Below are positions 1 through 64,000 of a stretch of 64,000 nucleotides of DNA, piece by piece. The stretch covers positions 516,073 to 580,072 of the forward strand of contig NZ_JH376421.1 of the NCBI RefSeq assembly GCF_000233455.1, read 5' to 3'. The notes under the pieces were generated by a model that was not told where the DNA came from, searched no databases, and saw only the letters and a program-made list of their open reading frames with translations. A program made the position numbers and the translations under genes. Numbering within the stretch: the first letter of the stretch is position 1; the number at the start of each line of letters is the position of its first letter. The DNA comes from [Clostridium] citroniae WAL-17108. GTDB lineage: Bacteria; Bacillota; Clostridia; Lachnospirales; Lachnospiraceae.

Positions 1-2
1 CA

Positions 3-206
3 AAAGGCAGTTCATTCGCTGATTTAGATGATAATAAAATTAAACTTATGATGAATCACATAAATAACGAAAAAAGAGACAGTCTTAATGGGCATAGCCC
101 ATATGAACTCTCTCTTTTACTCTTGGACAATAAGCTTCACAAAGCAATCGGATTAAAGGCAATCGCACCTGATGACGTAATGCTTAGTCCAAACTTGTTA
201 AAATAA
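3..206 (+). pseudogene. IS30-family transposase, C-terminal part (runs off window start)
   Basis: The first 67 codons read open from the window edge to TAA. The residues resemble the C-terminal end of Firmicutes IS30-family transposases: an N-H-I-N-N-E-K-R motif, then L-N-G-H-S-P-Y-E-L (the usual R/N-x-R-x-P-x-E-L block of the DDE domain), then a tail of the 'LGL..I.PDD..L.P.LL' type. The rest of the gene lies upstream of the window, so it may be intact there. It marks a likely edge of the immunity island. Family assignment rests on tail motifs only. Confidence 0.65.
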
Positions 207-240
207 ATAGTTTAAGCACAGGCAGATTTCACTGCACCAG

Positions 241-431
241 AATTTAGTCTTGCACAAAGGCATGTGGAATTTAGTCTCGCACACTATTTTCAGATGCCCC
301 GTTAGCATGCAAAAAAACATCAAAACTGGGTGCTTATAGGTTCATTATAAGGCAAATGTATAAATTTGTTAAGGTACAAAGTGGAAGTTAATTCCGCAAA
401 TTTACTAGAATAGTCTACAACTGGAATTTAG
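241..431. repeat. Short direct repeats after the IS30-like gene (probable element end)
   Basis: The string AATTTAGTCTTGCAC (241-255) recurs as AATTTAGTCTCGCAC (268-282), and a shorter GGAATTTAG copy is at 423-431. This non-coding stretch between the transposase end and the WYL gene is AT-rich and has no credible gene. Such repeats next to a transposase 3' end are typical of an IS terminal region, but the exact inverted-repeat end cannot be set without the other end of the element. Confidence 0.4.
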
Positions 432-472
432 TTTTTCATTTAAGTTTAAAAATCAATAACACCTCTTTTGCG

Positions 473-1435
473 CTATATAAATTCCTGAGCGATTTGCTGC
501 ATTTCCGTAATGCACTCTTTGGGAGAGAGAATTTTTATTTTCCCTTTGAATTTGAATATCCAGCCATAAAAAGTTCCACTGGGGTTCACTTCAATTTTGG
601 CTGTGAAGTGTGTATCATCATACCTATCAACAGCAGCATCTTCTCCATAATGATCTATGATTACTCTCATCAATTCGTTTTCACATAGAAGGGTTACTTC
701 CTTCGATGACTCCGATGTAAACATATCAACCATTTTATTTGTATAGGAGGCTACATCAAATCCCTCTATCGGCATAAAGTAAGTTTCCAGATTTTCTACA
801 CTTGTTAGCCGATCTACACGGAAGTGAGCAATTTTCTGATGCTTCAGAGAAAATCCAATCAAATAGTAATGGTCATTTTTCCATTCAAGCGCATAGGGAT
901 TTACGACATAATAATATCCATCGTGCTTTAAGATTTTCTTTTTTTCCTGAGTATATTCATAGTATTGGAACCGAATTTGCTGATGGTTTCCAATCGCTGT
1001 TTGGATATTATCAATGATATAGTAAACCTTTTCATTATGCGGTTTGACACGGCTGGATAAAGCAGCAAATTTTTGAAGCTGTTCTGCCTGATGTGTGCTG
1101 GTCAGACGGCATAATTTCTGTACCAGTTCCTCGGATTTCTTGGCAGAAATGATCTTCGAGGATGCTACTGCGTCTGTCAGCATTTTCAGTTCAGGATACT
1201 CAAACGGTCGGCTTCCCATAAAATATTGGTTTTGGGTACTCTTGACCACCACAATATCAATCCCTGCATCGATCAGCGCATTGGTATCTGCGTAAACAGT
1301 CTGCCGCACTGCCTGAATTCCTTTTCCATTCAGATGGGCAATGATGTCAGATACTGTGGCGGGATGGTTTTCATCGGTCCTCTCATAGAGAAACCGGAGT
1401 AATTCCAGTATCCGCATATTTGTTGAATTCTGCAT
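473..1435 (-). CDS. WYL-domain transcriptional regulator
   Basis: 320 residues. An N-terminal winged-helix DNA-binding segment occupies about residues 1-75 (I-L-E-L-L-R-F-L-Y-E-R-T...TVYADTNALIDAG). A WYL-type ligand-sensing domain follows at about 145-230 (I-R-F-Q-Y-Y-E-Y, Y-Y-V-V-N-P-Y-A-L-E-W, Y-Y-L-I-G-F, H-F-R-V-D-R-L), with a WCX-like C-terminal extension. Members bind DNA as regulators and often respond to nucleic-acid or nucleotide ligands; many sit beside defence islands. The start has a clear AGGAGG six bases upstream. It faces the same way as the immunity genes and lies downstream of them, so it may be co-transcribed. Its target is unknown. Confidence 0.85.
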   Translation of the reverse strand: MQNSTNMRILELLRFLYERTDENHPATVSDIIAHLNGKGIQAVRQTVYADTNALIDAGIDIVVVKSTQNQYFMGSRPFEYPELKMLTDAVASSKIISAKKSEELVQKLCRLTSTHQAEQLQKFAALSSRVKPHNEKVYYIIDNIQTAIGNHQQIRFQYYEYTQEKKKILKHDGYYYVVNPYALEWKNDHYYLIGFSLKHQKIAHFRVDRLTSVENLETYFMPIEGFDVASYTNKMVDMFTSESSKEVTLLCENELMRVIIDHYGEDAAVDRYDDTHFTAKIEVNPSGTFYGWIFKFKGKIKILSPKECITEMQQIAQEFI

Positions 1436-1463
1436 ACTTCACCTCCTCGATTCTTAAAATGGC

Positions 1464-1604
1464 CTATTTTGTATGGTGTCCAGCCCCAAAGACCAGAAGC
1501 AGGGCGACAGCACAGAGAAGCAGGCCGATCCAATTTCGATCTATAATCAGCTTGATCACCGCCACAAGCAGAAGTCCGCCTGCCAGGAGCACAACGCCAT
1601 TCAT
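1464..1604 (-). CDS. Small membrane protein, end of the immunity gene run
   Basis: 46 residues, almost entirely hydrophobic, with two predicted membrane segments (about residues 3-20 and 25-40) separated by I-I-D-R-N-W. The start ATG directly follows the TGA of the DUF4261 gene (TGAATG), implying translational coupling. I do not recognise the family. Its shape resembles the other tiny two-helix protein of this locus at 16362-16595. It could be an Imm-type membrane partner or simply a structural passenger. Confidence 0.55.
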   Translation of the reverse strand: MNGVVLLAGGLLLVAVIKLIIDRNWIGLLLCAVALLLVFGAGHHTK

Positions 1605-2483
1605 TCAGCGTCCTCCCGAAGCATAGTTTCCCATGTTGATGTCCAGCACCCCTCTGGGCGGCTGGATCAGGGAGTCCTCATACTGGCACTTCCACTGGAC
1701 CTCCCGGCACATCTGGCTATCCGCCACGCCGTCTATGGTTTCCCCATCCTGAATGGGGTTATCATGCTCCAGAATATAGGACGCTGCATTATAGGCGTGG
1801 TTTACCACCCAGTTGGGGTCCATGCCGTGGAAGTGGTACTGGAGATCCGGCAAAAACAGGGTGCTCATGCCCACCGTGTCGATGAGCATATCCTCCGTGC
1901 CCTCGATGTTGAAGAAACGGACATTGACGCCAAAGCGGATGAACCGATCCGGCCCCTCAATCTGATGGGAGCGCACATCCTCTGCCAGAAACAGCTTGCC
2001 GCAGTTCTGGAAATAGAACGCCTCACAGGTGGGGTACAGCTCTGCCAGAGCCTCCAGAAAGTCGGCATCCAGGTTGGCACGCTCCAGCGCTGGAAGCGCC
2101 GCAGTCAGCATATCGGTGGCCACCACCTGATATTTGCACTCCCGGAAGATCCGGTCACGGTCCTCCTGGCAGTCCCACATCTGGCTCATCAGAAAGGCAT
2201 CAAAGCCTTTGCCCTTGAACTTGTCGCATTTCATCACCATCAGCTGTACCGGGTACTTGCCGTCCTGAAATTCCGCGACATGATCCAGGGCGGCAAAGCC
2301 GGCCATTTTCTTATCATAACAGAAGCACTCTGTTGATCCGATGTGCTTCTCCATTATGGCAGTCATTTTTTCTTTATCCGGCATTTCTACCGGCTCTTTG
2401 AACAGCATCTGAATGAGATAGGGACCTCCGGGCTGGGGGCCTTTTTTGTCGTCCAGATTTTGCTGGAAAGCTTTATTGCTCAT
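1605..2483 (-). CDS. DUF4261-domain protein (immunity-like)
   Basis: 292 residues from the ATG at 2483, which has AAGGAGGAA upstream and overlaps the TGA of the preceding gene (ATGA). An upstream in-frame extension lacks a good ribosome site and reads like out-of-frame coding sequence, so I rejected it. The body matches DUF4261 proteins: an N-terminal sensor-like half, then F-G-V-N-V-R-F-F-N-I-E-G and L-Q-Y-H-F-H-G-M-D near residues 195-235. DUF4261 occurs repeatedly in polyimmunity loci with SUKH and DUF4253 proteins. A second DUF4261 domain lies inside the 1990-residue protein. The role as immunity factor is inferred from context. Confidence 0.7.
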   Translation of the reverse strand: MSNKAFQQNLDDKKGPQPGGPYLIQMLFKEPVEMPDKEKMTAIMEKHIGSTECFCYDKKMAGFAALDHVAEFQDGKYPVQLMVMKCDKFKGKGFDAFLMSQMWDCQEDRDRIFRECKYQVVATDMLTAALPALERANLDADFLEALAELYPTCEAFYFQNCGKLFLAEDVRSHQIEGPDRFIRFGVNVRFFNIEGTEDMLIDTVGMSTLFLPDLQYHFHGMDPNWVVNHAYNAASYILEHDNPIQDGETIDGVADSQMCREVQWKCQYEDSLIQPPRGVLDINMGNYASGGR

Positions 2484-3364
2484 TTGGGTTCCTCCTTCTT
2501 TTCTGGGAACAGTTTCCACCGAAACTCCAGCTCTTTCTGGACAAACTCTTTCGGCAGGCCGCGGGGGTTGGCGATGAGATACCATACCCGAAAGGTGCGC
2601 TTCTTCGGATCTGTTTCCTGCCGGTAGAGCTGATAGCCCGCCTCATCCTCCTGTGTCCACTGTCCTGTCTGCCGCTTGGCCTGCACAAAGGGTTCCACCA
2701 CCTGGTCCAGTTCCTCTCTGGTGCGGCTTGAGGCCCAGGCTTGATCCACATCATTGGCGTGGGAGAGGTGGAACAACATCGAACCCATCCAGTTCTTTGC
2801 CTTGTGTCCAGGCGTTCCGCGCAATTCCGCCTGACGGCGGTACTCCTCCATCTGCTCCGCCGTTCCGTACCGTTCCACCATCTGCTCCCGCACATAGATG
2901 AACCAGCTGTAGTCCTCCGCCTCGGTGAAGGGGGCGCAGACCGGCTGTAATGCCTCCACGGGGTCTGCCTCGAAGCGGTCGATGAAGTCGAGGTAGTTGG
3001 CTTTGACCAGGGGCAGAAAGGTGTCCAGCAGCCCGGTGTTCAGCCGCAGGTCCTCTGTCAGCATCCGAAAGAATGAACCGCCTGTTGTGGGTTCAATTCT
3101 GAAAGAGTAGAGGTAGTCATCTCCCTGCTTTATGATACAGCTGAAGCCCACCTCCACATTCCCATGGCCGATTTCGTAGTCTATGTAGTTGTAGCGGCTC
3201 CGGTCAAACCAGATCTGATAGGTCAGCCCGTTTTTCATTTTCTTTTTGAAGTCGCCCTTTTTCAGACGCTTCCAGCCCTTTTCCTCCAGGCCCAGGCCGT
3301 TCCACAGGTAGTCCAGAAGTTCCTGAATTATATCTGCCGGCCGTTTTTGTTCCACGGTCTCCAC
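2480..3364 (-). CDS. Hypothetical immunity-locus protein (weak DUF4304 resemblance)
   Basis: About 294 residues. The first codon at 3364 is GTG, but a second GTG at 3355 has better spacing from AGGGGG and may be the real start. The segment at about residues 30-70 (K-G-D-F-K-K-K-M-K-N-G, then Q-I-W-F-D-R-S-R-Y-N) recalls DUF4304-type proteins; the remainder is charged, tryptophan-rich and soluble. It overlaps the downstream gene by four bases (ATGA), so the two are probably translated together. No toxin partner is visible. Function unassigned. Confidence 0.6.
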   Translation of the reverse strand: METVEQKRPADIIQELLDYLWNGLGLEEKGWKRLKKGDFKKKMKNGLTYQIWFDRSRYNYIDYEIGHGNVEVGFSCIIKQGDDYLYSFRIEPTTGGSFFRMLTEDLRLNTGLLDTFLPLVKANYLDFIDRFEADPVEALQPVCAPFTEAEDYSWFIYVREQMVERYGTAEQMEEYRRQAELRGTPGHKAKNWMGSMLFHLSHANDVDQAWASSRTREELDQVVEPFVQAKRQTGQWTQEDEAGYQLYRQETDPKKRTFRVWYLIANPRGLPKEFVQKELEFRWKLFPEKKEEPK

Positions 3365-3381
3365 CCCCTGACGAATTCTCT

Positions 3382-4161
3382 TTAATAGTCAAGCAGGATA
3401 GGCACCTGCTGCTCCTCGGCAAATCGCATGGCCCGCCAGAACATGGAGAAGGCAAACTTGGCAAGGGATTGAGTGTCATACTGGGTGTGTTCCGGGATGT
3501 CTGCCTTGCTGTACTGTCCATCTGAGTCTACGGTTCCGTCTACCGGGTATCCCTCCGTGTCTGCCCAGCCAAGGATAGTGTCCTCATCGGCCTGCCACGC
3601 CAGCTGGTTCAGCTTTTCCAGCTCCTTCCGCAGTCCGCCCAAGGTGGCGATAGCGGCGGTGTCATCGGTAGGCAAGGACCCTTGGAACAGAAAGCTGTCA
3701 GAAAGAGGGAGCCACCAGGTAGCCCCACGAAACAGGGACCACACCCGCTCCTCATCTGATGCAAGGCGGGCGACCAGAGGATGCTCCCCGAAGATCCAGT
3801 CCTTCTCCACGGTGGAAGGCACCGGTTCCTCGTATGTACGACAGGCGGCCACCAGCAGCATAGCGCCGAAGGCATCCCAATCCGGCTTGTCGGTGTAATA
3901 AGGTTTCTCATTATTTTCAAGCCAGGGAGCGTAGGGGGGCTGGCCCGGCTGAGAAATGGCGCTCAAGATCTGATCCCGCCAGTTCTCCACCGCCGCCTGG
4001 ACCTCAGCCGGGGACATTTCTTCCTCGTTATCAGCAGGTTCCCCGTCCGGGGTGATGCGGTTGAAAGAGTATCCGTTTTCCTCCGCCCACTGCTGCACAA
4101 CAGTTTTCCAGTTGTGAGAATAGTACCGGGTCAGCGTCCCGGCGTAGATGTCAAGTCCCAT
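3382..4161 (-). CDS. Conserved hypothetical protein of the immunity run
   Basis: 259 residues, start supported by AAAAGGAGAC. It opens with M-G-L-D-I-Y-A-G-T-L-T-R-Y-Y, and later has L-R-K-E-L-E-K-L-N and an acidic, proline-containing middle. It is soluble, with no signal peptide or membrane segment. I do not recognise a named domain. The genes before and after it lie within 20 bases, so it belongs to the same transcription unit as the DUF4261 and CbrC-like genes and is probably another specificity determinant of the island. Confidence 0.6.
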   Translation of the reverse strand: MGLDIYAGTLTRYYSHNWKTVVQQWAEENGYSFNRITPDGEPADNEEEMSPAEVQAAVENWRDQILSAISQPGQPPYAPWLENNEKPYYTDKPDWDAFGAMLLVAACRTYEEPVPSTVEKDWIFGEHPLVARLASDEERVWSLFRGATWWLPLSDSFLFQGSLPTDDTAAIATLGGLRKELEKLNQLAWQADEDTILGWADTEGYPVDGTVDSDGQYSKADIPEHTQYDTQSLAKFAFSMFWRAMRFAEEQQVPILLDY

Positions 4162-4176
4162 AGTAATGTCTCCTTT

Positions 4177-5040
4177 TCAATCAAAATCCATCCAGACCAG
4201 GTGTTTTCCGCAGTGGAGGCACTGGAACAGATAGCATTGCAGATGCCCGCCATTGACAGATTCCCGGATCATTTCTTTTTGCTCATCGTCCCACATCGGG
4301 TCGTCCAGCACCTCCTCCAGCACACCCAGTGCCCGCAGTTCTCTGGCTCCCACATTACCCAAATAGGCGCAATAGTCACCACAATGGGCGCGCCAGTATT
4401 CCTGCTGCCAGCCGGAGTAGCCGGGGGTGCGGTGGATCAGCTCGTCCAGCTTCTCCGGATCGTCTACACCATCGTCCACAGAGAAATCATCTTGAAAACT
4501 ACCGTCATATTTCCGGGCTGCTTCGCCGTTGGCGATGCACTCTGGGCACAGATATGCAATATCCTCCACTGAAAAGAACGGATTGGTATAGAAAATATGG
4601 GTCGTCTTGCCACAGCAGTCGCAGACAACGCCGTCTGCGGATTCCTCAAAAGCCCCAGTTTCCAGAGGGTTTGGGTGATACCGGAAGGCGGGCAGGCCCA
4701 GCTGGGCCTGCCGTTCCTTCTCTTTCTGCTTTTCCTCCGGCGTTTTGGGCTTGGGGAGAGCATAATGATTGCCCCAGTTTTCCGCATAGTCCTTCAGCGT
4801 GCCCAGCCGCTTGAGGGTCTTTTTATCGGAACGATTTCCGATTTGGCAGAGCAGTTCATAGGCATCCTTCTTGAAGTCCAGTAGATCATACACATCCACC
4901 AGCACTTCCTTGGCCTGCTGATCCTCACTCTGCTCAAGTTCTTCCTTGAAGGTATATAGAGCGCGGACACTGTCCGGACCTTCATTGGTCGCAACAAACT
5001 GTTTTTTTAGTTCGATATAGGTTTTTTGATATTCTGTCAT
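4177..5040 (-). CDS. CbrC/UPF0167-family protein
   Basis: 287 residues from the ATG at 5040; a GTG three codons upstream sits on top of the GGGAGG and is unlikely. An N-terminal helical region (1-105) precedes the CbrC core: L-P-A-F-R-Y-H-P-N-P-L-E-T-G-A-F-E, then C-D-C-C-G-K, Y-T-N-P-F-F-S, C-P-E-C-I-A-N-G-E-A-A, and R-T-P-G-Y-S-G-W-Q-Q-E-Y-W. The paired cysteines suggest a zinc site. E. coli CbrC is linked to colicin E2 tolerance, and CbrC domains recur in polyimmunity loci. A bacteriocin or toxin resistance role is therefore plausible but inferred. Confidence 0.8.
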   Translation of the reverse strand: MTEYQKTYIELKKQFVATNEGPDSVRALYTFKEELEQSEDQQAKEVLVDVYDLLDFKKDAYELLCQIGNRSDKKTLKRLGTLKDYAENWGNHYALPKPKTPEEKQKEKERQAQLGLPAFRYHPNPLETGAFEESADGVVCDCCGKTTHIFYTNPFFSVEDIAYLCPECIANGEAARKYDGSFQDDFSVDDGVDDPEKLDELIHRTPGYSGWQQEYWRAHCGDYCAYLGNVGARELRALGVLEEVLDDPMWDDEQKEMIRESVNGGHLQCYLFQCLHCGKHLVWMDFD

Positions 5041-5055
5041 TGGTCGCACCTCCCA

Positions 5056-8000
5056 TCAATCCCACCAGAAATACCAGACGGTGGACTGCCACAGGACAGC
5101 TGCCAAGGAGCCAATGCTTCCATCCTCATTCTGATCCAGATCTGGGCAGAAACCATATTGCTCCACAGCCACCTCCATAGCTCTTTCCTTGGAAATCGGA
5201 GTTGGAAGTTCAAACTCCAATTCATCGTGGCTCATGGCGGCAGGGATGGCACCATGTTGCTCGAACCAGTATTTCGCCACTGCCATCAGGTCCGGTGTGT
5301 CGGGACACTCATTCCAATTTCCAAAGGGCAGGTAGGCGAAGATCTCCCAGGGGTTCTTTACCGGAATTTTAGCCAGAATGAGCGGATATGTCATTCCGGT
5401 ATCATCGTTCCAATAGTTTGCGAAGCGGTCGTTGGGTTCTCCGCCCTCCATCTCGCCCAGGACTTCCTCATCCCAGTCCAGATCATCGTCCTCGGCTTCT
5501 TCCTTGCGCTGACCGGTCAATTCCTCCAAAATCGCCTTTCCGTCCTTGATGGGAGCGGAGAGCATCTTCTTTCGATACTCCTCCACGGTTTTGAGGTCAA
5601 ATTCATAGAAGTCCGCATCATGCTCCGGGTCAGCGTTCATCACCAGACACTCCAACTGCGTTTCATCATCCGCCTGGATAAGTACGGGAACAAAGCCCTC
5701 CCGTACCCCCAGCCGCCGGGCGTAGCTGTATGCTGACATGATGGGATCATCATCTGCCATAGACGGGAAATAGGTACACTCACAGTCCAGATACTCCATA
5801 ATGGCCTGCGCCACCTCGGAAGGCTCCAGCGTATCCTCGTCAAAGTCCTGTCCCTGCCAGTTGGTGAAGCGTTCCTCAATTACCTCTGCCATAGCCTGAT
5901 AGTAGTCCTCGTCAAAGGGGATGAATAAGTATGCCTCCTGTTGAAATTCATTGGAGTGGTATCGGGACGGACCAAAATATTTCAGGGCATAGTCATCAAT
6001 GTCGGCAGGATAATAGGGCGCATCAATTTCTCCATAGTAATAATGGGCAAAGGCACGGCCTTTCTGATTGAACAGAGCCGAGAATAGACAGCCGAACAGC
6101 TCCTCCCGGATGAATGTTCGTAGGTCTGTGTTGCCTGGATCGGCTTTGACCTGATTTACCACTTCGCCATGCTCCGCCAGGAATTTCCCGCCCATCAGGT
6201 CATGCTCCATGCACCAGCGCAAATAAATCGCCATGTGGTTGTAGGCGTTGATGGGGTCAATGGGAAGCTCCTTCTCCTCAAGGTTCTCAATATGATAGGA
6301 AACATCATCCATTCCTATGCTGTCATCGTCATCCTCCGGATCTCCCTTTATAGGCTCGTAACCGATCTTCAGGGTCATCTGTTCCTCTGGCAGAGAGACA
6401 CCGGGGCTGCGGGTGATGGTGTGCTTATCGTCCGCAGAAAAACCGATGGTCTCGCCGTCTTGCAGCGTCACATCACACGCCAGCACATAGGAGGCAAGGC
6501 TTGCCAAAAAGTCCCGTAGTTCCTCCGGCTCAGCGTCGGTGTTCAACACCTCCATTTCCTCCTTGCCAAACACATCCATGCCGTAGGTGTAGCCGTTTAG
6601 GCCCCCCTCGCTCCGGTACAGGCCGAACCAAACCCAGTTGAAGATGGGCAGTTCGTCCTTTTTGAGCATATCGGCAAGGCCCTCATAGAAACGAGGCTCA
6701 AATACCACGCCGCTGGTGTAGACACCGGTGGCGTATTTCTGCTTGCAGCACACTGCCATCGCCTTGGTGAACAGCTTACCTCGTTCCAGCAGTTTTTCCT
6801 CCTCGCCCAACACAGCCACCATGATATGGGCCTTGTGCGCTTTGGCCACTTCTACGGCCTCTGGCCACATATAGTTGTTTTCGGCGTTGATCTCTGCTTC
6901 ATTGTCCGGGATGTGACCGTGGAATAGTGTCACAATCAGCATCATATTGCCGACCCGCATTACCACAGCGTCATCGCTGTTCTCAACATCTTCGTCGCCC
7001 TCATCCGGCTCCTCATCTACGATACCCCATTCTTCCCGCAGATCTCGAATCAACTGCTCCTTGTCCCACTCTGCTTTGGAGAGGAGCACAGATCCGGCAA
7101 AGGAACCCTTATGGTCGGTTTCCTCCTCGTCGGCGTCATCTTCAAGATCCTCTGCATCTTCATCCGGATCATAGAGGGATTCATGCTCCAGTCCGCGGAT
7201 AAATTCCTCAAAGCTGTCTGCCAGATGGGTAATTTTATAGTCATTTTCCTGATCCACATGGACTACCGCAGGCTCTCCCTGAGGGCCGCAAGCCCGGTAG
7301 TCCAGGAAAATCATATCGTGTCCGGCGCTTGGACAGTCGCAGATGGCCACACCGATGGCAGGATACTCCCACTCAGCGATCATAAACTGGCTGCCAAGCT
7401 CTCCACAGAGGGAGCAGCTCTTTTCCCGTCCGATTCCGAAAATGCCGGTGATGGCCACATGATCATCTGACCAACAGGTAGGCTCATCGCAGGGATAGCA
7501 GGTGTTCACCGGAATGCCGCCGTTGTGCTGCTTCATCAGCCAGATGTAGGCGGCGGGCAGCTTGTAGCCCAGTTCCTCCTCCACGCTGGCAATCAGCTCA
7601 TCGGAAGGCGGATCACTGACATATTCTTTCAGTGCATACCAATTATCATCCCAGAAGTTGATGAGGTCGAAACCCTCAAATGGGGTATCACCGGGCACGA
7701 ATTTGGCCTTCTTCTTCCGGCTGCGCTGGCGTTTCCGGATCTCCGCCTTACACTCCCGAATTACCGCCGGGGCATTTTCATCCTCCGGGTCCAGCTCTGC
7801 CCACCGCTGGGCGTAGGGAATGGCCTTTTCCTCCTGACCATAGAGATACTGATAGCCGTAGGCCATCCGCATATTCCACTCCGCCTTGTCCTGACCTTCC
7901 TCCCGGACGGACTCCAGCACCTCAATGGCCCTCTGGAGGGCTTTGTCTCTCTTGAATTTCAAAGTACCCTCATCATGGTCCCCGATGATGGCGTAGTTCT

Positions 8001-11000
8001 CCAGCGCCCGTGCCAGGGCGTAGGCGGTGCGATAGTTCCTCCAGTCCTCTGGGATGGCATTGAGTGCCTGGATGCAGCGGGTGTACTCGTCCTCGTCGTT
8101 CCACTGCTCCAGCTGAGCGAAGAATGCTTCGGCGTCCTGTTGGGTATAAGGAATATAGTCCATGCCCGTAAGCGTTTCATCCAACTCGTCATCCTGATTT
8201 TCAGTTTCTGTCCCATCATCTTGTTGCTTTAGAGGTACAGAACCGGCTTCACGGCGGAAGGTGTGGAAGATGGCCCATGGGATATCCGTGCCTTCAAAGA
8301 ACTCTTTCGCCATGTTCAGCGCCTCTCGGATGTCCCAGGCGATGAAGTCCACATAGCCACAGTAGAGGCCGGTGGCCCCGCCGATGAGGGCGAGCATCTC
8401 CGATCCGTCCACGGTGGTGAACAATTCCTCCAGCTTGTCCCGGAAGTCGAAAATCTTTTCCGATCCTTCCTCCTCCCGCAAGGTATCCAGGGGATAGCAG
8501 AAAAAGCCCGCTACCGCTCCGTCGGCATGGAGATCGTCCATAAAGTCGTTGTCGGCATTCAGATAGCCGTTGATGAGCGGCACACAGCAGGTGGAACCGG
8601 CCATTACATCCAGCCGCCAATCGGCGTTGGGGTCTTCATTGGGTTTCATTTCGTAGCCAAGATAGCTCTCCAGATAGGCCTCCGGATCGGTGGAGAGCTC
8701 CAGGCCCTGCTCCCGCAGTTTGTCGGGCAGCTGGGACAGGAGGAAGGACGGCTCTGCCTTGGGTTCCTCCAGCACATCAAAACTGTCTATGTATCTCATG
8801 TGGGGGATCTCGCCCAGTATCTGATCGGTGAGGGTGGTGAGCATCCACCAGACTCGGCCTTCCGCCTCCCGGAGCATAGGCAGCAGCTTTTCACAGTAGG
8901 CGGAGATGTTGAAACTGTTTTCGCCCTGTTCCTCCAGCCAGATCTGCACATCCTCACCGGAGATGTCCCAGCTGTCGTCGGTACGCAGGCCGATATTCTG
9001 GGAGGGCTGACGGCCCACAAGGATGTTCCAGTGCTCCAGCACCTCCTTTGGGGCGTGTTTCTGGAAGTAGACCAGCTCAAACAGCTTGACCTTATTACCC
9101 TCCGGGGTGAGGATCAGCTCATGCTTTTCGCCATTGAAGCCCAGCTCGAAGGAAATTTCATCAAAAACCAGATTCAGGGTGTCCTCCATTTGGGCCACGA
9201 GTTCTGCGCCGCGGGTATGATCTTTGTCCTCATCCATCATCTGGCGCAATTCTGCTTCCATCTCGGCAAAGGTTTCCCACCAGTTCTCTGTCCGCTCTCG
9301 GAAGCACTCCCAGAACTGCGGCAGAGAAATACCCTGCTTGCACCGGTCGATAAACTCTTTGGTGTCATCGTCACCAGGGCGGACTTCCAATGCCTTTTCA
9401 AAATATCGCAGAGCCCGGCCCTCCTGATCCAGATAAAAGTAGGAGTAACCCATGCGGAAGTTCCAGTAATAATCGTCCTCGAAGTATTCCTCATGGGGCT
9501 TTAGCAGAGCGAGGGCCTTTTTGAGCATTTCTTTGCAAGTTGGCTTATGTGGGTCTGCCAGATTGTTATAGGCACGGGCTAACTCACTGTCCATCTCAGG
9601 GGTACGCTCCTCGGCGGGGATGGCCTCCAGCGCATCAATAATTTTATGTTGTTTGCTCTCCTCATGCCACTTCTGGCACTGCTTCAAAATGTCCATATCA
9701 GGGTCCTCCTCGTCCTCATCCGGTTTCCAGTCTTTGATCTGCTGGAACACACCGTTCTCATCCCGCTCAAAGGCGCAGGGGGCGGGGGTGTTCAGCAGAG
9801 AAATGATGTCGGGATCGTCGTTGCAAATTGTGTTCAGCTTGTAAATCCCGGCATTGTTGGGGTCGTCCATGTACTCATCGCTCTCGTCACCGGCAGTGAA
9901 GCGCCAGCCGCTGTCCCAGTTACCGTCTGGAATCTCACGATAGCAGTAACCCACCTTGCGGCCCTCTACTGTGATGCGGTTGGTGGCGATGCAGCCATCG
10001 GCACCCTTCCAGTCAGGGAGCAGAGATTTCACATCCTCCGCTTTCACATGGTAGTCCCGGTTGCGGCCAGCGGCCTCGTACAGTTCCTTCCGCAGCGCCT
10101 CCACATGATGTGCCATCTCCTGAATCTCCTCGTCGTCCATCATTTCATGGAGGTCATAGGTCAGGGGGGATTGGGCAAAGTCCGCCAGGGCCTTGTCCAT
10201 GGCCTCGTGCTCCTCCGGCGTAGCAGTGATGCGGATACGGCGGATGGGGGTGTTGTACTCGTCCAGATCCTGAAGGTTTACACTGCCACTGACGCTGCAC
10301 TCCAGCAGGATGGCGGCCAGGTCGGTGACCACATCAATGGCGAAGTGGAAGTCCATTTCCACGCCATCGGAATGTGTAAACTCCAGGTACTCCACGGTTT
10401 GGCGAAAGTCCCAGTTCTGCTTGTCCAGACCGATCTTGGCGAAAATCTCGCTGAGGGGGATCTCCTCCTTTTTCTGATCCTCTAAAAATGCCACAAGGTT
10501 CAGACTGTCATCGGAACCGCCAATAAAGTTGCCCCAGTATTTTTTGATATACATTTGTCGTGCCTCCTGTTCTGAATCCAGTCGATCAATGAGCTGATTC
10601 AAGTGTTCCAACCACGCAGGAGCGATCTCACCGCTATCCTCGTTCTTCCAAAGATCCATAATCTCACGGATGCCGTCCTCGTCCGGCACCTCGTTTTTGA
10701 TGTCGGTGAGCTGCCGCAGCAGGAAAGCAAGTGCTTCTTTGGATGCTGTGAAACCGGTGACTTTATCCCATATAGCTTCTTCATGATCGTAGTCCAGCTT
10801 GCCGTTATCCTTCCATTGAAAATACAGCTCCGCCAGAGCCATCGCAGTATTGTCAAAGAGAAAGTCGATTTGTGAGAAGTCAGATCCCAGCATGACTTCC
10901 TCTTTCATCAGTTCAATCATCTCGCCCAGATCCATTACCGGATGCTCCGGTACATATTCATTTTTGAGGATGTCCAGTACATCCAGCCCTTCGTCACGCT

Positions 11001-11028
11001 CTAATGCTTTTATACCCCATGCTCCCAT
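5056..11028 (-). CDS. Giant multidomain polyimmunity protein (DUF4259-DUF2185-TPR-SUKH-DUF4261-DUF4253)
   Basis: 1990 residues, soluble and very acidic, start supported by AGAGGTG. Approximate modules: 1-150 DUF4259 (M-G-A-W-G-I-K-A-L); 160-330 unassigned; 335-435 DUF2185/Imm33-like (G-C-I-A-T-N-R-I-T, Y-R-E-I-P-D, D-S-G-W-R-F, N-T-I-C-N-D-D-P-D-I); 446-565 TPR; 565-935 two unassigned regions; 960-1090 a second TPR block, a clear duplicate of the first; 1110-1280 SMI1/KNR4 (SUKH); 1308-1555 DUF4261; 1560-1735 a conserved unnamed domain; 1740-1990 DUF4253 ending P-F-G-N-W-N-E-C-P-D...W-Y-F-W-W-D. Each named domain is known from immunity proteins against polymorphic toxins. Joining this many in one chain suggests a broad-spectrum immunity scaffold. 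That function is inference; the domain calls rest on motifs. Confidence 0.8.
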   Translation of the reverse strand: MGAWGIKALERDEGLDVLDILKNEYVPEHPVMDLGEMIELMKEEVMLGSDFSQIDFLFDNTAMALAELYFQWKDNGKLDYDHEEAIWDKVTGFTASKEALAFLLRQLTDIKNEVPDEDGIREIMDLWKNEDSGEIAPAWLEHLNQLIDRLDSEQEARQMYIKKYWGNFIGGSDDSLNLVAFLEDQKKEEIPLSEIFAKIGLDKQNWDFRQTVEYLEFTHSDGVEMDFHFAIDVVTDLAAILLECSVSGSVNLQDLDEYNTPIRRIRITATPEEHEAMDKALADFAQSPLTYDLHEMMDDEEIQEMAHHVEALRKELYEAAGRNRDYHVKAEDVKSLLPDWKGADGCIATNRITVEGRKVGYCYREIPDGNWDSGWRFTAGDESDEYMDDPNNAGIYKLNTICNDDPDIISLLNTPAPCAFERDENGVFQQIKDWKPDEDEEDPDMDILKQCQKWHEESKQHKIIDALEAIPAEERTPEMDSELARAYNNLADPHKPTCKEMLKKALALLKPHEEYFEDDYYWNFRMGYSYFYLDQEGRALRYFEKALEVRPGDDDTKEFIDRCKQGISLPQFWECFRERTENWWETFAEMEAELRQMMDEDKDHTRGAELVAQMEDTLNLVFDEISFELGFNGEKHELILTPEGNKVKLFELVYFQKHAPKEVLEHWNILVGRQPSQNIGLRTDDSWDISGEDVQIWLEEQGENSFNISAYCEKLLPMLREAEGRVWWMLTTLTDQILGEIPHMRYIDSFDVLEEPKAEPSFLLSQLPDKLREQGLELSTDPEAYLESYLGYEMKPNEDPNADWRLDVMAGSTCCVPLINGYLNADNDFMDDLHADGAVAGFFCYPLDTLREEEGSEKIFDFRDKLEELFTTVDGSEMLALIGGATGLYCGYVDFIAWDIREALNMAKEFFEGTDIPWAIFHTFRREAGSVPLKQQDDGTETENQDDELDETLTGMDYIPYTQQDAEAFFAQLEQWNDEDEYTRCIQALNAIPEDWRNYRTAYALARALENYAIIGDHDEGTLKFKRDKALQRAIEVLESVREEGQDKAEWNMRMAYGYQYLYGQEEKAIPYAQRWAELDPEDENAPAVIRECKAEIRKRQRSRKKKAKFVPGDTPFEGFDLINFWDDNWYALKEYVSDPPSDELIASVEEELGYKLPAAYIWLMKQHNGGIPVNTCYPCDEPTCWSDDHVAITGIFGIGREKSCSLCGELGSQFMIAEWEYPAIGVAICDCPSAGHDMIFLDYRACGPQGEPAVVHVDQENDYKITHLADSFEEFIRGLEHESLYDPDEDAEDLEDDADEEETDHKGSFAGSVLLSKAEWDKEQLIRDLREEWGIVDEEPDEGDEDVENSDDAVVMRVGNMMLIVTLFHGHIPDNEAEINAENNYMWPEAVEVAKAHKAHIMVAVLGEEEKLLERGKLFTKAMAVCCKQKYATGVYTSGVVFEPRFYEGLADMLKKDELPIFNWVWFGLYRSEGGLNGYTYGMDVFGKEEMEVLNTDAEPEELRDFLASLASYVLACDVTLQDGETIGFSADDKHTITRSPGVSLPEEQMTLKIGYEPIKGDPEDDDDSIGMDDVSYHIENLEEKELPIDPINAYNHMAIYLRWCMEHDLMGGKFLAEHGEVVNQVKADPGNTDLRTFIREELFGCLFSALFNQKGRAFAHYYYGEIDAPYYPADIDDYALKYFGPSRYHSNEFQQEAYLFIPFDEDYYQAMAEVIEERFTNWQGQDFDEDTLEPSEVAQAIMEYLDCECTYFPSMADDDPIMSAYSYARRLGVREGFVPVLIQADDETQLECLVMNADPEHDADFYEFDLKTVEEYRKKMLSAPIKDGKAILEELTGQRKEEAEDDDLDWDEEVLGEMEGGEPNDRFANYWNDDTGMTYPLILAKIPVKNPWEIFAYLPFGNWNECPDTPDLMAVAKYWFEQHGAIPAAMSHDELEFELPTPISKERAMEVAVEQYGFCPDLDQNEDGSIGSLAAVLWQSTVWYFWWD

Positions 11029-11070
11029 GTCGGCACCTCTCTTTCTTTATTTCGTATCAAGCTTCTATTG

Positions 11071-12039
11071 TCAATCATGGTTCTCCACCCGGATAATGGG
11101 CCGGTAGAAGTCATAATCTCCGTTTAGTTCCTTGTCCTCCTGCACTTCCGGCTTACAGTGGGGCGAACAGGGTAGGAAACCGAGAAATGGGCCCAGCCCG
11201 CCGCAGATATTGCACCCGCCGTCACCGCCGCAGGTGGTAAGTCTATCAGCCTGCACCACTTCCCGCATATAGGGATCGTAGGCGATAGACAGGCCGAAGA
11301 AGTTGGGTTCCTCCATGTCATAAGGCCGGTTCTCATCCTCATCCATATCCTCAAACCAGCGCAGACGCATGGAGTAGTCTAACCCATCTCCCCATGGGAA
11401 CAGGGTCCGGCACTCGCCGCCACACAAGTAGGCCCACTCGTCCGCCGTGGGCAGGGAGAAGCCCTGTTTTTGCAGCCGGTTTTGAAAGTCCAGATAGTCC
11501 ACCTCGTGATAGAGGCTGACCTGCCAGCTGTCACTATCCCGTTCGAAACGGGCACGACCTGCCAGAGTAAGACTGTCCCTGTCGGTCAAAGCGAATTGGC
11601 GAAAATCTTCCAACCATTCCGAGCGCAGTCGTGGGTCCTCCAGTTTGACTGGCTCCCAGTTAATTTCCTCCAGCTCCCGGCCCACCAGCATGGGTCCAAT
11701 GGCCACCTGCCGAACAGGAGCCATGCTTTCCCGAATCATCTCCTCCGGGTCCCGCTCCATTTCCCATTCCCGGAACAGATACTCCAATTCCTCCCAGCTC
11801 TCCTGATTCAGTCCCACGGCAAACTGCTCCCAGCCCAGGGTGACGGTATCGCCGGGGACAAAGACGAACTCCCGACCATCTTTCTTGAAGATGCCGGTGG
11901 TGCAGCTCTGGCCCCAGCGGTCAAAAGTATGTAGACCGAGAAAGGTCATATCATAACGGGCAGCCAGGCTCTCCATCAGCACCTGCTTCTCGATGTTTTC
12001 CATTTGATTGAATTGGGTGCGGAATAGTCTTTTGTTCAT
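11071..12039 (-). CDS. SUMF1/formylglycine-generating-enzyme-like protein
   Basis: 322 residues, start with AGGAGG at good spacing. The C-terminal half carries the FGE/SUMF1 signature F-S-L-P-T-A-D-E-W-A-Y-L-C-G-G followed by L-F-P-W-G-D-G and M-R-L-R-W-F, plus a glycine/cysteine-rich tail (C-G-G-D-G-G-C-N-I-C-G-G). The N-terminal half (M-E-S-L-A-A-R-Y-D-M-T-F-L-G-L) is unassigned. FGE-fold proteins oxidise cysteine in sulfatases or serve as binding scaffolds. No sulfatase lies nearby, so a binding role in this immunity locus is more likely. The two catalytic cysteines of true FGE are not obvious. Confidence 0.65.
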   Translation of the reverse strand: MNKRLFRTQFNQMENIEKQVLMESLAARYDMTFLGLHTFDRWGQSCTTGIFKKDGREFVFVPGDTVTLGWEQFAVGLNQESWEELEYLFREWEMERDPEEMIRESMAPVRQVAIGPMLVGRELEEINWEPVKLEDPRLRSEWLEDFRQFALTDRDSLTLAGRARFERDSDSWQVSLYHEVDYLDFQNRLQKQGFSLPTADEWAYLCGGECRTLFPWGDGLDYSMRLRWFEDMDEDENRPYDMEEPNFFGLSIAYDPYMREVVQADRLTTCGGDGGCNICGGLGPFLGFLPCSPHCKPEVQEDKELNGDYDFYRPIIRVENHD

Positions 12040-12050
12040 AACAAGTCCTC

Positions 12051-12461
12051 CTACAGCCTATCCAGGTTTTCCTGTAAATCGCCCTGCATCAAGTGCTGGG
12101 CAATGGCTTGGTTCAGTGCCTTATGGGGGTGATAGGCTGCCTGCTCTACATCGTGCAGGCACTCCTCCATCAATGCCTCCGGAGAAATGCCTTCCCGTTT
12201 GCCATAAAGATGGCCGAAGGCATAGCACACGGACTTGAGAAAGTCGAAAATATAGTCGTGATTTCCACGCATACTGGGCAGGTCGTTGAACGAGCCCATA
12301 CCTCCGTATGCCCGAAGATGGTGGGCAACCTCCCGCCGCTGGTTCCAGTCCTGAATGTCCCGCTCCAACCAGTCGATCCAGTTTTGGAACTCTGGATGGT
12401 CTGCCAGAAGGATGGAGCGCAGACAGGTCAGAGCCTCGGTATAAATATCAGACTGTTTCAT
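12051..12461 (-). CDS. DUF6966-like small protein
   Basis: 136 residues from ATG 12461, which overlaps the TGA of the upstream gene (ATGA). The in-frame extension to 12542 is not supported. It is helical, with W-I-D-W-L-E-R-D-I and the G-G-M-G-S-F-N-D-L motif typical of DUF6966 proteins that occur as single-domain immunity-type genes. It has no membrane segment. The family name is from motif memory. Confidence 0.6.
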   Translation of the reverse strand: MKQSDIYTEALTCLRSILLADHPEFQNWIDWLERDIQDWNQRREVAHHLRAYGGMGSFNDLPSMRGNHDYIFDFLKSVCYAFGHLYGKREGISPEALMEECLHDVEQAAYHPHKALNQAIAQHLMQGDLQENLDRL

Positions 12462-13408
12462 TGGCCATCGCTCCCCCAAATACCTCCATAGAGCACACCA
12501 TCTTTTCCAAGGAACAACATCCGGCTGCGAAGCAGGCTGCACTGCTCCACAGCGACCTTGTTTCCGTCACAGGTGGGAATAGCCTCCTGTTTTTTCCCAA
12601 GGTGATCACCATGAGCGGTAAGGAAGTAGAATTTATCCCGTTGCTGGTATCCGCCTTGAAACAGGAAGGTATTGCCGGACGGGGCAACAGAAAAAGCTCC
12701 GCTTCCTTCGATTGGCAGTTCAAATACAAAGTCCTCTTTGAAGTTCGTCCGCACCAGCCGGAATTCATCGTAATAATAAAACCACAGGTTTTCTTCTTCG
12801 TCCAGGCTGATGGCGTAGCAGTCATAGATGGAATAGTTCTCATTCTTCCAGAGAGGAGTTCCCTCCGATGTCCATGCAATCAGACCGCAAGCACCCAGAG
12901 GTTCATCCCAACCGTAATTACCAAATACACCTTCGTCAAAGTAGCTGGTAATGATGGTGCCATCTTTTTTTACCACACAGTCTTGAATGCCATCCCCCAG
13001 GCAGAAACGGGACAGCACAGCTCCGTCCCGGCTGACGATCCAGGCGTTCTGGTCGGGGCCGTTTTCCCGATAGGCGCATCTTGCCCCCAGCAGGAGGAAG
13101 TGGTCACCTGCGGGCCGCAAATAATGGAACTGGAACTTCAAGAGGCCAAGAGGAAACAGCGTCGTTTCCAGCACCCGCTGTTCCGCCCAATCCAGCTGGA
13201 TTTCCACTGCGGTATAGGTGGAAGGAGTGCTGAGCCAGTCCTTACCCTGTGTTTCGGACGGCTGTTCCATGAGAAGATAGACTTTTCCATCCCTTTCCGT
13301 GAAAAAGTCTGTCACTTCTGTGCCCTCCAGATGGTTTTCCCGGCGCAGCTGGTTCAGGTCAATGATGGAGAACAACGGCAGATTTTTGGCTTTTATAGGT
13401 TTGTTCAT
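12458..13408 (-). CDS. Hypothetical beta-rich (propeller-like) protein
   Basis: 316 residues, start with AGGAGGAGA. It contains many short strand-turn units with aromatic and Gly/Asp turns (V-Y-L-L-M-E-Q, H-F-L-L-L-G-A, A-W-I-V-S-R-D-G-A, L-I-A-W-T-S-E-G, L-W-F-Y-Y-Y-D-E), as in beta-propeller or WD-like sheets. There is no signal peptide. It is translationally coupled to the DUF6966-like gene. The fold is inferred from residue pattern only; no named family recognised. Confidence 0.55.
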   Translation of the reverse strand: MNKPIKAKNLPLFSIIDLNQLRRENHLEGTEVTDFFTERDGKVYLLMEQPSETQGKDWLSTPSTYTAVEIQLDWAEQRVLETTLFPLGLLKFQFHYLRPAGDHFLLLGARCAYRENGPDQNAWIVSRDGAVLSRFCLGDGIQDCVVKKDGTIITSYFDEGVFGNYGWDEPLGACGLIAWTSEGTPLWKNENYSIYDCYAISLDEEENLWFYYYDEFRLVRTNFKEDFVFELPIEGSGAFSVAPSGNTFLFQGGYQQRDKFYFLTAHGDHLGKKQEAIPTCDGNKVAVEQCSLLRSRMLFLGKDGVLYGGIWGSDGQ

Positions 13409-13423
13409 AGTGTCTCCTCCTGG

Positions 13424-13723
13424 CTACTTTAACGCTCCATCATAGGTGTGAGTTTCCCAGATGGCCTCAAATTCCGCCTGCTCTATGATGCAGGCGTGGA
13501 ATTCCTCGCCCCAGACATGGGCGTTCAATTCCTCCACGGTGGGGATCGGCGTGATCTCGATGACACCGTCGTAAAGGTCAGGGATGTTGCGGGTGCGGCC
13601 ATCCGCAAAGATGTCAATGGAGCGGAGGGCCAGCCGCTCATTTTCGGTATCCACTTCATAGAGGATGACCGATGGTTCACCCTCTGGTGCGCCCGCCCAA
13701 AAGAGCTTGATGTACTCGATCAT
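13424..13723 (-). CDS. DUF6881-type small immunity-like protein
   Basis: 99 residues, start with AAGGGATCGAG. The pattern (Y-I-K-L-F-W, then P-S-V-I-L-Y-E-V-D-T-E, then R-S-I-D-I-F-A-D-G) matches the compact DUF6881 domain: two strands, an acidic 'E-D' pair, then a 'DG' turn. Such domains are found alone or fused in polyimmunity loci. It lies 15 bases from the gene downstream and 18 from the one upstream, inside the operon. Confidence 0.6.
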   Translation of the reverse strand: MIEYIKLFWAGAPEGEPSVILYEVDTENERLALRSIDIFADGRTRNIPDLYDGVIEITPIPTVEELNAHVWGEEFHACIIEQAEFEAIWETHTYDGALK

Positions 13724-13741
13724 CTCGATCCCTTCATCGTA

Positions 13742-14050
13742 TCATTTGAAATAGTAATACCAATTCCCGCCAAATTCCCGGTCACATTCCTCCTGTGAGG
13801 CAAAGGTGCAGTCCTTGATTCCCTCAATGGGGTAATGACTCTTTATCAGCTGCTCTCTGTGATAGGAATTGATCTGTTCCGTCAGGCCGCTCTGCCGCGC
13901 CGTCTCTAATTGCGAGTCCGTGGCAAAGATGTAGGACACAAAGTAGTTGTCCGGCTGGATGTAGCAGCCAAACTCAATGGCCTGCTGGATGTCATCGAAG
14001 TGGTGTTTCACATCCTCCATGCAGGCTTCTATTACTTTTCGCCATGCCAT
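13742..14050 (-). CDS. Hypothetical protein of the immunity run
   Basis: 102 residues from ATG 14050, preceded by AAGGAG six bases upstream. An earlier in-frame ATG overlaps the previous gene's end and lacks an independent ribosome site. The product is soluble with an N-terminal helix (W-R-K-V-I-E-A-C-M-E-D-V) and an aromatic C-terminus (F-G-G-N-W-Y-Y-Y-F-K). The ribosome site lies at the end of the Imm51-like gene, so the two are coupled. Family not recognised. Confidence 0.55.
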   Translation of the reverse strand: MAWRKVIEACMEDVKHHFDDIQQAIEFGCYIQPDNYFVSYIFATDSQLETARQSGLTEQINSYHREQLIKSHYPIEGIKDCTFASQEECDREFGGNWYYYFK

Positions 14051-14060
14051 CTCCTGCTCC

Positions 14061-14504
14061 TTATTTCTCATCTTCCACCTCACCTATACCCAGATAAGTC
14101 CCCATCGTTTTTTCATTGTCACAGGCCGCCCGGATCATTTTGGACAGTAGCATCAAATCGTCGATGTATTGGGAGTACACGCAGAACACATCTTCGTCGG
14201 AGTCGAAGTGAAACAGATCCACGCCGCTGTTATTTTCCTCAAACTCCCGGATCACGCCCCGGACCAGCCGTTCCCAGTCTCCGCTGCTGCCGGTCAGTCC
14301 CAGCCGGCAGAATTCTTCTGCCCGAAACCCATCGCTGATTTTCAGCAGAAGGGAGATTGCATAGGGGTGGTGGGGAATGAGAAAGAATGGCGCGATCTGC
14401 TCCAGCTTCACCCAAATTTTGAAGGGCGGGCGCGGGTCAGGTATCCAGGGCAAGATTTCCCATTCGTCCTCCGGTCGGTTTCCGTATTGGCAAAGGTCTT
14501 TCAT
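14061..14504 (-). CDS. Imm51-like immunity protein
   Basis: 147 residues, start with AAAGGAGAA. The segment from about residue 48 (A-I-S-L-L-L-K-I-S-D-G-F), through G-S-S-G-D-W-E-R-L-V, F-H-F-D-S-D-E-D-V-F-C-V-Y-S and L-M-L-L-S-K-M-I-R, follows the Imm51 layout: a sheet, a 'G..W' helix, then 'FDSE..F.AYS' and a helix. Imm51 proteins are predicted cognate inhibitors of polymorphic toxins. No toxin gene accompanies it here. Confidence 0.6.
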   Translation of the reverse strand: MKDLCQYGNRPEDEWEILPWIPDPRPPFKIWVKLEQIAPFFLIPHHPYAISLLLKISDGFRAEEFCRLGLTGSSGDWERLVRGVIREFEENNSGVDLFHFDSDEDVFCVYSQYIDDLMLLSKMIRAACDNEKTMGTYLGIGEVEDEK

Positions 14505-14531
14505 AGTGTTCTCCTTTGTTCTGTCACATTT

Positions 14532-15263
14532 TTAATCCTGTTCTTGATAACTGGCTTCAATGTCGATGAACCGCACATACACGGCGCAGACTTCGCCCTT
14601 TGCGTCATACCCAAAGTAGACGGGATAGTAGCCGTCACCCCAGCCAGAGGCAAAGATGGGCAGGTTGCAGTCCGTGTCCGGCACTGTCCAGTTGAGCCAG
14701 TCGCCGCAGTCCCCCTGATATTTGGGGTGAGCTTTGGCGTTTTCCTCCAGCAAGTCGCAGAACAGGTTGTTATAGGGGTCAATGTCAGGGTCCTCCTCCA
14801 GCCGCTTGGCCCAGTATGCCTTGAAGGCCGCCTGGGTCTGGATGTCCGCAACGCAGCCCATCCCGGCGTCTACGCCAAAGCCAAAATACTCGTCCTCGCC
14901 CAGTTCCTCGTCCAGATCCTCGTTGCCCACCATGCCCAGCTCATAGCGGACAGGTTTTTCCTGGTTGACCTCTACCTTGACGCAGGCGTAGCGGTCGCCG
15001 TATTGTTCGCTGGGCACCACGCAGATTTTTACGGGATAAGTTCCGGCGGGGATCGTTTGAAGGAACGGCAGAGTGTCCTCCAGTTCCACCAGCGGATCAC
15101 AGGCGAAAATCTGCCCGGTGGGGAAATGGACGGTGCCGATGTCCAGCACATCCACCGCCATGTTCCCAATCACTTTCTCTGTGAAATGGGCCTCCAAGTC
15201 ATCTTTACAGGTCAATTTATCCTTGATTGCTTCGTATTTGTTCAGCCATTCAGTTGTAGGCAT
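14532..15263 (-). CDS. DUF4241-domain protein
   Basis: 243 residues from ATG 15263, with AGGAGGAAA upstream. The core reads V-H-F-P-T-G-Q-I-F-A-C-D-P-L-V, P-A-G-T-Y-P-V, Y-A-C-V-K-V and F-G-F-G-V-D-A-G-M-G-C, then G-D-G-Y-Y-P-V-Y-F-G-Y near the end; this is the DUF4241 pattern. DUF4241 is recurrent in SUKH-associated immunity clusters. The frame stays open upstream of this ATG through a damaged zinc-ribbon segment (see 15264-15478), so a longer fused form is possible. Confidence 0.75.
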   Translation of the reverse strand: MPTTEWLNKYEAIKDKLTCKDDLEAHFTEKVIGNMAVDVLDIGTVHFPTGQIFACDPLVELEDTLPFLQTIPAGTYPVKICVVPSEQYGDRYACVKVEVNQEKPVRYELGMVGNEDLDEELGEDEYFGFGVDAGMGCVADIQTQAAFKAYWAKRLEEDPDIDPYNNLFCDLLEENAKAHPKYQGDCGDWLNWTVPDTDCNLPIFASGWGDGYYPVYFGYDAKGEVCAVYVRFIDIEASYQEQD

Positions 15264-15478
15264 ATCAGTTTCCTCCTGTTGATTCTGCTTCTTGATGTAC
15301 ACACTCTTTGAGCCGTCCCAATAGCAGTTCACACACCGGCCATCCTGAAAATGATGGTCACAATTCGGGTAGCCATAGAGAACATGGGCACATTCTGGCA
15401 CAGCCCCATCATCTGTGAGGAGCCTTTGAAAAACAGGCTTCCGCACTCATCACAAAGGGCCAGTTCTTTTTCTGCCAT
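15264..15478 (-). pseudogene. Zinc-ribbon ORF broken by a one-base frameshift
   Basis: An ATG at 15478 starts M-A-E-K-E-L-A-L-C-D-E-C-G, but the frame then becomes non-sense. From about 15398 a different frame continues sensibly: C-A-H-V-L-Y-G-Y-P-N-C-D-H, then C-V-N-C-Y-W-D-G. Adding one C in the run near 15398 would give C-P-E-C-A-H and unite both halves into a four-to-six-cysteine zinc ribbon, in frame with the DUF4241 gene. Either the gene is inactivated, a slip restores it, or there is a sequencing indel. Confidence 0.6.
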
Positions 15479-15483
15479 AGGGT

Positions 15484-15810
15484 TCACCAGTCCCGTTCCC
15501 GGATGGCCTCCTCGGTGTCAATGGGGATGCCAAACCACTCCAGAATGTAGGCCACGGTTGCCGCAATACATTCCCGCGCCACCGTTTCGATCTCGCTGTC
15601 GTTCTCGTCAAACTCCTCCTGGAGATCATTGATGCCGCAGACCGCCTCGTCCAGCGTTTCCTGCACCACTTCGGTGTCGGTTTCGCCACTCTCCAGCAGG
15701 GCGATGACCTTCTGAAGCTCGTCCTTTACCTTGTCCACCAGAAAAGCAGGATAGTAATCGTCCTGATACATCTCGTCCAGCAGCTTGTAATTGGGGTCAA
15801 ATGCTTTCAT
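15484..15810 (-). CDS. DUF5713-family protein
   Basis: 108 residues, start with AAAGGAGCAA. It is fully helical and acidic, with M-Y-Q-D-D-Y-Y-P-A-F-L-V-D-K-V-K at the N-terminus, I-N-D-L-Q-E-E-F-D-E-N-D in the middle and D-T-E-E-A-I-R-E-R-D-W at the end, matching the DUF5713 layout. It lies six bases upstream of the broken zinc-ribbon ORF. It is probably a single-domain immunity factor; the biochemical role is unknown. Confidence 0.65.
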   Translation of the reverse strand: MKAFDPNYKLLDEMYQDDYYPAFLVDKVKDELQKVIALLESGETDTEVVQETLDEAVCGINDLQEEFDENDSEIETVARECIAATVAYILEWFGIPIDTEEAIRERDW

Positions 15811-15846
15811 AGGGATTGCTCCTTTCCTCGTGTATGTCAGTCACGC

Positions 15847-16350
15847 TCAGCTCTCATGTGTGATACAGAAAATCTCCTTGTTCAAATCAAAGTAGATTAC
15901 CATCAGTTCGTCGGTAATCTCCGGGTTAAAGGACAGATCCAGAATGAAAACTTGCTGGTTCATCTCGCTATCCACCAGACTGCCGAACCGCTTGAGCTTC
16001 AAAAAGTCAACCATCTCAGCAAAGGACAGTTTGGCTGGGTCGGTTCCCGGAAAAAGTTCCGCCACAATATCCGGGCCTACATCGTCCCGATGGAACTCCA
16101 TGAAAAATGTCACAACGCTATGGTAGCGGCTGTCCTCGTCTGCCAGCGCCGCTTTGATGGCGGCTTTGGCCTTCTCCGCCAATTTCTCCGCCTCATCCAG
16201 CATTTCTCCCACCGCATCCATGACAGCAGGATCGCCGGTCAGTTCTTCCTCTACATCGAAGATAAAGGGTAGTCCCGATTCCTCGGGAAAGTTGAAGATT
16301 TCCTCACCGGGTGTATATGTAAAATCAATGCGTTTACAATTCAGTTTCAT
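15847..16350 (-). CDS. DUF2004-like immunity protein
   Basis: 167 residues from ATG 16350, preceded by AGAGG. A long in-frame upstream extension overlaps the next gene and is unlikely. The layout is an N-terminal strand region (L-N-C-K-R-I-D-F-T-Y), a long helix (D-E-A-E-K-L-A-E-K-A-K-A-A-I), and a C-terminal sheet ending L-M-V-I-Y-F-D-L-N-K-E-I, as in DUF2004 proteins of immunity loci. Assignment is by pattern and neighbourhood. Confidence 0.55.
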   Translation of the reverse strand: MKLNCKRIDFTYTPGEEIFNFPEESGLPFIFDVEEELTGDPAVMDAVGEMLDEAEKLAEKAKAAIKAALADEDSRYHSVVTFFMEFHRDDVGPDIVAELFPGTDPAKLSFAEMVDFLKLKRFGSLVDSEMNQQVFILDLSFNPEITDELMVIYFDLNKEIFCITHES

Positions 16351-16361
16351 AGATATACCTC

Positions 16362-16595
16362 TTATTTCAATTTCAGCACAAATCCCCAGATGCTCACCAC
16401 GATCAAAAGGACGCCCAGCAGGAAGAACACCACCCGCCGGTATCCTCTGCTGTGGCGGTGGGCATCCCGCGTACCAGTGGGGTCGCAGAGCCAGTTCCAG
16501 TTGCGGATCGCCCCAATTAAAATCACGGCCCCGATGAGCACCGAGGCAATGTACCAATGCTCTTGCAAAAATGCTGTGATCTGTTCACTGTTCAT
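16362..16595 (-). CDS. Imm17-like small membrane protein
   Basis: 77 residues, start with GAGGAGGAAG. Two membrane helices lie at about residues 14-30 (I-A-S-V-L-I-G-A-V-I-L-I-G-A-I) and 54-74 (V-V-F-F-L-L-G-V-L-L-I-V-V-S). They are joined by a loop with N-W-N-W-L-C-D-P and a basic R-R turn, the layout of the Imm17 family. It is the first gene of the immunity run, directly after the leader region. A membrane immunity role is inferred. Confidence 0.6.
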   Translation of the reverse strand: MNSEQITAFLQEHWYIASVLIGAVILIGAIRNWNWLCDPTGTRDAHRHSRGYRRVVFFLLGVLLIVVSIWGFVLKLK

Positions 16596-16648
16596 TCTAC
16601 TTCCTCCTCACGCAAATACCTGCTGGTATTTCTCTTTTCATACTCTTT

Positions 16649-16819
16649 TCAAACAATAAAAAAGCCCCACGCCGCACTGTCATAAAGACAGGCTGACGCA
16701 GGACATGAAGAAGCCGCGTTGAAGGAGCCGCATCCACCAGCAGATGTAGTTTCTTCAACAACCAAAATATTTTTTTCGTATCTTAAAGCAGCAAATTGCT
16801 GTCCAATATATTTGTTCAT
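16649..16819 (-). CDS. Short leader ORF with Cys/Ala/Ser-rich tail (56 aa)
   Basis: The ATG at 16819 lies about 40 bases downstream of a plausible promoter and upstream of the immunity genes. The 56 residues have a polar first half ending V-V-E-E-T-T-S and a small-residue tail with three cysteines (positions 30, 39, 44), ending S-A-A-W-G-F-F-I-V. No strong ribosome site precedes it, and its 3' end coincides with a small hairpin and T-run. It could be a leader peptide, a tiny RiPP-like precursor, or chance. Confidence 0.3.
   Translation of the reverse strand: MNKYIGQQFAALRYEKNILVVEETTSAGGCGSFNAASSCPASACLYDSAAWGFFIV
16652..16700 (-). terminator. Hairpin and T-run in the immunity-operon leader
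   Basis: On the minus strand a perfect CTGTC/GACAG stem with loop TTTAT is followed by a G-rich stretch and GGGGCTTTTTTATT. The stem is short and there is a gap before the T-run, so it is at best a weak or conditional terminator. Its place between the promoter (16857-16885) and the first immunity gene would suit attenuation. Confidence 0.3.
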
Positions 16820-16856
16820 AGCGGCACCATTTGTTCTGAGCGTAGTTTTATATCTT

Positions 16857-16885
16857 ATTATATCACAGCACCCCTTCAATGAAAA
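16857..16885 (-). promoter_or_regulatory. Predicted promoter for the immunity gene run
   Basis: On the minus strand TTTTCA (16885-16880) and a consensus TATAAT (16862-16857) are separated by exactly 17 bases. The next 250 bases hold only the leader ORF, and then the operon begins at 16595. All downstream genes have spacings under about 45 bases or overlap, so one promoter could drive the run. Confidence 0.5.
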
Positions 16886-16926
16886 TATTTTGTTGGAAAT
16901 GCTAATGAAAAATTTTTGTGAATTTG

Positions 16927-17469
16927 TTAAGGCGCAGGGGCTGTTATCTCCATAGTGTCTGGATGGATCAGAGTGATTACTTTTCCCTGATGCAAGGCAT
17001 AGTTGACTGTCTGTGATGTACCTGAGCGCAGCTTTTTCTGATTATCAAACACACCGATAAGGTACTCTGCATGATCGACCATATAGTAATTCCTTTTTTT
17101 ATAACTGGAAACATCCGCAGAATGTGAAATAACAATGGAATCGTTTGCGTTTTGGATCAGCTTTTTCAATCTATGTCTACTCTGATCCGGCCATTTAGAG
17201 TCATAACCGATGAAGGGAACTACAACGACAATTTTAATATCTTCGTATCCCGTTTGTGCCCTCAATGTCAGCAGCTGTTCTCCAGCCCACATATCCACAC
17301 CAAGAGCACCGCCGACAAAAAAAGTACGGACAAATTTCTCGTCATGAAGTATCCGAAACTGCTCCAGGAGACATTCTTTTAATTTTTGGCATAGGGGATC
17401 TTCCTCATTATATCCAAAGCAAAATCTTGTTGGTCGGTGGCCGGTAATGGCGCAGGCATACTGATTCAT
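16927..17469 (-). CDS. SLOG-superfamily protein (DUF1273/YpsA-like)
   Basis: 180 residues from ATG 17469, with AAGGGTG six bases upstream; a GTG three codons earlier overlaps that site. The opening C-A-I-T-G-H-R-P-T-R-F, then F-V-G-G-A-L-G-V-D-M-W-A-G-E, V-V-V-P-F and the later R-N-Y-Y-M-V-D-H-A are hallmarks of the SLOG/DUF1273 Rossmann fold, which binds nucleotide-derived ligands. Relatives are used in stress response and as sensors in some phage-defence systems. It is divergent from the regulator at 17627. The AT-rich composition differs from flanking genes. Confidence 0.8.
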   Translation of the reverse strand: MNQYACAITGHRPTRFCFGYNEEDPLCQKLKECLLEQFRILHDEKFVRTFFVGGALGVDMWAGEQLLTLRAQTGYEDIKIVVVVPFIGYDSKWPDQSRHRLKKLIQNANDSIVISHSADVSSYKKRNYYMVDHAEYLIGVFDNQKKLRSGTSQTVNYALHQGKVITLIHPDTMEITAPAP

Positions 17470-17626
17470 ATAAATCACCCTTGATAACTGCCTTGATTAC
17501 GCATATAAAGCAAAAATAACGCAAATAATAATGCGTATAAAGGTTGTATTATAAAATTATAACACAATACATACGAAGTATCAAGAATTGCTTTCTGCTA
17601 TGCTAAAAGAGCAGAGAGGTGAGCGT

Positions 17627-17941
17627 ATGGACGAAGAATTTATCCGCAATCGGATCACAGAATTGCGATTGAAAAAAGGTGTTTCAGAATATCAGATGAG
17701 CATGGAGTTAGGGCAGAACAGAAGCTATATTCAGGCGATTTCCTCTGGGCGTTCTATGCCGTCTATGAAGCAGTTCCTCAACATCTGTGAGTATTTTGAA
17801 ATCACACCGCTTCAATTTTTTGATGCACAGGAAAATAACCCTCAGCTTATCAAGAAGGCTTTGGACGGAATGAGAAAGATGTCAGATGACGATTTGATTA
17901 TGCTGATTGGTTTTATAAGTCGCTTAAACACAGAAAACTAA
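17627..17941 (+). CDS. Xre-type helix-turn-helix regulator
   Basis: 104 residues from ATG 17627 (AGAGAGGTGAG upstream). The HTH spans about residues 5-60: I-T-E-L-R-L-K-K-G-V-S-E-Y-Q-M-S-M-E-L-G, then S-Y-I-Q-A-I-S-S-G and F-L-N-I-C-E-Y-F. A helical tail follows. This HTH type is common next to ICE relaxase modules. It is the only plus-strand gene in this part and diverges from the SLOG-like gene, with shared control from the 157-base spacer likely. Confidence 0.8.
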   Translation: MDEEFIRNRITELRLKKGVSEYQMSMELGQNRSYIQAISSGRSMPSMKQFLNICEYFEITPLQFFDAQENNPQLIKKALDGMRKMSDDDLIMLIGFISRLNTEN

Positions 17942-17977
17942 CGATAGGAGGCAGTAAGCGTCCCGTCGTTAGTTTTT
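17936..17977 (+). terminator. Intrinsic terminator of the Xre-type regulator
   Basis: AACTAACGA (17936-17944) pairs perfectly with TCGTTAGTT (17966-17974), followed by TTTTTCATTTT. The stem begins inside the stop codon of the regulator gene. Confidence 0.75.
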
Positions 17978-18000
17978 CATTTTATGCGCAGCATATTGTG

Positions 18001-18115
18001 GCAAGCAATGCTTGTGGCTATCCATTTCGCCACAAACTGCTTGTTGAGGGCAGTGCCCCCAAGCCCCTTTGAACACAGAATTTCATTCTGTGGCTGCGCG
18101 TTCTACGAACGCTTT
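18001..18115. other. Candidate oriT of the ICE (hairpin cluster beside the relaxase gene)
   Basis: The stretch downstream of the relaxase holds four inverted repeats in a row: TTGTGGC/GCCACAA (18012-18018, 18029-18035), GGGCA/TGCCC around 18048-18058, CACAGAAT/ATTCTGTG (18074-18081, 18085-18092) and GCGTTC/GAACGC (18098-18103, 18107-18112). Read on the minus strand, 18063-18040 is CTTGGGGGCACT followed by GCCCTCAACAAG. A near match lies beside the second relaxase at 52820-52844. Shared motif plus hairpins beside relaxase genes suggests transfer origins; not proven. Confidence 0.4.
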
Positions 18116-18129
18116 TGACCAGGACCAGC

Positions 18130-19542
18130 TTATCGCTGGCCGTGGTCTTTTTCTTTTTCAACATCCTGTTCTACCTCCATTTTCAGCACTCGATCCACAT
18201 TGGCCTTTGCCGTTAAAAGCTCCCGCATTTCCTCACGGGAACGCCGGTACTCGGCATAGGTCTTTTTCTTTTCTTCCAGCAATTTCGCGTACTCCGTCTG
18301 TAACTCTTTGACCTTGGGCAGCTTCTTGACGCCCATCTCATCAAAGGCATTCTTAGCAGCCTGGTGGAGCAGAATTTCTTCCTCATGTTCCTCCCGGAAT
18401 TTCTTAGAGTAGCCTGCCTTGCGGTATGCCACATAGACCTCACGGGTCTTGGCATAATTTACAATGTGAGTACGCAGAACAGCAATCTCTGCCATGCGCT
18501 TTTCAGCCGCTTTGATCTGCGCCGAAAGCTCATTGTGATGTGCCGTGGCAGCCGCAGCCTTTTCTTCCAAAACCGCATACTCCAGCAGGTTATTCTCTGA
18601 CAAGTAATTCATGGTCTGCGCCATCTGCTTGAGGTTGAACACCTTGGCCCATCGAGCATAGCCAGCACCTTTTCCAGCCTGCAATTTTGCCTGAATGTCC
18701 ACCAGCAGATTGACCTTCTGCGTCTCTGCCTGTGTAACTATTTTCTTTCGTGGGGTATGCGCTTTCTTCCCGGAGAGAACCGCCTGCAAATCATCTAATC
18801 CATATCCTTCGCCCAGGCTGTCCATTCGGGCGGCTTTCTCCCAGCCGGGGAGTTTCAAACGATACGATTTTCCGCGCTTTGATACTTCACAGCCGGACTC
18901 TTTTAGCAGCTTCAGCAGTTCCTCAAAATTAGCAGGACTTTGTGATAATGCGTTGTCAATCGCTACACGCAGCAGCTCTCGGTGAGAGGGCTTTGCCTGA
19001 TCGCCCAGCCACTTGTTATAGCTCTTTCCGTGAGGTTTCGGATTCTCCACAATGGATAGTCCGTTTTCAACGCAGATGGTGTCACTTAACTGTCGGACTG
19101 CCTTGGTGCTGCCCCAAAAGTTTCGGAATTTCCGGTCATATTCTAAGCTGACCGATGACCAGATAATGTGATTGTGAATGTGCGACTTGTCTATGTGGGT
19201 GCAGACCACAAAGGCATGATTGCCCTTGGTGAATCGCTTGGCAAATTCCACACCCAGCCGATTGGCTTCCTCCGGTGTGATCTCACCGGGGCGGAACGAC
19301 TGGCGCACATGATAGGCGATCACATCATCCGCACCTCGCACTCGTCCGGTCGCGGCAAGGTACTGCCGCTTTGCCAGAAGGAACTCTGCATCCGCAGTCC
19401 TGCTGTCACACGCATAGCCGGTAATGAGCCTGCCATTATCTGTTTTTTTGGGATTGGCCACATAGTCGATGATGTCACTGATCGCCCGACTTTCTGTGCG
19501 GCCCTTGCCGACATGAAGCGGCATGATTCTTGTGGTTGCCAT
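18130..19542 (-). CDS. MobA/MobL-type relaxase of the ICE
   Basis: 470 residues, start with AAGGAGG. The N-terminal relaxase domain (about 1-260) begins A-T-T-R-I-M-P-L-H-V-G-K-G and carries the metal-binding motif H-I-D-K-S-H-I-H-N-H-I (about residues 116-126), plus the F-A-K-R-F-T helix before it. The C-terminal 200 residues form a long lysine- and glutamate-rich coiled coil. It should nick oriT and pilot the strand through the T4SS encoded downstream. The candidate oriT directly follows the gene. Confidence 0.85.
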   Translation of the reverse strand: MATTRIMPLHVGKGRTESRAISDIIDYVANPKKTDNGRLITGYACDSRTADAEFLLAKRQYLAATGRVRGADDVIAYHVRQSFRPGEITPEEANRLGVEFAKRFTKGNHAFVVCTHIDKSHIHNHIIWSSVSLEYDRKFRNFWGSTKAVRQLSDTICVENGLSIVENPKPHGKSYNKWLGDQAKPSHRELLRVAIDNALSQSPANFEELLKLLKESGCEVSKRGKSYRLKLPGWEKAARMDSLGEGYGLDDLQAVLSGKKAHTPRKKIVTQAETQKVNLLVDIQAKLQAGKGAGYARWAKVFNLKQMAQTMNYLSENNLLEYAVLEEKAAAATAHHNELSAQIKAAEKRMAEIAVLRTHIVNYAKTREVYVAYRKAGYSKKFREEHEEEILLHQAAKNAFDEMGVKKLPKVKELQTEYAKLLEEKKKTYAEYRRSREEMRELLTAKANVDRVLKMEVEQDVEKEKDHGQR

Positions 19543-19560
19543 AGGTCAGACCTCCTTCCC

Positions 19561-19590
19561 GAAAAGAAAACGGCCTGCCATAGCAGACCG
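19561..19590 (-). terminator. Terminator of the AbiE operon
   Basis: On the minus strand a CGGtCTGC/GCAGgCCG stem with a TATG loop is followed by TTTTCTTTTC, just downstream of the third gene of the AbiE operon and ahead of the relaxase ribosome site. Confidence 0.6.
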
Positions 19591-19596
19591 CTTTCA

Positions 19597-19923
19597 CTAT
19601 TCTATAAAACTTTCTTCATCGAAAAAATTGAACTCATCATCTTCTAAGTGTCTTGGTGGAAATCTCATTTCATATTGCTCTTGCGCCAATGCACGGACAT
19701 CAGGCCGCCTATTCTTTAGTCGATTTTTCAGCCAGGACAACTGCTCTTTCGATAGCCTCCATGGAAGATTCAAAAGACGATTCAGTGTCATCAGTTCAGC
19801 CTGCTTTTCTGCTGGTAGCGAAGCACAGGATTTACAAATGTGGGATGCATGACCTTTGCCTGAAAAATTTTCGTTGGCTTTGTATTCACCACAAACTTTA
19901 CAATAGTGTCCATGCTTTTTCAT
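19597..19923 (-). CDS. Zinc-motif protein coupled to AbiE
   Basis: 108 residues; its ATG overlaps the TGA of the AbiEii gene (ATGA). The N-terminus has C-K-V-C-G-E-Y-K-A-N-E-N-F and then C-K-S-C, two CxxC pairs as in HNH-like or zinc-ribbon proteins. The rest is helical (R-L-S-K-E-Q-L-S-W-L-K-N-R-L-K) with an acidic end. I know of no defined third component of AbiE systems, so this may be an accessory regulator or an unrelated passenger. Confidence 0.65.
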   Translation of the reverse strand: MKKHGHYCKVCGEYKANENFSGKGHASHICKSCASLPAEKQAELMTLNRLLNLPWRLSKEQLSWLKNRLKNRRPDVRALAQEQYEMRFPPRHLEDDEFNFFDEESFIE

Positions 19924-20774
19924 AAGCTGATGCCCTTCTCACAAAGAACATATAACCTGCGAATTGCTTTCATAATCACATCCCATTCCAAATCAGAAGC
20001 ATAAGAAAACTTTTTACGGTATGCCTCCCAAAGTTTTTGCATAACCGAATCATTTTCCACTTCGTCAAAAACTTCTTCAGCCTGGTTAAGATACTTCTCC
20101 GATCCCCGTTTATGAGCAGTTGCCAGAAGCGCATCATGTAAAATTTTCGGGTTCAGCGTGGTTCCATGCAGCTGTTCTAAAATGTAAATATCGTAGAAAT
20201 CTCTCATGCGGGTATTGGTTGTGGTTCTAGTAATAATGGTTTCCAGTTTTTCTGCCAGCACAGTTTCTAAATTATAAGCCCAAATATCAATGGAGCGATC
20301 TTCCAGCATAAGTTTGAATGAATACCGAACCTCTCTTGGAGTGATTGCATCTCCCGTAGAAATATCAATTTTCAAAGGGGTCACTACACCATCGAATGTT
20401 GTACTCATGCTGACACGAATCCCCGGATACTCTGCTTCATCCATAATCTCCGAAATACTTTTCAGCTGAAATTTAACACCATCATCAATCGGAACAGTTA
20501 CGATTGATGAAATTAGATTCTCAATATCCTCCACATTAACATTAGCTCCTTTTATGGTTGCATCCAAATCCATCGTAGAGCGGGCATCCAATCCAACCAT
20601 AGCCGCTACCAACATACCACCCTTCAAGATAAACTTATCACGATACTCAGAAAGAGAAATACGCTCCAAAAAACGCTCCATCATGTAGTTCCTCATTAAA
20701 ATCTGAGCATCTGCGGATTTTTCTCTGGAAAGGTTTCGTATTAAATCTTTAAGCTGTCTTGCTGTTTTTATCAT
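19920..20774 (-). CDS. abiEii: AbiEii-type nucleotidyltransferase toxin
   Basis: 284 residues, overlapping the antitoxin gene by four bases. It shows the AbiEii/AbiGii pattern: F-I-L-K-G-G-M-L-V (about 47-55), R-S-T-M-D-L-D-A-T-I (about 65-74, the catalytic DxD-like site), and L-E-T-V-L-A-E-K-L-E-T-I-I with M-R-D-F-Y-D-I-Y downstream, all expected of this nucleotidyltransferase fold. AbiE systems are type IV toxin-antitoxin modules that protect against phage and stabilise mobile elements; relatives such as MenT modify tRNA ends. Confidence 0.85.
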   Translation of the reverse strand: MIKTARQLKDLIRNLSREKSADAQILMRNYMMERFLERISLSEYRDKFILKGGMLVAAMVGLDARSTMDLDATIKGANVNVEDIENLISSIVTVPIDDGVKFQLKSISEIMDEAEYPGIRVSMSTTFDGVVTPLKIDISTGDAITPREVRYSFKLMLEDRSIDIWAYNLETVLAEKLETIITRTTTNTRMRDFYDIYILEQLHGTTLNPKILHDALLATAHKRGSEKYLNQAEEVFDEVENDSVMQKLWEAYRKKFSYASDLEWDVIMKAIRRLYVLCEKGISL

Positions 20775-21367
20775 AAAAGTACCTCCAAATACTGTCGTAA
20801 AATTTTTTCCACCTTGAACATCCCAGCATATTGCATTAAAGCTCGCAGGTTCTTATCTTTTCTACGGGCATACGCTTTCAGTGCTCCCTGAAAGGTCTGA
20901 ATTTCAATTCTGCTACGGCTTCTGAGCAAATCACAGATTGTTCGCTCCATATCATAAACCGGCACAGTATGCCCGAACGGAGTTTTCGCTGTTGTAAGTC
21001 CTACATCATGTAAGTCTGCTTTAATCGTAAAAACTTGAATGCCTTCTGCTTTCATTTTGCTTGGATTGCATCCAGTTTTGACCGTAACTGTATATTCTAT
21101 TGGTTCACGATCTGTCAGATCGTGAAAAAATAAAGCTGTTTCATGTGAAAATACTGCTTGTTCAAATCGCAAATGAAGCAGATACATGGCATCCACCCAG
21201 GAATCTTTGGACAGATAAATCCCATGTGCGACTCTATCCAAATCTCGTGAACGCACATAATCATAAAATACCGGCTTTGAAATTCCAGAAGATACGACCT
21301 GCGATGTTCGCAGCATTCCTTCTTGTTCTGTTAGCATCTGATCCAGCTGTTCAAATTGTCCCATCAT
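20771..21367 (-). CDS. abiEi: AbiEi-type antitoxin and autoregulator
   Basis: 198 residues. A winged-helix N-terminus (L-R-T-S-Q-V-V-S-S-G-I-S-K-P-V-F-Y-D-Y) is followed by the AbiEi core R-V-A-H-G-I-Y-L, then A-V-F-S-H-E-T-A-L-F-F-H-D-L and D-M-E-R-T-I-C-D-L-L-R. In characterised systems AbiEi represses its own promoter by binding inverted repeats; such a repeat overlaps the -10 here (21383-21406). Either ATG at 21367 or 21364 could be used. Confidence 0.85.
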   Translation of the reverse strand: MMGQFEQLDQMLTEQEGMLRTSQVVSSGISKPVFYDYVRSRDLDRVAHGIYLSKDSWVDAMYLLHLRFEQAVFSHETALFFHDLTDREPIEYTVTVKTGCNPSKMKAEGIQVFTIKADLHDVGLTTAKTPFGHTVPVYDMERTICDLLRSRSRIEIQTFQGALKAYARRKDKNLRALMQYAGMFKVEKILRQYLEVLL

Positions 21368-21382
21368 ATCACTTCCTTTCGC

Positions 21383-21417
21383 ACTAATATTATACGCGAT
21401 ATTAGTTCAAAAGTAAA
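21383..21417 (-). promoter_or_regulatory. AbiE promoter with overlapping operator palindrome
   Basis: ACTAATAT (21383-21390) and ATATTAGT (21399-21406) form a perfect 8-bp inverted repeat with an 8-base centre. On the minus strand TATAAT (21394-21389) lies within it, and TTTACT (21417-21412) is 17 bases upstream. A repressor bound here would block the promoter, as known for AbiEi. Confidence 0.65.
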
Positions 21418-21488
21418 GTCGTGGATATATAGTTTCTCTTTCCAAATTTAACAGACGGTGTCTGGCATTTTTATGGTTTTGCGTATTT

Positions 21489-21788
21489 TTATCCATAAAC
21501 CAACTCCTGAATTGCAAATTTCAAACTCTGCACCTTACCCATCAGCCAGATTGCAGCCAACGGCAGCCCCATAGGGCTAATCAAAAATGCCATAACCAGC
21601 AAAATCACACCATTCTGCGGGGAATAGGTAAGCAGCACAGCCACACCAAGCAGAGCAATCACGGTACTGAACAGGCCGAGCACCAGACCGGATATGTAGA
21701 TCAGCCCTGTGCAGAGCCAGACAAAAAGTGTCAGAACCAAAATGACCGGTGCAGTTATAATCATCAAAAGCCCTTTCAAAATCTTCAT
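21489..21788 (-). CDS. CD1845-type ICE membrane protein
   Basis: 99 residues, start with AAGGAGGAA. Three hydrophobic segments (about 5-25, 30-52, 60-84) leave only short loops. Similar small proteins lie between MobC and defence or regulatory genes in Tn1549-like ICEs and are annotated as CD1845 family. Role unknown. Confidence 0.6.
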   Translation of the reverse strand: MKILKGLLMIITAPVILVLTLFVWLCTGLIYISGLVLGLFSTVIALLGVAVLLTYSPQNGVILLVMAFLISPMGLPLAAIWLMGKVQSLKFAIQELVYG

Positions 21789-21870
21789 GTCATTTCCTCC
21801 TTGCAGCGTTCTTGGTATCTTTTCTAATCATATTATCCGGCATGGGCAGGCAAAAGACAAGGATACCGAT

Positions 21871-21923
21871 AAAAAGAAAAAGCGGAGAGAGGAGCAGCGA
21901 AGTAATGCCGTTCCTCCCTCCGC
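21871..21923 (-). terminator. Strong terminator after mobC
   Basis: GCGGAGAGAGGA (21882-21893) pairs with TCCTCCCTCCGC (21912-21923) with one mismatch. On the minus strand the stem is followed by TTTTTCTTTTT, ending the transcript that carries the helicase-DUF3849-MobC genes. Confidence 0.75.
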
Positions 21924-21943
21924 AAATGGAGTATCTATCCCCG

Positions 21944-22282
21944 TTATAAAAGTTTGGAAAGCTGGGTAAGGATTTCCTTTACGCCCTCCCATAACTGTTC
22001 CTGCCGCTGGGATATATCCTCCAAGTCAGCATCATAAACCCGCCCAGTCTCATGCACTTTACGGGTCAGCTGGTTTAAGTTGTTGCTGCTTCGGCGCATC
22101 AGGGAAACAAGCTCCTTCAGCTCCGGCAGCTCCAGCTTGACTACATACCCATCCAGCGCCATTTTTCTTAGATAGGCTTCACGGTTGGAGGTTCCAAACT
22201 GAGACATTTTTTGCTCAATCACAGCAAGCTCCTCCGCTGAAACTCTAAAGTTTAATTGCATATCCCGCTTACGCTTTGCCAT
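21944..22282 (-). CDS. mobC: MobC-type relaxosome protein of the ICE
   Basis: 112 residues. A ribbon-helix-helix-like start (M-Q-L-N-F-R-V-S-A-E-E-L-A-V-I-E-Q-K-M) is followed by A-Y-L-R-K-M-A-L-D-G-Y and the MobC signature R-R-S-S-N-N-L-N-Q-L-T-R-K-V. MobC proteins help relaxases open oriT. It begins two bases after the DUF3849 gene and is followed by a strong terminator. Confidence 0.8.
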   Translation of the reverse strand: MAKRKRDMQLNFRVSAEELAVIEQKMSQFGTSNREAYLRKMALDGYVVKLELPELKELVSLMRRSSNNLNQLTRKVHETGRVYDADLEDISQRQEQLWEGVKEILTQLSKLL

Positions 22283-22284
22283 AG

Positions 22285-23103
22285 TTATCGCTCCGGCTCC
22301 CGTTTCTTTGAGGCGGCGGGCTTATGGGCCGGCAGCTCCTGTTTGAGCTTATCCCGTACTGAGGGACGGGACGGTTGCAGTTTTTCTCCCTGAGTACGGC
22401 TACGCTGCTGTTCTTCACGCACCAGATCAATAAAGCCATCCAGTACAGCAGGGTGGCTGTTCAGGACATAACCACAACGGACGGTTTCGGGGTTCTCGTT
22501 GGGAATGGTCTTAGCCCATTCCTTATTGCGTCGGGAGTAGCGCCCATCCCAGTCCTGAAGCTGGACGGTGTTGGCCAGAACCAAAGCCACACGCTCCATG
22601 CCATAGGTCTCGATCACACCCTTTGCCGCATCGTGACTGAGATACATTCCGTCGAAGTGTTCCCGCACCGCCGCTTCAATGGACTCCTTGCATTGGAGAT
22701 TTACATTGTTGAAAGCTCGGTACTGCTCCAGCTCCCCATGTTCTCTCGCATAGGCGGCAGAGTGGGGATAGACCGGTGTTGTTCGCAGTTCCTCTTTAGC
22801 TCTGCACACATCATTGGCACGGTTCTCAATGCTGTCCCGGATCACATCCATGTGGCCGGTCTCCAGCTTTTCAAAATAGCGGTACACATCCGCCAGCGGC
22901 GAGGGAGATTCCAAAAGCGCCTCTGCCTGGGCATCGGTCAGCTCCAGTTCCTCCATCGCCATCACGATGTCCTCACGGATGGTGTACTCATAGGTGTGGT
23001 GCAGAATTTCTTCCGGGGGCTGGCTTTTCAGCCAGTCCCTGTATTTGTCCTGCTCAGCGGCCATCTTTTCATAAAGGGCCATATTCAAATCGTTGGTATT
23101 CAT
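22285..23103 (-). CDS. DUF3848/DUF3849-family ICE protein
   Basis: 272 residues from ATG 23103 with AGGAGGTG upstream. An N-terminal helical domain (L-Y-E-K-M-A-A-E-Q-D-K-Y, T-Y-E-Y-T-I-R-E-D-I-V) precedes the DUF3849 core: P-V-Y-P-H-S-A-A-Y-A-R-E-H-G-E, Y-L-S-H-D-A-A-K-G-V-I and the W-D-G-R-Y-S-R-R-N-K-E-W-A motif. These proteins accompany the large helicase in Tn1549-like ICEs; the function is not established. The C-terminal tail is basic and proline-rich, like that of the helicase. Confidence 0.75.
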   Translation of the reverse strand: MNTNDLNMALYEKMAAEQDKYRDWLKSQPPEEILHHTYEYTIREDIVMAMEELELTDAQAEALLESPSPLADVYRYFEKLETGHMDVIRDSIENRANDVCRAKEELRTTPVYPHSAAYAREHGELEQYRAFNNVNLQCKESIEAAVREHFDGMYLSHDAAKGVIETYGMERVALVLANTVQLQDWDGRYSRRNKEWAKTIPNENPETVRCGYVLNSHPAVLDGFIDLVREEQQRSRTQGEKLQPSRPSVRDKLKQELPAHKPAASKKREPER

Positions 23104-23104
23104 G

Positions 23105-26100
23105 TTATCGCACCTCCTCATGTTGTTTTGGTTTCTTGTCAGTACTGCGGGGCGGCACCGGGCGTTTCAGATGATCCAATACCGAAGGCCGTGTGCTTTT
23201 GGCAACGACAGCTTCATCGTGTGCCGGTCCCTTTCCGTCGATGTTGAGCAGGGTATCCAGCTCCACCAGACGGGCGTTTTTGCTTCTCAGTTCTTCTTCA
23301 TAAAGGAATGGCTTTCCAACTTCCTCCTTTGCGGCAGCCTGCTGCTGACAAAGGTTATCCAGCTGGGCCTTTGCCGCCTCCAGACGCTGTGGCATCTGGG
23401 CGAGGGCATTGTCGATGCGGGTAAGATTTCCGCGAGGGTCTGTACCAAGGGTTGCCCTGTGGGTCATCTGGCCTTTCAACAGGAGCGTATATTCCTGTTT
23501 CCAAGCGGAAAATTCCACGGACATGGCATAGCCCCGGTAGCTGCCGATCTGTACCGGATCGGAGGTTTTGACCTCCTTGCAGGCATCCAAAAGGGCAGCA
23601 CCGGCGTTCTCCTTATCGGTCAGCAGATCTCCACGGATCTCCATACCGGCAAAGCCGTCCTCCGGGTGCGGGTGAGCTGCCAAAACCTCCAGATCAGATT
23701 CAAAGCCCTTGATAAAGCCCTTGTGCTTTTCAATCTCCTCCGGGAAGTATTTGAGCAGCTGGTCCTCCAGACGATACTGCTTGCTCTGGTGGTCGGCTTT
23801 CATCAGCTTCAGGCGGGATACTTCCACATCCAAATCCATACGCTCTTTGATACGGGGGTCTCCGGCGCACAGAGCCTTGATCTCGGCAAAACTGAGGGCG
23901 GTTTCATCCACATCATCGCAGGAGCGCACCGGCGATTTAGAAGTCATGATCTGGGAAATGAATTTCTGCTTATTCTCCACCGTCTGCCAGAGGTATGCGT
24001 CAAAGGTTCCTTCGGTCACATAGCGGTACACATGGACAAGGGGATTCTGGTTGCCTTGGCGCTCGATACGGCCCTTGCGCTGGGCGAGGTCTCCGGGTCT
24101 CCACGGACAATCCAGATCATGAAGTGCCACCAGACGGTCCTGCACATTGGTGCCTGCGCCCATCTTGGCAGTGCTGCCCATAAGTACACGCACCTGACCG
24201 GTACGAACTTTGGAGAACAGCTCCTTTTTCCGCACTTCGGTATTGGCTTCATGGATAAAAGCGATCTGGTCGGCAGGCATCCCCTGGACAATGAGTTTCT
24301 GACGAATATCGTCATATACCGTAAATGCCGGTTCCTGCTCCGGCAGAGGCACAGCGCCTTCCAATGCGTGAAGCAGTGGATTATCCAGTGTTTTCGCCGC
24401 CTTGCTTGCAGGAGCTTTTGCCTGTGGTGTAGAAATGTCGCAAAACACCAGCTGGGTCAGCTTGTCAGCTTCGCCATCCCGCCAGATCTGCATGATGTTC
24501 TCTACGCACTGATTGACCTTTGTGCCGGGTTCATCTGGGAGCATCTGGTTGACGATCCTCTGGTCAAGCCCCAGCTTACGGCCATCCGAGGTAATTTTGA
24601 GCATATTGTCCTCTGATGGGTCAACGCTGCCGCTGTGTACCTGCGATGCGCGCTCCGAAAGGGCCTTGACCATTTCCTGCTGATGTTCAGTAGGCTGTGC
24701 CACGATGTTGTGGTATTCCACTTCCGGGGTAGGGAGATTTAACTGATCAGCAGTCTTAATGTCGGCCACTTCTTTGAACAGGTTCATCAGCTCAGGCAGG
24801 TTAAAGAACTTGCTGAATCTCGTTCTTGCCCGGTAGCCGGTTCCCTCCGGTGCCAGCTCCAATGCTGTGACGGTCTCCCCAAATCGGGAAGCCCAGCAGT
24901 CGAAGTGGGTCATGTTCAGCTCTTGCAGGCGTTCATACTGAAGGTAACGCTGCATGGTGTAAAGCTCGGTCATGGAGTTGCTGACCGGGGTTCCGGTGGC
25001 AAAAATCACGCCACGGTTTCCGGTGATCTCATCCATATAGCGGCACTTGGCAAACATATCGGAGGATTTCTGCGCGTCCGATGTGGATAAGCCTGCCACA
25101 TTCCGCATTTTTGTGTATAGAAACAGGTTTTTATAGTTGTGGGCCTCGTCCACGAACAGCCGGTCCACACCCAGCTGCTCGAAGGTTACCACATCGTCTT
25201 TTCGCCCCTCGGCTTGCAGCTTTTCCAGTCTGGCCTCCAACGATTTCTTGGTACGCTCCAGCTGCTTGACGGTAAAACGCTCGCCGCCACTGGCCTGCAC
25301 CTCTGCGATTCCCTCGGTGATCTCGTCGATCTGTTCATAGAGAAGCCGTTCTTGACGCTCCCGGCTGATGGGGATACGCTCAAACTGGCTGTGTCCCATG
25401 ATGATGGCATCGTAGTCACCGGTCGCGATACGGGCGCAGAACTTCTTGCGGTTATGGGTCTCAAAGTCCTTTTTGGTTGTGACAAGGATATTTGCGGAGG
25501 GATAGAGGCGCAGAAACTCCGACGCCCACTGCTCGGTCAGGTGGTTTGGAACCACAAAAAGAGATTTCTGGCACAAGCCCAGGCGTTTGGCTTCCATAGC
25601 AGCAGCTACCATCTCAAATGTTTTGCCCGCTCCCACCTCGTGCGCCAACAGGGTATTACCGCCATACAGCACATGGGCGATAGCGCTTTTCTGATGTTCC
25701 CGCAGGGTAATGGCCGGGTTCATGCCGCCAAAGGTAATGTGGCTGCCATCATACTCACGGGGACGGGTGGAGTTCATTTCTTCGTTGTACTGGCGCACCA
25801 GAGTCTGGCGGCGCTCCGGATCTTTCCAGATCCAGTCCTTGAAGGCTTCCCGGATAGCCTGCTGCTTTTGGGCAGCCAGAGTGGTCTCCTTGGCGTTCAG
25901 CACGCGGCGCTCTTTTCCGTCTGCATCCTCAATGGTGTCATAAATTCGCACATCACGCAGGTTTAAGCTGTCCTCCAAGATCTTGTAGGCATTGGCACGG
26001 CTGGTTCCATAGGTGGTATAAGCTGCCACATCGTTGTAGGATACAGAAGATTTCCCCTTGATCTGCCATTCAGCGGTAAAGGACGAATAGTTGACCTCGA

Positions 26101-29100
26101 TACTGCGCTGGAGATAAAACGGGGTGTTGAAGGTCTCATACATAAACTGCTGGATATATTCTTTGTTGATCCAGGTAGCGCCCAGACGCACCTCGATCTC
26201 CGACGCATCCAGGTCTTTGGGCTGGGCGGCGGTAAGAGCTTCCACATTGACTGCAAAAGAAGAGTCCTGCTGTGCCGCCCGCTGCGCCTGACGCAGTTTG
26301 CGGCGTACATTGCCGGAAAGGTATTCATCAGCAGTCACATAATGGGGCGATCCGTCCTGTTCCAGCTGTCCTGGTACACGGAAGATCACACCTTGCAGTT
26401 CTCCCTCCAGTTCTTCTTTTGTTTTTCCGCTAAGCCGACTCATATAGCTCATATCTACGCAGGCTTTTTCCGAGATGGACACCGCCAGTGCTTCGCTTGC
26501 TGTATCCACAGTAGCCACTGCCTGATGGGGCTTGATGGTCCGTTTGGTGAACATATCCGCCTTGCGCTCCAGCTTTCCGTCCTCGTCGATAACTTCCAGC
26601 GCACAGAGCAGGTAATAGGAAGAATCATCTGCATAGGCCAGCCGATTTGCACGGTCGTTGATGAGACCGTATTTGGCAGAAAAGCTATCATAGAGCCGGT
26701 TCAGTTCCGCCTGTTTTTGGGTAATGGTGCTGTCTGGAACCGCTGCATCCATCTGAAGGTCGATCAGTTCCTGCACACAATCACGCAGTCCCACAAGACC
26801 TTTCACGCGGGCTTCGGCGGTGGCGTTGAGGTCAGGGCGCACCATGCGGCTGTTTTCCCGGTAGTACACCTGCCCGTCTACAATGGCATAGGAATAGTTC
26901 TTCACATTTGGGTCGGCAGGAATGGAGGTGTCAATGGCTTCGCCTTCGCCCAGCTCCGGCAGCTCTGCCTCCTGATAAGTGCCATGAATGTACTTCACGG
27001 CATCATGCAGCTGGTCGGAAAGCTCCAGTCCCTCGATAGGATTCACAGTGTAGTCCATACCATGAGCAGTGCTTACCGGCTCCTGTCTGCCCAGCATCAT
27101 TTCCGGGTGGTCGATAAAATACCGGTTGATGGCAAACCCATCCTCCGTTTGTCCGGTCTGAGTCCATTCCGGCACGATGTCCAGCGGACGGTCCCGCTTT
27201 TGGAGAAAGATGATGTCCGATACAACCTCGGCACCGGCATTCTTTTTGAACGCATCATTGGGCAGACGGATAGCTCCCATCAGCTCAGCACGCTGGGCAA
27301 GATAGCGGCGCACGGTGGAATCCTTGGCGTCCATGGTATATCGGGAGGTCACAAAAGCTACCACGCCGCCGGGACGCACCTGATCCAGTGCTTTGGCGAA
27401 AAAGTAGTTATGAATACTGAAATTCAGCTTGTTATAGGCTTTGTCGTTGACCTGATACTGACCGAAAGGTACATTGCCGATGGCAAGGTCAAAGAAGTCA
27501 CGCCTGTCGGTGGTCTCAAAGCCGCCTACTGTGATGTCCGCCTTGGGATAGAGCTGCTTTGCGATGCGCCCGGAAACCGGGTCCAGCTCCACGCCGTACA
27601 GACGGCTGTTTCGCATTTCCTCCGGCAGCATACCGAAGAAATTGCCCACACCCATAGACGGCTCCAGAATATTTCCGGTCTCAAAGCCCATGCGCCCCAC
27701 CGCTTCATAGATTGCCTGGATAACCGTAGGGCTGGTGTAATGGGCATTGAGGATAGAGCTTCTGGCGGCGGCATATTCCTCCGGGGTCAGCAGCTCTTTC
27801 AGCTGGGTATACTCGGAAGCCCATGCCGGTTTCTCTGGGTCAAAAGCATCAGGAATACCGCCCCAGCCCACATAACGGGAAAGAATCTCCTGTTGTTCGG
27901 GACTTGCCTGCTGTCCGGCAGATTCCAGCTCTTTCAGCAAACGAATAGCATTAACATTTGCCTGGAACTTGGCTTTTGGACCGCCTTCGCCCAAATGCTC
28001 ATCGGTAATGCGGAAGTTCTGTGCATTGCGGCGCAGGTTAGCCTTGTATTCCTCATAGGAGGCTTCCTCGGCAGCTTTGGCATTGGGGAAGGTCTGCCAC
28101 TGGCCGTTGACCTGAATGGAAACCGGGTGTTCATCCAACACTTCCTCAAAGGTTTTTTCCGGCTCTGTTACAGGGGCTGGCAGCTCCGGCTCCTCAATAT
28201 GCAACCGTTCCACCACCACATCATAAGGTAGATGGTTCTTATCGCCCGAATAGACGGCCACGGTCTCGGAATGAAAGGCTGGGGATTCGGCAGACGGTTG
28301 GGGCTGTTCTTGTCCAAAGCCATCCAGCTGACGGGCATACATCCCGCGCAGCAAAGGCGCAACCTCATCCCAGCGGAAATACAGCACAGCCAGACGCTTT
28401 TCCTCTGCATCCATGACTTCCAGCTCCATGCCTTGTGCCGTGGTACGGTAATCGGCAATATCGCCGGTCTCCAGATTCAGGGTCTCGATCTCACGGGGAT
28501 AGTTTCTACTCAGCCAGTAGGCGATCTCGCTGTTGCTCCTGCCAGATTGAAGTAGCGTGGAAAGCTGCTGTTTATCTGCTTCATCCATCAGTCCATGGGA
28601 CAATACATCCCGCAAGTCCTGATCTGCCTTGTCCGGGTCAATAGGAAGAAACTCGGTATAGTAAGCATTGCGATGGTCTGCCCGAAGCAGCTGCTCGAAC
28701 TGTTCTTTGCGCTCTGCCCGGTAGATGGGATATACCATCCCGGTGGGCAGAAGCTGTACGGTGTCCTCCCGCAGCTCGGTGATCTGATAGGCGTCATCCT
28801 CGATATACACGGTATCGCTCACGGCATAGACCGGGGCGGCTGGGTCATAGGAGGTTCTTTGCGGAATTGGGCGGCGAACTGCGTCATATTCCTCATCGGA
28901 AATAGCAACTTTGGAAGTCTGCTCTGTCTCAACAGCTGCGATCTGCTCTACATCCGACATTACCTGCTGGATAAATGAGTCATTGTCCAGTTTTTCCGGG
29001 TCTGCCACCTGTCCATTGACAATCCCTCTTTCCTCCAGGGCTTCCCGGATGGCGATAGGGTCGATATTGTCAAAACGATCCTGTTCTTCTTCGGTATAGA

Positions 29101-31888
29101 ACCGGTCCTCCTGAATCAGCTGGGCAAGCCTGCGCTGTACCTTCGGCCAGGGCAGCTGTGTTTCCTCCGGGCTGCCGGCACGGACAACGAACGGGCTGTT
29201 GCTGCCACCGTATTCCTGAGCCAGCCATGCAGCGGTATCCTTCTCTCTTGCATGGTCTTTCATATAGCGGACGACAGCGTGTTTACTCTCGATATTGCCG
29301 TTCCATGCACAAAGGACAGTATCAATATCTTCCTGAGAAAGAGGGCGCAGAAGCTCATGGAGCTTTGGATAGGTCTCGTCGATCACTTCCCGGTGCAAGC
29401 GCTGGCGGAACTCCGGCACATCCGAATAAAGGCGGATCAGCTCCATATCCTTAGAGCCAAGAACCGCACGGCGCACAGCGGCATTGCCCTCGATGACAGC
29501 ATTTTCACGGTCGGAATGACCGCAGGCATTTCGATATGCCACATCCTCAGATATGGCGGCAGTCACCACAGGCTTATACTGCTCAAACTGCTCCCGAAGG
29601 GTAGGCTTTGGCGTTTCTTCCTCTATCTCCGGCTGCTGGGCTTGAATGGCATCTTCTTCTGCCAGATCCTTTTCAGCCTGGATCTTGTCATACTGCGCTT
29701 GTTCCTGTTCGGTAAGATAGCGGCCTTTCTGGACAAGTGAGGTAATGCGCTTGGAAACCTTTTCCCAGTTCAAGTGAACATCCGGGCAGTCCTGCTTTTT
29801 ATAGTGCAGTCCTTTCCCATCGTGATCTTCGCCGCTGTGTGTTGCGCCGGACAGGGCATGAGAGCGTCCGCCAATGCCATACTCGTCTTTAAGGAATCTC
29901 ACTTTTTCCTTATCCGTATGGTTTTCCATGAAGAACGCATAGATACGGCCTTTTCCTCCGGCAAAACTGCTGCCGCCGGTCATGGCGGTGTCGATCTCAT
30001 CCTCTGTAATGAAATGCTGGACGGTTGGCACTTGGGAAAGGTCCGAAGAAAAAGTCCTGCGGGGCAGGTCAAGGTCTTTCAGGTTCTCCCAGATTTCCCT
30101 TGGCCTATGGTAATGAAAGCGCAACAGGTCACGGTCCTGCTGATAGGCAGTCCAGAAGGCGGCGTATTCTTCCTTGAGTGTCTGGCGGAAAGCCGGGTCA
30201 TTCAACTGCTCCGTCAGGCGGCGGGTCTCCTCCGGGAACCCATTGCCTCTGATTTCTGACAGGCAAGACAAATATCCTGCTTCTCTGGCTTCCTCGCTGA
30301 AATCGTGGTACAGATACCAGAGCTTTTCTGCAAGGAGGGAGCGTTCATAGCCTGCCGCTTCTGCAAGCTCCACATTGGAGGCAAACTGGCCGCTCTCCAA
30401 AAGCTCCCCGATACGCTCTGCGGCGCTCTCCCAGGAAATGACCTGGGCAGACCTGTCATAACGGACAGACTTCCCATGGGAAAGATGGATACCATCCTCG
30501 GCATACCATGCGCTCACACTGCCAAGGCCATTGCCGCCGTGGTACAGCGTTTTCAGTATCTCGGAAATCTCAGCGGTGGTTTTCTGCTTTTCAAAGGCTG
30601 CAACCACACGCTCCCTTTGACGGTCTGTATTGCCGCCCAAACGCAGCACATGGTCGATGTCATTTTGGGCAAAAGAAAAAGCAGAGGATGTATGCGCTAC
30701 ATTCTCTGCTTCATCTATGGATTGGATCTGTTCCGCTTCGGAGAGGAACAGGTTTAGAGTCAGCTGTTGATAAGCTCCGCCATCAGGATTTCCTCGGCCT
30801 GGGCTTTGCAGTTGTTCATCAGCCCCACCCACTTCATGGGATCGCTGGCTTTCAGTTCCTCGGTGGCTCCCGCTTCCTTCGCCAGCTGGGGCATCATCTG
30901 CTCCAGTCTGCTCTGGGCGGTCTCGTCGATCTCCAGAAGGTGCGGGTACAGCTTCTCGCTCAGCAACATCTGGTTGTAGAGGATGGGACGATGTTCTTTC
31001 AGGTAAGTTTTCCTCATCCTTCCGTACTTGCCCAGGGGTTTCTCCGGCTGCTGGCTCAGCTTCAGGTCGGGAATCAGATAGTCTCCGTTCTGGATATAGG
31101 TCATGGGATTGTTCATCTTGTTTGCTCCTTTCTTGGTTGGCTTCGCGCTCTGCATTTCGGACGGTAACGCCGATCTGCCGCAGCACCTGCTGGTTGATCT
31201 GGCTGACCGCTGTTCCCAGCGCCCCGATGGTGGACGGGGTATTGAAATCAAAGATTGCCATGAAATCTTCGTGGTCGAAGTAGCGTTCCGGCTCCAGTCC
31301 GCAGCGGGACATCAAAGCGTAAGTGATGCTGACGGTGGCTGCTGCCTTGAACTGTACTCCGATGTTAAACTCATCATATTCCTCCAAAAAGGAACCGTCA
31401 ACGATATAAAAGAAGTCCTGCTGATGCTCCGTCCAGTATTCCTCAGCCAGTTTTCCGGCTACCTCGGTGAGCTGTCCGGCAAGGTCATCACCGGAAACAT
31501 CATAGGTGCGCTCAAGCATGACCTGCACCGAATCCAAATGGCGCTCCTCCAGCTGCCACAGCCAGGGAGTGCGGGAATGTTCACGGGTTCCGGTGTCGGA
31601 AATATCAAAAACATAGCGCAGGCGGGGTCTGTCCCCGGAATCGTCCACCAGAGCGATCCCCTTGGAGCCGCGTCTTACATACCGGCCCATCTTTTCATTC
31701 CACAAATCGTATTCTGCGCAGGCGGTGGCGTCCGGTCGCTGGGCGTAGATCATCAGCTGCTCATGGAACGGGTACTTGTAAAGACGGGAAGCAGTGGTGA
31801 GAAACCCTGCCCATTCCTGCCAGCTCCCCGTGAGCTGTGTTGCCACCTTGTCCGCCATCTGTGCATATAGTTCAGCTTTGGTTGGCAT
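23105..31888 (-). CDS. Giant ICE protein: ArdC-like N-terminus, DNA methylase and SNF2-type helicase
   Basis: 2927 residues. An ArdC-N-like segment (about 1-110) precedes a Ser/Pro/Glu-rich linker (250-380). A long unassigned middle follows. Then comes an N6-methylase domain with motif I E-P-S-M-G-V-G-N-F-F-G (about 1406) and G-N-V-P-F-G (about 1465), and a helicase with Walker A A-H-E-V-G-A-G-K-T (about 2080), F-V-D-E-A-H-N (about 2243) and Q-R-K-G-R-I-E-R-Q-G (about 2603). It is a standard giant of Tn1549-like ICEs, thought to help DNA processing or evade host restriction. The linker DNA also encodes TnpV in another frame (30760-31116). Confidence 0.85.
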   Translation of the reverse strand: MPTKAELYAQMADKVATQLTGSWQEWAGFLTTASRLYKYPFHEQLMIYAQRPDATACAEYDLWNEKMGRYVRRGSKGIALVDDSGDRPRLRYVFDISDTGTREHSRTPWLWQLEERHLDSVQVMLERTYDVSGDDLAGQLTEVAGKLAEEYWTEHQQDFFYIVDGSFLEEYDEFNIGVQFKAAATVSITYALMSRCGLEPERYFDHEDFMAIFDFNTPSTIGALGTAVSQINQQVLRQIGVTVRNAEREANQERSKQDEQSHDLYPERRLSDSRPEAEPAAGETPGQVRKDEENLPERTSSHPLQPDVAEREAVPAPSGDRRDRPEQTGADDAPAGEGSGSHRGTESQRSHEVGGADEQLQSPGRGNPDGGAYQQLTLNLFLSEAEQIQSIDEAENVAHTSSAFSFAQNDIDHVLRLGGNTDRQRERVVAAFEKQKTTAEISEILKTLYHGGNGLGSVSAWYAEDGIHLSHGKSVRYDRSAQVISWESAAERIGELLESGQFASNVELAEAAGYERSLLAEKLWYLYHDFSEEAREAGYLSCLSEIRGNGFPEETRRLTEQLNDPAFRQTLKEEYAAFWTAYQQDRDLLRFHYHRPREIWENLKDLDLPRRTFSSDLSQVPTVQHFITEDEIDTAMTGGSSFAGGKGRIYAFFMENHTDKEKVRFLKDEYGIGGRSHALSGATHSGEDHDGKGLHYKKQDCPDVHLNWEKVSKRITSLVQKGRYLTEQEQAQYDKIQAEKDLAEEDAIQAQQPEIEEETPKPTLREQFEQYKPVVTAAISEDVAYRNACGHSDRENAVIEGNAAVRRAVLGSKDMELIRLYSDVPEFRQRLHREVIDETYPKLHELLRPLSQEDIDTVLCAWNGNIESKHAVVRYMKDHAREKDTAAWLAQEYGGSNSPFVVRAGSPEETQLPWPKVQRRLAQLIQEDRFYTEEEQDRFDNIDPIAIREALEERGIVNGQVADPEKLDNDSFIQQVMSDVEQIAAVETEQTSKVAISDEEYDAVRRPIPQRTSYDPAAPVYAVSDTVYIEDDAYQITELREDTVQLLPTGMVYPIYRAERKEQFEQLLRADHRNAYYTEFLPIDPDKADQDLRDVLSHGLMDEADKQQLSTLLQSGRSNSEIAYWLSRNYPREIETLNLETGDIADYRTTAQGMELEVMDAEEKRLAVLYFRWDEVAPLLRGMYARQLDGFGQEQPQPSAESPAFHSETVAVYSGDKNHLPYDVVVERLHIEEPELPAPVTEPEKTFEEVLDEHPVSIQVNGQWQTFPNAKAAEEASYEEYKANLRRNAQNFRITDEHLGEGGPKAKFQANVNAIRLLKELESAGQQASPEQQEILSRYVGWGGIPDAFDPEKPAWASEYTQLKELLTPEEYAAARSSILNAHYTSPTVIQAIYEAVGRMGFETGNILEPSMGVGNFFGMLPEEMRNSRLYGVELDPVSGRIAKQLYPKADITVGGFETTDRRDFFDLAIGNVPFGQYQVNDKAYNKLNFSIHNYFFAKALDQVRPGGVVAFVTSRYTMDAKDSTVRRYLAQRAELMGAIRLPNDAFKKNAGAEVVSDIIFLQKRDRPLDIVPEWTQTGQTEDGFAINRYFIDHPEMMLGRQEPVSTAHGMDYTVNPIEGLELSDQLHDAVKYIHGTYQEAELPELGEGEAIDTSIPADPNVKNYSYAIVDGQVYYRENSRMVRPDLNATAEARVKGLVGLRDCVQELIDLQMDAAVPDSTITQKQAELNRLYDSFSAKYGLINDRANRLAYADDSSYYLLCALEVIDEDGKLERKADMFTKRTIKPHQAVATVDTASEALAVSISEKACVDMSYMSRLSGKTKEELEGELQGVIFRVPGQLEQDGSPHYVTADEYLSGNVRRKLRQAQRAAQQDSSFAVNVEALTAAQPKDLDASEIEVRLGATWINKEYIQQFMYETFNTPFYLQRSIEVNYSSFTAEWQIKGKSSVSYNDVAAYTTYGTSRANAYKILEDSLNLRDVRIYDTIEDADGKERRVLNAKETTLAAQKQQAIREAFKDWIWKDPERRQTLVRQYNEEMNSTRPREYDGSHITFGGMNPAITLREHQKSAIAHVLYGGNTLLAHEVGAGKTFEMVAAAMEAKRLGLCQKSLFVVPNHLTEQWASEFLRLYPSANILVTTKKDFETHNRKKFCARIATGDYDAIIMGHSQFERIPISRERQERLLYEQIDEITEGIAEVQASGGERFTVKQLERTKKSLEARLEKLQAEGRKDDVVTFEQLGVDRLFVDEAHNYKNLFLYTKMRNVAGLSTSDAQKSSDMFAKCRYMDEITGNRGVIFATGTPVSNSMTELYTMQRYLQYERLQELNMTHFDCWASRFGETVTALELAPEGTGYRARTRFSKFFNLPELMNLFKEVADIKTADQLNLPTPEVEYHNIVAQPTEHQQEMVKALSERASQVHSGSVDPSEDNMLKITSDGRKLGLDQRIVNQMLPDEPGTKVNQCVENIMQIWRDGEADKLTQLVFCDISTPQAKAPASKAAKTLDNPLLHALEGAVPLPEQEPAFTVYDDIRQKLIVQGMPADQIAFIHEANTEVRKKELFSKVRTGQVRVLMGSTAKMGAGTNVQDRLVALHDLDCPWRPGDLAQRKGRIERQGNQNPLVHVYRYVTEGTFDAYLWQTVENKQKFISQIMTSKSPVRSCDDVDETALSFAEIKALCAGDPRIKERMDLDVEVSRLKLMKADHQSKQYRLEDQLLKYFPEEIEKHKGFIKGFESDLEVLAAHPHPEDGFAGMEIRGDLLTDKENAGAALLDACKEVKTSDPVQIGSYRGYAMSVEFSAWKQEYTLLLKGQMTHRATLGTDPRGNLTRIDNALAQMPQRLEAAKAQLDNLCQQQAAAKEEVGKPFLYEEELRSKNARLVELDTLLNIDGKGPAHDEAVVAKSTRPSVLDHLKRPVPPRSTDKKPKQHEEVR
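30760..31116 (-). CDS. tnpV: TnpV-family protein, nested in another frame of the helicase gene
   Basis: 118 residues, lying entirely inside the helicase ORF on the same strand but in a different frame. The ATG at 31116 has a strong AAAGGAGC site. The sequence (M-T-Y-I-Q-N-G-D-Y-L-I-P-D-L, G-K-Y-G-R-M-R-K-T-Y-L-K-E-H, then D-P-M-K-W-V-G-L-M-N-N) matches transposon-encoded TnpV proteins of clostridial elements. The overlapping helicase frame is a low-complexity R/E/S/P linker, which suggests that TnpV is the constrained frame here. Confidence 0.75.
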   Translation of the reverse strand: MNNPMTYIQNGDYLIPDLKLSQQPEKPLGKYGRMRKTYLKEHRPILYNQMLLSEKLYPHLLEIDETAQSRLEQMMPQLAKEAGATEELKASDPMKWVGLMNNCKAQAEEILMAELINS

Positions 31889-31917
31889 GGTGTTCTGTCC
31901 TCCTTTCAGTTTTGGGG

Positions 31918-31947
31918 TAAAAAGGCGGGGTGGCAGATCGCCACCCC
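31918..31947 (-). terminator. Terminator between the TTA gene and the helicase gene
   Basis: GGGGTGGC (31927-31934) pairs perfectly with GCCACCCC (31940-31947) over a 5-base loop; on the minus strand the stem is followed by GCCTTTTTACC. It would limit read-through into the giant helicase gene. Confidence 0.7.
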
Positions 31948-31966
31948 ATCCCTGCGGTTATGTTGT

Positions 31967-32182
31967 TTACTGGTCAAAATCCGGGTACAGCTCCAGTTCG
32001 GCAAACTTCTCATCAGTCATCGCACAGAGCTTCGTAAGAGCGCTGTCGGTCAATTCCCTCAGTTCCGTTTCCTCCGGCGAAAGTTCGCCGCGCATCTCGG
32101 TCAGAGCCTCCATCAGCCCGGTGCGGCTGCCGGTGTTGTAAATGCACATCAGGTTCATTTCTTCAAAAGTAAAGTTTCCCAT
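31967..32182 (-). CDS. Transposon-transfer assisting (TTA) family protein
   Basis: 71 residues, start with AAAGGGAG. An acidic helical protein with F-T-F-E-E-M-N-L-M-C-I-Y-N-T-G-S-R at the N-terminus and L-T-D-S-A-L-T-K-L-C-A-M-T-D-E-K-F in the second half, matching the small TTA proteins found in Tn1549-like ICEs. It directly follows the CHC2/ArdC gene. Mechanism unknown. Confidence 0.75.
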   Translation of the reverse strand: MGNFTFEEMNLMCIYNTGSRTGLMEALTEMRGELSPEETELRELTDSALTKLCAMTDEKFAELELYPDFDQ

Positions 32183-32183
32183 A

Positions 32184-35100
32184 TCAAATCTCCCTTTCTG
32201 CGCTCTTTTTAGGCGCTGTCTTTTTGTGTTCCGTCCGGGGCTGGCTTTTCAGCTGCTCCATGACGGACTTTTTCTTGTCCCGTTCCTCCCGGTGGACAGC
32301 TTCCGCTAAATCCATGAGAGAGATTGGCTGGCCGCTGCGGGCCTGCTGTTCCAGCTGCGCCACGGTCGGCTCTTTTGGGCCGTTGTTGATGATGCCGTCG
32401 ATCATGCCGTAGTCATCCTCCAGCATCATTTCCGCATTTTTCAGCGGATTGTCCGGCAGGAATCCGGGAATCTCGGTGAAACCAACGCTGTCGCAGTAAT
32501 GACAGGATACCTTACCGTCCTGCTTGATCGCAACGATGTCGCTGACGCTCATAGAAGGATGGTGGTAGTCTGCCGGATGATCGTTGTTGAACTGATTATA
32601 AAGCTGTTCAACAGCAGCCTGCGGAGAATTGCAGGGTTCCAACGGCGCAGTATAGACCAGATCATAGTTTTCACGCTTTACTGCTTGCCCGATGGATCGG
32701 AGCCAGTCCATCCCTTCATAGCGAATGTCACGCAATTCATCGGTATGCTTTACCTGATAGATGGCAAAGCAATCTCTATTCTGGGAGAGAAATGCCTGTT
32801 CTCGTTCCTGCTGATGTTCCTGACGCTCCATGACCTTTTCATGGAACTGAGGGCTTTTCTCCCATTCCTCACGGTCCACACCGCAAAGACCGCCATGCTC
32901 CATGATCTCCTGTGGGTCAAACACCATGCTCTCCGTATTGTCCTCATGCAGCACATAGACAGTCAAACCGGCGGCATCCAGTTCCAGCGCCCGTTCTCTG
33001 GTAACAGGGAGCATCCCATCATAGGAGTAGCCGTATTTCAGCATATCCGGTGTGGAGACCTGCTCATCCGGCATGGGGTATTCATCCAGCGCCTGCTCCT
33101 GTGCCTCCGGCAGCTGGGAAGAAGCAGTCATCTGACTGACCTCTGCCTGCATCTGCTGATAGGCCGCTTCCTGCAAGGTCTCGATCATGGACAACGGTGC
33201 GTATTTTACCGAGTCTTTGCCCAAATCGTTGTCATCACAAATCTGGAGAACTGCCTTCATGCGGGAAAGTTCCGGCATATCCAGCTGACCGCCATCCATC
33301 TCTTTCATGGACGCAGCATCGTAAAGGGTGTAGTCCCATCCGCTGTCACAGGGCTGGATATGAAGATAGGTGGCATCGTCGATCAGAAACAAAGCCTCCT
33401 GCTGGTTGGCGTCCGCCCCCAGCACCTCCATTTCCGGCATGGCCGCAGCCAGTTCCTTTACCGCTTTCTGTACCAGCGGATTGTCACGATAATAGTCGAT
33501 TGCCTGGATGGTGTCCAGGTCAATGGTATGGCCGGTCAAAATCGGAAAAGGTCCTTCATAATCGCTTCCGTCTTTCAGCTCAAAACCAATGCCCTTGATC
33601 CCATTCATTCGCTCTGCCGGAATCTCCTGATAAATGCGTACAGCTTCCTCCAAAGACAGGTTATCGTGGTATTCTCCGAGGTTTGGAAACTCCATGCACT
33701 CTGCTACATAGTAGGTTAGATTGCCGGTCGGCTGCTCTATCGGGGCGGTTTCCGGCTCTGCCTTTGCATGGGGATCAATCCCACGCTCTTTGCATATTTC
33801 CTTATAGTGGCGCTCAATGTCAGAGATCAAAGTGCCGGAGGTTTTGTTGATGGTCTCCAAACTGGCTCTCAGTTCTTTCAGTTCCTTGCCCTGACTCCAG
33901 CTTGCAATATAGCCGAAGCTGTTTTCTCCGGTCTCGATGCCAAAATATTTGCAGACTGCGTAGGAGATGCTTTCAGCCTCCACTTCCTCCGTGTGGCGGT
34001 CTTTCCTCTGTTCTTGCAAAAACTGGGCGAGGGTAGAAAAGCCGCCAACAAAATTCAGCCCTTCTTCCTCGGTCAGCATCAGGCGTCCATCTTCCGCCAG
34101 CTCCAACGGCTCTGTCAGCAGAACGGAACCTGCATGGTTTACAACCACTTGTTCTTCTACACAGACCGGCTCTCCGGGGTCGTAGTCAGAACCGCGCAGG
34201 TCATAGCAATAAACGCCCTCCGGCAGATTATCACGGGCAATCCGCCCATTGGAGAACAGACCGGGTTTATCAAACAGCTCGATCTCCTGATATTGCTCGT
34301 CATTGGCAATCTGAATCTTTTTCTGATTGTGGAGCTTGCTGTGGGCAATCTCGTGTACTGTGGCCGAAACCGTCTGCACCTCACTCATGCCCTGACGAAT
34401 GGCGATTTTCTGATGATCGGCAGAAAAATAGCCGTCCGTATCGGCGGCCATTGCTTCAAAAGTGATCGGCACCGGTGCGCTGCGGCGCAGAGCCTCCATG
34501 AATGCCTCATAATTTGGCACATTGCCGGAAAGGGAGGAAGCAAGCTCCGGCAAAGGTTTCCCATCAGTCTGGCTCACATCAAAGACCTTGACCGGGCGAA
34601 ACATGGGGATCTCGATTTCTTTTTCCTCTGTGATGATCTTTCCGTCTTTATCCAGAATCGGAGCCTTGGTATCCGGGTCCAGTTTCTGCTCCTCGATTTT
34701 CTTCTTGTACGGTGTGGGGGCGATGATGGTAATGCCATGTTCTCCCTTTTTAACATGACGCTCAAACTGGTCTTTCCACTTATTGTATCCGGCTACCAAA
34801 GTGGCGTCCGGCTTCTGCATATAGATGAGCATGGTGTTGTTTACCGAATAGCGGTGGAAGCGGGACATGACGGACAGATAGCGCATATACTTTTCACTCT
34901 CAAACAGTTCTTTGATGCCCTGCTCGATGCCATCTGTGATTTCCCTTAGCCGCTCTCGGTTGGTGGGTTTGTTCTCAGCCATGATTTTCAATCTCCTTTC
35001 CAAGTGTGTGATTTCTGCTGTGTGTTCTGCAATCCATGCCCTTTGTTCTTCTTCACTTTCATACAGAAAAAGGTCCAGCAGGTACTCTACATAGATTTTT

Positions 35101-35555
35101 TTCTGGATTGCTTCCACAAAACGGGGGTGCGGTTCTTCCTCCAGTGTCCGGGGAGAATTGTCGGCCTCCCATTTTTTCAGCAGATAGTAGTAATCGGACA
35201 GTACGCGATAACACCGCTGCCGGTCCTCCCGAAACTTTTGTGCCTCGGTTTTCTGCCGGACATATCTCCTGCGGGGAGGGGCCTGACTGTCATAGATCAG
35301 GCCAAAGTCCTGTGCCAGTTTCTCCGCCGCTTCTTTTGAGGAGAGGTCAAAGAGCTTTGCGGTAAAGTCGATCACATCCCCATCTTCACCGCAGCCAAAG
35401 CAGTGGAACCGCTGGTCTACCTTCATGCTTGGGTTCTTATCATCGTGAAAGGGACAGCAGGCCATGCCATTTCGTTTGACCTCGATCCCATAAAACGCTG
35501 CCGCATCTCTGGTGCTGACCGACTGCTTGACTGCTTCAAATACATTCTCTGTCAT
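32184..35555 (-). CDS. CHC2 zinc-finger / ArdC-like zincin / YodL-like fusion protein
   Basis: 1123 residues. The first 90 form a DnaG-type CHC2 zinc finger (C-C-P-F-H-D-D-K-N-P-S, then F-H-C-F-G-C-G-E-D-G-D). From about 192 an ArdC-like part begins (Y-S-V-N-N-T-M-L-I-Y-M-Q, later H-E-I-A-H, an HExxH metallopeptidase motif). The C-terminus has DUF4316/YodL-like repeats (F-A-I-Y-Q-V-K-H-T-D-E-L-R). An internal ATG at 34982 has its own AAAGGAG site, so a 932-residue form lacking the zinc finger is likely made as well. In many ICEs these are separate genes. Probable roles are primer or single-strand DNA handling and protection of incoming DNA. Confidence 0.8.
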   Translation of the reverse strand: MTENVFEAVKQSVSTRDAAAFYGIEVKRNGMACCPFHDDKNPSMKVDQRFHCFGCGEDGDVIDFTAKLFDLSSKEAAEKLAQDFGLIYDSQAPPRRRYVRQKTEAQKFREDRQRCYRVLSDYYYLLKKWEADNSPRTLEEEPHPRFVEAIQKKIYVEYLLDLFLYESEEEQRAWIAEHTAEITHLERRLKIMAENKPTNRERLREITDGIEQGIKELFESEKYMRYLSVMSRFHRYSVNNTMLIYMQKPDATLVAGYNKWKDQFERHVKKGEHGITIIAPTPYKKKIEEQKLDPDTKAPILDKDGKIITEEKEIEIPMFRPVKVFDVSQTDGKPLPELASSLSGNVPNYEAFMEALRRSAPVPITFEAMAADTDGYFSADHQKIAIRQGMSEVQTVSATVHEIAHSKLHNQKKIQIANDEQYQEIELFDKPGLFSNGRIARDNLPEGVYCYDLRGSDYDPGEPVCVEEQVVVNHAGSVLLTEPLELAEDGRLMLTEEEGLNFVGGFSTLAQFLQEQRKDRHTEEVEAESISYAVCKYFGIETGENSFGYIASWSQGKELKELRASLETINKTSGTLISDIERHYKEICKERGIDPHAKAEPETAPIEQPTGNLTYYVAECMEFPNLGEYHDNLSLEEAVRIYQEIPAERMNGIKGIGFELKDGSDYEGPFPILTGHTIDLDTIQAIDYYRDNPLVQKAVKELAAAMPEMEVLGADANQQEALFLIDDATYLHIQPCDSGWDYTLYDAASMKEMDGGQLDMPELSRMKAVLQICDDNDLGKDSVKYAPLSMIETLQEAAYQQMQAEVSQMTASSQLPEAQEQALDEYPMPDEQVSTPDMLKYGYSYDGMLPVTRERALELDAAGLTVYVLHEDNTESMVFDPQEIMEHGGLCGVDREEWEKSPQFHEKVMERQEHQQEREQAFLSQNRDCFAIYQVKHTDELRDIRYEGMDWLRSIGQAVKRENYDLVYTAPLEPCNSPQAAVEQLYNQFNNDHPADYHHPSMSVSDIVAIKQDGKVSCHYCDSVGFTEIPGFLPDNPLKNAEMMLEDDYGMIDGIINNGPKEPTVAQLEQQARSGQPISLMDLAEAVHREERDKKKSVMEQLKSQPRTEHKKTAPKKSAEREI

Positions 35556-35561
35556 GTGCCT

Positions 35562-35840
35562 TTAACTGCCGGACTTTCGCATAGGAGGCTGGTATCCGGC
35601 GGCTTTCGCACGCTCACTGGCGGCTTTGCGGCGTTCTGCGCTATATGGCTCCCGGACTGATACACACCGCTTTGGGACGGTAAAGTTATGGGCGTCCTTT
35701 CGGGTGATCTGGTCGGGGTGCTTTTTTGCCAGCAGATCCAGCTTCTCCATCAGACGGGGATCATGGGTATAGATCTCAGCCATTGGTTCTGCCTGATTAT
35801 AGAGGAGAATGGTTTCCCGTTCCGCTAAAGAGAGCTTCAT
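35562..35840 (-). CDS. Conserved small ICE protein
   Basis: 92 residues; its ATG overlaps the end of the topoisomerase gene by four bases. It begins M-K-L-S-L-A-E-R-E-T-I-L-L-Y-N-Q and has a basic C-terminus (R-R-K-A-A-S-E-R-A-K-A-A-G) that could bind nucleic acid. Homologues are usual between topoisomerase and CHC2 genes in related ICEs. No named domain recognised. Confidence 0.6.
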   Translation of the reverse strand: MKLSLAERETILLYNQAEPMAEIYTHDPRLMEKLDLLAKKHPDQITRKDAHNFTVPKRCVSVREPYSAERRKAASERAKAAGYQPPMRKSGS

Positions 35841-37936
35841 CGGCTGCCTCCTTTCCGCTGGTCAAATTCCAGCTTGAAGTTAGCGTACTGTCCATCATCC
35901 TCCAAAACCACAGCGGCATCGTAGGTCTTTCCGGTTTTCTCCGAATATAGGCCCGTCACACGGACACGGCCATCGTTAAGCAGTGCAGACACCACAGCCT
36001 TGGTCGGCTGTTTTTTCTTGGCAGCCCACCATTTGTTGTTTTTCCAGATTGCAAATTTGCAATCTTTGTTCTGACAGAAGAAGCCTTTTTGCAATTCTGC
36101 AACTTCACCGCCGCAGCGGGGGCATTTGCCCACCACCTCACGGGGCGGAGTGAACAGGTACTCGGTTCCCTTGATGACCTGATAAGTTCCCACCAGATCT
36201 TTCAGCATGGTGCTGATCCCGTCCAGAAACTCCTCCGGGGCAAGCTGCCCGCGCTCGATCTCGCCCAGGCGGTACTCCCACTCGGCAGTCAGAAGCGGCG
36301 ATTGCAGCTGTTCCGGCAAGACTGTGATCAGGGAGACTGCATCGTGGGAAGGGAGAAGCTGCACCGTTTTCCTGTTCTTTTTTCGTTCCAGAAAACCGGC
36401 AGATACCAGCTTTTCCAAAATACCGGCACGAGTGGCCGGTGTCCCCAGACCTTTTCGCTCGGCATCCTCCGGCATATCCTCTTTTCCGGCAGTCTCCATC
36501 GCGGACAATAGGGTGTCCTCCGTAAAGCGCTGAGGAGGACTGCTTTTGCCTTCTTTGATGATTGCAGCAGCAACCGAAAGGGTCTGTCCTTCGGTCAGCT
36601 CCGGCAGGGCTTTCTCTGCGCCCTCTTTTTTCGGCTCTGCATCCTTCGTTTTGGCACGGTAAGCGTCCTCCAGTGCTTTCCATCCGGGGTGCTTCACTGT
36701 TTTTCCTTTGGCGGTAAACTCCCCACCGGCACACGCTGCAATCACAACGGTTTCCGAATAGATATGGGGCTGGGCTACGGCGCACAGCAGACGCAGGGCC
36801 ACCAGCTCCAGCACCGCTTTTTCTCCCGCAGGAAGGGCAGAAAGGTCTGCATCCTTGAGATTTCTGGTAGGGATTACCGCGTGGTGGTCAGTTACTTTCT
36901 TATCGTTGATGACCGCATGGGAGTCACAGGTAATGGCGATCCCTTTGCGAAACGGCATAGCATTGGCAACCAGATTCACCAGCACCGGCAGGCTGTCTGC
37001 CATATCACCGGTCAGATAGCGGCTGTCAGTACGGGGATAGGTGCAAAGCTTCTTTTCATACAGGTTTTGCAGATAGTCCAGGGTCTGCTGGGCTGTAAAT
37101 CCAAGCAGGCGGTTGGCATCTCTTTGCAGAGCAGTCAGGTCATAGAGGGCAGGCGGCTTTTCGGACTTTTCCTTGCGCTCCATCTTTTTGATTGTGACAT
37201 TTGCACCCTGACAGGCTTCTTTCAGCTGCTCGGCAGCAGCCTTATCCGCCATGCGCTCCCCGGATACGGTAAGACCGGGCAGCTCCAGCGCCACGGTATA
37301 AAAGGGAACCGGCTTAAAGGTGTCGATCTCAGCTTCTCGCTGGACAATGAGTGCCAGCGTTGGGGACATAACGCGCCCGATGTTGAGTGTGCGGTGGTAC
37401 AGCACGGAAAACAGCCTTGTGGCATTGATCCCCACCAGCCAGTCCGCCTTGGCACGGCAGAGGGCAGCATCCCGAAGTTCATCATAGTCCGCACCGGGGC
37501 GCAGGTTTGCAAAGCCCTCCCTTATGGCGGAGTCCTCCATCGAAGAAATCCAGAGCCTTTTCATCGGCTTTTGGCAACCTGCCAGCTCGTAGACGCTGCG
37601 GAAGATCAGCTCGCCCTCGCGTCCGGCATCACAGGCATTTACCACTTCCGTCACATCCGGGGCATTCATCAGCTTTTTGAGAATATCAAACTGCTTCTTT
37701 TTATCTTTGCCCACCACCATCTGCCAATGCTCCGGCAGGATAGGCAGGTCATCATATCGCCACTTGGCGTACTTGGGGTCATAGCTGTCTGCATCCGCAA
37801 GACCGGCCAGATGGCCCACGCACCAGCTGACACGCCAGCCGTTGCCCTCCAGATACCCGTTCTTACGGGCAGTTGCACCGATCACCGCCGCCAGACTTTG
37901 TGCAACCGATGGTTTTTCAGCAATCACCAGCTTCAT
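35837..37936 (-). CDS. topB: DNA topoisomerase III (type IA)
   Basis: 699 residues from ATG 37936 (GGAGGTTGAAG upstream). TOPRIM begins M-K-L-V-I-A-E-K-P-S-V-A and includes D-A-G-R-E-G-E-L-I-F-R. The active-site tyrosine lies in C-T-Y-P-R-T-D-S-R-Y-L-T (about residue 297). The C-terminus has a zinc ribbon (C-P-R-C-G-G-E-V...C-Q-N-K-D-C) at about 610-640. Plasmid- and ICE-type TopB relaxes or decatenates DNA during conjugal replication. It overlaps the upstream gene by 20 bases. Confidence 0.9.
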   Translation of the reverse strand: MKLVIAEKPSVAQSLAAVIGATARKNGYLEGNGWRVSWCVGHLAGLADADSYDPKYAKWRYDDLPILPEHWQMVVGKDKKKQFDILKKLMNAPDVTEVVNACDAGREGELIFRSVYELAGCQKPMKRLWISSMEDSAIREGFANLRPGADYDELRDAALCRAKADWLVGINATRLFSVLYHRTLNIGRVMSPTLALIVQREAEIDTFKPVPFYTVALELPGLTVSGERMADKAAAEQLKEACQGANVTIKKMERKEKSEKPPALYDLTALQRDANRLLGFTAQQTLDYLQNLYEKKLCTYPRTDSRYLTGDMADSLPVLVNLVANAMPFRKGIAITCDSHAVINDKKVTDHHAVIPTRNLKDADLSALPAGEKAVLELVALRLLCAVAQPHIYSETVVIAACAGGEFTAKGKTVKHPGWKALEDAYRAKTKDAEPKKEGAEKALPELTEGQTLSVAAAIIKEGKSSPPQRFTEDTLLSAMETAGKEDMPEDAERKGLGTPATRAGILEKLVSAGFLERKKNRKTVQLLPSHDAVSLITVLPEQLQSPLLTAEWEYRLGEIERGQLAPEEFLDGISTMLKDLVGTYQVIKGTEYLFTPPREVVGKCPRCGGEVAELQKGFFCQNKDCKFAIWKNNKWWAAKKKQPTKAVVSALLNDGRVRVTGLYSEKTGKTYDAAVVLEDDGQYANFKLEFDQRKGGSR

Positions 37937-38624
37937 AATCTTCAACCTCCCATTCATTCTGCCAATTATCAGACAGTTTTTTTGCAATGCTGTGTTCTGA
38001 GGCAAGTGTAATGTCATAGCCAAAGCGATAATCATATCGGTACAACCTGCCAATCAAATCATTGATTATGATATTGCAGGCCATAATCACACGCTCTTTA
38101 TCCACCTGCATCAGTTGATAGCGTTGATAATTGTTGTAATATTCTCGATGTCTGTGGGTTCTGCTGACCGTATCTTCCATCAGACAATCTATGGCATCTT
38201 TTTCACCATCTTCTTTGCTGCCCTGTGTATAAGACAACAGTTCCTTAACCATGGGAAAACTTTGTTCATCTACCGTTGCTTCTTCGCTCAAAAAACCGAT
38301 ATAAGCTTTTAGTAACAGGCTAACTGCTGTTTTTTCAGCTTCAGATAAAGCGTTCATGGTCTCCGCTGCATCAGGCAACAGTTCCTTTTCCACAAATTCA
38401 TCTATCTCACCAGAATAAAGCATTCGGATTGAGTCCACACATAAAGAGCGCTTTTGGGGTGCGGTCTCAATTTCAAAATCATAAAGATCCAAGTCATCGT
38501 CCTTCTTTGACTTTTTTTGAACTTTGCTGATAGCAGTGAAAAGAATGTCTCCTCCAAAGTAAATTCCGAAGGCGACCAGATCAAAAATAATCAGAAAGTG
38601 TAATAACCAGTTCCATGTGTTCAT
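37917..38624 (-). CDS. Hypothetical membrane-anchored ICE protein
   Basis: 235 residues, start with AAAGGAGG. One N-terminal membrane segment (about 6-28: L-L-H-F-L-I-I-F-D-L-V-A-F-G-I-Y) is followed by a basic stretch and a largely helical cytoplasmic part rich in acidic residues (L-S-E-A-E-K-T-A-V-S-L-L-L). Codon use is more AT-rich than that of the topoisomerase. It is not one of the conserved T4SS genes I recognise, so it may be an acquired accessory. Confidence 0.55.
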   Translation of the reverse strand: MNTWNWLLHFLIIFDLVAFGIYFGGDILFTAISKVQKKSKKDDDLDLYDFEIETAPQKRSLCVDSIRMLYSGEIDEFVEKELLPDAAETMNALSEAEKTAVSLLLKAYIGFLSEEATVDEQSFPMVKELLSYTQGSKEDGEKDAIDCLMEDTVSRTHRHREYYNNYQRYQLMQVDKERVIMACNIIINDLIGRLYRYDYRFGYDITLASEHSIAKKLSDNWQNEWEVEDYEAGDC

Positions 38625-38697
38625 TGTGAGGTCCTCCTTTCTTTGACCATGTGCTGATTTTGGGTGTGGATTTACAGTAAGAGAGTGAGTAGAGCAG

Positions 38698-38727
38698 CAG
38701 AGGACAGGAATTTCTCCCTGTCCTCTG
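38698..38727. repeat. Perfect 11-bp inverted repeat between ICE genes
   Basis: CAGAGGACAGG (38698-38708) and CCTGTCCTCTG (38717-38727) flank an 8-base loop. No T-run follows on the minus strand, so it is not a classical terminator; it may be an RNA-stability hairpin in the 147-base gap downstream of the DUF4366 promoter-distal genes. No gene is evident in this gap. Confidence 0.5.
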
Positions 38728-38771
38728 TCCCTTATCCCGCAATGATTTGAAATACGCTACGCTCAAATGGT

Positions 38772-39524
38772 TCAATCTGCTCTATCGCGTTCCTCATTAG
38801 GGTCAGAACCCTCAAAACCATCCTCAAGGACTTCCTCATCTTCGGTTTCCCATTCCTCGGAATCTTCCTCACCATAATCATAATCGTCCAGACTGTCATT
38901 GCCCTTGGTCTTAGGCTTATTCTTAACGAGCTTCAAGTAGGCAAATACGCCACCGCCGCCCAGCAGAGCCAGCAGAAGGATCAGCGCAGCCGGGTTCAGT
39001 CCGGCAGGCTTCTCTTTTTCCGGCTCCGGTGTTTCTGCCGGAGGTTCCGGTGCTTTTCCCGTACATTTACTCTTATCAGTTACACAGACCGGACAGGCCG
39101 TATTAACTGCCCCTGCTTCACATTTCTTCGTGCAGCTGCACACAGCAGGCGGCTCCTCTTTGGGTTTTCCATCTTCCATCAGCGCCATCAGGTCCGCTTC
39201 ATCCACCTGGTTCAGAAAGTGAACAGCAGTCTTTTTATCCTCGTTGGCCCTGTCGATCAGGATATAAAAATAGTTGCCCGCCTTGGTGGTAACGGTAATG
39301 AGCTGTTTATTGCCCCCGAAATCATCCACCAGAGCGGCGTTGCCCTCCGGGGTCAGCGGAGGTGCTTTTTCCGTTTCTTCCACCACCACATTGCTGTCAT
39401 TGGTGGTATCCTCTGCCGGGGGCGGCGCTGCGCCCTGGGCAAAAGCGGGAACGGTAAAGCCCGATGCCAGCACCAGCGTCAGACAAAGGGCGGAAAGTGT
39501 TCGGAGCAATCGTTTATTCCTCAT
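38772..39524 (-). CDS. DUF4366-family surface protein
   Basis: 250 residues from ATG 39524. A signal peptide (1-29: [18 protein letters not shown] then A-F-A) precedes an extracellular domain ([22 protein letters not shown]) and a Cys-rich stretch (C-S-C-T-K-K-C...C-P-V-C). A Pro/Glu spacer, one membrane helix (about 185-205) and a very acidic cytoplasmic tail follow. It is typical of the envelope module of Tn1549-like T4SS. It overlaps the DUF4315 gene by 11 bases. Confidence 0.8.
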
Positions 39525-39765
39525 AGCTGTTTTCCTCCTGTTCGTTGTTGTCATCAGCAAAACTGCCGGGAACTGTGCCTCCGGACAGCATGGCGCTCAG
39601 CTGAGCCGGGGTCATACGCAGTGCGCGCACCATCTGGACGATCTCCAGATTTTCTGCCTCGGTTTTCTGTACCTCCAGCGCCTTGAGCTTTTCCTGATAC
39701 TCTGCGATCTTCTCGCGGACCTTAGCAATCTCCTGGTCAATGCGTTCAATTTTGTTCTTTGCCAT
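39514..39765 (-). CDS. DUF4315-family coiled-coil protein
   Basis: 83 residues. A single heptad-rich helix ([19 protein letters not shown]) spans residues 6-40, followed by [16 protein letters not shown] and an acidic tail. This is the usual DUF4315 layout, and the gene always sits between the CHAP hydrolase and DUF4366 in this ICE family. Role unknown. Confidence 0.8.
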
Positions 39766-39794
39766 CGTCTATCACTCCTTCTAAAAAATCTCTG

Positions 39795-41513
39795 TTACCA
39801 GTTCATCAGGCCGTAGCCCTTGATACTCTGATAATTCAGGTCATAACTTTTGATCTTGCAGGCATCGCCGGAATTTCCCTCCACGGTATAAACACGGCTG
39901 CCATCGGTGCCGACAACAATTCCCACATGGTCTGCGGAACCATCCAGATCCCAATCGAAGAAAATGGCATCACCGGGGGCGATGTTTTCATATCCTCGTG
40001 CGCCCCACTGTCCATGAGACTGGAACCACGGAACACCCTGAGACTGACAACCAGCAAAGCGTGGTTCCGTTCGACCGGATTGACCATAGCACCATGATAC
40101 AAAGCAGGCACACCATTCCACACGGGAGTCAAAGCCGTACCAGCTCCAATAAGGTTGTCCTCCCACATTGCCCACCTGACTTTTCGCCAGTTCCACCAGC
40201 TGCGGATTGCCGGGGCGGGTGCCATTGATAAATTCAACACCAGTCAAATCTTCAGAAACACCTGTATCGGGAGAACCGCCACCAAATAACAGCGGCTTAT
40301 TGCCCATAGTCTGTCGGTAGACCTGGTACATCTCCATCTGCTCCGGAGTCAGTAGTTCTGGCGCAAGAGAGGCAATGGAACGGCTTGTTAAAGTTACATG
40401 GAGAATACGATATTCATATTCATGCTCATCACCATCTTCGTCAGTGTAAGTGCGAATCTGAATTTCTTCTCTCAGCGTAAGCTGATACTGTGCATCAAAC
40501 ACATGATCCAGCTCTGCCTGTGCGCTGTGGCGTGTATAGCCTTGCAAGACAGCAGAGAGAACTGCCGCCAGCTCATGGGGGTCATGGCCAATCATATCCA
40601 GGTTATAGCGATACTCGTCATACCCTGGGTGGCTGCTTTCGATGTTGTCGATTTTCTCCTGCAACCGAGCTTCTCTGTCTGCATAATCTGCCTCCACCGC
40701 CAGCATTTCCGGGTCATCCGATGGATAGGTAGTGCCGGAAATTACAGAACCAATACTCTGTGCCATCATAGAGCAGGAGAACATGGTATTCATCAGCATA
40801 CAGGCGATGAGGAACAAAACCCCTGCGATCAGGAAGCCCTTCTTGTGGCGCATGACGAATGCCCCTGCCTGCTGTGCCTTTTCTTTTACCGTCCTTGCGG
40901 CTTTTCCGGTTTTGGACGCAGCCTGGGCGGTATTTCCGGCAGTCTGACCGGTGCGCTTGGCGACGGCATACTGCTTTTTGATACTCTGTTTTTGCTGCCA
41001 GCGGGAGAGAGGGTTGCTGGTAAACTGAGGATTTTCCCGTAGGGACTTCTGGTACAGGGCATTTACATTTGCCTTTTCCAGCTTCTGCTCGGCCTGGGCT
41101 GCTTTGCGGTACGGCTTCAGCTTGTGGCTGCGATAGCCCTCCCGCACCAGATAAGCGCTGGTCTCCACCGCCTCCTCGGACTTGTGGGCGCTTTCCACGC
41201 CCACATTGTCCTGTTCTGTTTCCCGGATCTCTTTGTGAAACTTGCCCGCGACCAGATGGACGGGAGCTTCCTTAACCCCTTGAGAAAGTTTGGAAGGTGG
41301 TTTTTTCTTGTCCTCAAAGGTCAGCTTCGAGGTCTTTTTCCCGGTGTCCGGGTCAATGACCGTCTGTCTGACTTTTTTCTTTGGAATATTGGCCTGCGCC
41401 TTATCTGCTCTGGCCGTAGCTTTCTCCGTTTTGCGGATCGGCTTTTCCAGTGCAGGGTCAGCCCGTTCCTCATCAGTAAAGCGCAGGCGCGGCTCTTTAT
41501 TCAAACCAATCAC
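39795..41513 (-). CDS. CHAP-domain peptidoglycan hydrolase of the T4SS
   Basis: 572 residues from a GTG at 41513, which lies within the end of the upstream gene. A basic cytoplasmic part (1-220) precedes one membrane helix (about 226-243, F-L-I-A-G-V-L-F-L-I-A-C), a VirB8-like or linker region, and a C-terminal CHAP amidase with V-E-W-C-A-C-F-V-S-W (catalytic Cys), A-D-H-V-G-I-V (His) and V-E-G-N-S-G. It probably opens the cell wall for the mating channel, as Tn916 Orf14-like proteins do. Confidence 0.85.
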   Translation of the reverse strand: MIGLNKEPRLRFTDEERADPALEKPIRKTEKATARADKAQANIPKKKVRQTVIDPDTGKKTSKLTFEDKKKPPSKLSQGVKEAPVHLVAGKFHKEIRETEQDNVGVESAHKSEEAVETSAYLVREGYRSHKLKPYRKAAQAEQKLEKANVNALYQKSLRENPQFTSNPLSRWQQKQSIKKQYAVAKRTGQTAGNTAQAASKTGKAARTVKEKAQQAGAFVMRHKKGFLIAGVLFLIACMLMNTMFSCSMMAQSIGSVISGTTYPSDDPEMLAVEADYADREARLQEKIDNIESSHPGYDEYRYNLDMIGHDPHELAAVLSAVLQGYTRHSAQAELDHVFDAQYQLTLREEIQIRTYTDEDGDEHEYEYRILHVTLTSRSIASLAPELLTPEQMEMYQVYRQTMGNKPLLFGGGSPDTGVSEDLTGVEFINGTRPGNPQLVELAKSQVGNVGGQPYWSWYGFDSRVEWCACFVSWCYGQSGRTEPRFAGCQSQGVPWFQSHGQWGARGYENIAPGDAIFFDWDLDGSADHVGIVVGTDGSRVYTVEGNSGDACKIKSYDLNYQSIKGYGLMNW

Positions 41514-41871
41514 CCATTAGGATAGCATCCATCATGTGGTGCAGCTCCACATAGAGGGCCAAACCTTCCGGATCATATAGCGGATGCACGGTGAGATACG
41601 CATGGACTTGCGCCAGAATCTCAGAGAGCATTGTGATAGGTCTGCACCCTACAATGGTTGCTGCACCAGGGGCACACATCATATTCGCCCAAATCGAAAA
41701 GAGACGGGCAAGACCAATTTCGCCATCCTCATTCAAGGTTTTGAGTTCTTTGTCAGCGGTACGACACTCAACAACAGCGGAGGCCATTACCGGAAGCAAC
41801 ATGAATTCGTGAGCCTCCAATGCCTCACGGAAAAAAATCATGGTATCAAGTTCGCAAATATTCTGTTTCAT
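41497..41871 (-). CDS. Hypothetical ICE protein between VirB4 and the hydrolase
   Basis: 124 residues, spaced two bases from the VirB4 stop and overlapping the hydrolase gene by 17 bases. Helical, with M-L-L-P-V-M-A-S-A-V-V-E-C and Y-V-E-L-H-H-M-M-D-A. No membrane segment is certain. I do not recognise it; the tight overlap argues for co-translation with the T4SS genes. Confidence 0.6.
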   Translation of the reverse strand: MKQNICELDTMIFFREALEAHEFMLLPVMASAVVECRTADKELKTLNEDGEIGLARLFSIWANMMCAPGAATIVGCRPITMLSEILAQVHAYLTVHPLYDPEGLALYVELHHMMDAILMGDWFE

Positions 41872-41873
41872 AG

Positions 41874-44339
41874 TTATTCATCCTCCTTTTTCAGTTCCTG
41901 GGGTTTGGTGGTCATAATGCGGTAAAGCTCAGTATTCTTCGGGAAGTGGTCAACGAAGGGCAGGATGGTGGAGCCATAGAACAGCAGGCCCTCGCCCTCA
42001 CCGGAGTGGGTCACATAGCTAAGCTGGTGCGTGGAAATGCCCAGCTGCTTGGCGAGAATCTGACGGTCTCCGCCTGCCTGGTTGAGCATATACACGAAGT
42101 CGGAGTTTTCAAAGATGTTCTCCACCTCGCGGCTGCTCAAAAGGTCTTTGACATTCTGGGTGATACCTGTCGGAATACCGCCCCATTTGCGGAATCGCTT
42201 CCAGATTTCCACCGTATAAGCGGCGGTCTGCTCCTCCTTCAAAAGCAGGTGCATCTCGTCGATGTAATAACGGGTGGACTTGTGGGCAGCGCGGTTAATG
42301 GTAACGCGGTTCCACACCTGATCCTGGACCACCAACATACCGATTTTCTTGAGTTGCTTGCCCAGCTCCTTAATGTCATAGCAGACAATGCGGTTATTGA
42401 TGTCCACATTGCTCTGGTGATTGAACACATTGAGGGAGCCGGTTACATAGATTTCAAGGGCCGTGGCGATATACTGGGCTTCCTTTTCCTCCTGTGAACG
42501 GAGCAGGTTATATAGGTCCTCCAGTATGGGCATATTCTCCGGGCGCGGGTCATTGAGGTAGGTCTGATAGACCAGACGCACACAACGGTCGATGATGGTT
42601 TTCTGCACCGGCTGCAATCCGTCCTTACCGCCCACGATCAGCTCACACAAGCTGAGGATAAAGTCAGACTTGAGGGACAGCGGGCTTTCATCATCCGAAT
42701 AGTCCAGGTTCAGATCCATCGGATTGATGTAGTTGGTTGAGGTAGGCGAGATCTTGATGACCTGCCCATGCAGACGATCCACCAGAGGTGCGTACTCCGC
42801 TTCCGGGTCACAGATGATGACATCATCATTGGTAAGCAAAAAGCAGTTGGCAATCTCACGCTTGGCGCTGAAAGACTTACCGGAACCCGGCGTACCCAAA
42901 ATCAAGCCGTTGGGGTTTTTCAGCAGCTTTCTATCCACCATGATGAGGTTGTTGGACAGGGCATTGATGCCGTAGTACAGGGCTTCCTTGCCGTTCTGGA
43001 ATAATTCCTGTGTGGTGAATGGTACAAAGATAGCCGTAGAACTGGTGGTCAGCCCTCGCTGAATCTCGATCTGATTGAGTCCCAGGGGCAGACAGCTCAT
43101 CAGCCCTTCTTCCTGCTGGAAGTCCAGTCTGGTCAGCTGGCAGTTATACTTCTGGGCAATAGAGCCTGCCTGAAAGATGTTGTTGCCAAGCTGACGGGGG
43201 GTGTCCGCTGTGTTCAGCACCAAAAAGGAGACCAGGAACATTCTCTCGTTTCGGCTCTGCAAATCCTGCAACAGCTTTTTCGCTTCGCTGCCGTAGGTGG
43301 CAAGGTCAGAAGGAATGATGTCCATGTCGTATCCGGCGCGGACTGCTTTTTTCTGTTCCTCAATCTTACTGCGGTCCAGATCGGTAATCTTACGCTTTAC
43401 CGTTTTGATGGCTTTCACCTGATCCACCGACTGAATGTGCATACTCACAATGAGCGAGCTTTCCATATCCAGAAAATCAGCCAGCAGACGGTCATTCAGC
43501 TCTGGGGCTAAAATCTGCAAAAAAGAAACAGCCCCGTATTTCTTGCCCATACGGAACTGCTTGCCGGTGCGGAACTCAAAGGAGCTTGGTGCAATAAAAT
43601 CTTTCGTGGACAGGCCGGAAGGAGCCAGCCAGTCCCATTCAAACTGAAACGGGAGCTGTTCATCCATGTGGAATACCGCATGAAGCTGGGAAAGCCTTTC
43701 CTTACCGTCCAATGTTCTGGCGGCTACACCAAGACGCTTGAAGTTATTGAGTATATCGGTCTCAATACGCTCCAGACGGGGCTTGGCGGCTTTGATGCTG
43801 TCAGCGTTGATACCAAAGGTCAGGTATTTGGTCTTGATGAGACCGTTGTTGCCTCTGGCCAGCTGATTTTGCAGCATCGTGGTATATTCCTCACGGATAC
43901 TGTCAAAGGCATCCCCCTGGGGCGGAATGGAAATGGAGTTGGCAAAGGTCTCCTCCGATGCCGCAAGGTTCAAAAAAGACAGCTGGAAGTGAATCGAGCT
44001 GTCGAAATAATTGAGGAAATCACACCAGCCCTCAAAGATCGCGGTCTTATCTTCATTTTGGGAGAGCTGATAGTTGATGTCCTGAAACTGAATGGTCTTT
44101 GTGTAGTGGCTGTCCGATACGCGGCAGATCCCGTCCGGCCACATTCGTTCATAGGGGATACTGTCCTGTGCCGATTTTCCTTTTTTGTCCGTGCGGTTGG
44201 CGCGGGCAATGGCCGCTTCGATCTGCTTCTTATCGGCGCGGGACAGCTTTTTCTTTGTCTTTACCGGATGCACGGTCTTTTCTTCCGGTTTTCCCAGCAG
44301 ACGGCGCAGCCAGCTTTTCATTGCGGTGAACAATGTCAT
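41874..44339 (-). CDS. VirB4-like conjugation ATPase
   Basis: 821 residues, start with AAGGAGGTG. The N-terminal region contains basic K/R patches, then the VirB4 barrel. The ATPase has Walker A G-T-P-G-S-G-K-S (about residue 482), D-P-E-A-E-Y as the Walker B-like strand, and Q-N-V-K-D-L near 740. It powers substrate transfer and pilus assembly. Its first 110 bases overlap the C-terminal coding part of the PrgI gene, a long overlap with two functional frames. Confidence 0.9.
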   Translation of the reverse strand: MTLFTAMKSWLRRLLGKPEEKTVHPVKTKKKLSRADKKQIEAAIARANRTDKKGKSAQDSIPYERMWPDGICRVSDSHYTKTIQFQDINYQLSQNEDKTAIFEGWCDFLNYFDSSIHFQLSFLNLAASEETFANSISIPPQGDAFDSIREEYTTMLQNQLARGNNGLIKTKYLTFGINADSIKAAKPRLERIETDILNNFKRLGVAARTLDGKERLSQLHAVFHMDEQLPFQFEWDWLAPSGLSTKDFIAPSSFEFRTGKQFRMGKKYGAVSFLQILAPELNDRLLADFLDMESSLIVSMHIQSVDQVKAIKTVKRKITDLDRSKIEEQKKAVRAGYDMDIIPSDLATYGSEAKKLLQDLQSRNERMFLVSFLVLNTADTPRQLGNNIFQAGSIAQKYNCQLTRLDFQQEEGLMSCLPLGLNQIEIQRGLTTSSTAIFVPFTTQELFQNGKEALYYGINALSNNLIMVDRKLLKNPNGLILGTPGSGKSFSAKREIANCFLLTNDDVIICDPEAEYAPLVDRLHGQVIKISPTSTNYINPMDLNLDYSDDESPLSLKSDFILSLCELIVGGKDGLQPVQKTIIDRCVRLVYQTYLNDPRPENMPILEDLYNLLRSQEEKEAQYIATALEIYVTGSLNVFNHQSNVDINNRIVCYDIKELGKQLKKIGMLVVQDQVWNRVTINRAAHKSTRYYIDEMHLLLKEEQTAAYTVEIWKRFRKWGGIPTGITQNVKDLLSSREVENIFENSDFVYMLNQAGGDRQILAKQLGISTHQLSYVTHSGEGEGLLFYGSTILPFVDHFPKNTELYRIMTTKPQELKKEDE

Positions 44340-44685
44340 ACACCTCCTTATCGAGCATTTCCTGCCGCTTTAATACGGCATAAAAGTTATTGGTCTGGTA
44401 GGGACGCTGCTTGGGACGGATCACAGCTACTTTGAGGATGTTGCCGACGATCTTTTCCAGGGGCTGTCCATGCTTTTCATACATTGCCAGCAGGAAGAAG
44501 GGCATCATGACCAGCATCATACACATGGCAGCCATGCTGTTTCCCGCAGGCTCACGGAGCCACAAGAACAGCGGTACACCTACAAGCGCCCCGGCGGTAA
44601 AGCAGACCAGCTGCCTTCGTGTCAGATTGAACATGACCTTGGTTTTGACTTTGGTTAAATCTTTGGGTACGGGTACATAAGCCAT
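44230..44685 (-). CDS. PrgI-family T4SS membrane protein
   Basis: 151 residues from ATG 44685 (GGAGGTGGA upstream). It opens A-Y-V-P-V-P-K-D-L-T-K-V-K-T-K-V and has two membrane segments (about 29-45 and 52-70), the PrgI/VirB3-like layout. The basic C-terminus (R-K-D-R-A-S-G-K-D-K-E-K) is the part that overlaps VirB4. It lies between VirB4 and the MT-A70 gene. Confidence 0.85.
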   Translation of the reverse strand: MAYVPVPKDLTKVKTKVMFNLTRRQLVCFTAGALVGVPLFLWLREPAGNSMAAMCMMLVMMPFFLLAMYEKHGQPLEKIVGNILKVAVIRPKQRPYQTNNFYAVLKRQEMLDKEVYDIVHRNEKLAAPSAGKTGRKDRASGKDKEKAVPRR

Positions 44686-44699
44686 ATTATCCACCTCCT

Positions 44700-45245
44700 T
44701 TATGGGAATGAAATAGAGCTGTCCACTTCATTTCCCCACACATCCCAACCGGGTGTGGATTGACGAGCAAACAGTTCTATGCGCGGGAGATCACCCATCA
44801 ATGAGACAATGCGTTCTCTGGCTTCCTGCGGTTTTTTTGAATGTTCTTCAATGTGAGAGACAATGACCTGATGAACAGCTGCGTTTATACGCTTGGGATG
44901 TCCTTTCGTTGCGAGGATACAAAGTTCCACATTGGAGCGCGTCCAATATCCCATTCCCCAGAACAAGCTATCTGCCTTTCGATTTTGCTTTACCCAAACA
45001 AAGCCGACGGTTTTATAGGTAAATCCCCATGCCTTCAGAACTGAGAGACCTTCCAGTAAACATGGAATCGTGACCCATAAAAACAAGGCACAGTCTTTAT
45101 CCGCCAAGTTGCCTACTGGCAGCGCACAAATATCCTCGATACTCATGGTCGGATAGTGACTTTCTGCACTGCGTCCCAATCCTTTCTTGGAATATACTTT
45201 GTAGTTCCATGGCGGGTCTGCGTAAATGATTTGATATTTTTTCAT
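44700..45245 (-). CDS. MT-A70-family adenine methyltransferase
   Basis: 181 residues from ATG 45245 (AAAGGAGGG upstream). The catalytic A-D-P-P-W motif is at residues 10-14 (I-I-Y-A-D-P-P-W-N-Y), followed by Y-P-T-M-S-I-E-D-I and, at the end, R-I-E-L-F-A-R-Q-S-T-P-G-W-D-V-W-G-N-E, all classical MT-A70. It likely methylates adenine in DNA. Lying within T4SS genes, it may mark the ICE DNA against host restriction. Confidence 0.85.
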   Translation of the reverse strand: MKKYQIIYADPPWNYKVYSKKGLGRSAESHYPTMSIEDICALPVGNLADKDCALFLWVTIPCLLEGLSVLKAWGFTYKTVGFVWVKQNRKADSLFWGMGYWTRSNVELCILATKGHPKRINAAVHQVIVSHIEEHSKKPQEARERIVSLMGDLPRIELFARQSTPGWDVWGNEVDSSISFP

Positions 45246-45258
45246 ACAGAACCCTCCT

Positions 45259-46128
45259 TTAGTGCGCCTGAAAGACTGATTTTGCGAGACTGCCGGTTTT
45301 GAACAGCGTAAAGCACAGCAGTACGGTGTAGCCCACGCAGCTCCAGATTGCCATGATGATGTCATCTTCCAGAGCGATGTTCTGCACCAGCACAGCATAA
45401 ATTGCCACGCAGACGATGATGAGAAACGCCTGAAAGCCCAGCGCCAGCAGGGAGCGGAGGTAGTTCTGTCCCATCCCGCCCCATTCCTTGCCCATCATGG
45501 CAGCCATCGGAAGCGGCGCAACGGATGTGACAAGGTAGATCTCAATCATACGGCCATAAATGACGATAAAGATACAGATATACAGCGCCCACATGGTAAT
45601 GCCAATAAAGAGGGACTGGAACCAAAGCCCGAATAGCGGTCCCAGATCCATTTCCATAAGTCTCGGCTCCATATCTGCCAAAACAGAAGAAATGTCAATG
45701 GACGCATCCGAACCGATGATCCCTGCTGCCTGCGCTACTACGCTCTGCGCCATATCAAAGACGCCCATCACGATATTCCATGTGTTTGTGACAATGAGGA
45801 TGGCGGCGGCTGATTTGAACACCCACTTAAAAATCATCCAGGTGTCCACATCATGCAGGTTGTTCTTGTCTGCGATCATCTGGATCAGGTCTACGGTCAT
45901 CACGATAGCCAGGATCACGCCTGCAATCGGCACCATAATGGAGTTTGACAGGTTCTCAATCATGCTGAAAATACTGCCATTCCATCCCTGTGGGGTCTGG
46001 CCTACCTGTACGGATATATCCGCGACTTGTTGGTTTACGCTGTCAAACATCCCCGAAAGGTTGCTCATAATACCGCCCACCAGCATTTCTTTCAGCCAAT
46101 TTGTCAGGGCTTCAAGTAAGAAATCCAT
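45259..46128 (-). CDS. VirB6/TrbL-like T4SS channel protein
   Basis: 289 residues, start with GGAGGTTGA. About six membrane segments, including I-M-V-P-I-A-G-V-I-L-A-I-V-M, A-L-Y-I-C-I-F-I-V-I-Y-G and F-L-I-I-V-C-V-A-I-Y-A-V. This is the polytopic inner-membrane component that follows the Maff2 gene in related ICEs. Here the Maff2 gene upstream is split by the tet(W) element, so transcription now enters from the element's right end. Confidence 0.8.
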   Translation of the reverse strand: MDFLLEALTNWLKEMLVGGIMSNLSGMFDSVNQQVADISVQVGQTPQGWNGSIFSMIENLSNSIMVPIAGVILAIVMTVDLIQMIADKNNLHDVDTWMIFKWVFKSAAAILIVTNTWNIVMGVFDMAQSVVAQAAGIIGSDASIDISSVLADMEPRLMEMDLGPLFGLWFQSLFIGITMWALYICIFIVIYGRMIEIYLVTSVAPLPMAAMMGKEWGGMGQNYLRSLLALGFQAFLIIVCVAIYAVLVQNIALEDDIIMAIWSCVGYTVLLCFTLFKTGSLAKSVFQAH

Positions 46129-46148
46129 ACGGTGTCAACCTCCTTTCC

Positions 46149-46176
46149 GCCGCCCCCGCAAAACTGCGGGAGCGGC
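46149..46176 (-). repeat. GC-rich hairpin between Maff2 and VirB6-like genes
   Basis: CCCGCA/TGCGGG (46155-46160, 46165-46170), extended by GCCGC/GCGGC, forms a strong stem without a T-run. It precedes the VirB6-like ribosome site and may stabilise the upstream transcript or tune expression between the two genes. Confidence 0.45.
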
Positions 46177-46197
46177 AAGGATTTCATGCAGGGACGC

Positions 46198-46291
46198 TTA
46201 GACAGAGAACAGCCCGGAGAGCAGAGGTACAAGGACCATGCCGACCACGGCTACACCAGCGCCGGCCATGAGCTGCTTCATGCCCTGTGAT
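46198..46291 (-). pseudogene. Maff2-family gene, 3' half (cut off by the tet(W) element)
   Basis: Reading in frame to TAA gives S-Q-G-M-K-Q-L-M-A-G-A-G-V-A-V-V-G-M and then L-V-P-L-L-S-G-L-F-S-V, the C-terminal membrane half of a Maff2 protein. It has no start of its own. Its missing first half is at 57452-57592. Joined at the GCAAA shared by both, they give a 72-residue protein with two membrane helices, the usual Maff2 size. Maff2 sits at the VirB2-like position of the T4SS; the pilin role is a guess. Confidence 0.85.
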
Positions 46292-46296
46292 TTTGC
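46292..46296. other. Right attachment core of the tet(W) element
   Basis: TTTGC (GCAAA on the minus strand) is the junction between the Maff2 3' half and the element. An identical copy lies at 57468-57472. Outside the core the flanks are Maff2 sequence; inside they are unrelated. Confidence 0.75.
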
Positions 46297-46329
46297 TTAT
46301 GTGTGATAAAGAAGCAATAGAAGTGCAAA

Positions 46330-46375
46330 AAATTTTGCCGTTCCTATCCGACACTTGGCCATTGTGTCGGATAGG
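46330..46375 (-). terminator. Terminator of the serine recombinase gene
   Basis: CCTATCCGACAC (46343-46354) and GTGTCGGATAGG (46364-46375) form a perfect 12-bp stem; on the minus strand it is followed by AACGGCAAAATTTTTTG. It sits between the recombinase stop and the element end, so it may also help insulate the ICE genes. Confidence 0.7.
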
Positions 46376-46383
46376 TCGGGCGG

Positions 46384-48000
46384 TTATTCGGGCAAGTCAA
46401 TCTTGCCGACAAAGCTGTAATAAATCTCAATGTCCTGCCTGCGGGTGCCGTTCTCATCATAGCTGCACTCATGCACCACAATTTTCTCGATCATTTCCCG
46501 CAAGAGAGTGGGGGTCAGTTCTTCAAAGGCAAGGTGCTTGCGGACAATGCCCATAAATTTCTCGGCGTTGACGGTAGCTGCCTGTGACTTGTCCAGTTCG
46601 GCTTGCAGGGCGGCGGCTCTCTTTTTCAGCTCCGCTTGCTCGGCTTCGTAGTCAGCCGACAGTTCCATGAAACGCTCATCGCTGATTTTGCCGTTTACAT
46701 TGTCCTCATACAGCCGCTTGATAATGCGGCTGATTTCAGAAATGCGTTCCTGCGCCTGTTCAAGCTGCTTGATGGCTGCGGCGGTCTTTCGCTTGCCGCC
46801 GATCTCGTTCTGCTGGACAAGTAGTTTCACAAACCGGCTCTCATGCTTGGCTGCGTATTCGGTCACTTGCCGGAGATTTGCCAGGACACCAGCGGTCAAC
46901 AGATCGGTGCGGATAAAGTGCGCCGTACAGTTGCGGGTGCGCTTCTTGTAGCTGCCGCAGATGTAGCAGTCCTGTTTGCGGTCTTTGTTCTGATACCGCT
47001 GCTGATACAGCACATGGCCGCAGTCGGCGCAGAACAAAATCCCGGAGAACAGCCCCACTTCATCGTAGCGGTTCGGGCGTTTGCGCTGTTTGCGTAACTC
47101 CTGCACCCGTTCCCATGTTTCCTTGTCGATGATCGGCTCATGGTGGTTCTCGAAAATGGCCTGCTTCTCGACGGGGTTCTCTATGCTGTGCTTGACCTTA
47201 TAAGAAGGCTTTTCCGTTTTGAAGTTCACCAGACATCCGGTGTACTCTCGGTTTTCGAGGATATGAACGACGGTGTTGGTCGCCCATTTGCACTCATAGC
47301 CTGGGTGATAACGGCGGGTGCTGCCTGTCCGCTGATATTCCAGCGTCCCCGGCGTGGGGATTTGCTGCTCCGTCAGCATACGGGCAATCTTGGTCGGGCC
47401 GTTCCCGGCAAGGCAAAGCTGGTAAATCTGCTGCACCACCGGGGCGGCTTCCTCGTCTATAATAAAATTCTCGTCCTCGTCCATCACATAGCCGTAAACC
47501 GGCTTGCTGGTAACAGGCTTGCCGCTCATGCCTTTTGACTTTTTCACTGCCTTGATTTTCTTGCTCGTATCTCTCACCAGCCATTCATTGAACAGATTTC
47601 GCAGCGGGGTAAAATCGTTGTCCATGCCCTCGCTGGCACTGTCCACATTATCGTTGACAGCGATAAAACGCACACCCTTTTGAGGGAACAGCATTTCCGT
47701 GTAAAACCCTACCTGCAAGTAGTTTCGCCCTAACCGGCTCATGTCCTTGACGATGACCGTACCCACTTTCCCGGCTTCAATGTCCGCAAGCATGGCTTGA
47801 AATCCGGGCCGCTGGAAGTTCGCGCCGGAAAAACCGTCGTCGGTGTACCAGCGCAGATTGGTAAAGCCGTTCTGTTTTGCGTAGGTTTCGAGTATCCTTT
47901 TTTGGTTCGATATGGAATTACTCTCGCCTTGCAATTCATCCTCGTGGGACAATCTCGGATAAAGGGCGGTAATGAGGTTTTGGGTGGCTTGTCTTAACAT
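46384..48000 (-). CDS. Large serine recombinase (TndX/TnpX type)
   Basis: 538 residues, start with CGGAGG. Catalytic domain: Y-P-R-L-S-H-E-D-E with nucleophile Ser18, then Q-K-R-I-L-E-T-Y-A, D-D-G-F-S-G-A-N-F and K-D-M-S-R-L-G-R-N-Y. A recombinase domain (Y-G-Y-V...I-A-R-M-L) follows, then a zinc ribbon (C-A-D-C-G...C-Y-I-C-G) and a coiled coil near 400-470. It should integrate and excise the element between GCAAA-containing sites. The usual C in the 'YCRLS' motif is replaced by P here, which is tolerated elsewhere in the family. Confidence 0.9.
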   Translation of the reverse strand: MLRQATQNLITALYPRLSHEDELQGESNSISNQKRILETYAKQNGFTNLRWYTDDGFSGANFQRPGFQAMLADIEAGKVGTVIVKDMSRLGRNYLQVGFYTEMLFPQKGVRFIAVNDNVDSASEGMDNDFTPLRNLFNEWLVRDTSKKIKAVKKSKGMSGKPVTSKPVYGYVMDEDENFIIDEEAAPVVQQIYQLCLAGNGPTKIARMLTEQQIPTPGTLEYQRTGSTRRYHPGYECKWATNTVVHILENREYTGCLVNFKTEKPSYKVKHSIENPVEKQAIFENHHEPIIDKETWERVQELRKQRKRPNRYDEVGLFSGILFCADCGHVLYQQRYQNKDRKQDCYICGSYKKRTRNCTAHFIRTDLLTAGVLANLRQVTEYAAKHESRFVKLLVQQNEIGGKRKTAAAIKQLEQAQERISEISRIIKRLYEDNVNGKISDERFMELSADYEAEQAELKKRAAALQAELDKSQAATVNAEKFMGIVRKHLAFEELTPTLLREMIEKIVVHECSYDENGTRRQDIEIYYSFVGKIDLPE

Positions 48001-48022
48001 AAAATCCTCCGTTTCCGACAGC

Positions 48023-48071
48023 CAGCCCCACTATTCCGTGGTTTCATTGTACCACGGAACGGCGGGGGCTG
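48023..48071. repeat. Long imperfect inverted repeat upstream of the recombinase gene
   Basis: TTCCGTGGT (48034-48042) and ACCACGGAA (48051-48059) are perfectly paired around an 8-base loop, with an outer CAGCCCC/GGGGCTG pair (48023-48029, 48065-48071). It begins 22 bases upstream of the recombinase start codon, in the 5' leader, so it could be an operator or an RNA structure limiting recombinase synthesis. The rest of the 48072-48225 gap has no gene I can support. Confidence 0.5.
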
Positions 48072-48225
48072 TACAGCGGCAAAAGCGTTAAATTTGCTTC
48101 TTTACAGCTTTTCAATTTTCCGATTTTTATGGTATGGGTTGTCGTCCCATATTTGCAGTAGAAAAGTTCATAACTCCGTGGTATACTCTGATTTAACAAA
48201 AAAATCAGAAGTTAAAGGAGAAAAC

Positions 48226-48426
48226 ATGAAGTATACAATAGATGAATTAACCGCGGCCAAAAGGCAAATTGATTCAACTCTGCACAAGCTAAGAGAAACA
48301 GTAAAAACATTTGAATCAAAGGATAATTCCGAGCGTTATAAATCACAAATCACATTGGCAAAGAGAAGAATAAAAGCCTTTGAAATTGCAAATTATTTTA
48401 TAGAGAATGAGATTAAGAATTGCTAA
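48226..48426 (+). CDS. Small coiled-coil protein of the element, opposite strand
   Basis: 66 residues from ATG 48226, with AAAGGAGAA upstream. It is an AT-rich gene on the strand opposite to all its neighbours. The product is one charged helix pair (L-T-A-A-K-R-Q-I-D-S-T-L-H-K-L-R-E-T-V). It is followed by its own terminator. It may regulate the divergent recombinase. Family not recognised. Confidence 0.6.
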   Translation: MKYTIDELTAAKRQIDSTLHKLRETVKTFESKDNSERYKSQITLAKRRIKAFEIANYFIENEIKNC

Positions 48427-48447
48427 AGCACTTCCGATTTTCGTTCC

Positions 48448-48478
48448 AGCGGTCATGCTCCCTGGCATGGCCGCTTTT
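48448..48478 (+). terminator. Terminator of the plus-strand 66-aa gene
   Basis: AGCGGTCATG (48448-48457) pairs with CATGGCCGCT (48466-48475) with one mismatch, followed by TTTT. It ends just before the convergent TnpW gene. Confidence 0.65.
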
Positions 48479-48490
48479 CCATGCCCCGGT

Positions 48491-48685
48491 TCACGCCGGA
48501 TAAGTCGGCTCCTGTGTAGCAGCGGCTTCCGCTTCCAGTACCCGCGCCATTTTGTCGGCGGCTGTGGTTGTGGTGTCTTTCTTGAAATAGCCGGACACGA
48601 CAAGGACGGAATTGCCCATGCGGATTTCCGTCACACAGTCAGGGCGGCGGGTGGTGCGGGTGTCGTGCTGCTTGTTATCTGCCAT
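48491..48685 (-). CDS. tnpW: TnpW-family protein
   Basis: 64 residues from ATG 48685 (AAAGGAGTA upstream). It has the TnpW pattern: P-D-C-V-T-E-I-R-M-G-N-S-V-L-V-V-S-G-Y-F-K, then A-A-D-K-M-A-R-V-L-E-A-E. TnpW is a small protein first named in Tn4451-like clostridial transposons; its role is unknown. It lies 14 bases after the DnaC-like gene. Confidence 0.75.
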   Translation of the reverse strand: MADNKQHDTRTTRRPDCVTEIRMGNSVLVVSGYFKKDTTTTAADKMARVLEAEAAATQEPTYPA

Positions 48686-48699
48686 AGGCAATACTCCTT

Positions 48700-49542
48700 T
48701 CAGTCGGTAATCAGTTTCTTCATGCTCTCCATTTTCCGCTTGGCGGTTTCCTGCCGGAAGTTGTCGCCGGTAAAGCGTACCGGGACGCACATGGAAAGCA
48801 GGCGGTCATAAATCCGGGAATGGGCGGTGTCCTCCGGGTTGTGCAGGTCGTCCAGCGTAAGGTTGGTCGTGACGATCAGCGGCTTGCCGCTGCGGTAACG
48901 GCTGTCAATCACATTGAACACCTGTTCCAGCCCGTATTCCGTCCCGCGTTCCATGCCGAAGTCGTCAAGGATCAGCAGCGGATAACGACAAAGGCGGGAA
49001 ATGTACTCGTTGCGCCCCTCAAAGCTGGCGGCAAGGTCATTGAGGATAAGAGCAAAGTTCGTCATGCGGACGGGGATTTCTTTCTCCATGAGGGCGTTTG
49101 CGATACAGCCTGCAAGGTAGCTTTTGCCGGTGCCTACGCCGCCCCAGAACAGGCAGCCGATATTGTCTGTCCGCATATCTTCCCAATGCTCCACATACCG
49201 GCGGGCAAGCCCGGTCTGCGGGTTCCTGCCGTTGTCGTTCTCGAAAGTCCAGTCCCGCATGGTGGGGTCGGTAAAGCCCCGGCGTTTCAGTTCTTCCACG
49301 GTGTCAAGGTGTCTGCGCCGCTTTTCGGCGGCTTCCCGTTCCTCGCGGGCGGTTCTCTGGCAGTCGCACTCTGCCGGGTGGCGGTCGCGCCCGAAGATAG
49401 CGGCCTTATCCGGCGCAAAATAGGCTTCTTTCGGCTTGCGGCACTTGCCGCAGTACAGTAAACCGTCCTCGCCGGTGTAGTCCTCCGGCTCCGGGATGGT
49501 GGTCGTCATATTCTCCAAAACCGCGTTGATTTCATTCTTCAT
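48700..49542 (-). CDS. DnaC/IstB-like AAA+ ATPase
   Basis: 280 residues from ATG 49542, which overlaps the previous gene's TGA. An N-terminal zinc-type C-G-K-C...C-D-C-Q pair precedes the AAA+ module: Walker A F-W-G-G-V-G-T-G-K-S-Y-L-A, Walker B L-L-I-L-D-D-F-G, sensor V-T-T-N-L-T, and S-R-I-Y-D-R-L near the end. It is a helicase loader-type ATPase, paired with the initiator downstream in the transcript, suggesting that the element can replicate when excised. Confidence 0.85.
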   Translation of the reverse strand: MKNEINAVLENMTTTIPEPEDYTGEDGLLYCGKCRKPKEAYFAPDKAAIFGRDRHPAECDCQRTAREEREAAEKRRRHLDTVEELKRRGFTDPTMRDWTFENDNGRNPQTGLARRYVEHWEDMRTDNIGCLFWGGVGTGKSYLAGCIANALMEKEIPVRMTNFALILNDLAASFEGRNEYISRLCRYPLLILDDFGMERGTEYGLEQVFNVIDSRYRSGKPLIVTTNLTLDDLHNPEDTAHSRIYDRLLSMCVPVRFTGDNFRQETAKRKMESMKKLITD

Positions 49543-50333
49543 AAACTCTCGCCCTCCTTGCATGAGTAGTCTGGTATGCCCTTTTTAGGGGCTTCCTTTT
49601 TGTCGTTCCCCGCCCATATCCGCAGGGCGGCGGCATAGTTCTGGTAGCTTTTCCCGTTGGCGGCAAGGTAGCGGCTCATTTCCTCGATGAACCGTTCCAG
49701 CCTGTCAGGGTACTCTGCCTGCAACTCGTCGTATTCGGTCTGTGACAGAAAAATATTTCCATATCGGCCATAGGGCGCGGACGGCCCCCCACTCACTCCC
49801 TTTGTTTGGCTCTCTGTAAGGTTGTTTATAGTAGTTTGGTTAGGGGACGGTTTTCCGACCATCATAAGGTCGGTTTTCTGACCATCAGTAGGACGGTTTT
49901 CCGGCTCTATGAGGGGCGGACTTCCGGCCATCAGTTGGTCTGAAAACTGTACCTGTGGCACTGGCGGTACTTTGACATAAAGCCGGTTCGGTGCGGAGAA
50001 GCCGCCCCGTTCCCGTTCCAACAGCCCCGCCGTGTCCAGTTCATTAAGCGCCCCCTTGATGGTGGTGCTGCCTTTATCCAGTATTTCTGCTATCTCCGCG
50101 ATGGGATAGATAATATAAATCCTGCCCTCGTCGTCCAGCCACTTGTTTTTCTGGGAGAGGGTGGAACGGTCTAACAGCAGCGAATACAGCAGCTTGGCGG
50201 TCTGTGAAATCTCCATTTTCAGCAGGAAACGGGGATACGGCAGATAGGCGGGCAGCCGCGTGTCTGCCCTGATATAATCAGCGATAGGATCACCTCCCTG
50301 TGTTCGGGTTGATTTTGGCGTATTGTCACGCAT
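49539..50333 (-). CDS. Replication initiator protein A N-terminal-type protein
   Basis: 264 residues from ATG 50333. The RepA_N-type winged helix covers about residues 20-120: Y-P-R-F-L-L-K-M-E-I-S-Q-T-A-K-L-L-Y-S-L-L-L-D-R, then W-L-D-D-E-G-R-I-Y-I-I-Y-P and L-N-E-L-D-T-A-G-L-L. The C-terminal part has a helical domain like DnaD/DUF6017 (Y-L-A-A-N-G-K-S-Y-Q-N-Y). It is directly coupled to the ATPase gene. Probable initiator of the element's own origin. Confidence 0.8.
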   Translation of the reverse strand: MRDNTPKSTRTQGGDPIADYIRADTRLPAYLPYPRFLLKMEISQTAKLLYSLLLDRSTLSQKNKWLDDEGRIYIIYPIAEIAEILDKGSTTIKGALNELDTAGLLERERGGFSAPNRLYVKVPPVPQVQFSDQLMAGSPPLIEPENRPTDGQKTDLMMVGKPSPNQTTINNLTESQTKGVSGGPSAPYGRYGNIFLSQTEYDELQAEYPDRLERFIEEMSRYLAANGKSYQNYAAALRIWAGNDKKEAPKKGIPDYSCKEGESL

Positions 50334-50405
50334 TAAAACGCCGTTTCCGGGGGAAAAGGATAAATGTATCGCGTACCCTTTGACACCCACGAAAAAAGCC
50401 TTGAT

Positions 50406-50792
50406 TTATGCGGGTTTGAAAGGCTCTAAAGCGTGACATCTCTGCCTTTGTTTCCGCTTTCTCTCGGCGGCTTTGATTTTCTTCATGCGCCCGGCGCAGT
50501 CGGGGCAGTATTTTCCCCGGTTGGATTTGGGGACAAAGGCCGCCCCGCAGACGGCACACCGTTTCCGGCTTCCCCGGCACAAGAGGGCTGCGGCCAGCTC
50601 CCCGTCAAGGGGCAGGACAGCCACACGGAACCAGTGGCACATGAGGGAAAAGGAAATGCTCTGGACGCACACGCAAGGCTCCCCGTCGTCCAATAGCAGG
50701 CAGTTCCCCTCATCGTAGTTACAGCACTCATGTACCAGCCGCCGCGCCCGCCGGTGCTGGCGGTAGTCCATGTGGGGCAGGTTATCGCTCAT
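50406..50792 (-). CDS. Cysteine-rich VLP-domain protein
   Basis: 128 residues from ATG 50792, which overlaps the end of the relaxase gene. It matches the cysteine-rich VLP family: R-R-A-R-R-L-V-H-E-C-C-N-Y-D-E-G-N-C-L-L-L-D, then R-K-R-C-A-V-C-G-A-A-F-V and Y-C-P-D-C-A. Two zinc sites are likely. These proteins accompany mobilization genes in clostridial elements. Function unknown. Confidence 0.75.
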   Translation of the reverse strand: MSDNLPHMDYRQHRRARRLVHECCNYDEGNCLLLDDGEPCVCVQSISFSLMCHWFRVAVLPLDGELAAALLCRGSRKRCAVCGAAFVPKSNRGKYCPDCAGRMKKIKAAERKRKQRQRCHALEPFKPA

Positions 50793-52416
50793 GGCTCTGC
50801 TCCTTTCTGCGGTGCGGCTCGTCCCGGCGCAAAATCTGGTCGATGTTCCGCTTGACGGTCTGCAACTCCTTGAACCGCTGTTTCTGTTCGTGATAGGTGT
50901 TATACAGGCCGTCTTTCTCGGAGATAAGCTGCTCGATCTCGGCCTGCAACGCTTTCCGGGCGGGCAGCTTGGTAATGCCATGCGCCTTGAAATACCGGGC
51001 TGCTGCGTCGGCTATGATAAAATCGCTCTCATGGGCCTGCCGGTATGCGGCGCGGGCTTTCTCGGATTTCTGTGCCCGCAGCCCGTCGCGGGCGGCCTTG
51101 GTCTGGGCGTAGGCCAACACCTGCCGCTGCAACTTCTTTTTCCCTTGCAGCTTCGTTTCCAGTGCTTTCAGTTCGCCGCTGGTCTGGCGCATTTTCTGAT
51201 AGGCGGTGTCAACGGCGGCTTCTAACTGCTCCGGGGAAGTAAAGCCGTATTGCTGGTAGACGGACAGCGTTTTGGCGGCCTGCTTCAGATTGTGTATCTT
51301 CGCCCAGCGTTCATAGCCCCGGCCTTTGCCCTCGGCCATTTTCTGCTCAATGTCCACAAGCCGCTGCACTCCGTCCTGTTTCGGGGCGGCTATCTCGGCT
51401 CTGGCAACCTGCAAGCGGTCTTTTATGGTGCGTGGGGGATCGGGGGATCTGGCTGGCGCTTCGGCTGCTCTGGCGGCGTTTTGCTCTAAAACGGCAAAGA
51501 CAGCGGCGCGGTCAAAATCGTCGCCCAGCTTCCGGGCGGTAATTGGCTTTGTCCTGTCCGGCGTGAGGTAGGAAAGCCGCCCCCGGCTCTCCTTGACGGT
51601 CACACCCTCCTGCAGCAACAGAGAGGAAAACTCGTCAAAGCTGGCGGCGGTGGCAAGGGCTTTCCGTAGGGTCTGCCGCAGCTTCTCCTTGTTCGTTTCA
51701 AACTTGGTCTGCCGGGGCGTGATACTATCGGCAATCATGGGGGCGTTCTGCTTGTCCAGCGCGGCCTGTCCCTTTTTCTGCGCCCAATACTCCCGGTCGG
51801 TGACGCGGTTCTTGCTGCCGTTCAAGAGGTCGATTTGATAAAGCCCCTCCCGGTGGCACATCTCCATGACTTCGGATTTGAAGTAGCGCAGGGCAGCGTC
51901 GGTACATCGGTGCTTGCAGCCGACTTTCGTATCGGCCGGCCTGTCCATGTAGGGCAGGAACGGCACTTCCTCAATCCGCAGGCTGTTTATGACGATATGC
52001 ACATGAATGTTGCCGCTGTGGTTATGCCCGTCCGGGTGGGTGCAGACAAGGGCCTGGTGGCCGGGAAAATGCTCTTTACAGAATTGTTCCCCCAACGCCT
52101 GCGCCCGGTCTACGGTCAGGCCGTTGTCCGGCCCGTCCCGCGGGTCAAAGCTGATGATGTAGTGGTGGCTTTTCACATCTTCCCGCCGCTGGTTTTTCTG
52201 ATAGCGGAGATTGGCCCGCATACACGCAACGGCAAAATCCTCCCCGTCGCAGTTCAGCGTGGACAGCCGGTAGTCCTCGCGGGGGATAAGCCTGCCGGTT
52301 TCATCAAGGACGGGCTTCATGGTAAACTCGTCATGCTCAAAGAGAAGATATTGCTCGGCGGCTCCGTAGTCGGCGTTTTTAGAGTTGATATGCTTGAGTG
52401 TTGCCAACCGCGTCAC
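50782..52416 (-). CDS. MobA/MobL-type relaxase of the tet(W) element
   Basis: 544 residues. The relaxase domain has H-H-Y-I-I-S-F-D-P-R-D near 85, then H-P-D-G-H-N-H-S-G-N-I-H-V-H-I-V-I-N (three-His metal site, about 125-142). The C-terminal 250 residues form a basic coiled coil. It overlaps MobC upstream by 38 bases and the VLP gene downstream by 11. It should nick the element's oriT and allow transfer by a helper T4SS. It is a different relaxase from the ICE's own. Confidence 0.85.
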   Translation of the reverse strand: MTRLATLKHINSKNADYGAAEQYLLFEHDEFTMKPVLDETGRLIPREDYRLSTLNCDGEDFAVACMRANLRYQKNQRREDVKSHHYIISFDPRDGPDNGLTVDRAQALGEQFCKEHFPGHQALVCTHPDGHNHSGNIHVHIVINSLRIEEVPFLPYMDRPADTKVGCKHRCTDAALRYFKSEVMEMCHREGLYQIDLLNGSKNRVTDREYWAQKKGQAALDKQNAPMIADSITPRQTKFETNKEKLRQTLRKALATAASFDEFSSLLLQEGVTVKESRGRLSYLTPDRTKPITARKLGDDFDRAAVFAVLEQNAARAAEAPARSPDPPRTIKDRLQVARAEIAAPKQDGVQRLVDIEQKMAEGKGRGYERWAKIHNLKQAAKTLSVYQQYGFTSPEQLEAAVDTAYQKMRQTSGELKALETKLQGKKKLQRQVLAYAQTKAARDGLRAQKSEKARAAYRQAHESDFIIADAAARYFKAHGITKLPARKALQAEIEQLISEKDGLYNTYHEQKQRFKELQTVKRNIDQILRRDEPHRRKEQSHER

Positions 52417-52777
52417 CTACTTTCTTGAGGACTTCATACTTGAGGACGGCAAGGTCGGATATGGCGGCGCGTACCTCGCCGGAAAGGGTGTTGTAGGGTA
52501 CGCCGTATTCGTTCAGATACCGGGCAATCTGATTGAGGTTGCCGCCGATCCTGCCGTACTCGGCTGTCAGCTTCCCGACAGCGGAAAGCAACTCGTCATT
52601 GACCGACGACACATGGACAACCGGGCGTATGGTCGCCCGCCGTATCGCCTGCCGGAGAAATTCGGACTGGCTGATACCATAGGGCGCAAGCCGCGCTGTG
52701 AAGTCGGCATACTCATCTTCGGACAGCCGGGTTTTCACAACGCGGCTGCGGTGGGGCGTGTTGTATTTCTTTCGCAT
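52379..52777 (-). CDS. mobC: MobC-type relaxosome protein of the tet(W) element
   Basis: 132 residues from ATG 52777 with AGGAGGTCA upstream; an upstream in-frame extension is non-coding. An RHH-like N-terminus (V-V-K-T-R-L-S-E-D-E-Y-A-D-F), then Y-G-I-S-Q-S-E-F-L-R-Q-A-I and the MobC signature G-G-N-L-N-Q-I-A-R-Y-L-N. It overlaps the relaxase start. Partner for oriT opening. Confidence 0.8.
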   Translation of the reverse strand: MRKKYNTPHRSRVVKTRLSEDEYADFTARLAPYGISQSEFLRQAIRRATIRPVVHVSSVNDELLSAVGKLTAEYGRIGGNLNQIARYLNEYGVPYNTLSGEVRAAISDLAVLKYEVLKKVGDAVGNTQAYQL

Positions 52778-53199
52778 GGTGTGACCTCCTTTCTCGCCCG
52801 TAAGGGCGCATGAGCAGGGTTTGGGGAAGGCACTCCCCAACAAGTTTCCCGCGAGGGGCAAAACTGCAGAATTGCGGATTTTGGCACCGTGGTAGAAACT
52901 TGCTCTCCGTGACTGCAAACTTTCTCTCACTTCCGTCCGCCACTTTTTTGGAAAACTGCAACCACAAAAGTTTGTTTCTCTTTTTCTGCTACTACTAATC
53001 CTGTAAAGGGCATTCCTGCCCGCTTTCGCTAAAATGACACCGGACGCAGTGGTTTCTACCCGGTGTTGGAGAAATCCTTTCTCTTTGCCCTCTACTACGG
53101 GTAAATGCTCCAAATGCCAAACACCAGGGCAGAAAAATTCCCTCCTCGCTTACTACTACAACCGGCAGGGGGCAAAATGGCCGGGAGCGGAGCCGGACA
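52778..53199. other. Non-coding mobilization region, candidate oriT of the tet(W) element
   Basis: No credible gene occupies this stretch. At 52821-52827 and 52834-52840 TTGGGGA/TCCCCAA form an inverted repeat followed by CAAG. The string 52820-52844 closely matches the motif beside the ICE relaxase at 18040-18063 (shared TTGGGG, GCACT, CCC and CAACAAG). It is directly upstream of mobC and the relaxase gene, the expected place for oriT. Confidence 0.45.
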
Positions 53200-53240
53200 A
53201 CAAAAAAAGCAGTAAATCTTTTTCAAGACTTACTGCTTTC
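53200..53240 (-). terminator. Terminator of the sigma-factor operon
   Basis: AAAGCAGTAA (53206-53215) and TTACTGCTTT (53230-53239) form a perfect 10-bp stem. On the minus strand the stem is followed by TTTTTTTG, 35 bases after the HTH-protein gene. Confidence 0.8.
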
Positions 53241-53274
53241 GCTGGCCGCGTCGGTGGCGGCTGGTATTCAGTTT

Positions 53275-53487
53275 TTATGACTTGTCCGGTGGTTCGTCAA
53301 GCCGGAACTTGAATTGACAGTCAATTAACCGCTGCTTTACATAGTCCTCCACCTCGGCGTTGACCTGCCCGTTCACTTTTGAGAAATAGCGGATATATCC
53401 GGCGTAGTGGAGCAGGACAGCGTTCACGGCTTCTGGGTCGCCCTCACGGGCTTTGAGGATTGTTTCATAGGGGAGAAGTCTACTCAT
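53275..53487 (-). CDS. Helix-turn-helix-type small protein (conjugative-transposon type)
   Basis: 70 residues; its ATG lies inside the end of the sigma-factor gene (8-base overlap). It reads L-L-P-Y-E-T-I-L-K-A-R-E-G-D-P-E-A-V-N-A-V-L, then Y-I-R-Y-F-S-K. This resembles the small HTH proteins paired with sigma-like regulators in Tn916-type elements. Probably a partner or co-regulator of the sigma factor. Confidence 0.7.
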   Translation of the reverse strand: MSRLLPYETILKAREGDPEAVNAVLLHYAGYIRYFSKVNGQVNAEVEDYVKQRLIDCQFKFRLDEPPDKS

Positions 53488-53902
53488 ACCGGCTCACCCC
53501 CATTTCTTCGCGTAGCCGCTGCAAGGCAAGCTGGATATGCCGCCCCGCTGTGCTGCGTGACCGGCCAATACACGCGCCGATCACGCGCTGCGGCTGGCGC
53601 AGAAAGTAATAGCGCAGGATTTCTTCCCGCGTCTGCTCCGGCAAAACAGAGATCGCGTCGGCAAGGGCGGCGTTGCAGAGCAGGACGGTCTGACCGCAGA
53701 CGGTAAATGGGTATTCCTCGTCCGGCTCCGACGCGGCAAACTGGACAAACTTCTCGTTCATCAGATAGTCAAGGGAAACTTGCCGTTCCCATTGCCGTTT
53801 AAGCTTCAAAATCTTGTCCAAGGCGGCACAGCGGATAACAGTCTTGCAAAAGGCGTTGTACCTGCGCTGGATATATTCTTGATAGGCTATCTGGTCGGTC
53901 AT
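53480..53902 (-). CDS. Sigma-70-like regulator of the element
   Basis: 140 residues from ATG 53902. Region 2-like start (Y-I-Q-R-R-Y-N-A-F-C-K-T-V-I-R) and region 4-like end (L-P-E-Q-T-R-E-E-I-L-R-Y-Y-F-L, then G-A-C-I-G-R-S-R-S-T-A-G-R-H-I). Such short sigma-like proteins control transfer genes in Tn916-like elements. It is located between tet(W) and the mobilization genes, so it could link resistance-gene transcription to transfer, as in Tn916. Confidence 0.75.
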   Translation of the reverse strand: MTDQIAYQEYIQRRYNAFCKTVIRCAALDKILKLKRQWERQVSLDYLMNEKFVQFAASEPDEEYPFTVCGQTVLLCNAALADAISVLPEQTREEILRYYFLRQPQRVIGACIGRSRSTAGRHIQLALQRLREEMGVSRYE

Positions 53903-54073
53903 GGAAATTCCCCTTTCTGAATAATAGTGCGGGGCGGTGGCACTTCTTGCTGTCGCCCCTTGATTGCCTACCAGCAAAGGCGGGCGGGGCTGTCAACGGC
54001 TGCGCATATGCGCCGTTCATCTTGACCGTTGACTGGCTCGGCTGGGTTTGCTATTTACCCGACAAACTTGAAT

Positions 54074-54841
54074 TTATTTTAAGCTATCACGTTTTACCTT
54101 CTTAAGCCTTACTATCATTACCATAGGAATTTCTTTGTTGGTTTTAAAACATTCTTCATAAAATCCATCAATGACAAATCCAGCTCTAAAACAAAGGTTA
54201 AAAATATCTTGTATGGAACGATGATAATAAATCTGCTCTTTCGGTTGCCCTTCAATCGCTATATCATAGTAACTGTGCGGTGTCATATATTTTTCAGTCA
54301 ACGTGACAAAACAAGGGTGTTGCGTTGCAAAGACAAAAATTCCGCTTTCCTGCAACAGTTCATAAACAGCCATAAGAAGTGGTTCAATATCCGTAATATC
54401 CATAATTGCCATATTAGAAACTGCTTTCGTAAAGGCTCGATTTCTTTTTAATTCTAATATACTTTTTCTATCGGTCGCATCCGCCACACAAAATTCAATT
54501 TGTTTTGCATATTGTGATTGCCGTCTTTTAGCCAATTCTATCATTTTTTTGCTGTAATCAAAAGCGACAACCGAAGCGCCTCTTTGTGCAAGATACGAAG
54601 AATAATTTCCATTGCCACACGCAATATCCAAAATGTAATCCGCAGGATTAGGAGATAGAAGTTCCGTTACTTTGGGACGCACTACCTCTCTGTGAAATTC
54701 ATTAGATTCGTCACCCATTGCATTATCCCAAAATTGTGCGTTCTCCTCCCAGATTTTTTTACTTTCCTCTGTTCCCATGTTCTCTCCCACTCCCCAAATT
54801 TGCTTTTTTGCTTCCATTAAATCTTCCTTACTATATTCCAT
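54074..54841 (-). CDS. Class I SAM-dependent methyltransferase downstream of tet(W)
   Basis: 255 residues from ATG 54841. Motif I is Y-I-L-D-I-A-C-G-N-G-N-Y-S-S-Y-L (about 65-80), then V-V-A-F-D-Y-S-K-K-M-I and a Y-E-L-L-Q-E-S-G-I-F-V-F-A post-motif. The small-molecule or protein target is unknown. It is AT-rich compared with tet(W) and lies 50 bases downstream on the same strand, so it is likely co-transcribed. An accessory gene at this position recurs near tet(W) and tet(O), but no resistance role is shown here. Confidence 0.75.
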   Translation of the reverse strand: MEYSKEDLMEAKKQIWGVGENMGTEESKKIWEENAQFWDNAMGDESNEFHREVVRPKVTELLSPNPADYILDIACGNGNYSSYLAQRGASVVAFDYSKKMIELAKRRQSQYAKQIEFCVADATDRKSILELKRNRAFTKAVSNMAIMDITDIEPLLMAVYELLQESGIFVFATQHPCFVTLTEKYMTPHSYYDIAIEGQPKEQIYYHRSIQDIFNLCFRAGFVIDGFYEECFKTNKEIPMVMIVRLKKVKRDSLK

Positions 54842-54891
54842 TGTTACCCTCCATAACTTCTGATTGTTGCCGTCTTGACGATTATGTATCT

Positions 54892-56811
54892 TTACATTAC
54901 CTTCTGAAACATATGGCGCACCTTGTCCAGGCGGCTGTTTGGACGGCGGGGCTGGATGACCGGCTGACCGACAGCGGCCTGATATCCTTTCAGCTCTGTA
55001 AGGCATACGCTCCGCCCGTTGGTGTAAAAGGCCAGATCAGTACGGTATGCCTGTATACAGCGGGCGGGAATCTCGCCAGTAAAGACAACTTCATCCTTTT
55101 TTACCTGGGCCGTTTCGATGGTGGCACAGTATTTCGGTGCATCATGATAAGCCCTGGAAAGGTATTCCTGGGGCGCATAGAGGATGAAGGAGAGATAAGG
55201 TTCCAGCAGCTGCGTCCCCGATTCCTTCAATGCCTGTTCCAATACAATCGGGGCCAATGAGCGGAAGTCCGCCGGCGTGCTGACCGGACTGTAATAAAGC
55301 CCGTATTCAAAGCAAATCTTACAGTCCGTTACGTTCCAGCCGAACAAGCCCTGCTCCAGCCCGTAACGGATACCATCCCTGACAGCGTTTTGAAAACTCT
55401 GGTTCAAGTATCCCAGCGAAACCCGGCTCTCGTATTGTACACCGGAGCCAAGCGAGAGTGGTGTAACAGACAGTCCTATGGATGCCCAAAACGGGTTGGG
55501 CGGCACCTCGATATGGATGGTGTGGCTGGCTGCTTTGAGCGGCCGCTCCATATAAATGACGGAGGGTTCCTTTACCACTGTTTCAAGCTTGTATTTTTCC
55601 GACAGCAAAGCGGAAACAACCTCCAACTGCACCCGGCCCAAAAAAGAAAGAATGATCTCATGGGTGATGGAATCCACTTCGCAACGCAAAAGCGGGTCAG
55701 TATCCGCAAGTTGCGTAAGAGCGTCCAGCAGCCGTTCTCTTTGCGCTGCCGTTTTCGGCGCAATCGTCGTCCGCAGCATGGGGAGGGGGTCCTCGCGCCA
55801 CCTTTTACGAGGGAGCCGGGTTTGGTCCCCTAATACATCGTTTAACCTCACGCTGTCGCTGGGAAGGATAACAATTTCACCCTGATAAGCGGTGTCTGTC
55901 CGAACAATTTCCCCTTTGGATGGAATACGCATCTCTGTGATTTTCAGCTTTTCTCTCCCGGCCAGGGCCACCGTATCCCGCAGGCGCAGCGTTCCGCTGT
56001 ATAACCGTAGATAGACACGCCGCTGGCCGCAATCGGTGTACTCAACCTTGAAAACGCTGCCGCATAGGGCGGCGCCCCCCTGTTCCCCAATCGGTTGGAA
56101 CAGCCCTGTCACCGCATCCATCAACGGTTGAATGCCAAGGCCATTTTTGGCGCTGCCATGATAGACTGGGAACAGGGAGGCGTCTTGAACCCGCTGCTGT
56201 TCCTCCCGCGCAAGTTTTTCCCGGCTGATTGGTTCTCCTGCGATATACTTTTCCAATAATTCATCGTTATTTTCGATGACCGCATCCCATGCTTCTATGT
56301 CGGTATTTTCCTCCAGGACTATTTCCGGGGACAGCGACACCGTCTGCTTGATGATAATATCGGCGGAGAGCTTATCCCGAACAGACTGAACCACGCTCTG
56401 CAAATCAACGCCAGCCTGGTCGATCTTGTTGATAAAGATAACGGTGGGAATGTTCATTTTCCGCAGGGCATGGAACAGAATACGGGTCTGGGCCTGCACG
56501 CCATCTTTAGCGGAGATCACCAAGATGGCCCCATCTAAAACAGCCAAAGAGCGGTACACCTCCGCCAAAAAATCCATGTGGCCGGGCGTATCCACAATGT
56601 TAACTTTACATCTGTGCCACTGGAAGGAAGTGACTGCCGCTTGAATGGTAATCCCACGCTGCCGCTCCAAAAACATGGTGTCCGTCCTCGTTGTCCCTTT
56701 TTCGACGCTCCCCGGTTCTGAAATGGCTCCGCTGGCATATAGCAGGCTCTCCGTCAAGGTCGTCTTTCCAGCGTCTACATGGGCAAGAATTCCAATATTG
56801 ATTATTTTCAT
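54892..56811 (-). CDS. tet(W): Tet(W) ribosomal protection protein
   Basis: 639 residues, the full Tet(W) length, start with AGGGAGG. It is an EF-G-like GTPase with G1 A-H-V-D-A-G-K-T-T (residues 10-18), G3 D-T-P-G-H-M-D-F near 74 and N-K-I-D (G4) near 128. The C-terminal EF-G domains IV/V end in H-M-F-Q-K-V-M. It displaces tetracycline from the ribosome. No frameshift is seen. Its leader peptide and attenuator lie just upstream (56844-56915). Confidence 0.95.
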
Positions 56812-56843
56812 GTGATTGTCCTCCCTTTACAGCCCCAAAGGGC

Positions 56844-56884
56844 ATAAAAATCCCCAGCAGTAAAATACTTTTACCACTGGGGAT
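56844..56884 (-). terminator. tet(W) leader attenuator hairpin
   Basis: ATCCCCAG (56850-56857) pairs with CTGGGGAT (56877-56884), with an inner GTAAAA/TTTTAC; on the minus strand TTTTTATG follows. The 5' arm overlaps the end of the leader peptide gene, so ribosome position can decide whether it forms, as in tet(M). Confidence 0.75.
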
Positions 56885-56915
56885 TATAAGTTGCGGACAT
56901 ACACATATACAGCAT
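56871..56915 (-). CDS. tet(W) leader peptide (14 aa)
   Basis: ATG 56915 to TAA 56871 encodes M-L-Y-M-C-M-S-A-T-Y-N-P-Q-W. It overlaps the attenuator hairpin and precedes the tet(W) ribosome site. The layout matches the leader-attenuator of tet(M)-group genes: tetracycline stalls or slows ribosomes and lets transcription pass. Confidence 0.75.
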   Translation of the reverse strand: MLYMCMSATYNPQW

Positions 56916-56969
56916 ACACCTGTTTGTGATTGCTGTTTTTGGGGATATGTCAAAATTGATAAGGCAAAA

Positions 56970-57066
56970 GTATTCTTAAATTGGGTACAAAAAACTAAGC
57001 CCCTACAAAAGGAGCTATCATAATCCTTTGTTCCCACTATTTGATTATAGTTTTATTTAAGAATAC
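56970..57066. repeat. 12-bp inverted repeats upstream of tet(W)
   Basis: GTATTCTTAAAT (from about 56970) and ATTTAAGAATAC (ending near 57065) are perfect inverted copies about 70 bases apart in the tet(W) leader. TTGACA lies on the minus strand between them and the leader peptide. Similar long-range repeats occur upstream of other tet(M)-group genes and may fold the leader RNA. Confidence 0.45.
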
Positions 57067-57451
57067 CTTGCCGCATATTTTTTACTCCTTTTCTGGATTA
57101 AATCATTGTATCACATCAGTTTTAGGAAAGCAAGTACCTAAAAGAAATTTTTCTTCCCCTTATATGTAACAATCATACCGGCTTCCTAGCGTTCAGAATG
57201 TTTTCTGCTGTCTGCTGTGGTGTTTGGTTGGAATTGTCCAACCAAAAGCCGATCCGTGGTGTTGTCTGCATTTTACTAAATACAAATTCAATGTATACAG
57301 AAAGATATAAGGAGTGGGAGGGATTCCGCCGTAGTTGGCATTGTAGGAAAATCCAAAAGTTTAGATTTTCCCACAATGCTTATCTTTTGGTCTTTGGTTC
57401 GGAATAGTGTAGTGCTGGCGGTCTATCTCTTGTTTTCGGTTGCTTGCTTCC
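57067..57451. other. Left end of the tet(W) element, no supported gene
   Basis: A 10-bp perfect inverted repeat, TTTGGTTGGA (57223-57232) and TCCAACCAAA (57237-57246), sits in this stretch, as does an AAAATC/GATTTT pair near 57350-57371. A 69-codon plus-strand frame has no ribosome site or recognisable sequence. The region probably holds recombinase binding sites and the far upstream part of the tet(W) transcript. Confidence 0.45.
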
Positions 57452-57592
57452 TTACCGTACATGAGCATTTGCACCAGGGTTGTCGTTGCCGTAACCTTCG
57501 AGCAGGTTGATAACGCCCCAGATACCGAGACCGGCACCGAGCGCGATAACGAGGGTCTGAAGAACGGTGATTGCCTGTTCAAAAAATGCCAT
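57452..57592 (-). pseudogene. Maff2-family gene, 5' half (truncated by the tet(W) element)
   Basis: From ATG 57592 the frame gives M-A-F-F-E-Q-A-I-T-V-L-Q-T-L-V-I-A-L-G-A, then G-V-I-N-L-L-E-G-Y-G-N-D-N-P-G-A, a typical Maff2 N-terminus. It then runs into element DNA and stops after six foreign codons (TAA at 57454-57452), giving 46 residues. The remainder is at 46198-46291. As it stands the ICE lacks an intact copy. Confidence 0.85.
57468..57472. other. Left attachment core of the tet(W) element
   Basis: TTTGC (GCAAA on the minus strand), identical to 46292-46296. The Maff2 reading frame continues without gap if the DNA between one core and the other is removed. Confidence 0.75.
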
Positions 57593-57653
57593 ATAGTTTG
57601 TTAGCCGGAATCTGATTAAAAAATAGGTTTGTCATGTTTCATAGGCATACAAA

Positions 57654-57699
57654 AGCCGGAACAATCTGCCGCCCGGTTTCCGGGGGCATGATTCCGGCT
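57654..57699 (-). terminator. Hairpin between VirD4 and Maff2 genes
   Basis: AGCCGGAA (57654-57661) pairs with TTCCGGCT (57692-57699), with an inner CCCGG/CCGGGG pair; TTTTG follows on the minus strand. It may partly terminate VirD4 transcripts ahead of Maff2. The rest of 57593-57813 shows no gene. Confidence 0.5.
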
Positions 57700-57813
57700 G
57701 TCCTCCTTTTTCATTATTTTTTTCTTGGGATTGTCCGCTTTGTACGCCAATGGCCCATTAGAGGGCAGGTGCGGCGAATAGATAAGATCACTCCCTTCAA
57801 AAGCGGAACGAAG

Positions 57814-59643
57814 TTAAGCGCCCTCTGTGTCTACTTCATATACATCGCAGACCTCATTGGGCTTGAGTTTCAGCCTTGCGGACAGGAATGCTTCAATGTC
57901 AAAAGCGTTCTTATCATCCGCGTCGGCAGTGTACTGGAAATTGGGGTGCTTGGTAATGTCGTACTTGTCCGAAAGAAAAGGACGCACACCGCGCAGCTGG
58001 AGAATACACTTGCCGCCATCCATAACAGCAAGCTCATCCTGGCTCATCAGCTCTTTCCCCAACTTTTGATAGTTGAGAGAGTGGGAAGTTTCACGCCCAC
58101 GGCTCTCTCCGGTGTTGTAGGTGTCGATGGTTTCCTTGCCCAGCACGGCAGCCAGCTCTTTGAGGGTGGTTGGCTCCTTACCGCCCAGGAAGATGGAAGT
58201 ATCCATGTTGCCGATGATGGTATCTGCGTTATCCTTATAGATCGCCTTCAGCTGACTCTGTGCCTGCAACACCAGACAGGCGGAAATCTCACGGCTTCGG
58301 ATGGTGGCAACCAGCTTTTCCAGCTTGGGGATCTGGCCGATGTTGGCGCACTCGTCAATGAGACAGCGCACATGGACCGGGAGCCTGCCGCCATACACAT
58401 CGTCGGCTTTTTCGCAGAGCAGGTTAAAAAGCTGGGTATAACACATGGAAATAAGGAAGTTGAAGCTGTCGTCAGTATCACTCATGATGAGGAATAGGGC
58501 AGTTTTCCTATCTCCCAGAGTGTCTAGCTCCAGCTCATCATAAGCCGTGACCTCACGCAGCTCTGCAATGTCGAACACGGCAAGACGCGCACCACAGGAA
58601 ATTAGGATCGACTTGGCTGTTTTTCCTGCCGCCAGCTTATATTTCTTATACTGGCGCACCGCAAAGTGGTTCGGCTTCTCGGCTTCCAATGCGTCAAACA
58701 TCAGATCCACGGGATTTTTGAACTCCTCGTCATCCTCCCGGACTTCCATAGCGTTGATGAACTCAATAAGGGTGGAGAAATTCTGTTCCTCCACCGGAGC
58801 CTCATAGTGGATATAGCCAATGAGCGCACAATAGAGAAGCGTTTCTGCCTTGACCCAGAAATCGTCTCCGGCCTTGCCTTCGCCTTTGGTATTGGCGATC
58901 AGCGTCGTGACCAGCTTCAAGATGTCCTTTTCGCTATGGATATAGGCGAAAGGGTTATAGTGCATGGACTTCTTGAAGTTGATGGTATTGAGGACCTTGA
59001 TGCGGTAAGGCTCATAAATGACCTTGCCGTGTTTATCCTTCATTGGCTTTCCGTCCTTCCCCAGCTTGGGTGCGCCCCTTTGGAGCATTTTTCCGCACTC
59101 CACCAAAATGGTTCCCTTCGGGTCTGTGACCACATAAGAACTGTGCATCTGCATCAGATTCGGTTTGAGCCAGAAGCGGGTCTTACCGGAACCGGAGCCG
59201 CCGATCACCAGCACATTTTTGTTTCTGGCGGTCTTGGGGCCCTTGGGGCGGCTGTTCATGGTCAGGCTCTCGGTTTTGGTCAGAATCACATTGTTCTGGA
59301 ACACCGGGTCGATGTAGGGTGCAATATCCTCACGGGTTCCCCAACGGGCAGAGCCATACTCCATACCGTGACGGTACTTCTTGGCGTTTTTACTTTTGAG
59401 GTACACCGCCAGACGCAGGCCAGCACCGCAGCACAGCCCTACCAGCAGATCCAACGGGTGCAGGCTGGGCCAGAAACTTTGCAGCGCCCCAGGCAGGACA
59501 GCAAACAGGGAAAGGAATTTCTCTGAAGCATTTGCCCCCTGAGCCAGTCGCCATGCCTCCCCGAAGTTAGTAGCAAACAGCCCCATCAGGAGATAGGGCA
59601 GGTTCAGCAAAACGAGCTTTTTGATGTCAAACTGCTTTTTCAT
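57814..59643 (-). CDS. VirD4-like type IV coupling protein
   Basis: 609 residues. Two N-terminal membrane segments (about 9-28 and 60-80) precede the ATPase: Walker A I-G-G-S-G-S-G-K-T-R-F (about 143-153), D-P-K-G-T-I-L-V-E, and Walker B C-L-I-D-E-C-A-N-I-G (about 424). It delivers the relaxase-DNA complex to the channel. The start overlaps the PcfB gene by four bases with a good AAAGGAG site. Confidence 0.9.
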   Translation of the reverse strand: MKKQFDIKKLVLLNLPYLLMGLFATNFGEAWRLAQGANASEKFLSLFAVLPGALQSFWPSLHPLDLLVGLCCGAGLRLAVYLKSKNAKKYRHGMEYGSARWGTREDIAPYIDPVFQNNVILTKTESLTMNSRPKGPKTARNKNVLVIGGSGSGKTRFWLKPNLMQMHSSYVVTDPKGTILVECGKMLQRGAPKLGKDGKPMKDKHGKVIYEPYRIKVLNTINFKKSMHYNPFAYIHSEKDILKLVTTLIANTKGEGKAGDDFWVKAETLLYCALIGYIHYEAPVEEQNFSTLIEFINAMEVREDDEEFKNPVDLMFDALEAEKPNHFAVRQYKKYKLAAGKTAKSILISCGARLAVFDIAELREVTAYDELELDTLGDRKTALFLIMSDTDDSFNFLISMCYTQLFNLLCEKADDVYGGRLPVHVRCLIDECANIGQIPKLEKLVATIRSREISACLVLQAQSQLKAIYKDNADTIIGNMDTSIFLGGKEPTTLKELAAVLGKETIDTYNTGESRGRETSHSLNYQKLGKELMSQDELAVMDGGKCILQLRGVRPFLSDKYDITKHPNFQYTADADDKNAFDIEAFLSARLKLKPNEVCDVYEVDTEGA

Positions 59644-60140
59644 CGTTCCTGCTCCTTTCGCTTGGTGCGGTCCACCACGGCATTTTTGACCATCTCTTTG
59701 AACTGACTGAGTTTTGCCAGCACAGACGGGCGTTCCGTTTTCTCGGCCTTCTTGACCTTTTTGCTGGTGTACTCGGTAAATGCAGCGGTCAGCGCATCGG
59801 CGTCACGGCCTTTGAAAAAGATCAGGTATTTGGGCGGGGAGCTGCTGCGGTCTTTCTTCACCGCATAGTCCACACCATATTTCCGGGCGATCTTCTCAAA
59901 TTCCTTGATGGAGGGGTCTGTGATCTCGATATTGGAGATCCCCTGATTCTGACCAATGAGCTGCTTGACGGTCTGTTTGCCGTGGGGTGTCACAGGGGCA
60001 TCACGGCTTCTCTGCTTTTGCAGCTTCTTTTCCTTGCAGTGGGCCATGTACTTGCTGATGGCGGCTTTGAGCAGCCTGCCGGTGAACTTTGTTCCGCTGA
60101 CAACCAGCGTTAAAGTCCTGTTTTCCACTTCTTCCTGCAT
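59640..60140 (-). CDS. PcfB/DUF3801-family transfer protein
   Basis: 166 residues from ATG 60140 (AGGAGG eight bases upstream; an ATG two codons earlier is too close to it). Core: T-L-T-L-V-V-S-G-T-K-F-T-G-R-L-L-K-A-A-I, then L-I-F-F-K-G-R-D-A-D-A-L-T-A-A-F. PcfB proteins act with the coupling protein and relaxase. The gene's upstream DNA is now occupied by an IS110 insertion, so its transcription may depend on the IS. Confidence 0.8.
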   Translation of the reverse strand: MQEEVENRTLTLVVSGTKFTGRLLKAAISKYMAHCKEKKLQKQRSRDAPVTPHGKQTVKQLIGQNQGISNIEITDPSIKEFEKIARKYGVDYAVKKDRSSSPPKYLIFFKGRDADALTAAFTEYTSKKVKKAEKTERPSVLAKLSQFKEMVKNAVVDRTKRKEQER

Positions 60141-60175
60141 TTTCATCGCCTCCTATTACAATAAATTTGGACAGG

Positions 60176-60200
60176 AAAGCCGGGCAGCCAGTCCGGCTTT
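60176..60200. repeat. Hairpin upstream of pcfB
   Basis: AAAGCCGG (60176-60183) and CCGGCTTT (60193-60200) form a perfect 8-bp stem over 9 bases. It lies at the ICE/IS110 border and could be a terminator stem or an IS110 target, as some IS110-group elements insert in or near palindromes. Confidence 0.45.
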
Positions 60201-60227
60201 CTTTCCATCTCGTGCCTAAGCTACAAT

Positions 60228-60428
60228 AAGAGGAGCAACTGGCTGACCCTTGCCTCCTTGGGCTTTTATGTCCGTTGGAAAGACTGTTAGCCATCCTCTT
60301 GTTGCAGCGTTCGATTTGAGCAGGTTGAGCCACCGGATGCCGGAGAGTTCGTGTCACCCAATAGATTGAATCGGCAGCGAGAAAAGATGGATTTCCGGTT
60401 GCAGATTCTTTGTGTTGGAGGAATGTGA
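60228..60428 (+). ncRNA. Candidate bridge RNA of the IS110 element
   Basis: The non-coding left end has a bulged stem: AAGAGGA (60228-60234) pairs with TCCTCTT (60294-60300), and TGGCT (60240-60244) with AGCCA (60289-60293). About 130 more non-coding bases run up to the transposase ribosome site. IS110-group elements are known to encode a bridge RNA of roughly this size at this position that pairs with target and donor DNA. The loops are not assigned here. Confidence 0.45.
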
Positions 60429-61637
60429 ATGAACTGCGTTGGCATCGATGTTTCCAAAGGTAAGAGCATGATTGCAGTCATGCGGCCCTTCGGAGAGGTA
60501 GTGGTTTCACCCTTTGAAGTGCGCCACACCGCCAGCGAACTGAGCGAGCTGGCAAGGCTGCTCAAAAACCTGGACGGTGAGACCCGCGTGGTGATGGAAT
60601 CCACGGGCAATTACCATGCGCCGGTGGCCTGGCTGCTCCACGGCGCGGGGTTTTATGTCTCCGTAGTCAATGCAATGCTGGTGCACGACTACGGGAACAA
60701 CAGTTTAAGACGGGGCAAGACCGACAAGAAGGATGCCGTGAAGCTGGCCAACTACGGCCTTGACCACTGGCTCACACTTCCGAGATATGTTCCGGAAGAG
60801 GACACCCGGCTCATGCTGAAGACCTGCTACCGGCAGTACCAGCAGTATTCCAAAGTACAGACCATGCTGAAAAACAACCTGATCTCCCTGCTGGACACCG
60901 CTTTCCCAGACGCAAACCGCCTGTTTACCAGTCCGCCCCGCGCCGATGGCAGTGAGAAGTGGGTGGACTTTGTCGCCACTTTTTGGCATTGCGAGTGTGT
61001 CTGTGGTCTGTCTAAGAAAGCCTTTACCGCCAAGTACCAGAAGTGGTGCAGAAAGCACGGCTACAATTTCAGCCAAGATAAGGCGTTGGATATTTATGCC
61101 TCTGCCTGTGGACGCTTCGGTGTCATGCCGAAAACAAATACGGCAAAACTTTTGGTAGAACAGGCCATTTCCCAACTCCAGACAACTTCCGCCGCATTAG
61201 CTGCTCTCAAGCAGGAGATGCAGTCTCTGGCAGCTTCTCTGCCGGAGTATCCTGTAGTGATGGAAATGTTTGGTGTTGGCCCTACACTCGGCCCCCAACT
61301 CATAGCTGAAATTGGCGATGTGCGCCGTTTTCATTCCAAGAAAGCGCTGGTGGCCTTTGCAGGCATTGACGCCCCGCCCTACCAATCTGGCCAAATAGAT
61401 GTCCGCAGCCGCAGCATTTCCAAGAGGGGATCTGCCTCACTGCGCAGGACACTTTTCCTGGTGATGGGCGTCCTCCTGCAATGTGCCCCAATGGATGAGC
61501 CGGTCTACCAGTTCATGAACAAGAAACGCTCTGAGGGCAAGCCATACCGTGTCTACATGATGGCATCCGCCAACAAGTTCTTGCGTATCTACTACGCTTC
61601 TGTGAAAGCCTATTTGGATTCCCTGGAACACGACTGA
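60429..61637 (+). CDS. IS110-family transposase
   Basis: 402 residues, start with GGAGGAATGTGA. The N-terminal RuvC-like DEDD domain begins C-V-G-I-D-V-S-K-G-K (Asp8), then V-M-E-S-T-G-N-Y and D-K-K-D-A-V-K-L-A. The C-terminal Tnp20 domain has M-F-G-V-G-P-T-L-G-P-Q-L, A-F-A-G-I-D and the serine region I-S-K-R-G-S-A-S-L-R-R-T-L. No frameshift, so it is probably active. Confidence 0.9.
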   Translation: MNCVGIDVSKGKSMIAVMRPFGEVVVSPFEVRHTASELSELARLLKNLDGETRVVMESTGNYHAPVAWLLHGAGFYVSVVNAMLVHDYGNNSLRRGKTDKKDAVKLANYGLDHWLTLPRYVPEEDTRLMLKTCYRQYQQYSKVQTMLKNNLISLLDTAFPDANRLFTSPPRADGSEKWVDFVATFWHCECVCGLSKKAFTAKYQKWCRKHGYNFSQDKALDIYASACGRFGVMPKTNTAKLLVEQAISQLQTTSAALAALKQEMQSLAASLPEYPVVMEMFGVGPTLGPQLIAEIGDVRRFHSKKALVAFAGIDAPPYQSGQIDVRSRSISKRGSASLRRTLFLVMGVLLQCAPMDEPVYQFMNKKRSEGKPYRVYMMASANKFLRIYYASVKAYLDSLEHD

Positions 61638-61799
61638 TTTCCCTGCGCTATACCATCTGGCTGGCCGCCGTTTCGATTTTGAGTTGCTCAGCGGCTTGAT
61701 TTTGTGTTGCCTTTTTCGCTGCTCCCAAAACCTGAAATTTCTACTTGACTTTTGTTAGCAGGTCTTTCCACAAAATGTGCAGGGGTGGTGCATTTATTT

Positions 61800-61841
61800 C
61801 TAAGGCGGGACCACCAGCCGCCGGAGAAGGTATTTCTTCAT
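61800..61841 (-). pseudogene. ICE gene remnant cut by the IS110 element
   Basis: ATG 61841 has a good GAGGGCGG site and follows the 103-residue gene by ten bases, but reads only M-K-K-Y-L-L-R-R-L-V-V-P-P before TAG. The short frame ends where IS110 DNA probably begins. The rest of the gene is not seen on the other side of the IS near 60146-60205. It may be a truncated small gene or a chance frame. Confidence 0.35.
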
Positions 61842-61851
61842 CGAACCGCCC

Positions 61852-62163
61852 TCAACGAATTTGCTCAGAACGGTCATAGAGCAAATCTCCATTTCTGACC
61901 TTTGCATGACTGAGAATCTTGATCTGTCCCTTTGCCTGACTGTCCAGAGCTTTTTCATAGCCCTTATCTGACAAAAACAGGCGGGTTCGTTCACCTTTCC
62001 AGCCCACCGGGGAGTCATGCGTCAGCACATCAAAAATAATCATGTGCCGGGTGTTCTCAGCAAATCGCTGGAGATCCATGTAGTCATGGCCGTGATAGTT
62101 CTGCGCTCCAGCTTTCTGGCGCATTTCTTCCATCAGCTGACCGATTGTTTTGCCTTCTGGCAT
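61852..62163 (-). CDS. Hypothetical ICE protein
   Basis: 103 residues from ATG 62163 (GGAAAGGAAG upstream). It begins P-E-G-K-T-I-G-Q-L-M-E-E-M-R-Q-K-A-G and has Y-M-D-L-Q-R-F-A-E-N-T-R-H-M-I-I-F-D-V-L. Soluble, basic C-terminus. It sits between the antirepressor-like gene and the IS110 insertion. No named family recognised. Confidence 0.55.
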   Translation of the reverse strand: MPEGKTIGQLMEEMRQKAGAQNYHGHDYMDLQRFAENTRHMIIFDVLTHDSPVGWKGERTRLFLSDKGYEKALDSQAKGQIKILSHAKVRNGDLLYDRSEQIR

Positions 62164-62186
62164 AAAACTCACTTCCTTTCCCACTC

Positions 62187-62954
62187 TCATACAACCATCA
62201 AAATCATGTCTCTCAGCTGAGCAAAGTAGAGTTTGCCTTGCGGGGTTATCAGCGTATAGGAGCCGATATGCCCGTGATTGCAGTAGTCTTTGACACAAAA
62301 CAGTCCTTCATTGGCTGGCTTTGCATAGGGCAGTACATTACCGGATGCGGTGCGGTACACAAAACGCTTTTCCAGAAGGAAACGGACAAACCGACGCTCC
62401 GGGACAAGCAACTCTTTGGCGGTGGTGCGGAGGTTGGTACTGTGATTGAGGTCGATGAACAAATCATAAAAGGCTGCCTTACTCTCCAGCAGGGCATTTT
62501 CCTCTCGTAGCGACGCATTTTCTTCCCGCTCAGCAAGCAGCTCGGAGCAGAGCTTTATCAGAGCTTCCGGAGAAGTGGCTATCTCCCACAACTTCTCTTT
62601 TGTGAGATAGGCTCCGTGCTTGCGAATGACAGGTAGAACTTCATCAAACACCCATTGTTCAAACCGTTCCGCTGACGGCAGTTTACTATGGGCGATCAGA
62701 CGATATAGATCACCTTCGGGGATAAAGAGCATTTCGACCATTTGTACCGCGGGGCTTCCATCTGCCTTTTTCCCAGTCTGGACCCCTATGGAACATTTCG
62801 TTCCACCCCTGGTATGGTCGCGGACGGCTTTGCGTGGATTGGTATATCCCAGCGCTGTTGCCACATCTGTACCGCAAAATAATACTTTGCCATTCTGTTC
62901 CAAAGTGCGAATGCTTCCGAACTCTGGACTATTGAAAATTTCAATCTGATTCAT
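62187..62954 (-). CDS. Antirepressor-like protein (BRO N-terminal and KilAC-like)
   Basis: 255 residues, start with AAAGGAGG. BRO-N domain at 1-110 (I-F-N-S-P-E-F-G-S-I-R, F-C-G-T-D-V-A-T-A-L-G-Y-T-N-P-R-K-A-V, L-Y-R-L-I-A-H-S-K-L-P-S-A-E-R-F-E-Q-W-V). A coiled-coil linker (S-L-R-E-E-N-A-L-L-E-S) precedes a KilAC-like domain (T-A-K-E-L-L-V-P-E-R-R-F-V-R-F-L-L). Phage versions relieve repression. In ICEs such genes lie near the replication genes and may control induction. Confidence 0.8.
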   Translation of the reverse strand: MNQIEIFNSPEFGSIRTLEQNGKVLFCGTDVATALGYTNPRKAVRDHTRGGTKCSIGVQTGKKADGSPAVQMVEMLFIPEGDLYRLIAHSKLPSAERFEQWVFDEVLPVIRKHGAYLTKEKLWEIATSPEALIKLCSELLAEREENASLREENALLESKAAFYDLFIDLNHSTNLRTTAKELLVPERRFVRFLLEKRFVYRTASGNVLPYAKPANEGLFCVKDYCNHGHIGSYTLITPQGKLYFAQLRDMILMVV

Positions 62955-62990
62955 GCTGTGCCTCCTTTGGTGTAATACAAAAGCGGCTGA

Positions 62991-63869
62991 TTACCAGCCG
63001 CCTGCGTGCATATCGTGATTTACCAGTGAAGTGTAGTGGTTATTCATGGTGGTAGGAGCGTTGAACAGCACTGCAAGCAGGTACTGCTTGATGTTGTGTA
63101 CCTGGGTGGTGTTCTTTTGCAGACAGTCCATGACAAACTCGATGTGAGAGCTGTCCAGCTTCAAAAAGCGGGAGCGTACAATTTCATGAGGAAAGTCCGC
63201 ACCAGAGATCCGGGTGGTCTTTCGTTTGGCACAGACCGTTTCTACCAACAGCTCTACGATCTCATTCAGGTCATCCAGGTAGAGAGGATAACGCTGCTTC
63301 AGACAATCATACTCGATATTCTCCAAAATCAATTCCCGATAATTTTCTATCTCTGTGACAGACATCGCATCCCTTCCTTTCCGTTCCGGCGGTATTACCG
63401 CCGCTGTTTCCCGGAAGGGAATGGAATCGGTATTTGATCCATGAGTATTTTGTTTTTGGGTATTTGATTTCTTAGTATTTAATTGTGTTGGATTTTCCGG
63501 TAACGGATTTACCGCTGACGGGTTTACCGTTATCGGGTTTTCCGACAACGGCTTATCCAACATCGGTTCTCCCTCGATGGGACGCTCAAAAATGGTATAC
63601 TCATTGGCTGCGAATTTACCAGAAGCATCAGTTGTCTGTCTGCGCCGAATGTATCCGGCTGTTTCAAGCTCATTGACAGCAGAGCGGATTGCATCTTTGC
63701 TTTCTCGATTGATATAGCTGAGTCCTGACAGCGTATAATCCCAGTCATCAGGCAGAGATAACATCTGCGACAAGAGACCCTTTGCCTTCAAAGAAAGTCG
63801 TTTGTCTTTTAGATGAAAATTGCTCATAACCGTGTAATCGCCAGTGCGTTCTACACGAAAAACAGCCAT
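62991..63869 (-). CDS. Replication-initiator-like HTH protein with DUF6017-type C-terminus
   Basis: 292 residues, start with AAAGGAGTG. A winged-helix domain (about 1-95: L-S-L-K-A-K-G-L-L-S-Q-M-L-S-L-P-D-D-W-D-Y, A-I-R-S-A-V-N-E-L-E-T-A-G-Y-I) is followed by a repetitive linker with N-P every five to eight residues (about 103-130). A C-terminal helical domain follows (I-E-N-Y-R-E-L-I, V-M-D-C-L-Q-K-N, I-K-Q-Y-L-L-A-V-L-F-N). It is the usual first gene of Tn1549-like ICE replication modules. Confidence 0.8.
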   Translation of the reverse strand: MAVFRVERTGDYTVMSNFHLKDKRLSLKAKGLLSQMLSLPDDWDYTLSGLSYINRESKDAIRSAVNELETAGYIRRRQTTDASGKFAANEYTIFERPIEGEPMLDKPLSENPITVNPSAVNPLPENPTQLNTKKSNTQKQNTHGSNTDSIPFRETAAVIPPERKGRDAMSVTEIENYRELILENIEYDCLKQRYPLYLDDLNEIVELLVETVCAKRKTTRISGADFPHEIVRSRFLKLDSSHIEFVMDCLQKNTTQVHNIKQYLLAVLFNAPTTMNNHYTSLVNHDMHAGGW

Positions 63870-63897
63870 TTACTTCACTCCTTTCATTTCTCAGGTA

Positions 63898-63931
63898 TGA
63901 AAAAAGCCGCAATTCATAAAAGAATTGTGGC
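63898..63931 (-). terminator. Terminator upstream of the initiator-like gene
   Basis: GCCGCAATTC (63906-63915) and GAATTGTGGC (63922-63931) pair with one G-T; on the minus strand the stem is followed by TTTTTTCAT. It would end a transcript arriving from beyond the window or attenuate the ICE operon. The remaining bases to 64000 show no gene. Confidence 0.65.
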
Positions 63932-64000
63932 AGCGGTTAGGGTCTGTCTGTATCTTTTTTTCTTGCGTCGGTAGGGGCGTTTTGGCATTGGTGGTTTATC

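What the first reader, a model, noticed from the sequence alone, without database searches (positions are those of the whole stretch)
46198..57592. tet(W) element splits the ICE's Maff2 gene precisely and reversibly
The 5' and 3' halves of one Maff2 gene flank an 11.2-kb serine-recombinase element at identical GCAAA copies; removing the element restores a 72-residue frame. The element would switch off a T4SS component of its host ICE while integrated and restore it on excision, which could couple ICE transfer to movement of the resistance element.
Basis: partly seen in the sequence, partly recalled or inferred. Interest (0 to 1): 0.75.

Follow-up and report, generated by a model that had tools for sequence, protein, structure and literature searches.

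The report
tet(W) mobilizable element inside Maff2 gene
A tetracycline-resistance element that can move between bacteria has inserted exactly into a small gene of a larger conjugative element; such insertions, and the idea that leaving again would restore that gene, are already in print, so the finding is real but largely known.

Summary
One Maff2 gene is split: 5' part at window 57468-57592(-), 3' part at 46198-46293(-). Between them lies an 11,174-bp element with a large serine recombinase, relaxase, MobC-like protein, replication genes and tet(W). No intact Maff2 was found in the genome. A same-genus genome holds a nearly identical ICE with an uninterrupted 72-aa Maff2 there, so an empty-site allele exists.

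Correction: the shared crossover core is AA, in an invariant Lys codon; the matching GCAAA is partly coincidence.

The element fits IME_Rho_tet (PMC12904643, 2026), already reported in MAFF2 genes. That excision of such IMEs frees ICE transfer was proposed in 2017 (PMC5357655, PMC5704250). Contrary data: ICESp2905 also transferred whole, with its maff2 IME inside.

Added here: a sibling without tet splits the genome's other Maff2 at the same codon; 9 of 27 Maff2-inserted elements with both ends in view lack tet, one carrying Erm(G); some Maff2 genes appear to hold two elements; a conserved terminator-like hairpin ends the element; Maff2 resembles T4SS pilins, below cut-off in 7 of 18 copies. 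Coupling of excision to ICE transfer is plausible, not shown.

The parts
57468..57592 (-). 5' part of the ICE's Maff2 gene (codons 1-41 plus AA of codon 42)
   Evidence: PF12750 positions 1-43, 83.6 bits; same residues as natural intact copies
57452..57592 (-). 46-codon truncated ORF made by the junction
46198..46293 (-). 3' part of the same Maff2 gene, from the AA core to the stop
   Evidence: PF12750 positions 40-70, 43.6 bits
46294..57467 (-). inserted element, 11,174 bp, IME_Rho_tet type
   Evidence: boundaries from junctions compared over 27 loci; whole length covered at 98.5-100% identity in 19 of 80 named loci
46294..46317 (+). terminal inverted repeat at the recombinase end
   Evidence: 19 of 24 positions equal to the reverse complement of the other end
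57444..57467 (-). terminal inverted repeat at the tet(W) end
46337..46381 (-). hairpin followed by AAAATTTTTT, terminator-like, inside the element before the Maff2 3' part
   Evidence: z -5.31; 14 of 15 pairs form in all 15 aligned variants
46384..48000 (-). large serine recombinase, 538 aa
   Evidence: Resolvase, Recombinase, Zn_ribbon_recom and DUF4368 domains, all above cut-off
48700..49563 (-). DnaC-like ATPase
   Evidence: PF01695 and NCBIfam NF005992 above cut-off
49539..50390 (-). RepA_N replication initiator
   Evidence: PF06970, 61.9 bits
50782..52416 (-). MobA/VirD2-type relaxase
   Evidence: PF03432, 54.7 bits
52379..53113 (-). ORF with NikA/MobC-like accessory protein (tested as 52379-52840)
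   Evidence: PF21983, 44 bits
53480..53977 (-). sigma-70 region 4-like protein
   Evidence: PF08281 25.6 bits, just below its cut-off of 25.7
54074..55006 (-). SAM-dependent methyltransferase (tested as 54074-54868)
   Evidence: several methyltransferase domains above cut-off
54892..56811 (-). tet(W), ribosomal protection protein, 639 aa
   Evidence: NF033148 1284.7 bits (cut-off 1100); plasmid records named tet(W) match at 100%
57814..59643 (-). host ICE: VirD4/TraG coupling protein, intact
   Evidence: PF02534, 162.9 bits
45259..46128 (-). host ICE: VirB6-like TrbL_2
   Evidence: PF19478, 172.9 bits
44230..44694 (-). host ICE: PrgI
   Evidence: PF12666, 106.6 bits
41874..44339 (-). host ICE: VirB4-type ATPase (TraG P-loop domain)
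   Evidence: PF19044, 46.6 bits
39795..41513 (-). host ICE: CHAP-domain cell-wall hydrolase
   Evidence: PF05257, 39.7 bits

Best explanation
[quoted passage not shown] The crossover lies at the AA of the Lys42 codon, in the polar loop between the two hydrophobic stretches of Maff2 (shown by comparison). While integrated, it leaves a 46-codon 5' ORF and a 3' remnant without a start, and puts its own terminator-like hairpin ahead of virB6, prgI and virB4 (anatomy shown, termination inferred). The ICE is therefore probably unable, or less able, to build its mating channel until the element leaves (inferred). The element moves with its own relaxase and very likely an ICE's T4SS (inferred). Leaving would return maff2 to the state seen in the close relative (inferred). 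Maff2 is most likely a small pilin-like T4SS subunit (inferred from sub-threshold matches).
For: Split gene and frame-compatible lengths. Empty-site ICE in the same genus, flanks 97.2, 95.6, 91.1 and 99.9% identical. AA core. IME_Rho_tet spacing: 90 bp and 656 bp from the boundaries here, 81-90 bp and about 656 bp in the paper. Copies of 98.5-100% identity in 19 of 80 loci with unlike flanks or targets. Conserved hairpin. Pilin-like matches of Maff2.
Against: No excision product seen. ICESp2905 was also transferred with its maff2 IME inside. The hairpin's T-run is preceded by AAAA, and the simple terminator scan lists only a smaller stem there. Profile-profile comparison with pilins was weak (probability 3.8), and no solved structure matched. 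Half genes that are merely young would also look undamaged.
Confidence: 0.55

Rival explanations
1. Same element and same site, but Maff2 is dispensable or replaceable: the insertion is a safe berth that costs the ICE little, and there is no switch.
For: ICESp2905 transferred with its IME in maff2. Some ICEs carry several intact Maff2 copies. 13 of 29 Maff2 5' ends in the genus are interrupted.
Against: Maff2 is highly conserved: 35 invariant columns of 72 in 18 copies. The window's ICE has no second copy. Halves differ from intact copies only synonymously.
Confidence: 0.3
2. The insertion is a dead end: it has permanently crippled this ICE, whose T4SS genes are on the way to decay.
For: No empty allele in this genome. 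The genome's second ICE has both maff2 and virD4 interrupted.
Against: Both halves and the VirD4, VirB6, PrgI and VirB4 genes of the window's ICE are open. 36 of 50 Maff2-like 3' flanks of related elements keep the full 3' frame, though recent insertion would explain that too.
Confidence: 0.12
3. The tet(W) unit is a fixed passenger that only spreads with this ICE.
For: The element is nested in an ICE; PMC12904643 discusses this possibility.
Against: Near-identical elements lie in ICEs whose aligned flanks are about 66-85% identical, and in other targets in 9 of 19 cases.
Confidence: 0.03

Closest known systems
IME_Rho_tet (PMC12904643, Microb Genom 2026)
   Same: Gene set, boundary spacing, serine recombinase with inverted terminal repeats, tet(W), insertion into MAFF2 ORFs (116 of 256 resolved sites in the paper), empty ICE in a relative.
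   Different: This copy is 11,174 bp against 10,695 bp for the canonical one. Siblings without tet or with Erm(G), seen here, would fall outside the paper's detection rule, which required a Tet protein.
IMEs in maff2, traG and snf2 of Tn5252-superfamily ICEs (PMC5357655, PMC5704250)
   Same: Serine integrases inserting into conserved ICE genes; two sites within maff2; hypothesis that excision on induction of conjugation restores the ICE.
   Different: Described in streptococci; other integrase families and cargo.
Prophages with serine recombinases that interrupt host genes and leave when the gene is needed (named in PMC5357655, section 25)
   Same: An insertion splits a gene that excision returns to its uninterrupted state.
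   Different: Here the interrupted gene belongs to another mobile element, and regulated excision is unproven.

Membership tests
IME_Rho_tet | Tet(W)-type protein, relaxase and serine recombinase co-located, with MobC and methyltransferase, in one orientation | tested here: met
IME_Rho_tet | 3' boundary 81-90 bp after the recombinase stop; 5' boundary about 656 bp from tet(W) | tested here: met
   90 bp and 656 bp; published values
IME_Rho_tet | Inverted terminal repeats of about 21 bp | tested here: met
   19 of 24 positions equal; the letters of the published motif are in a figure and were not compared
IME_Rho_tet | Recombinase at least 85% similar to that of R. hominis A2-183 | tested here: inconclusive
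   The canonical sequence was not fetched. Recombinase 100% identical to that of Blautia schinkii DSM 10518 (L084), whose element the paper links to IME_Rho_tet, and 95% to R. hominis An869
IME_Rho_tet | Independent mobility | not testable with these tools
   Only comparative evidence; the paper also calls it putative
Tn5252-superfamily ICE (host element) | VirD4, Maff2, VirB6, PrgI, VirB4 and CHAP genes in one cluster | tested here: met
   the superfamily label for such clusters is from PMC5357655, and relaxase, integrase and ICE ends were not looked for
Pfam T4SS_pilin (PF18895), for Maff2 | Score above the curated cut-off of 26.6 bits | tested here: not met
   7 of 18 Maff2 proteins match at E<=1, 14.8-23.9 bits, best E 4.5e-5, nearly full length
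Pfam T4SS_pilin (PF18895), for Maff2 | Pilin fold by structure | not tested
   Structure prediction was not open

The most novel reading that the evidence does not exclude
Maff2 is the ICE's T4SS pilin-like subunit, and a whole group of mobilizable elements parks in the loop codons of its gene, at two neighbouring codons that can both be filled at once, each adding a transcription stop. They would hold the host ICE's mating channel off until they themselves leave. The cargo (tet, erm or neither) is exchangeable on this chassis.
Probability: 0.3. Interest if true: 0.6.

Novelty: already known. Interest (0 to 1): 0.3.

Why it matters
PMC12904643 names this element family as the main carrier of tet(W) in gut bacteria. 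If its position silences the conjugation genes of the ICE that houses it, spread of the resistance gene and spread of the ICE are sequential or competing rather than additive. The AA core, the pilin-like nature of the target, members without tet and double occupancy of one small gene are details that I did not see in the passages and sections read; they make the 2017 switch hypothesis easier to test.

Tried and rejected
Rejected: GCAAA as the duplicated core (searches give AA). Rejected: the element as a fixed passenger of one ICE. Rejected: decay as the reason for the twelve short 3' flanks that end after about ten codons. They fit a second insertion: of six genomes checked out of the twelve loci, five have the 1-43 and 45-70 pieces 20-23 kb apart on one contig and one has them on separate contigs. 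That these two pieces belong to one gene is inferred from position.

Led nowhere: profile-profile comparison of Maff2 with pilins (probability 3.8, 15 columns); profile search of solved structures (best E 0.15, unrelated); plasmid records (775 match, none covers 80% of the element); phylum-wide sampling (Maff2 in 10 of 299 genomes); structure prediction (not open). The simple terminator scan did not list the main hairpin, only a smaller stem at 46353-46336.

Papers: PMC12904643: outline, abstract, passages, part 1 of 2 of the Results. PMC5357655: passages and section 25. PMC5704250: passages and section 13. PMC6868206: one passage. PMC1538676 not held. Others: search listings only. Searches for prior statements. 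The two papers holding both 'maff2' and 'pilin' are off-topic by title and abstract start, so in this library I found no statement that Maff2 is a pilin.

Full report
Observation. A Pfam Maff2 search of the whole genome gives four matches, all half genes: positions 1-43 and 40-70 at the window site, and the same pair again on contig C1. In the window the 5' part ends at 57468 and the 3' part begins at 46293 on the minus strand. Compared separately with six natural intact copies, the halves differ at 4-13 of 125 and 3-7 of 94 nt, all synonymous among the complete codons counted.

Correction of the core. In 27 of 27 loci where a Maff2 5' part and the recombinase are both in view, the 5' junction is a varying Maff2 triplet, then AA, then the constant element end TGCTCATG; at the other end the element supplies the bases before AA. 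All 66 distinct intact Maff2 DNA copies that my motif recognised have AA here, 26 of them within GCAAA. The crossover is therefore read as AA, the first two bases of a Lys codon that is invariant in 18 of 18 aligned copies. That a serine recombinase uses a central dinucleotide is recalled knowledge.

What the element is. Between 46294 and 57467 (11,174 bp) lie a 538-aa serine recombinase, a DnaC-like ATPase, a RepA_N initiator, a relaxase, a NikA/MobC-like protein, a sigma-like protein just below cut-off, a methyltransferase and tet(W). The boundaries are 90 bp from the recombinase stop and 656 bp from the tet(W) start. PMC12904643 gives 81-90 bp and about 656 bp for IME_Rho_tet and reports 116 of 256 resolved insertions in MAFF2 ORFs. 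The ends form an inverted repeat with 19 of 24 equal positions. Of 80 named loci, 19 cover the whole element at 98.5-100% mean identity and 33 cover at least 90% of it; Blautia schinkii DSM 10518, which the paper links to IME_Rho_tet, is among the 19.

Mobility. Of the 19, ten have a Maff2-like 3' flank and nine another target. In the ten, the alignable pieces of flank are 65.5-84.6% identical to this ICE (5' flank in ten of ten, 3' flank in six of ten); the nine others show no match to either flank. Of 74 loci with at least 200 bp of flank, 48 have a Maff2 3' part after the recombinase by profile, 36 by a stricter single-sequence test.

Empty site. G007, same genus, has this ICE with flanks 97.2, 95.6, 91.1 and 99.9% identical and an uninterrupted 72-aa Maff2 at the place of the element. 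L163, L164, L166 and L167 also have an intact Maff2 there. These five loci were fetched because searches showed intact Maff2 in them. In the genus search, 17 genomes gave 16 full-length Maff2 genes and 13 interrupted 5' ends: ten at positions 42-44, three at 51.

Second case in the same genome. On C1 another Maff2 is split at the same codon by a sibling element: recombinase 85% identical, aligned backbone pieces 74-78% identical in DNA. The listed ORFs of at least 120 aa there show no tet gene, and no blastn piece covers tet(W). Next to it the virD4 gene is reduced to a 250-aa ORF with a DnaC/Rep/relaxase set beyond it, which looks like an IME in traG as described in PMC5704250. Of the 27 loci with a Maff2 5' part in view, 18 carry a tet match and 9 do not. 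One of the nine has Erm(G) above its cut-off (L121), and one an Erm-like methylase below it (L110, 192.3 against 212 bits).

Two elements in one gene. Of 50 Maff2-like 3' flanks, 36 run to the normal stop, 12 stop after about ten codons, 2 are otherwise short (24 loci with other targets and 6 with short flanks were left out). Of six genomes checked out of the twelve, five have the 1-43 and 45-70 pieces 20-23 kb apart on one contig and one has them on separate contigs. A second recombinase, 38-40% identical, starts about 9 kb downstream in 5 of the 14 loci, and a weaker 22% piece appears in one more. Two maff2 sites are already described in streptococci.

How it would work. The insertion leaves a 46-codon ORF and a 3' piece without a start. 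The named element genes run in the direction of the ICE's T4SS genes. Just inside the element's end is a hairpin followed by AAAATTTTTT; it folds better than all 200 shuffles (z -5.31; sibling -4.11; the other end of the element, as a control, 0.04). Fifteen of 23 distinct variants were aligned: 14 of 15 pairs form in all of them, one forms in only one. Cells with changes on both sides (6) and the covariation score exceed all 500 shuffles, but the number of such pairs (2; 186/500) and of pair types (3; 404/500) does not. If it terminates, virB6, prgI and virB4 are shut off too (inferred).

What Maff2 is. It has two hydrophobic stretches around a polar loop that holds codon 42. Seven of 18 copies match the Pfam T4SS pilin family at E<=1, nearly full length, 14.8-23.9 bits against a cut-off of 26.6, best E 4.5e-5. 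Other chance-like families match one or two copies each, DUF308 at 8.1e-4 being the best of these. Profile-profile comparison was weak and no solved structure matched. I read Maff2 as a probable pilin-like subunit, at about 0.4; it is not filed as a member.

Interpretation. That induction of conjugation might excise such IMEs, restore the disrupted gene and let ICE and IME transfer was proposed in PMC5357655 and PMC5704250. In the only tested case, ICESp2905, transconjugants held the IME alone, the ICE without that IME, or the whole ICE with it, which does not settle the matter. I score it as already known, interest 0.3.

Noticed in passing
L031 (G000:C1:1393000-1412000), about 5330-13140: Sibling element without a tet gene in the genome's other Maff2, same codon; the neighbouring virD4 gene is also cut, apparently by another IME.
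   Followed up: partly
L121:3198-3932(+), L110:2483-3412(+): Related Maff2-inserted elements carry Erm(G) (above cut-off) or an Erm-like methylase (below cut-off) instead of tet.
   Followed up: partly
L141, L105, L139, L074, L148 (G559, G560, G561, G563, G564): One Maff2 gene seems to hold two elements in tandem, at two codons about nine residues apart.
   Followed up: partly
G356:C1:2473203, 2484361, 2495519: Three Maff2 1-51 pieces spaced exactly 11,158 bp apart: perhaps a tandem array of a site-2 element.
   Followed up: no
L163, L164, L167 (window equivalents about 59160, 58626, 58850): In close relatives of this ICE the virD4 gene is interrupted at three different places.
   Followed up: no
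window 60170-61763: A stretch with an IS110-family transposase (60429-61637) is absent from the close relative L165.
   Followed up: no
window 44700-45398(-): An MT-A70 methyltransferase gene lies between virB6 and prgI in the T4SS cluster.
   Followed up: no
G344:C1:95369-97583; G008:C14:3661-4298: Two or three full-length Maff2 genes close together, which would buffer the loss of one.
   Followed up: no
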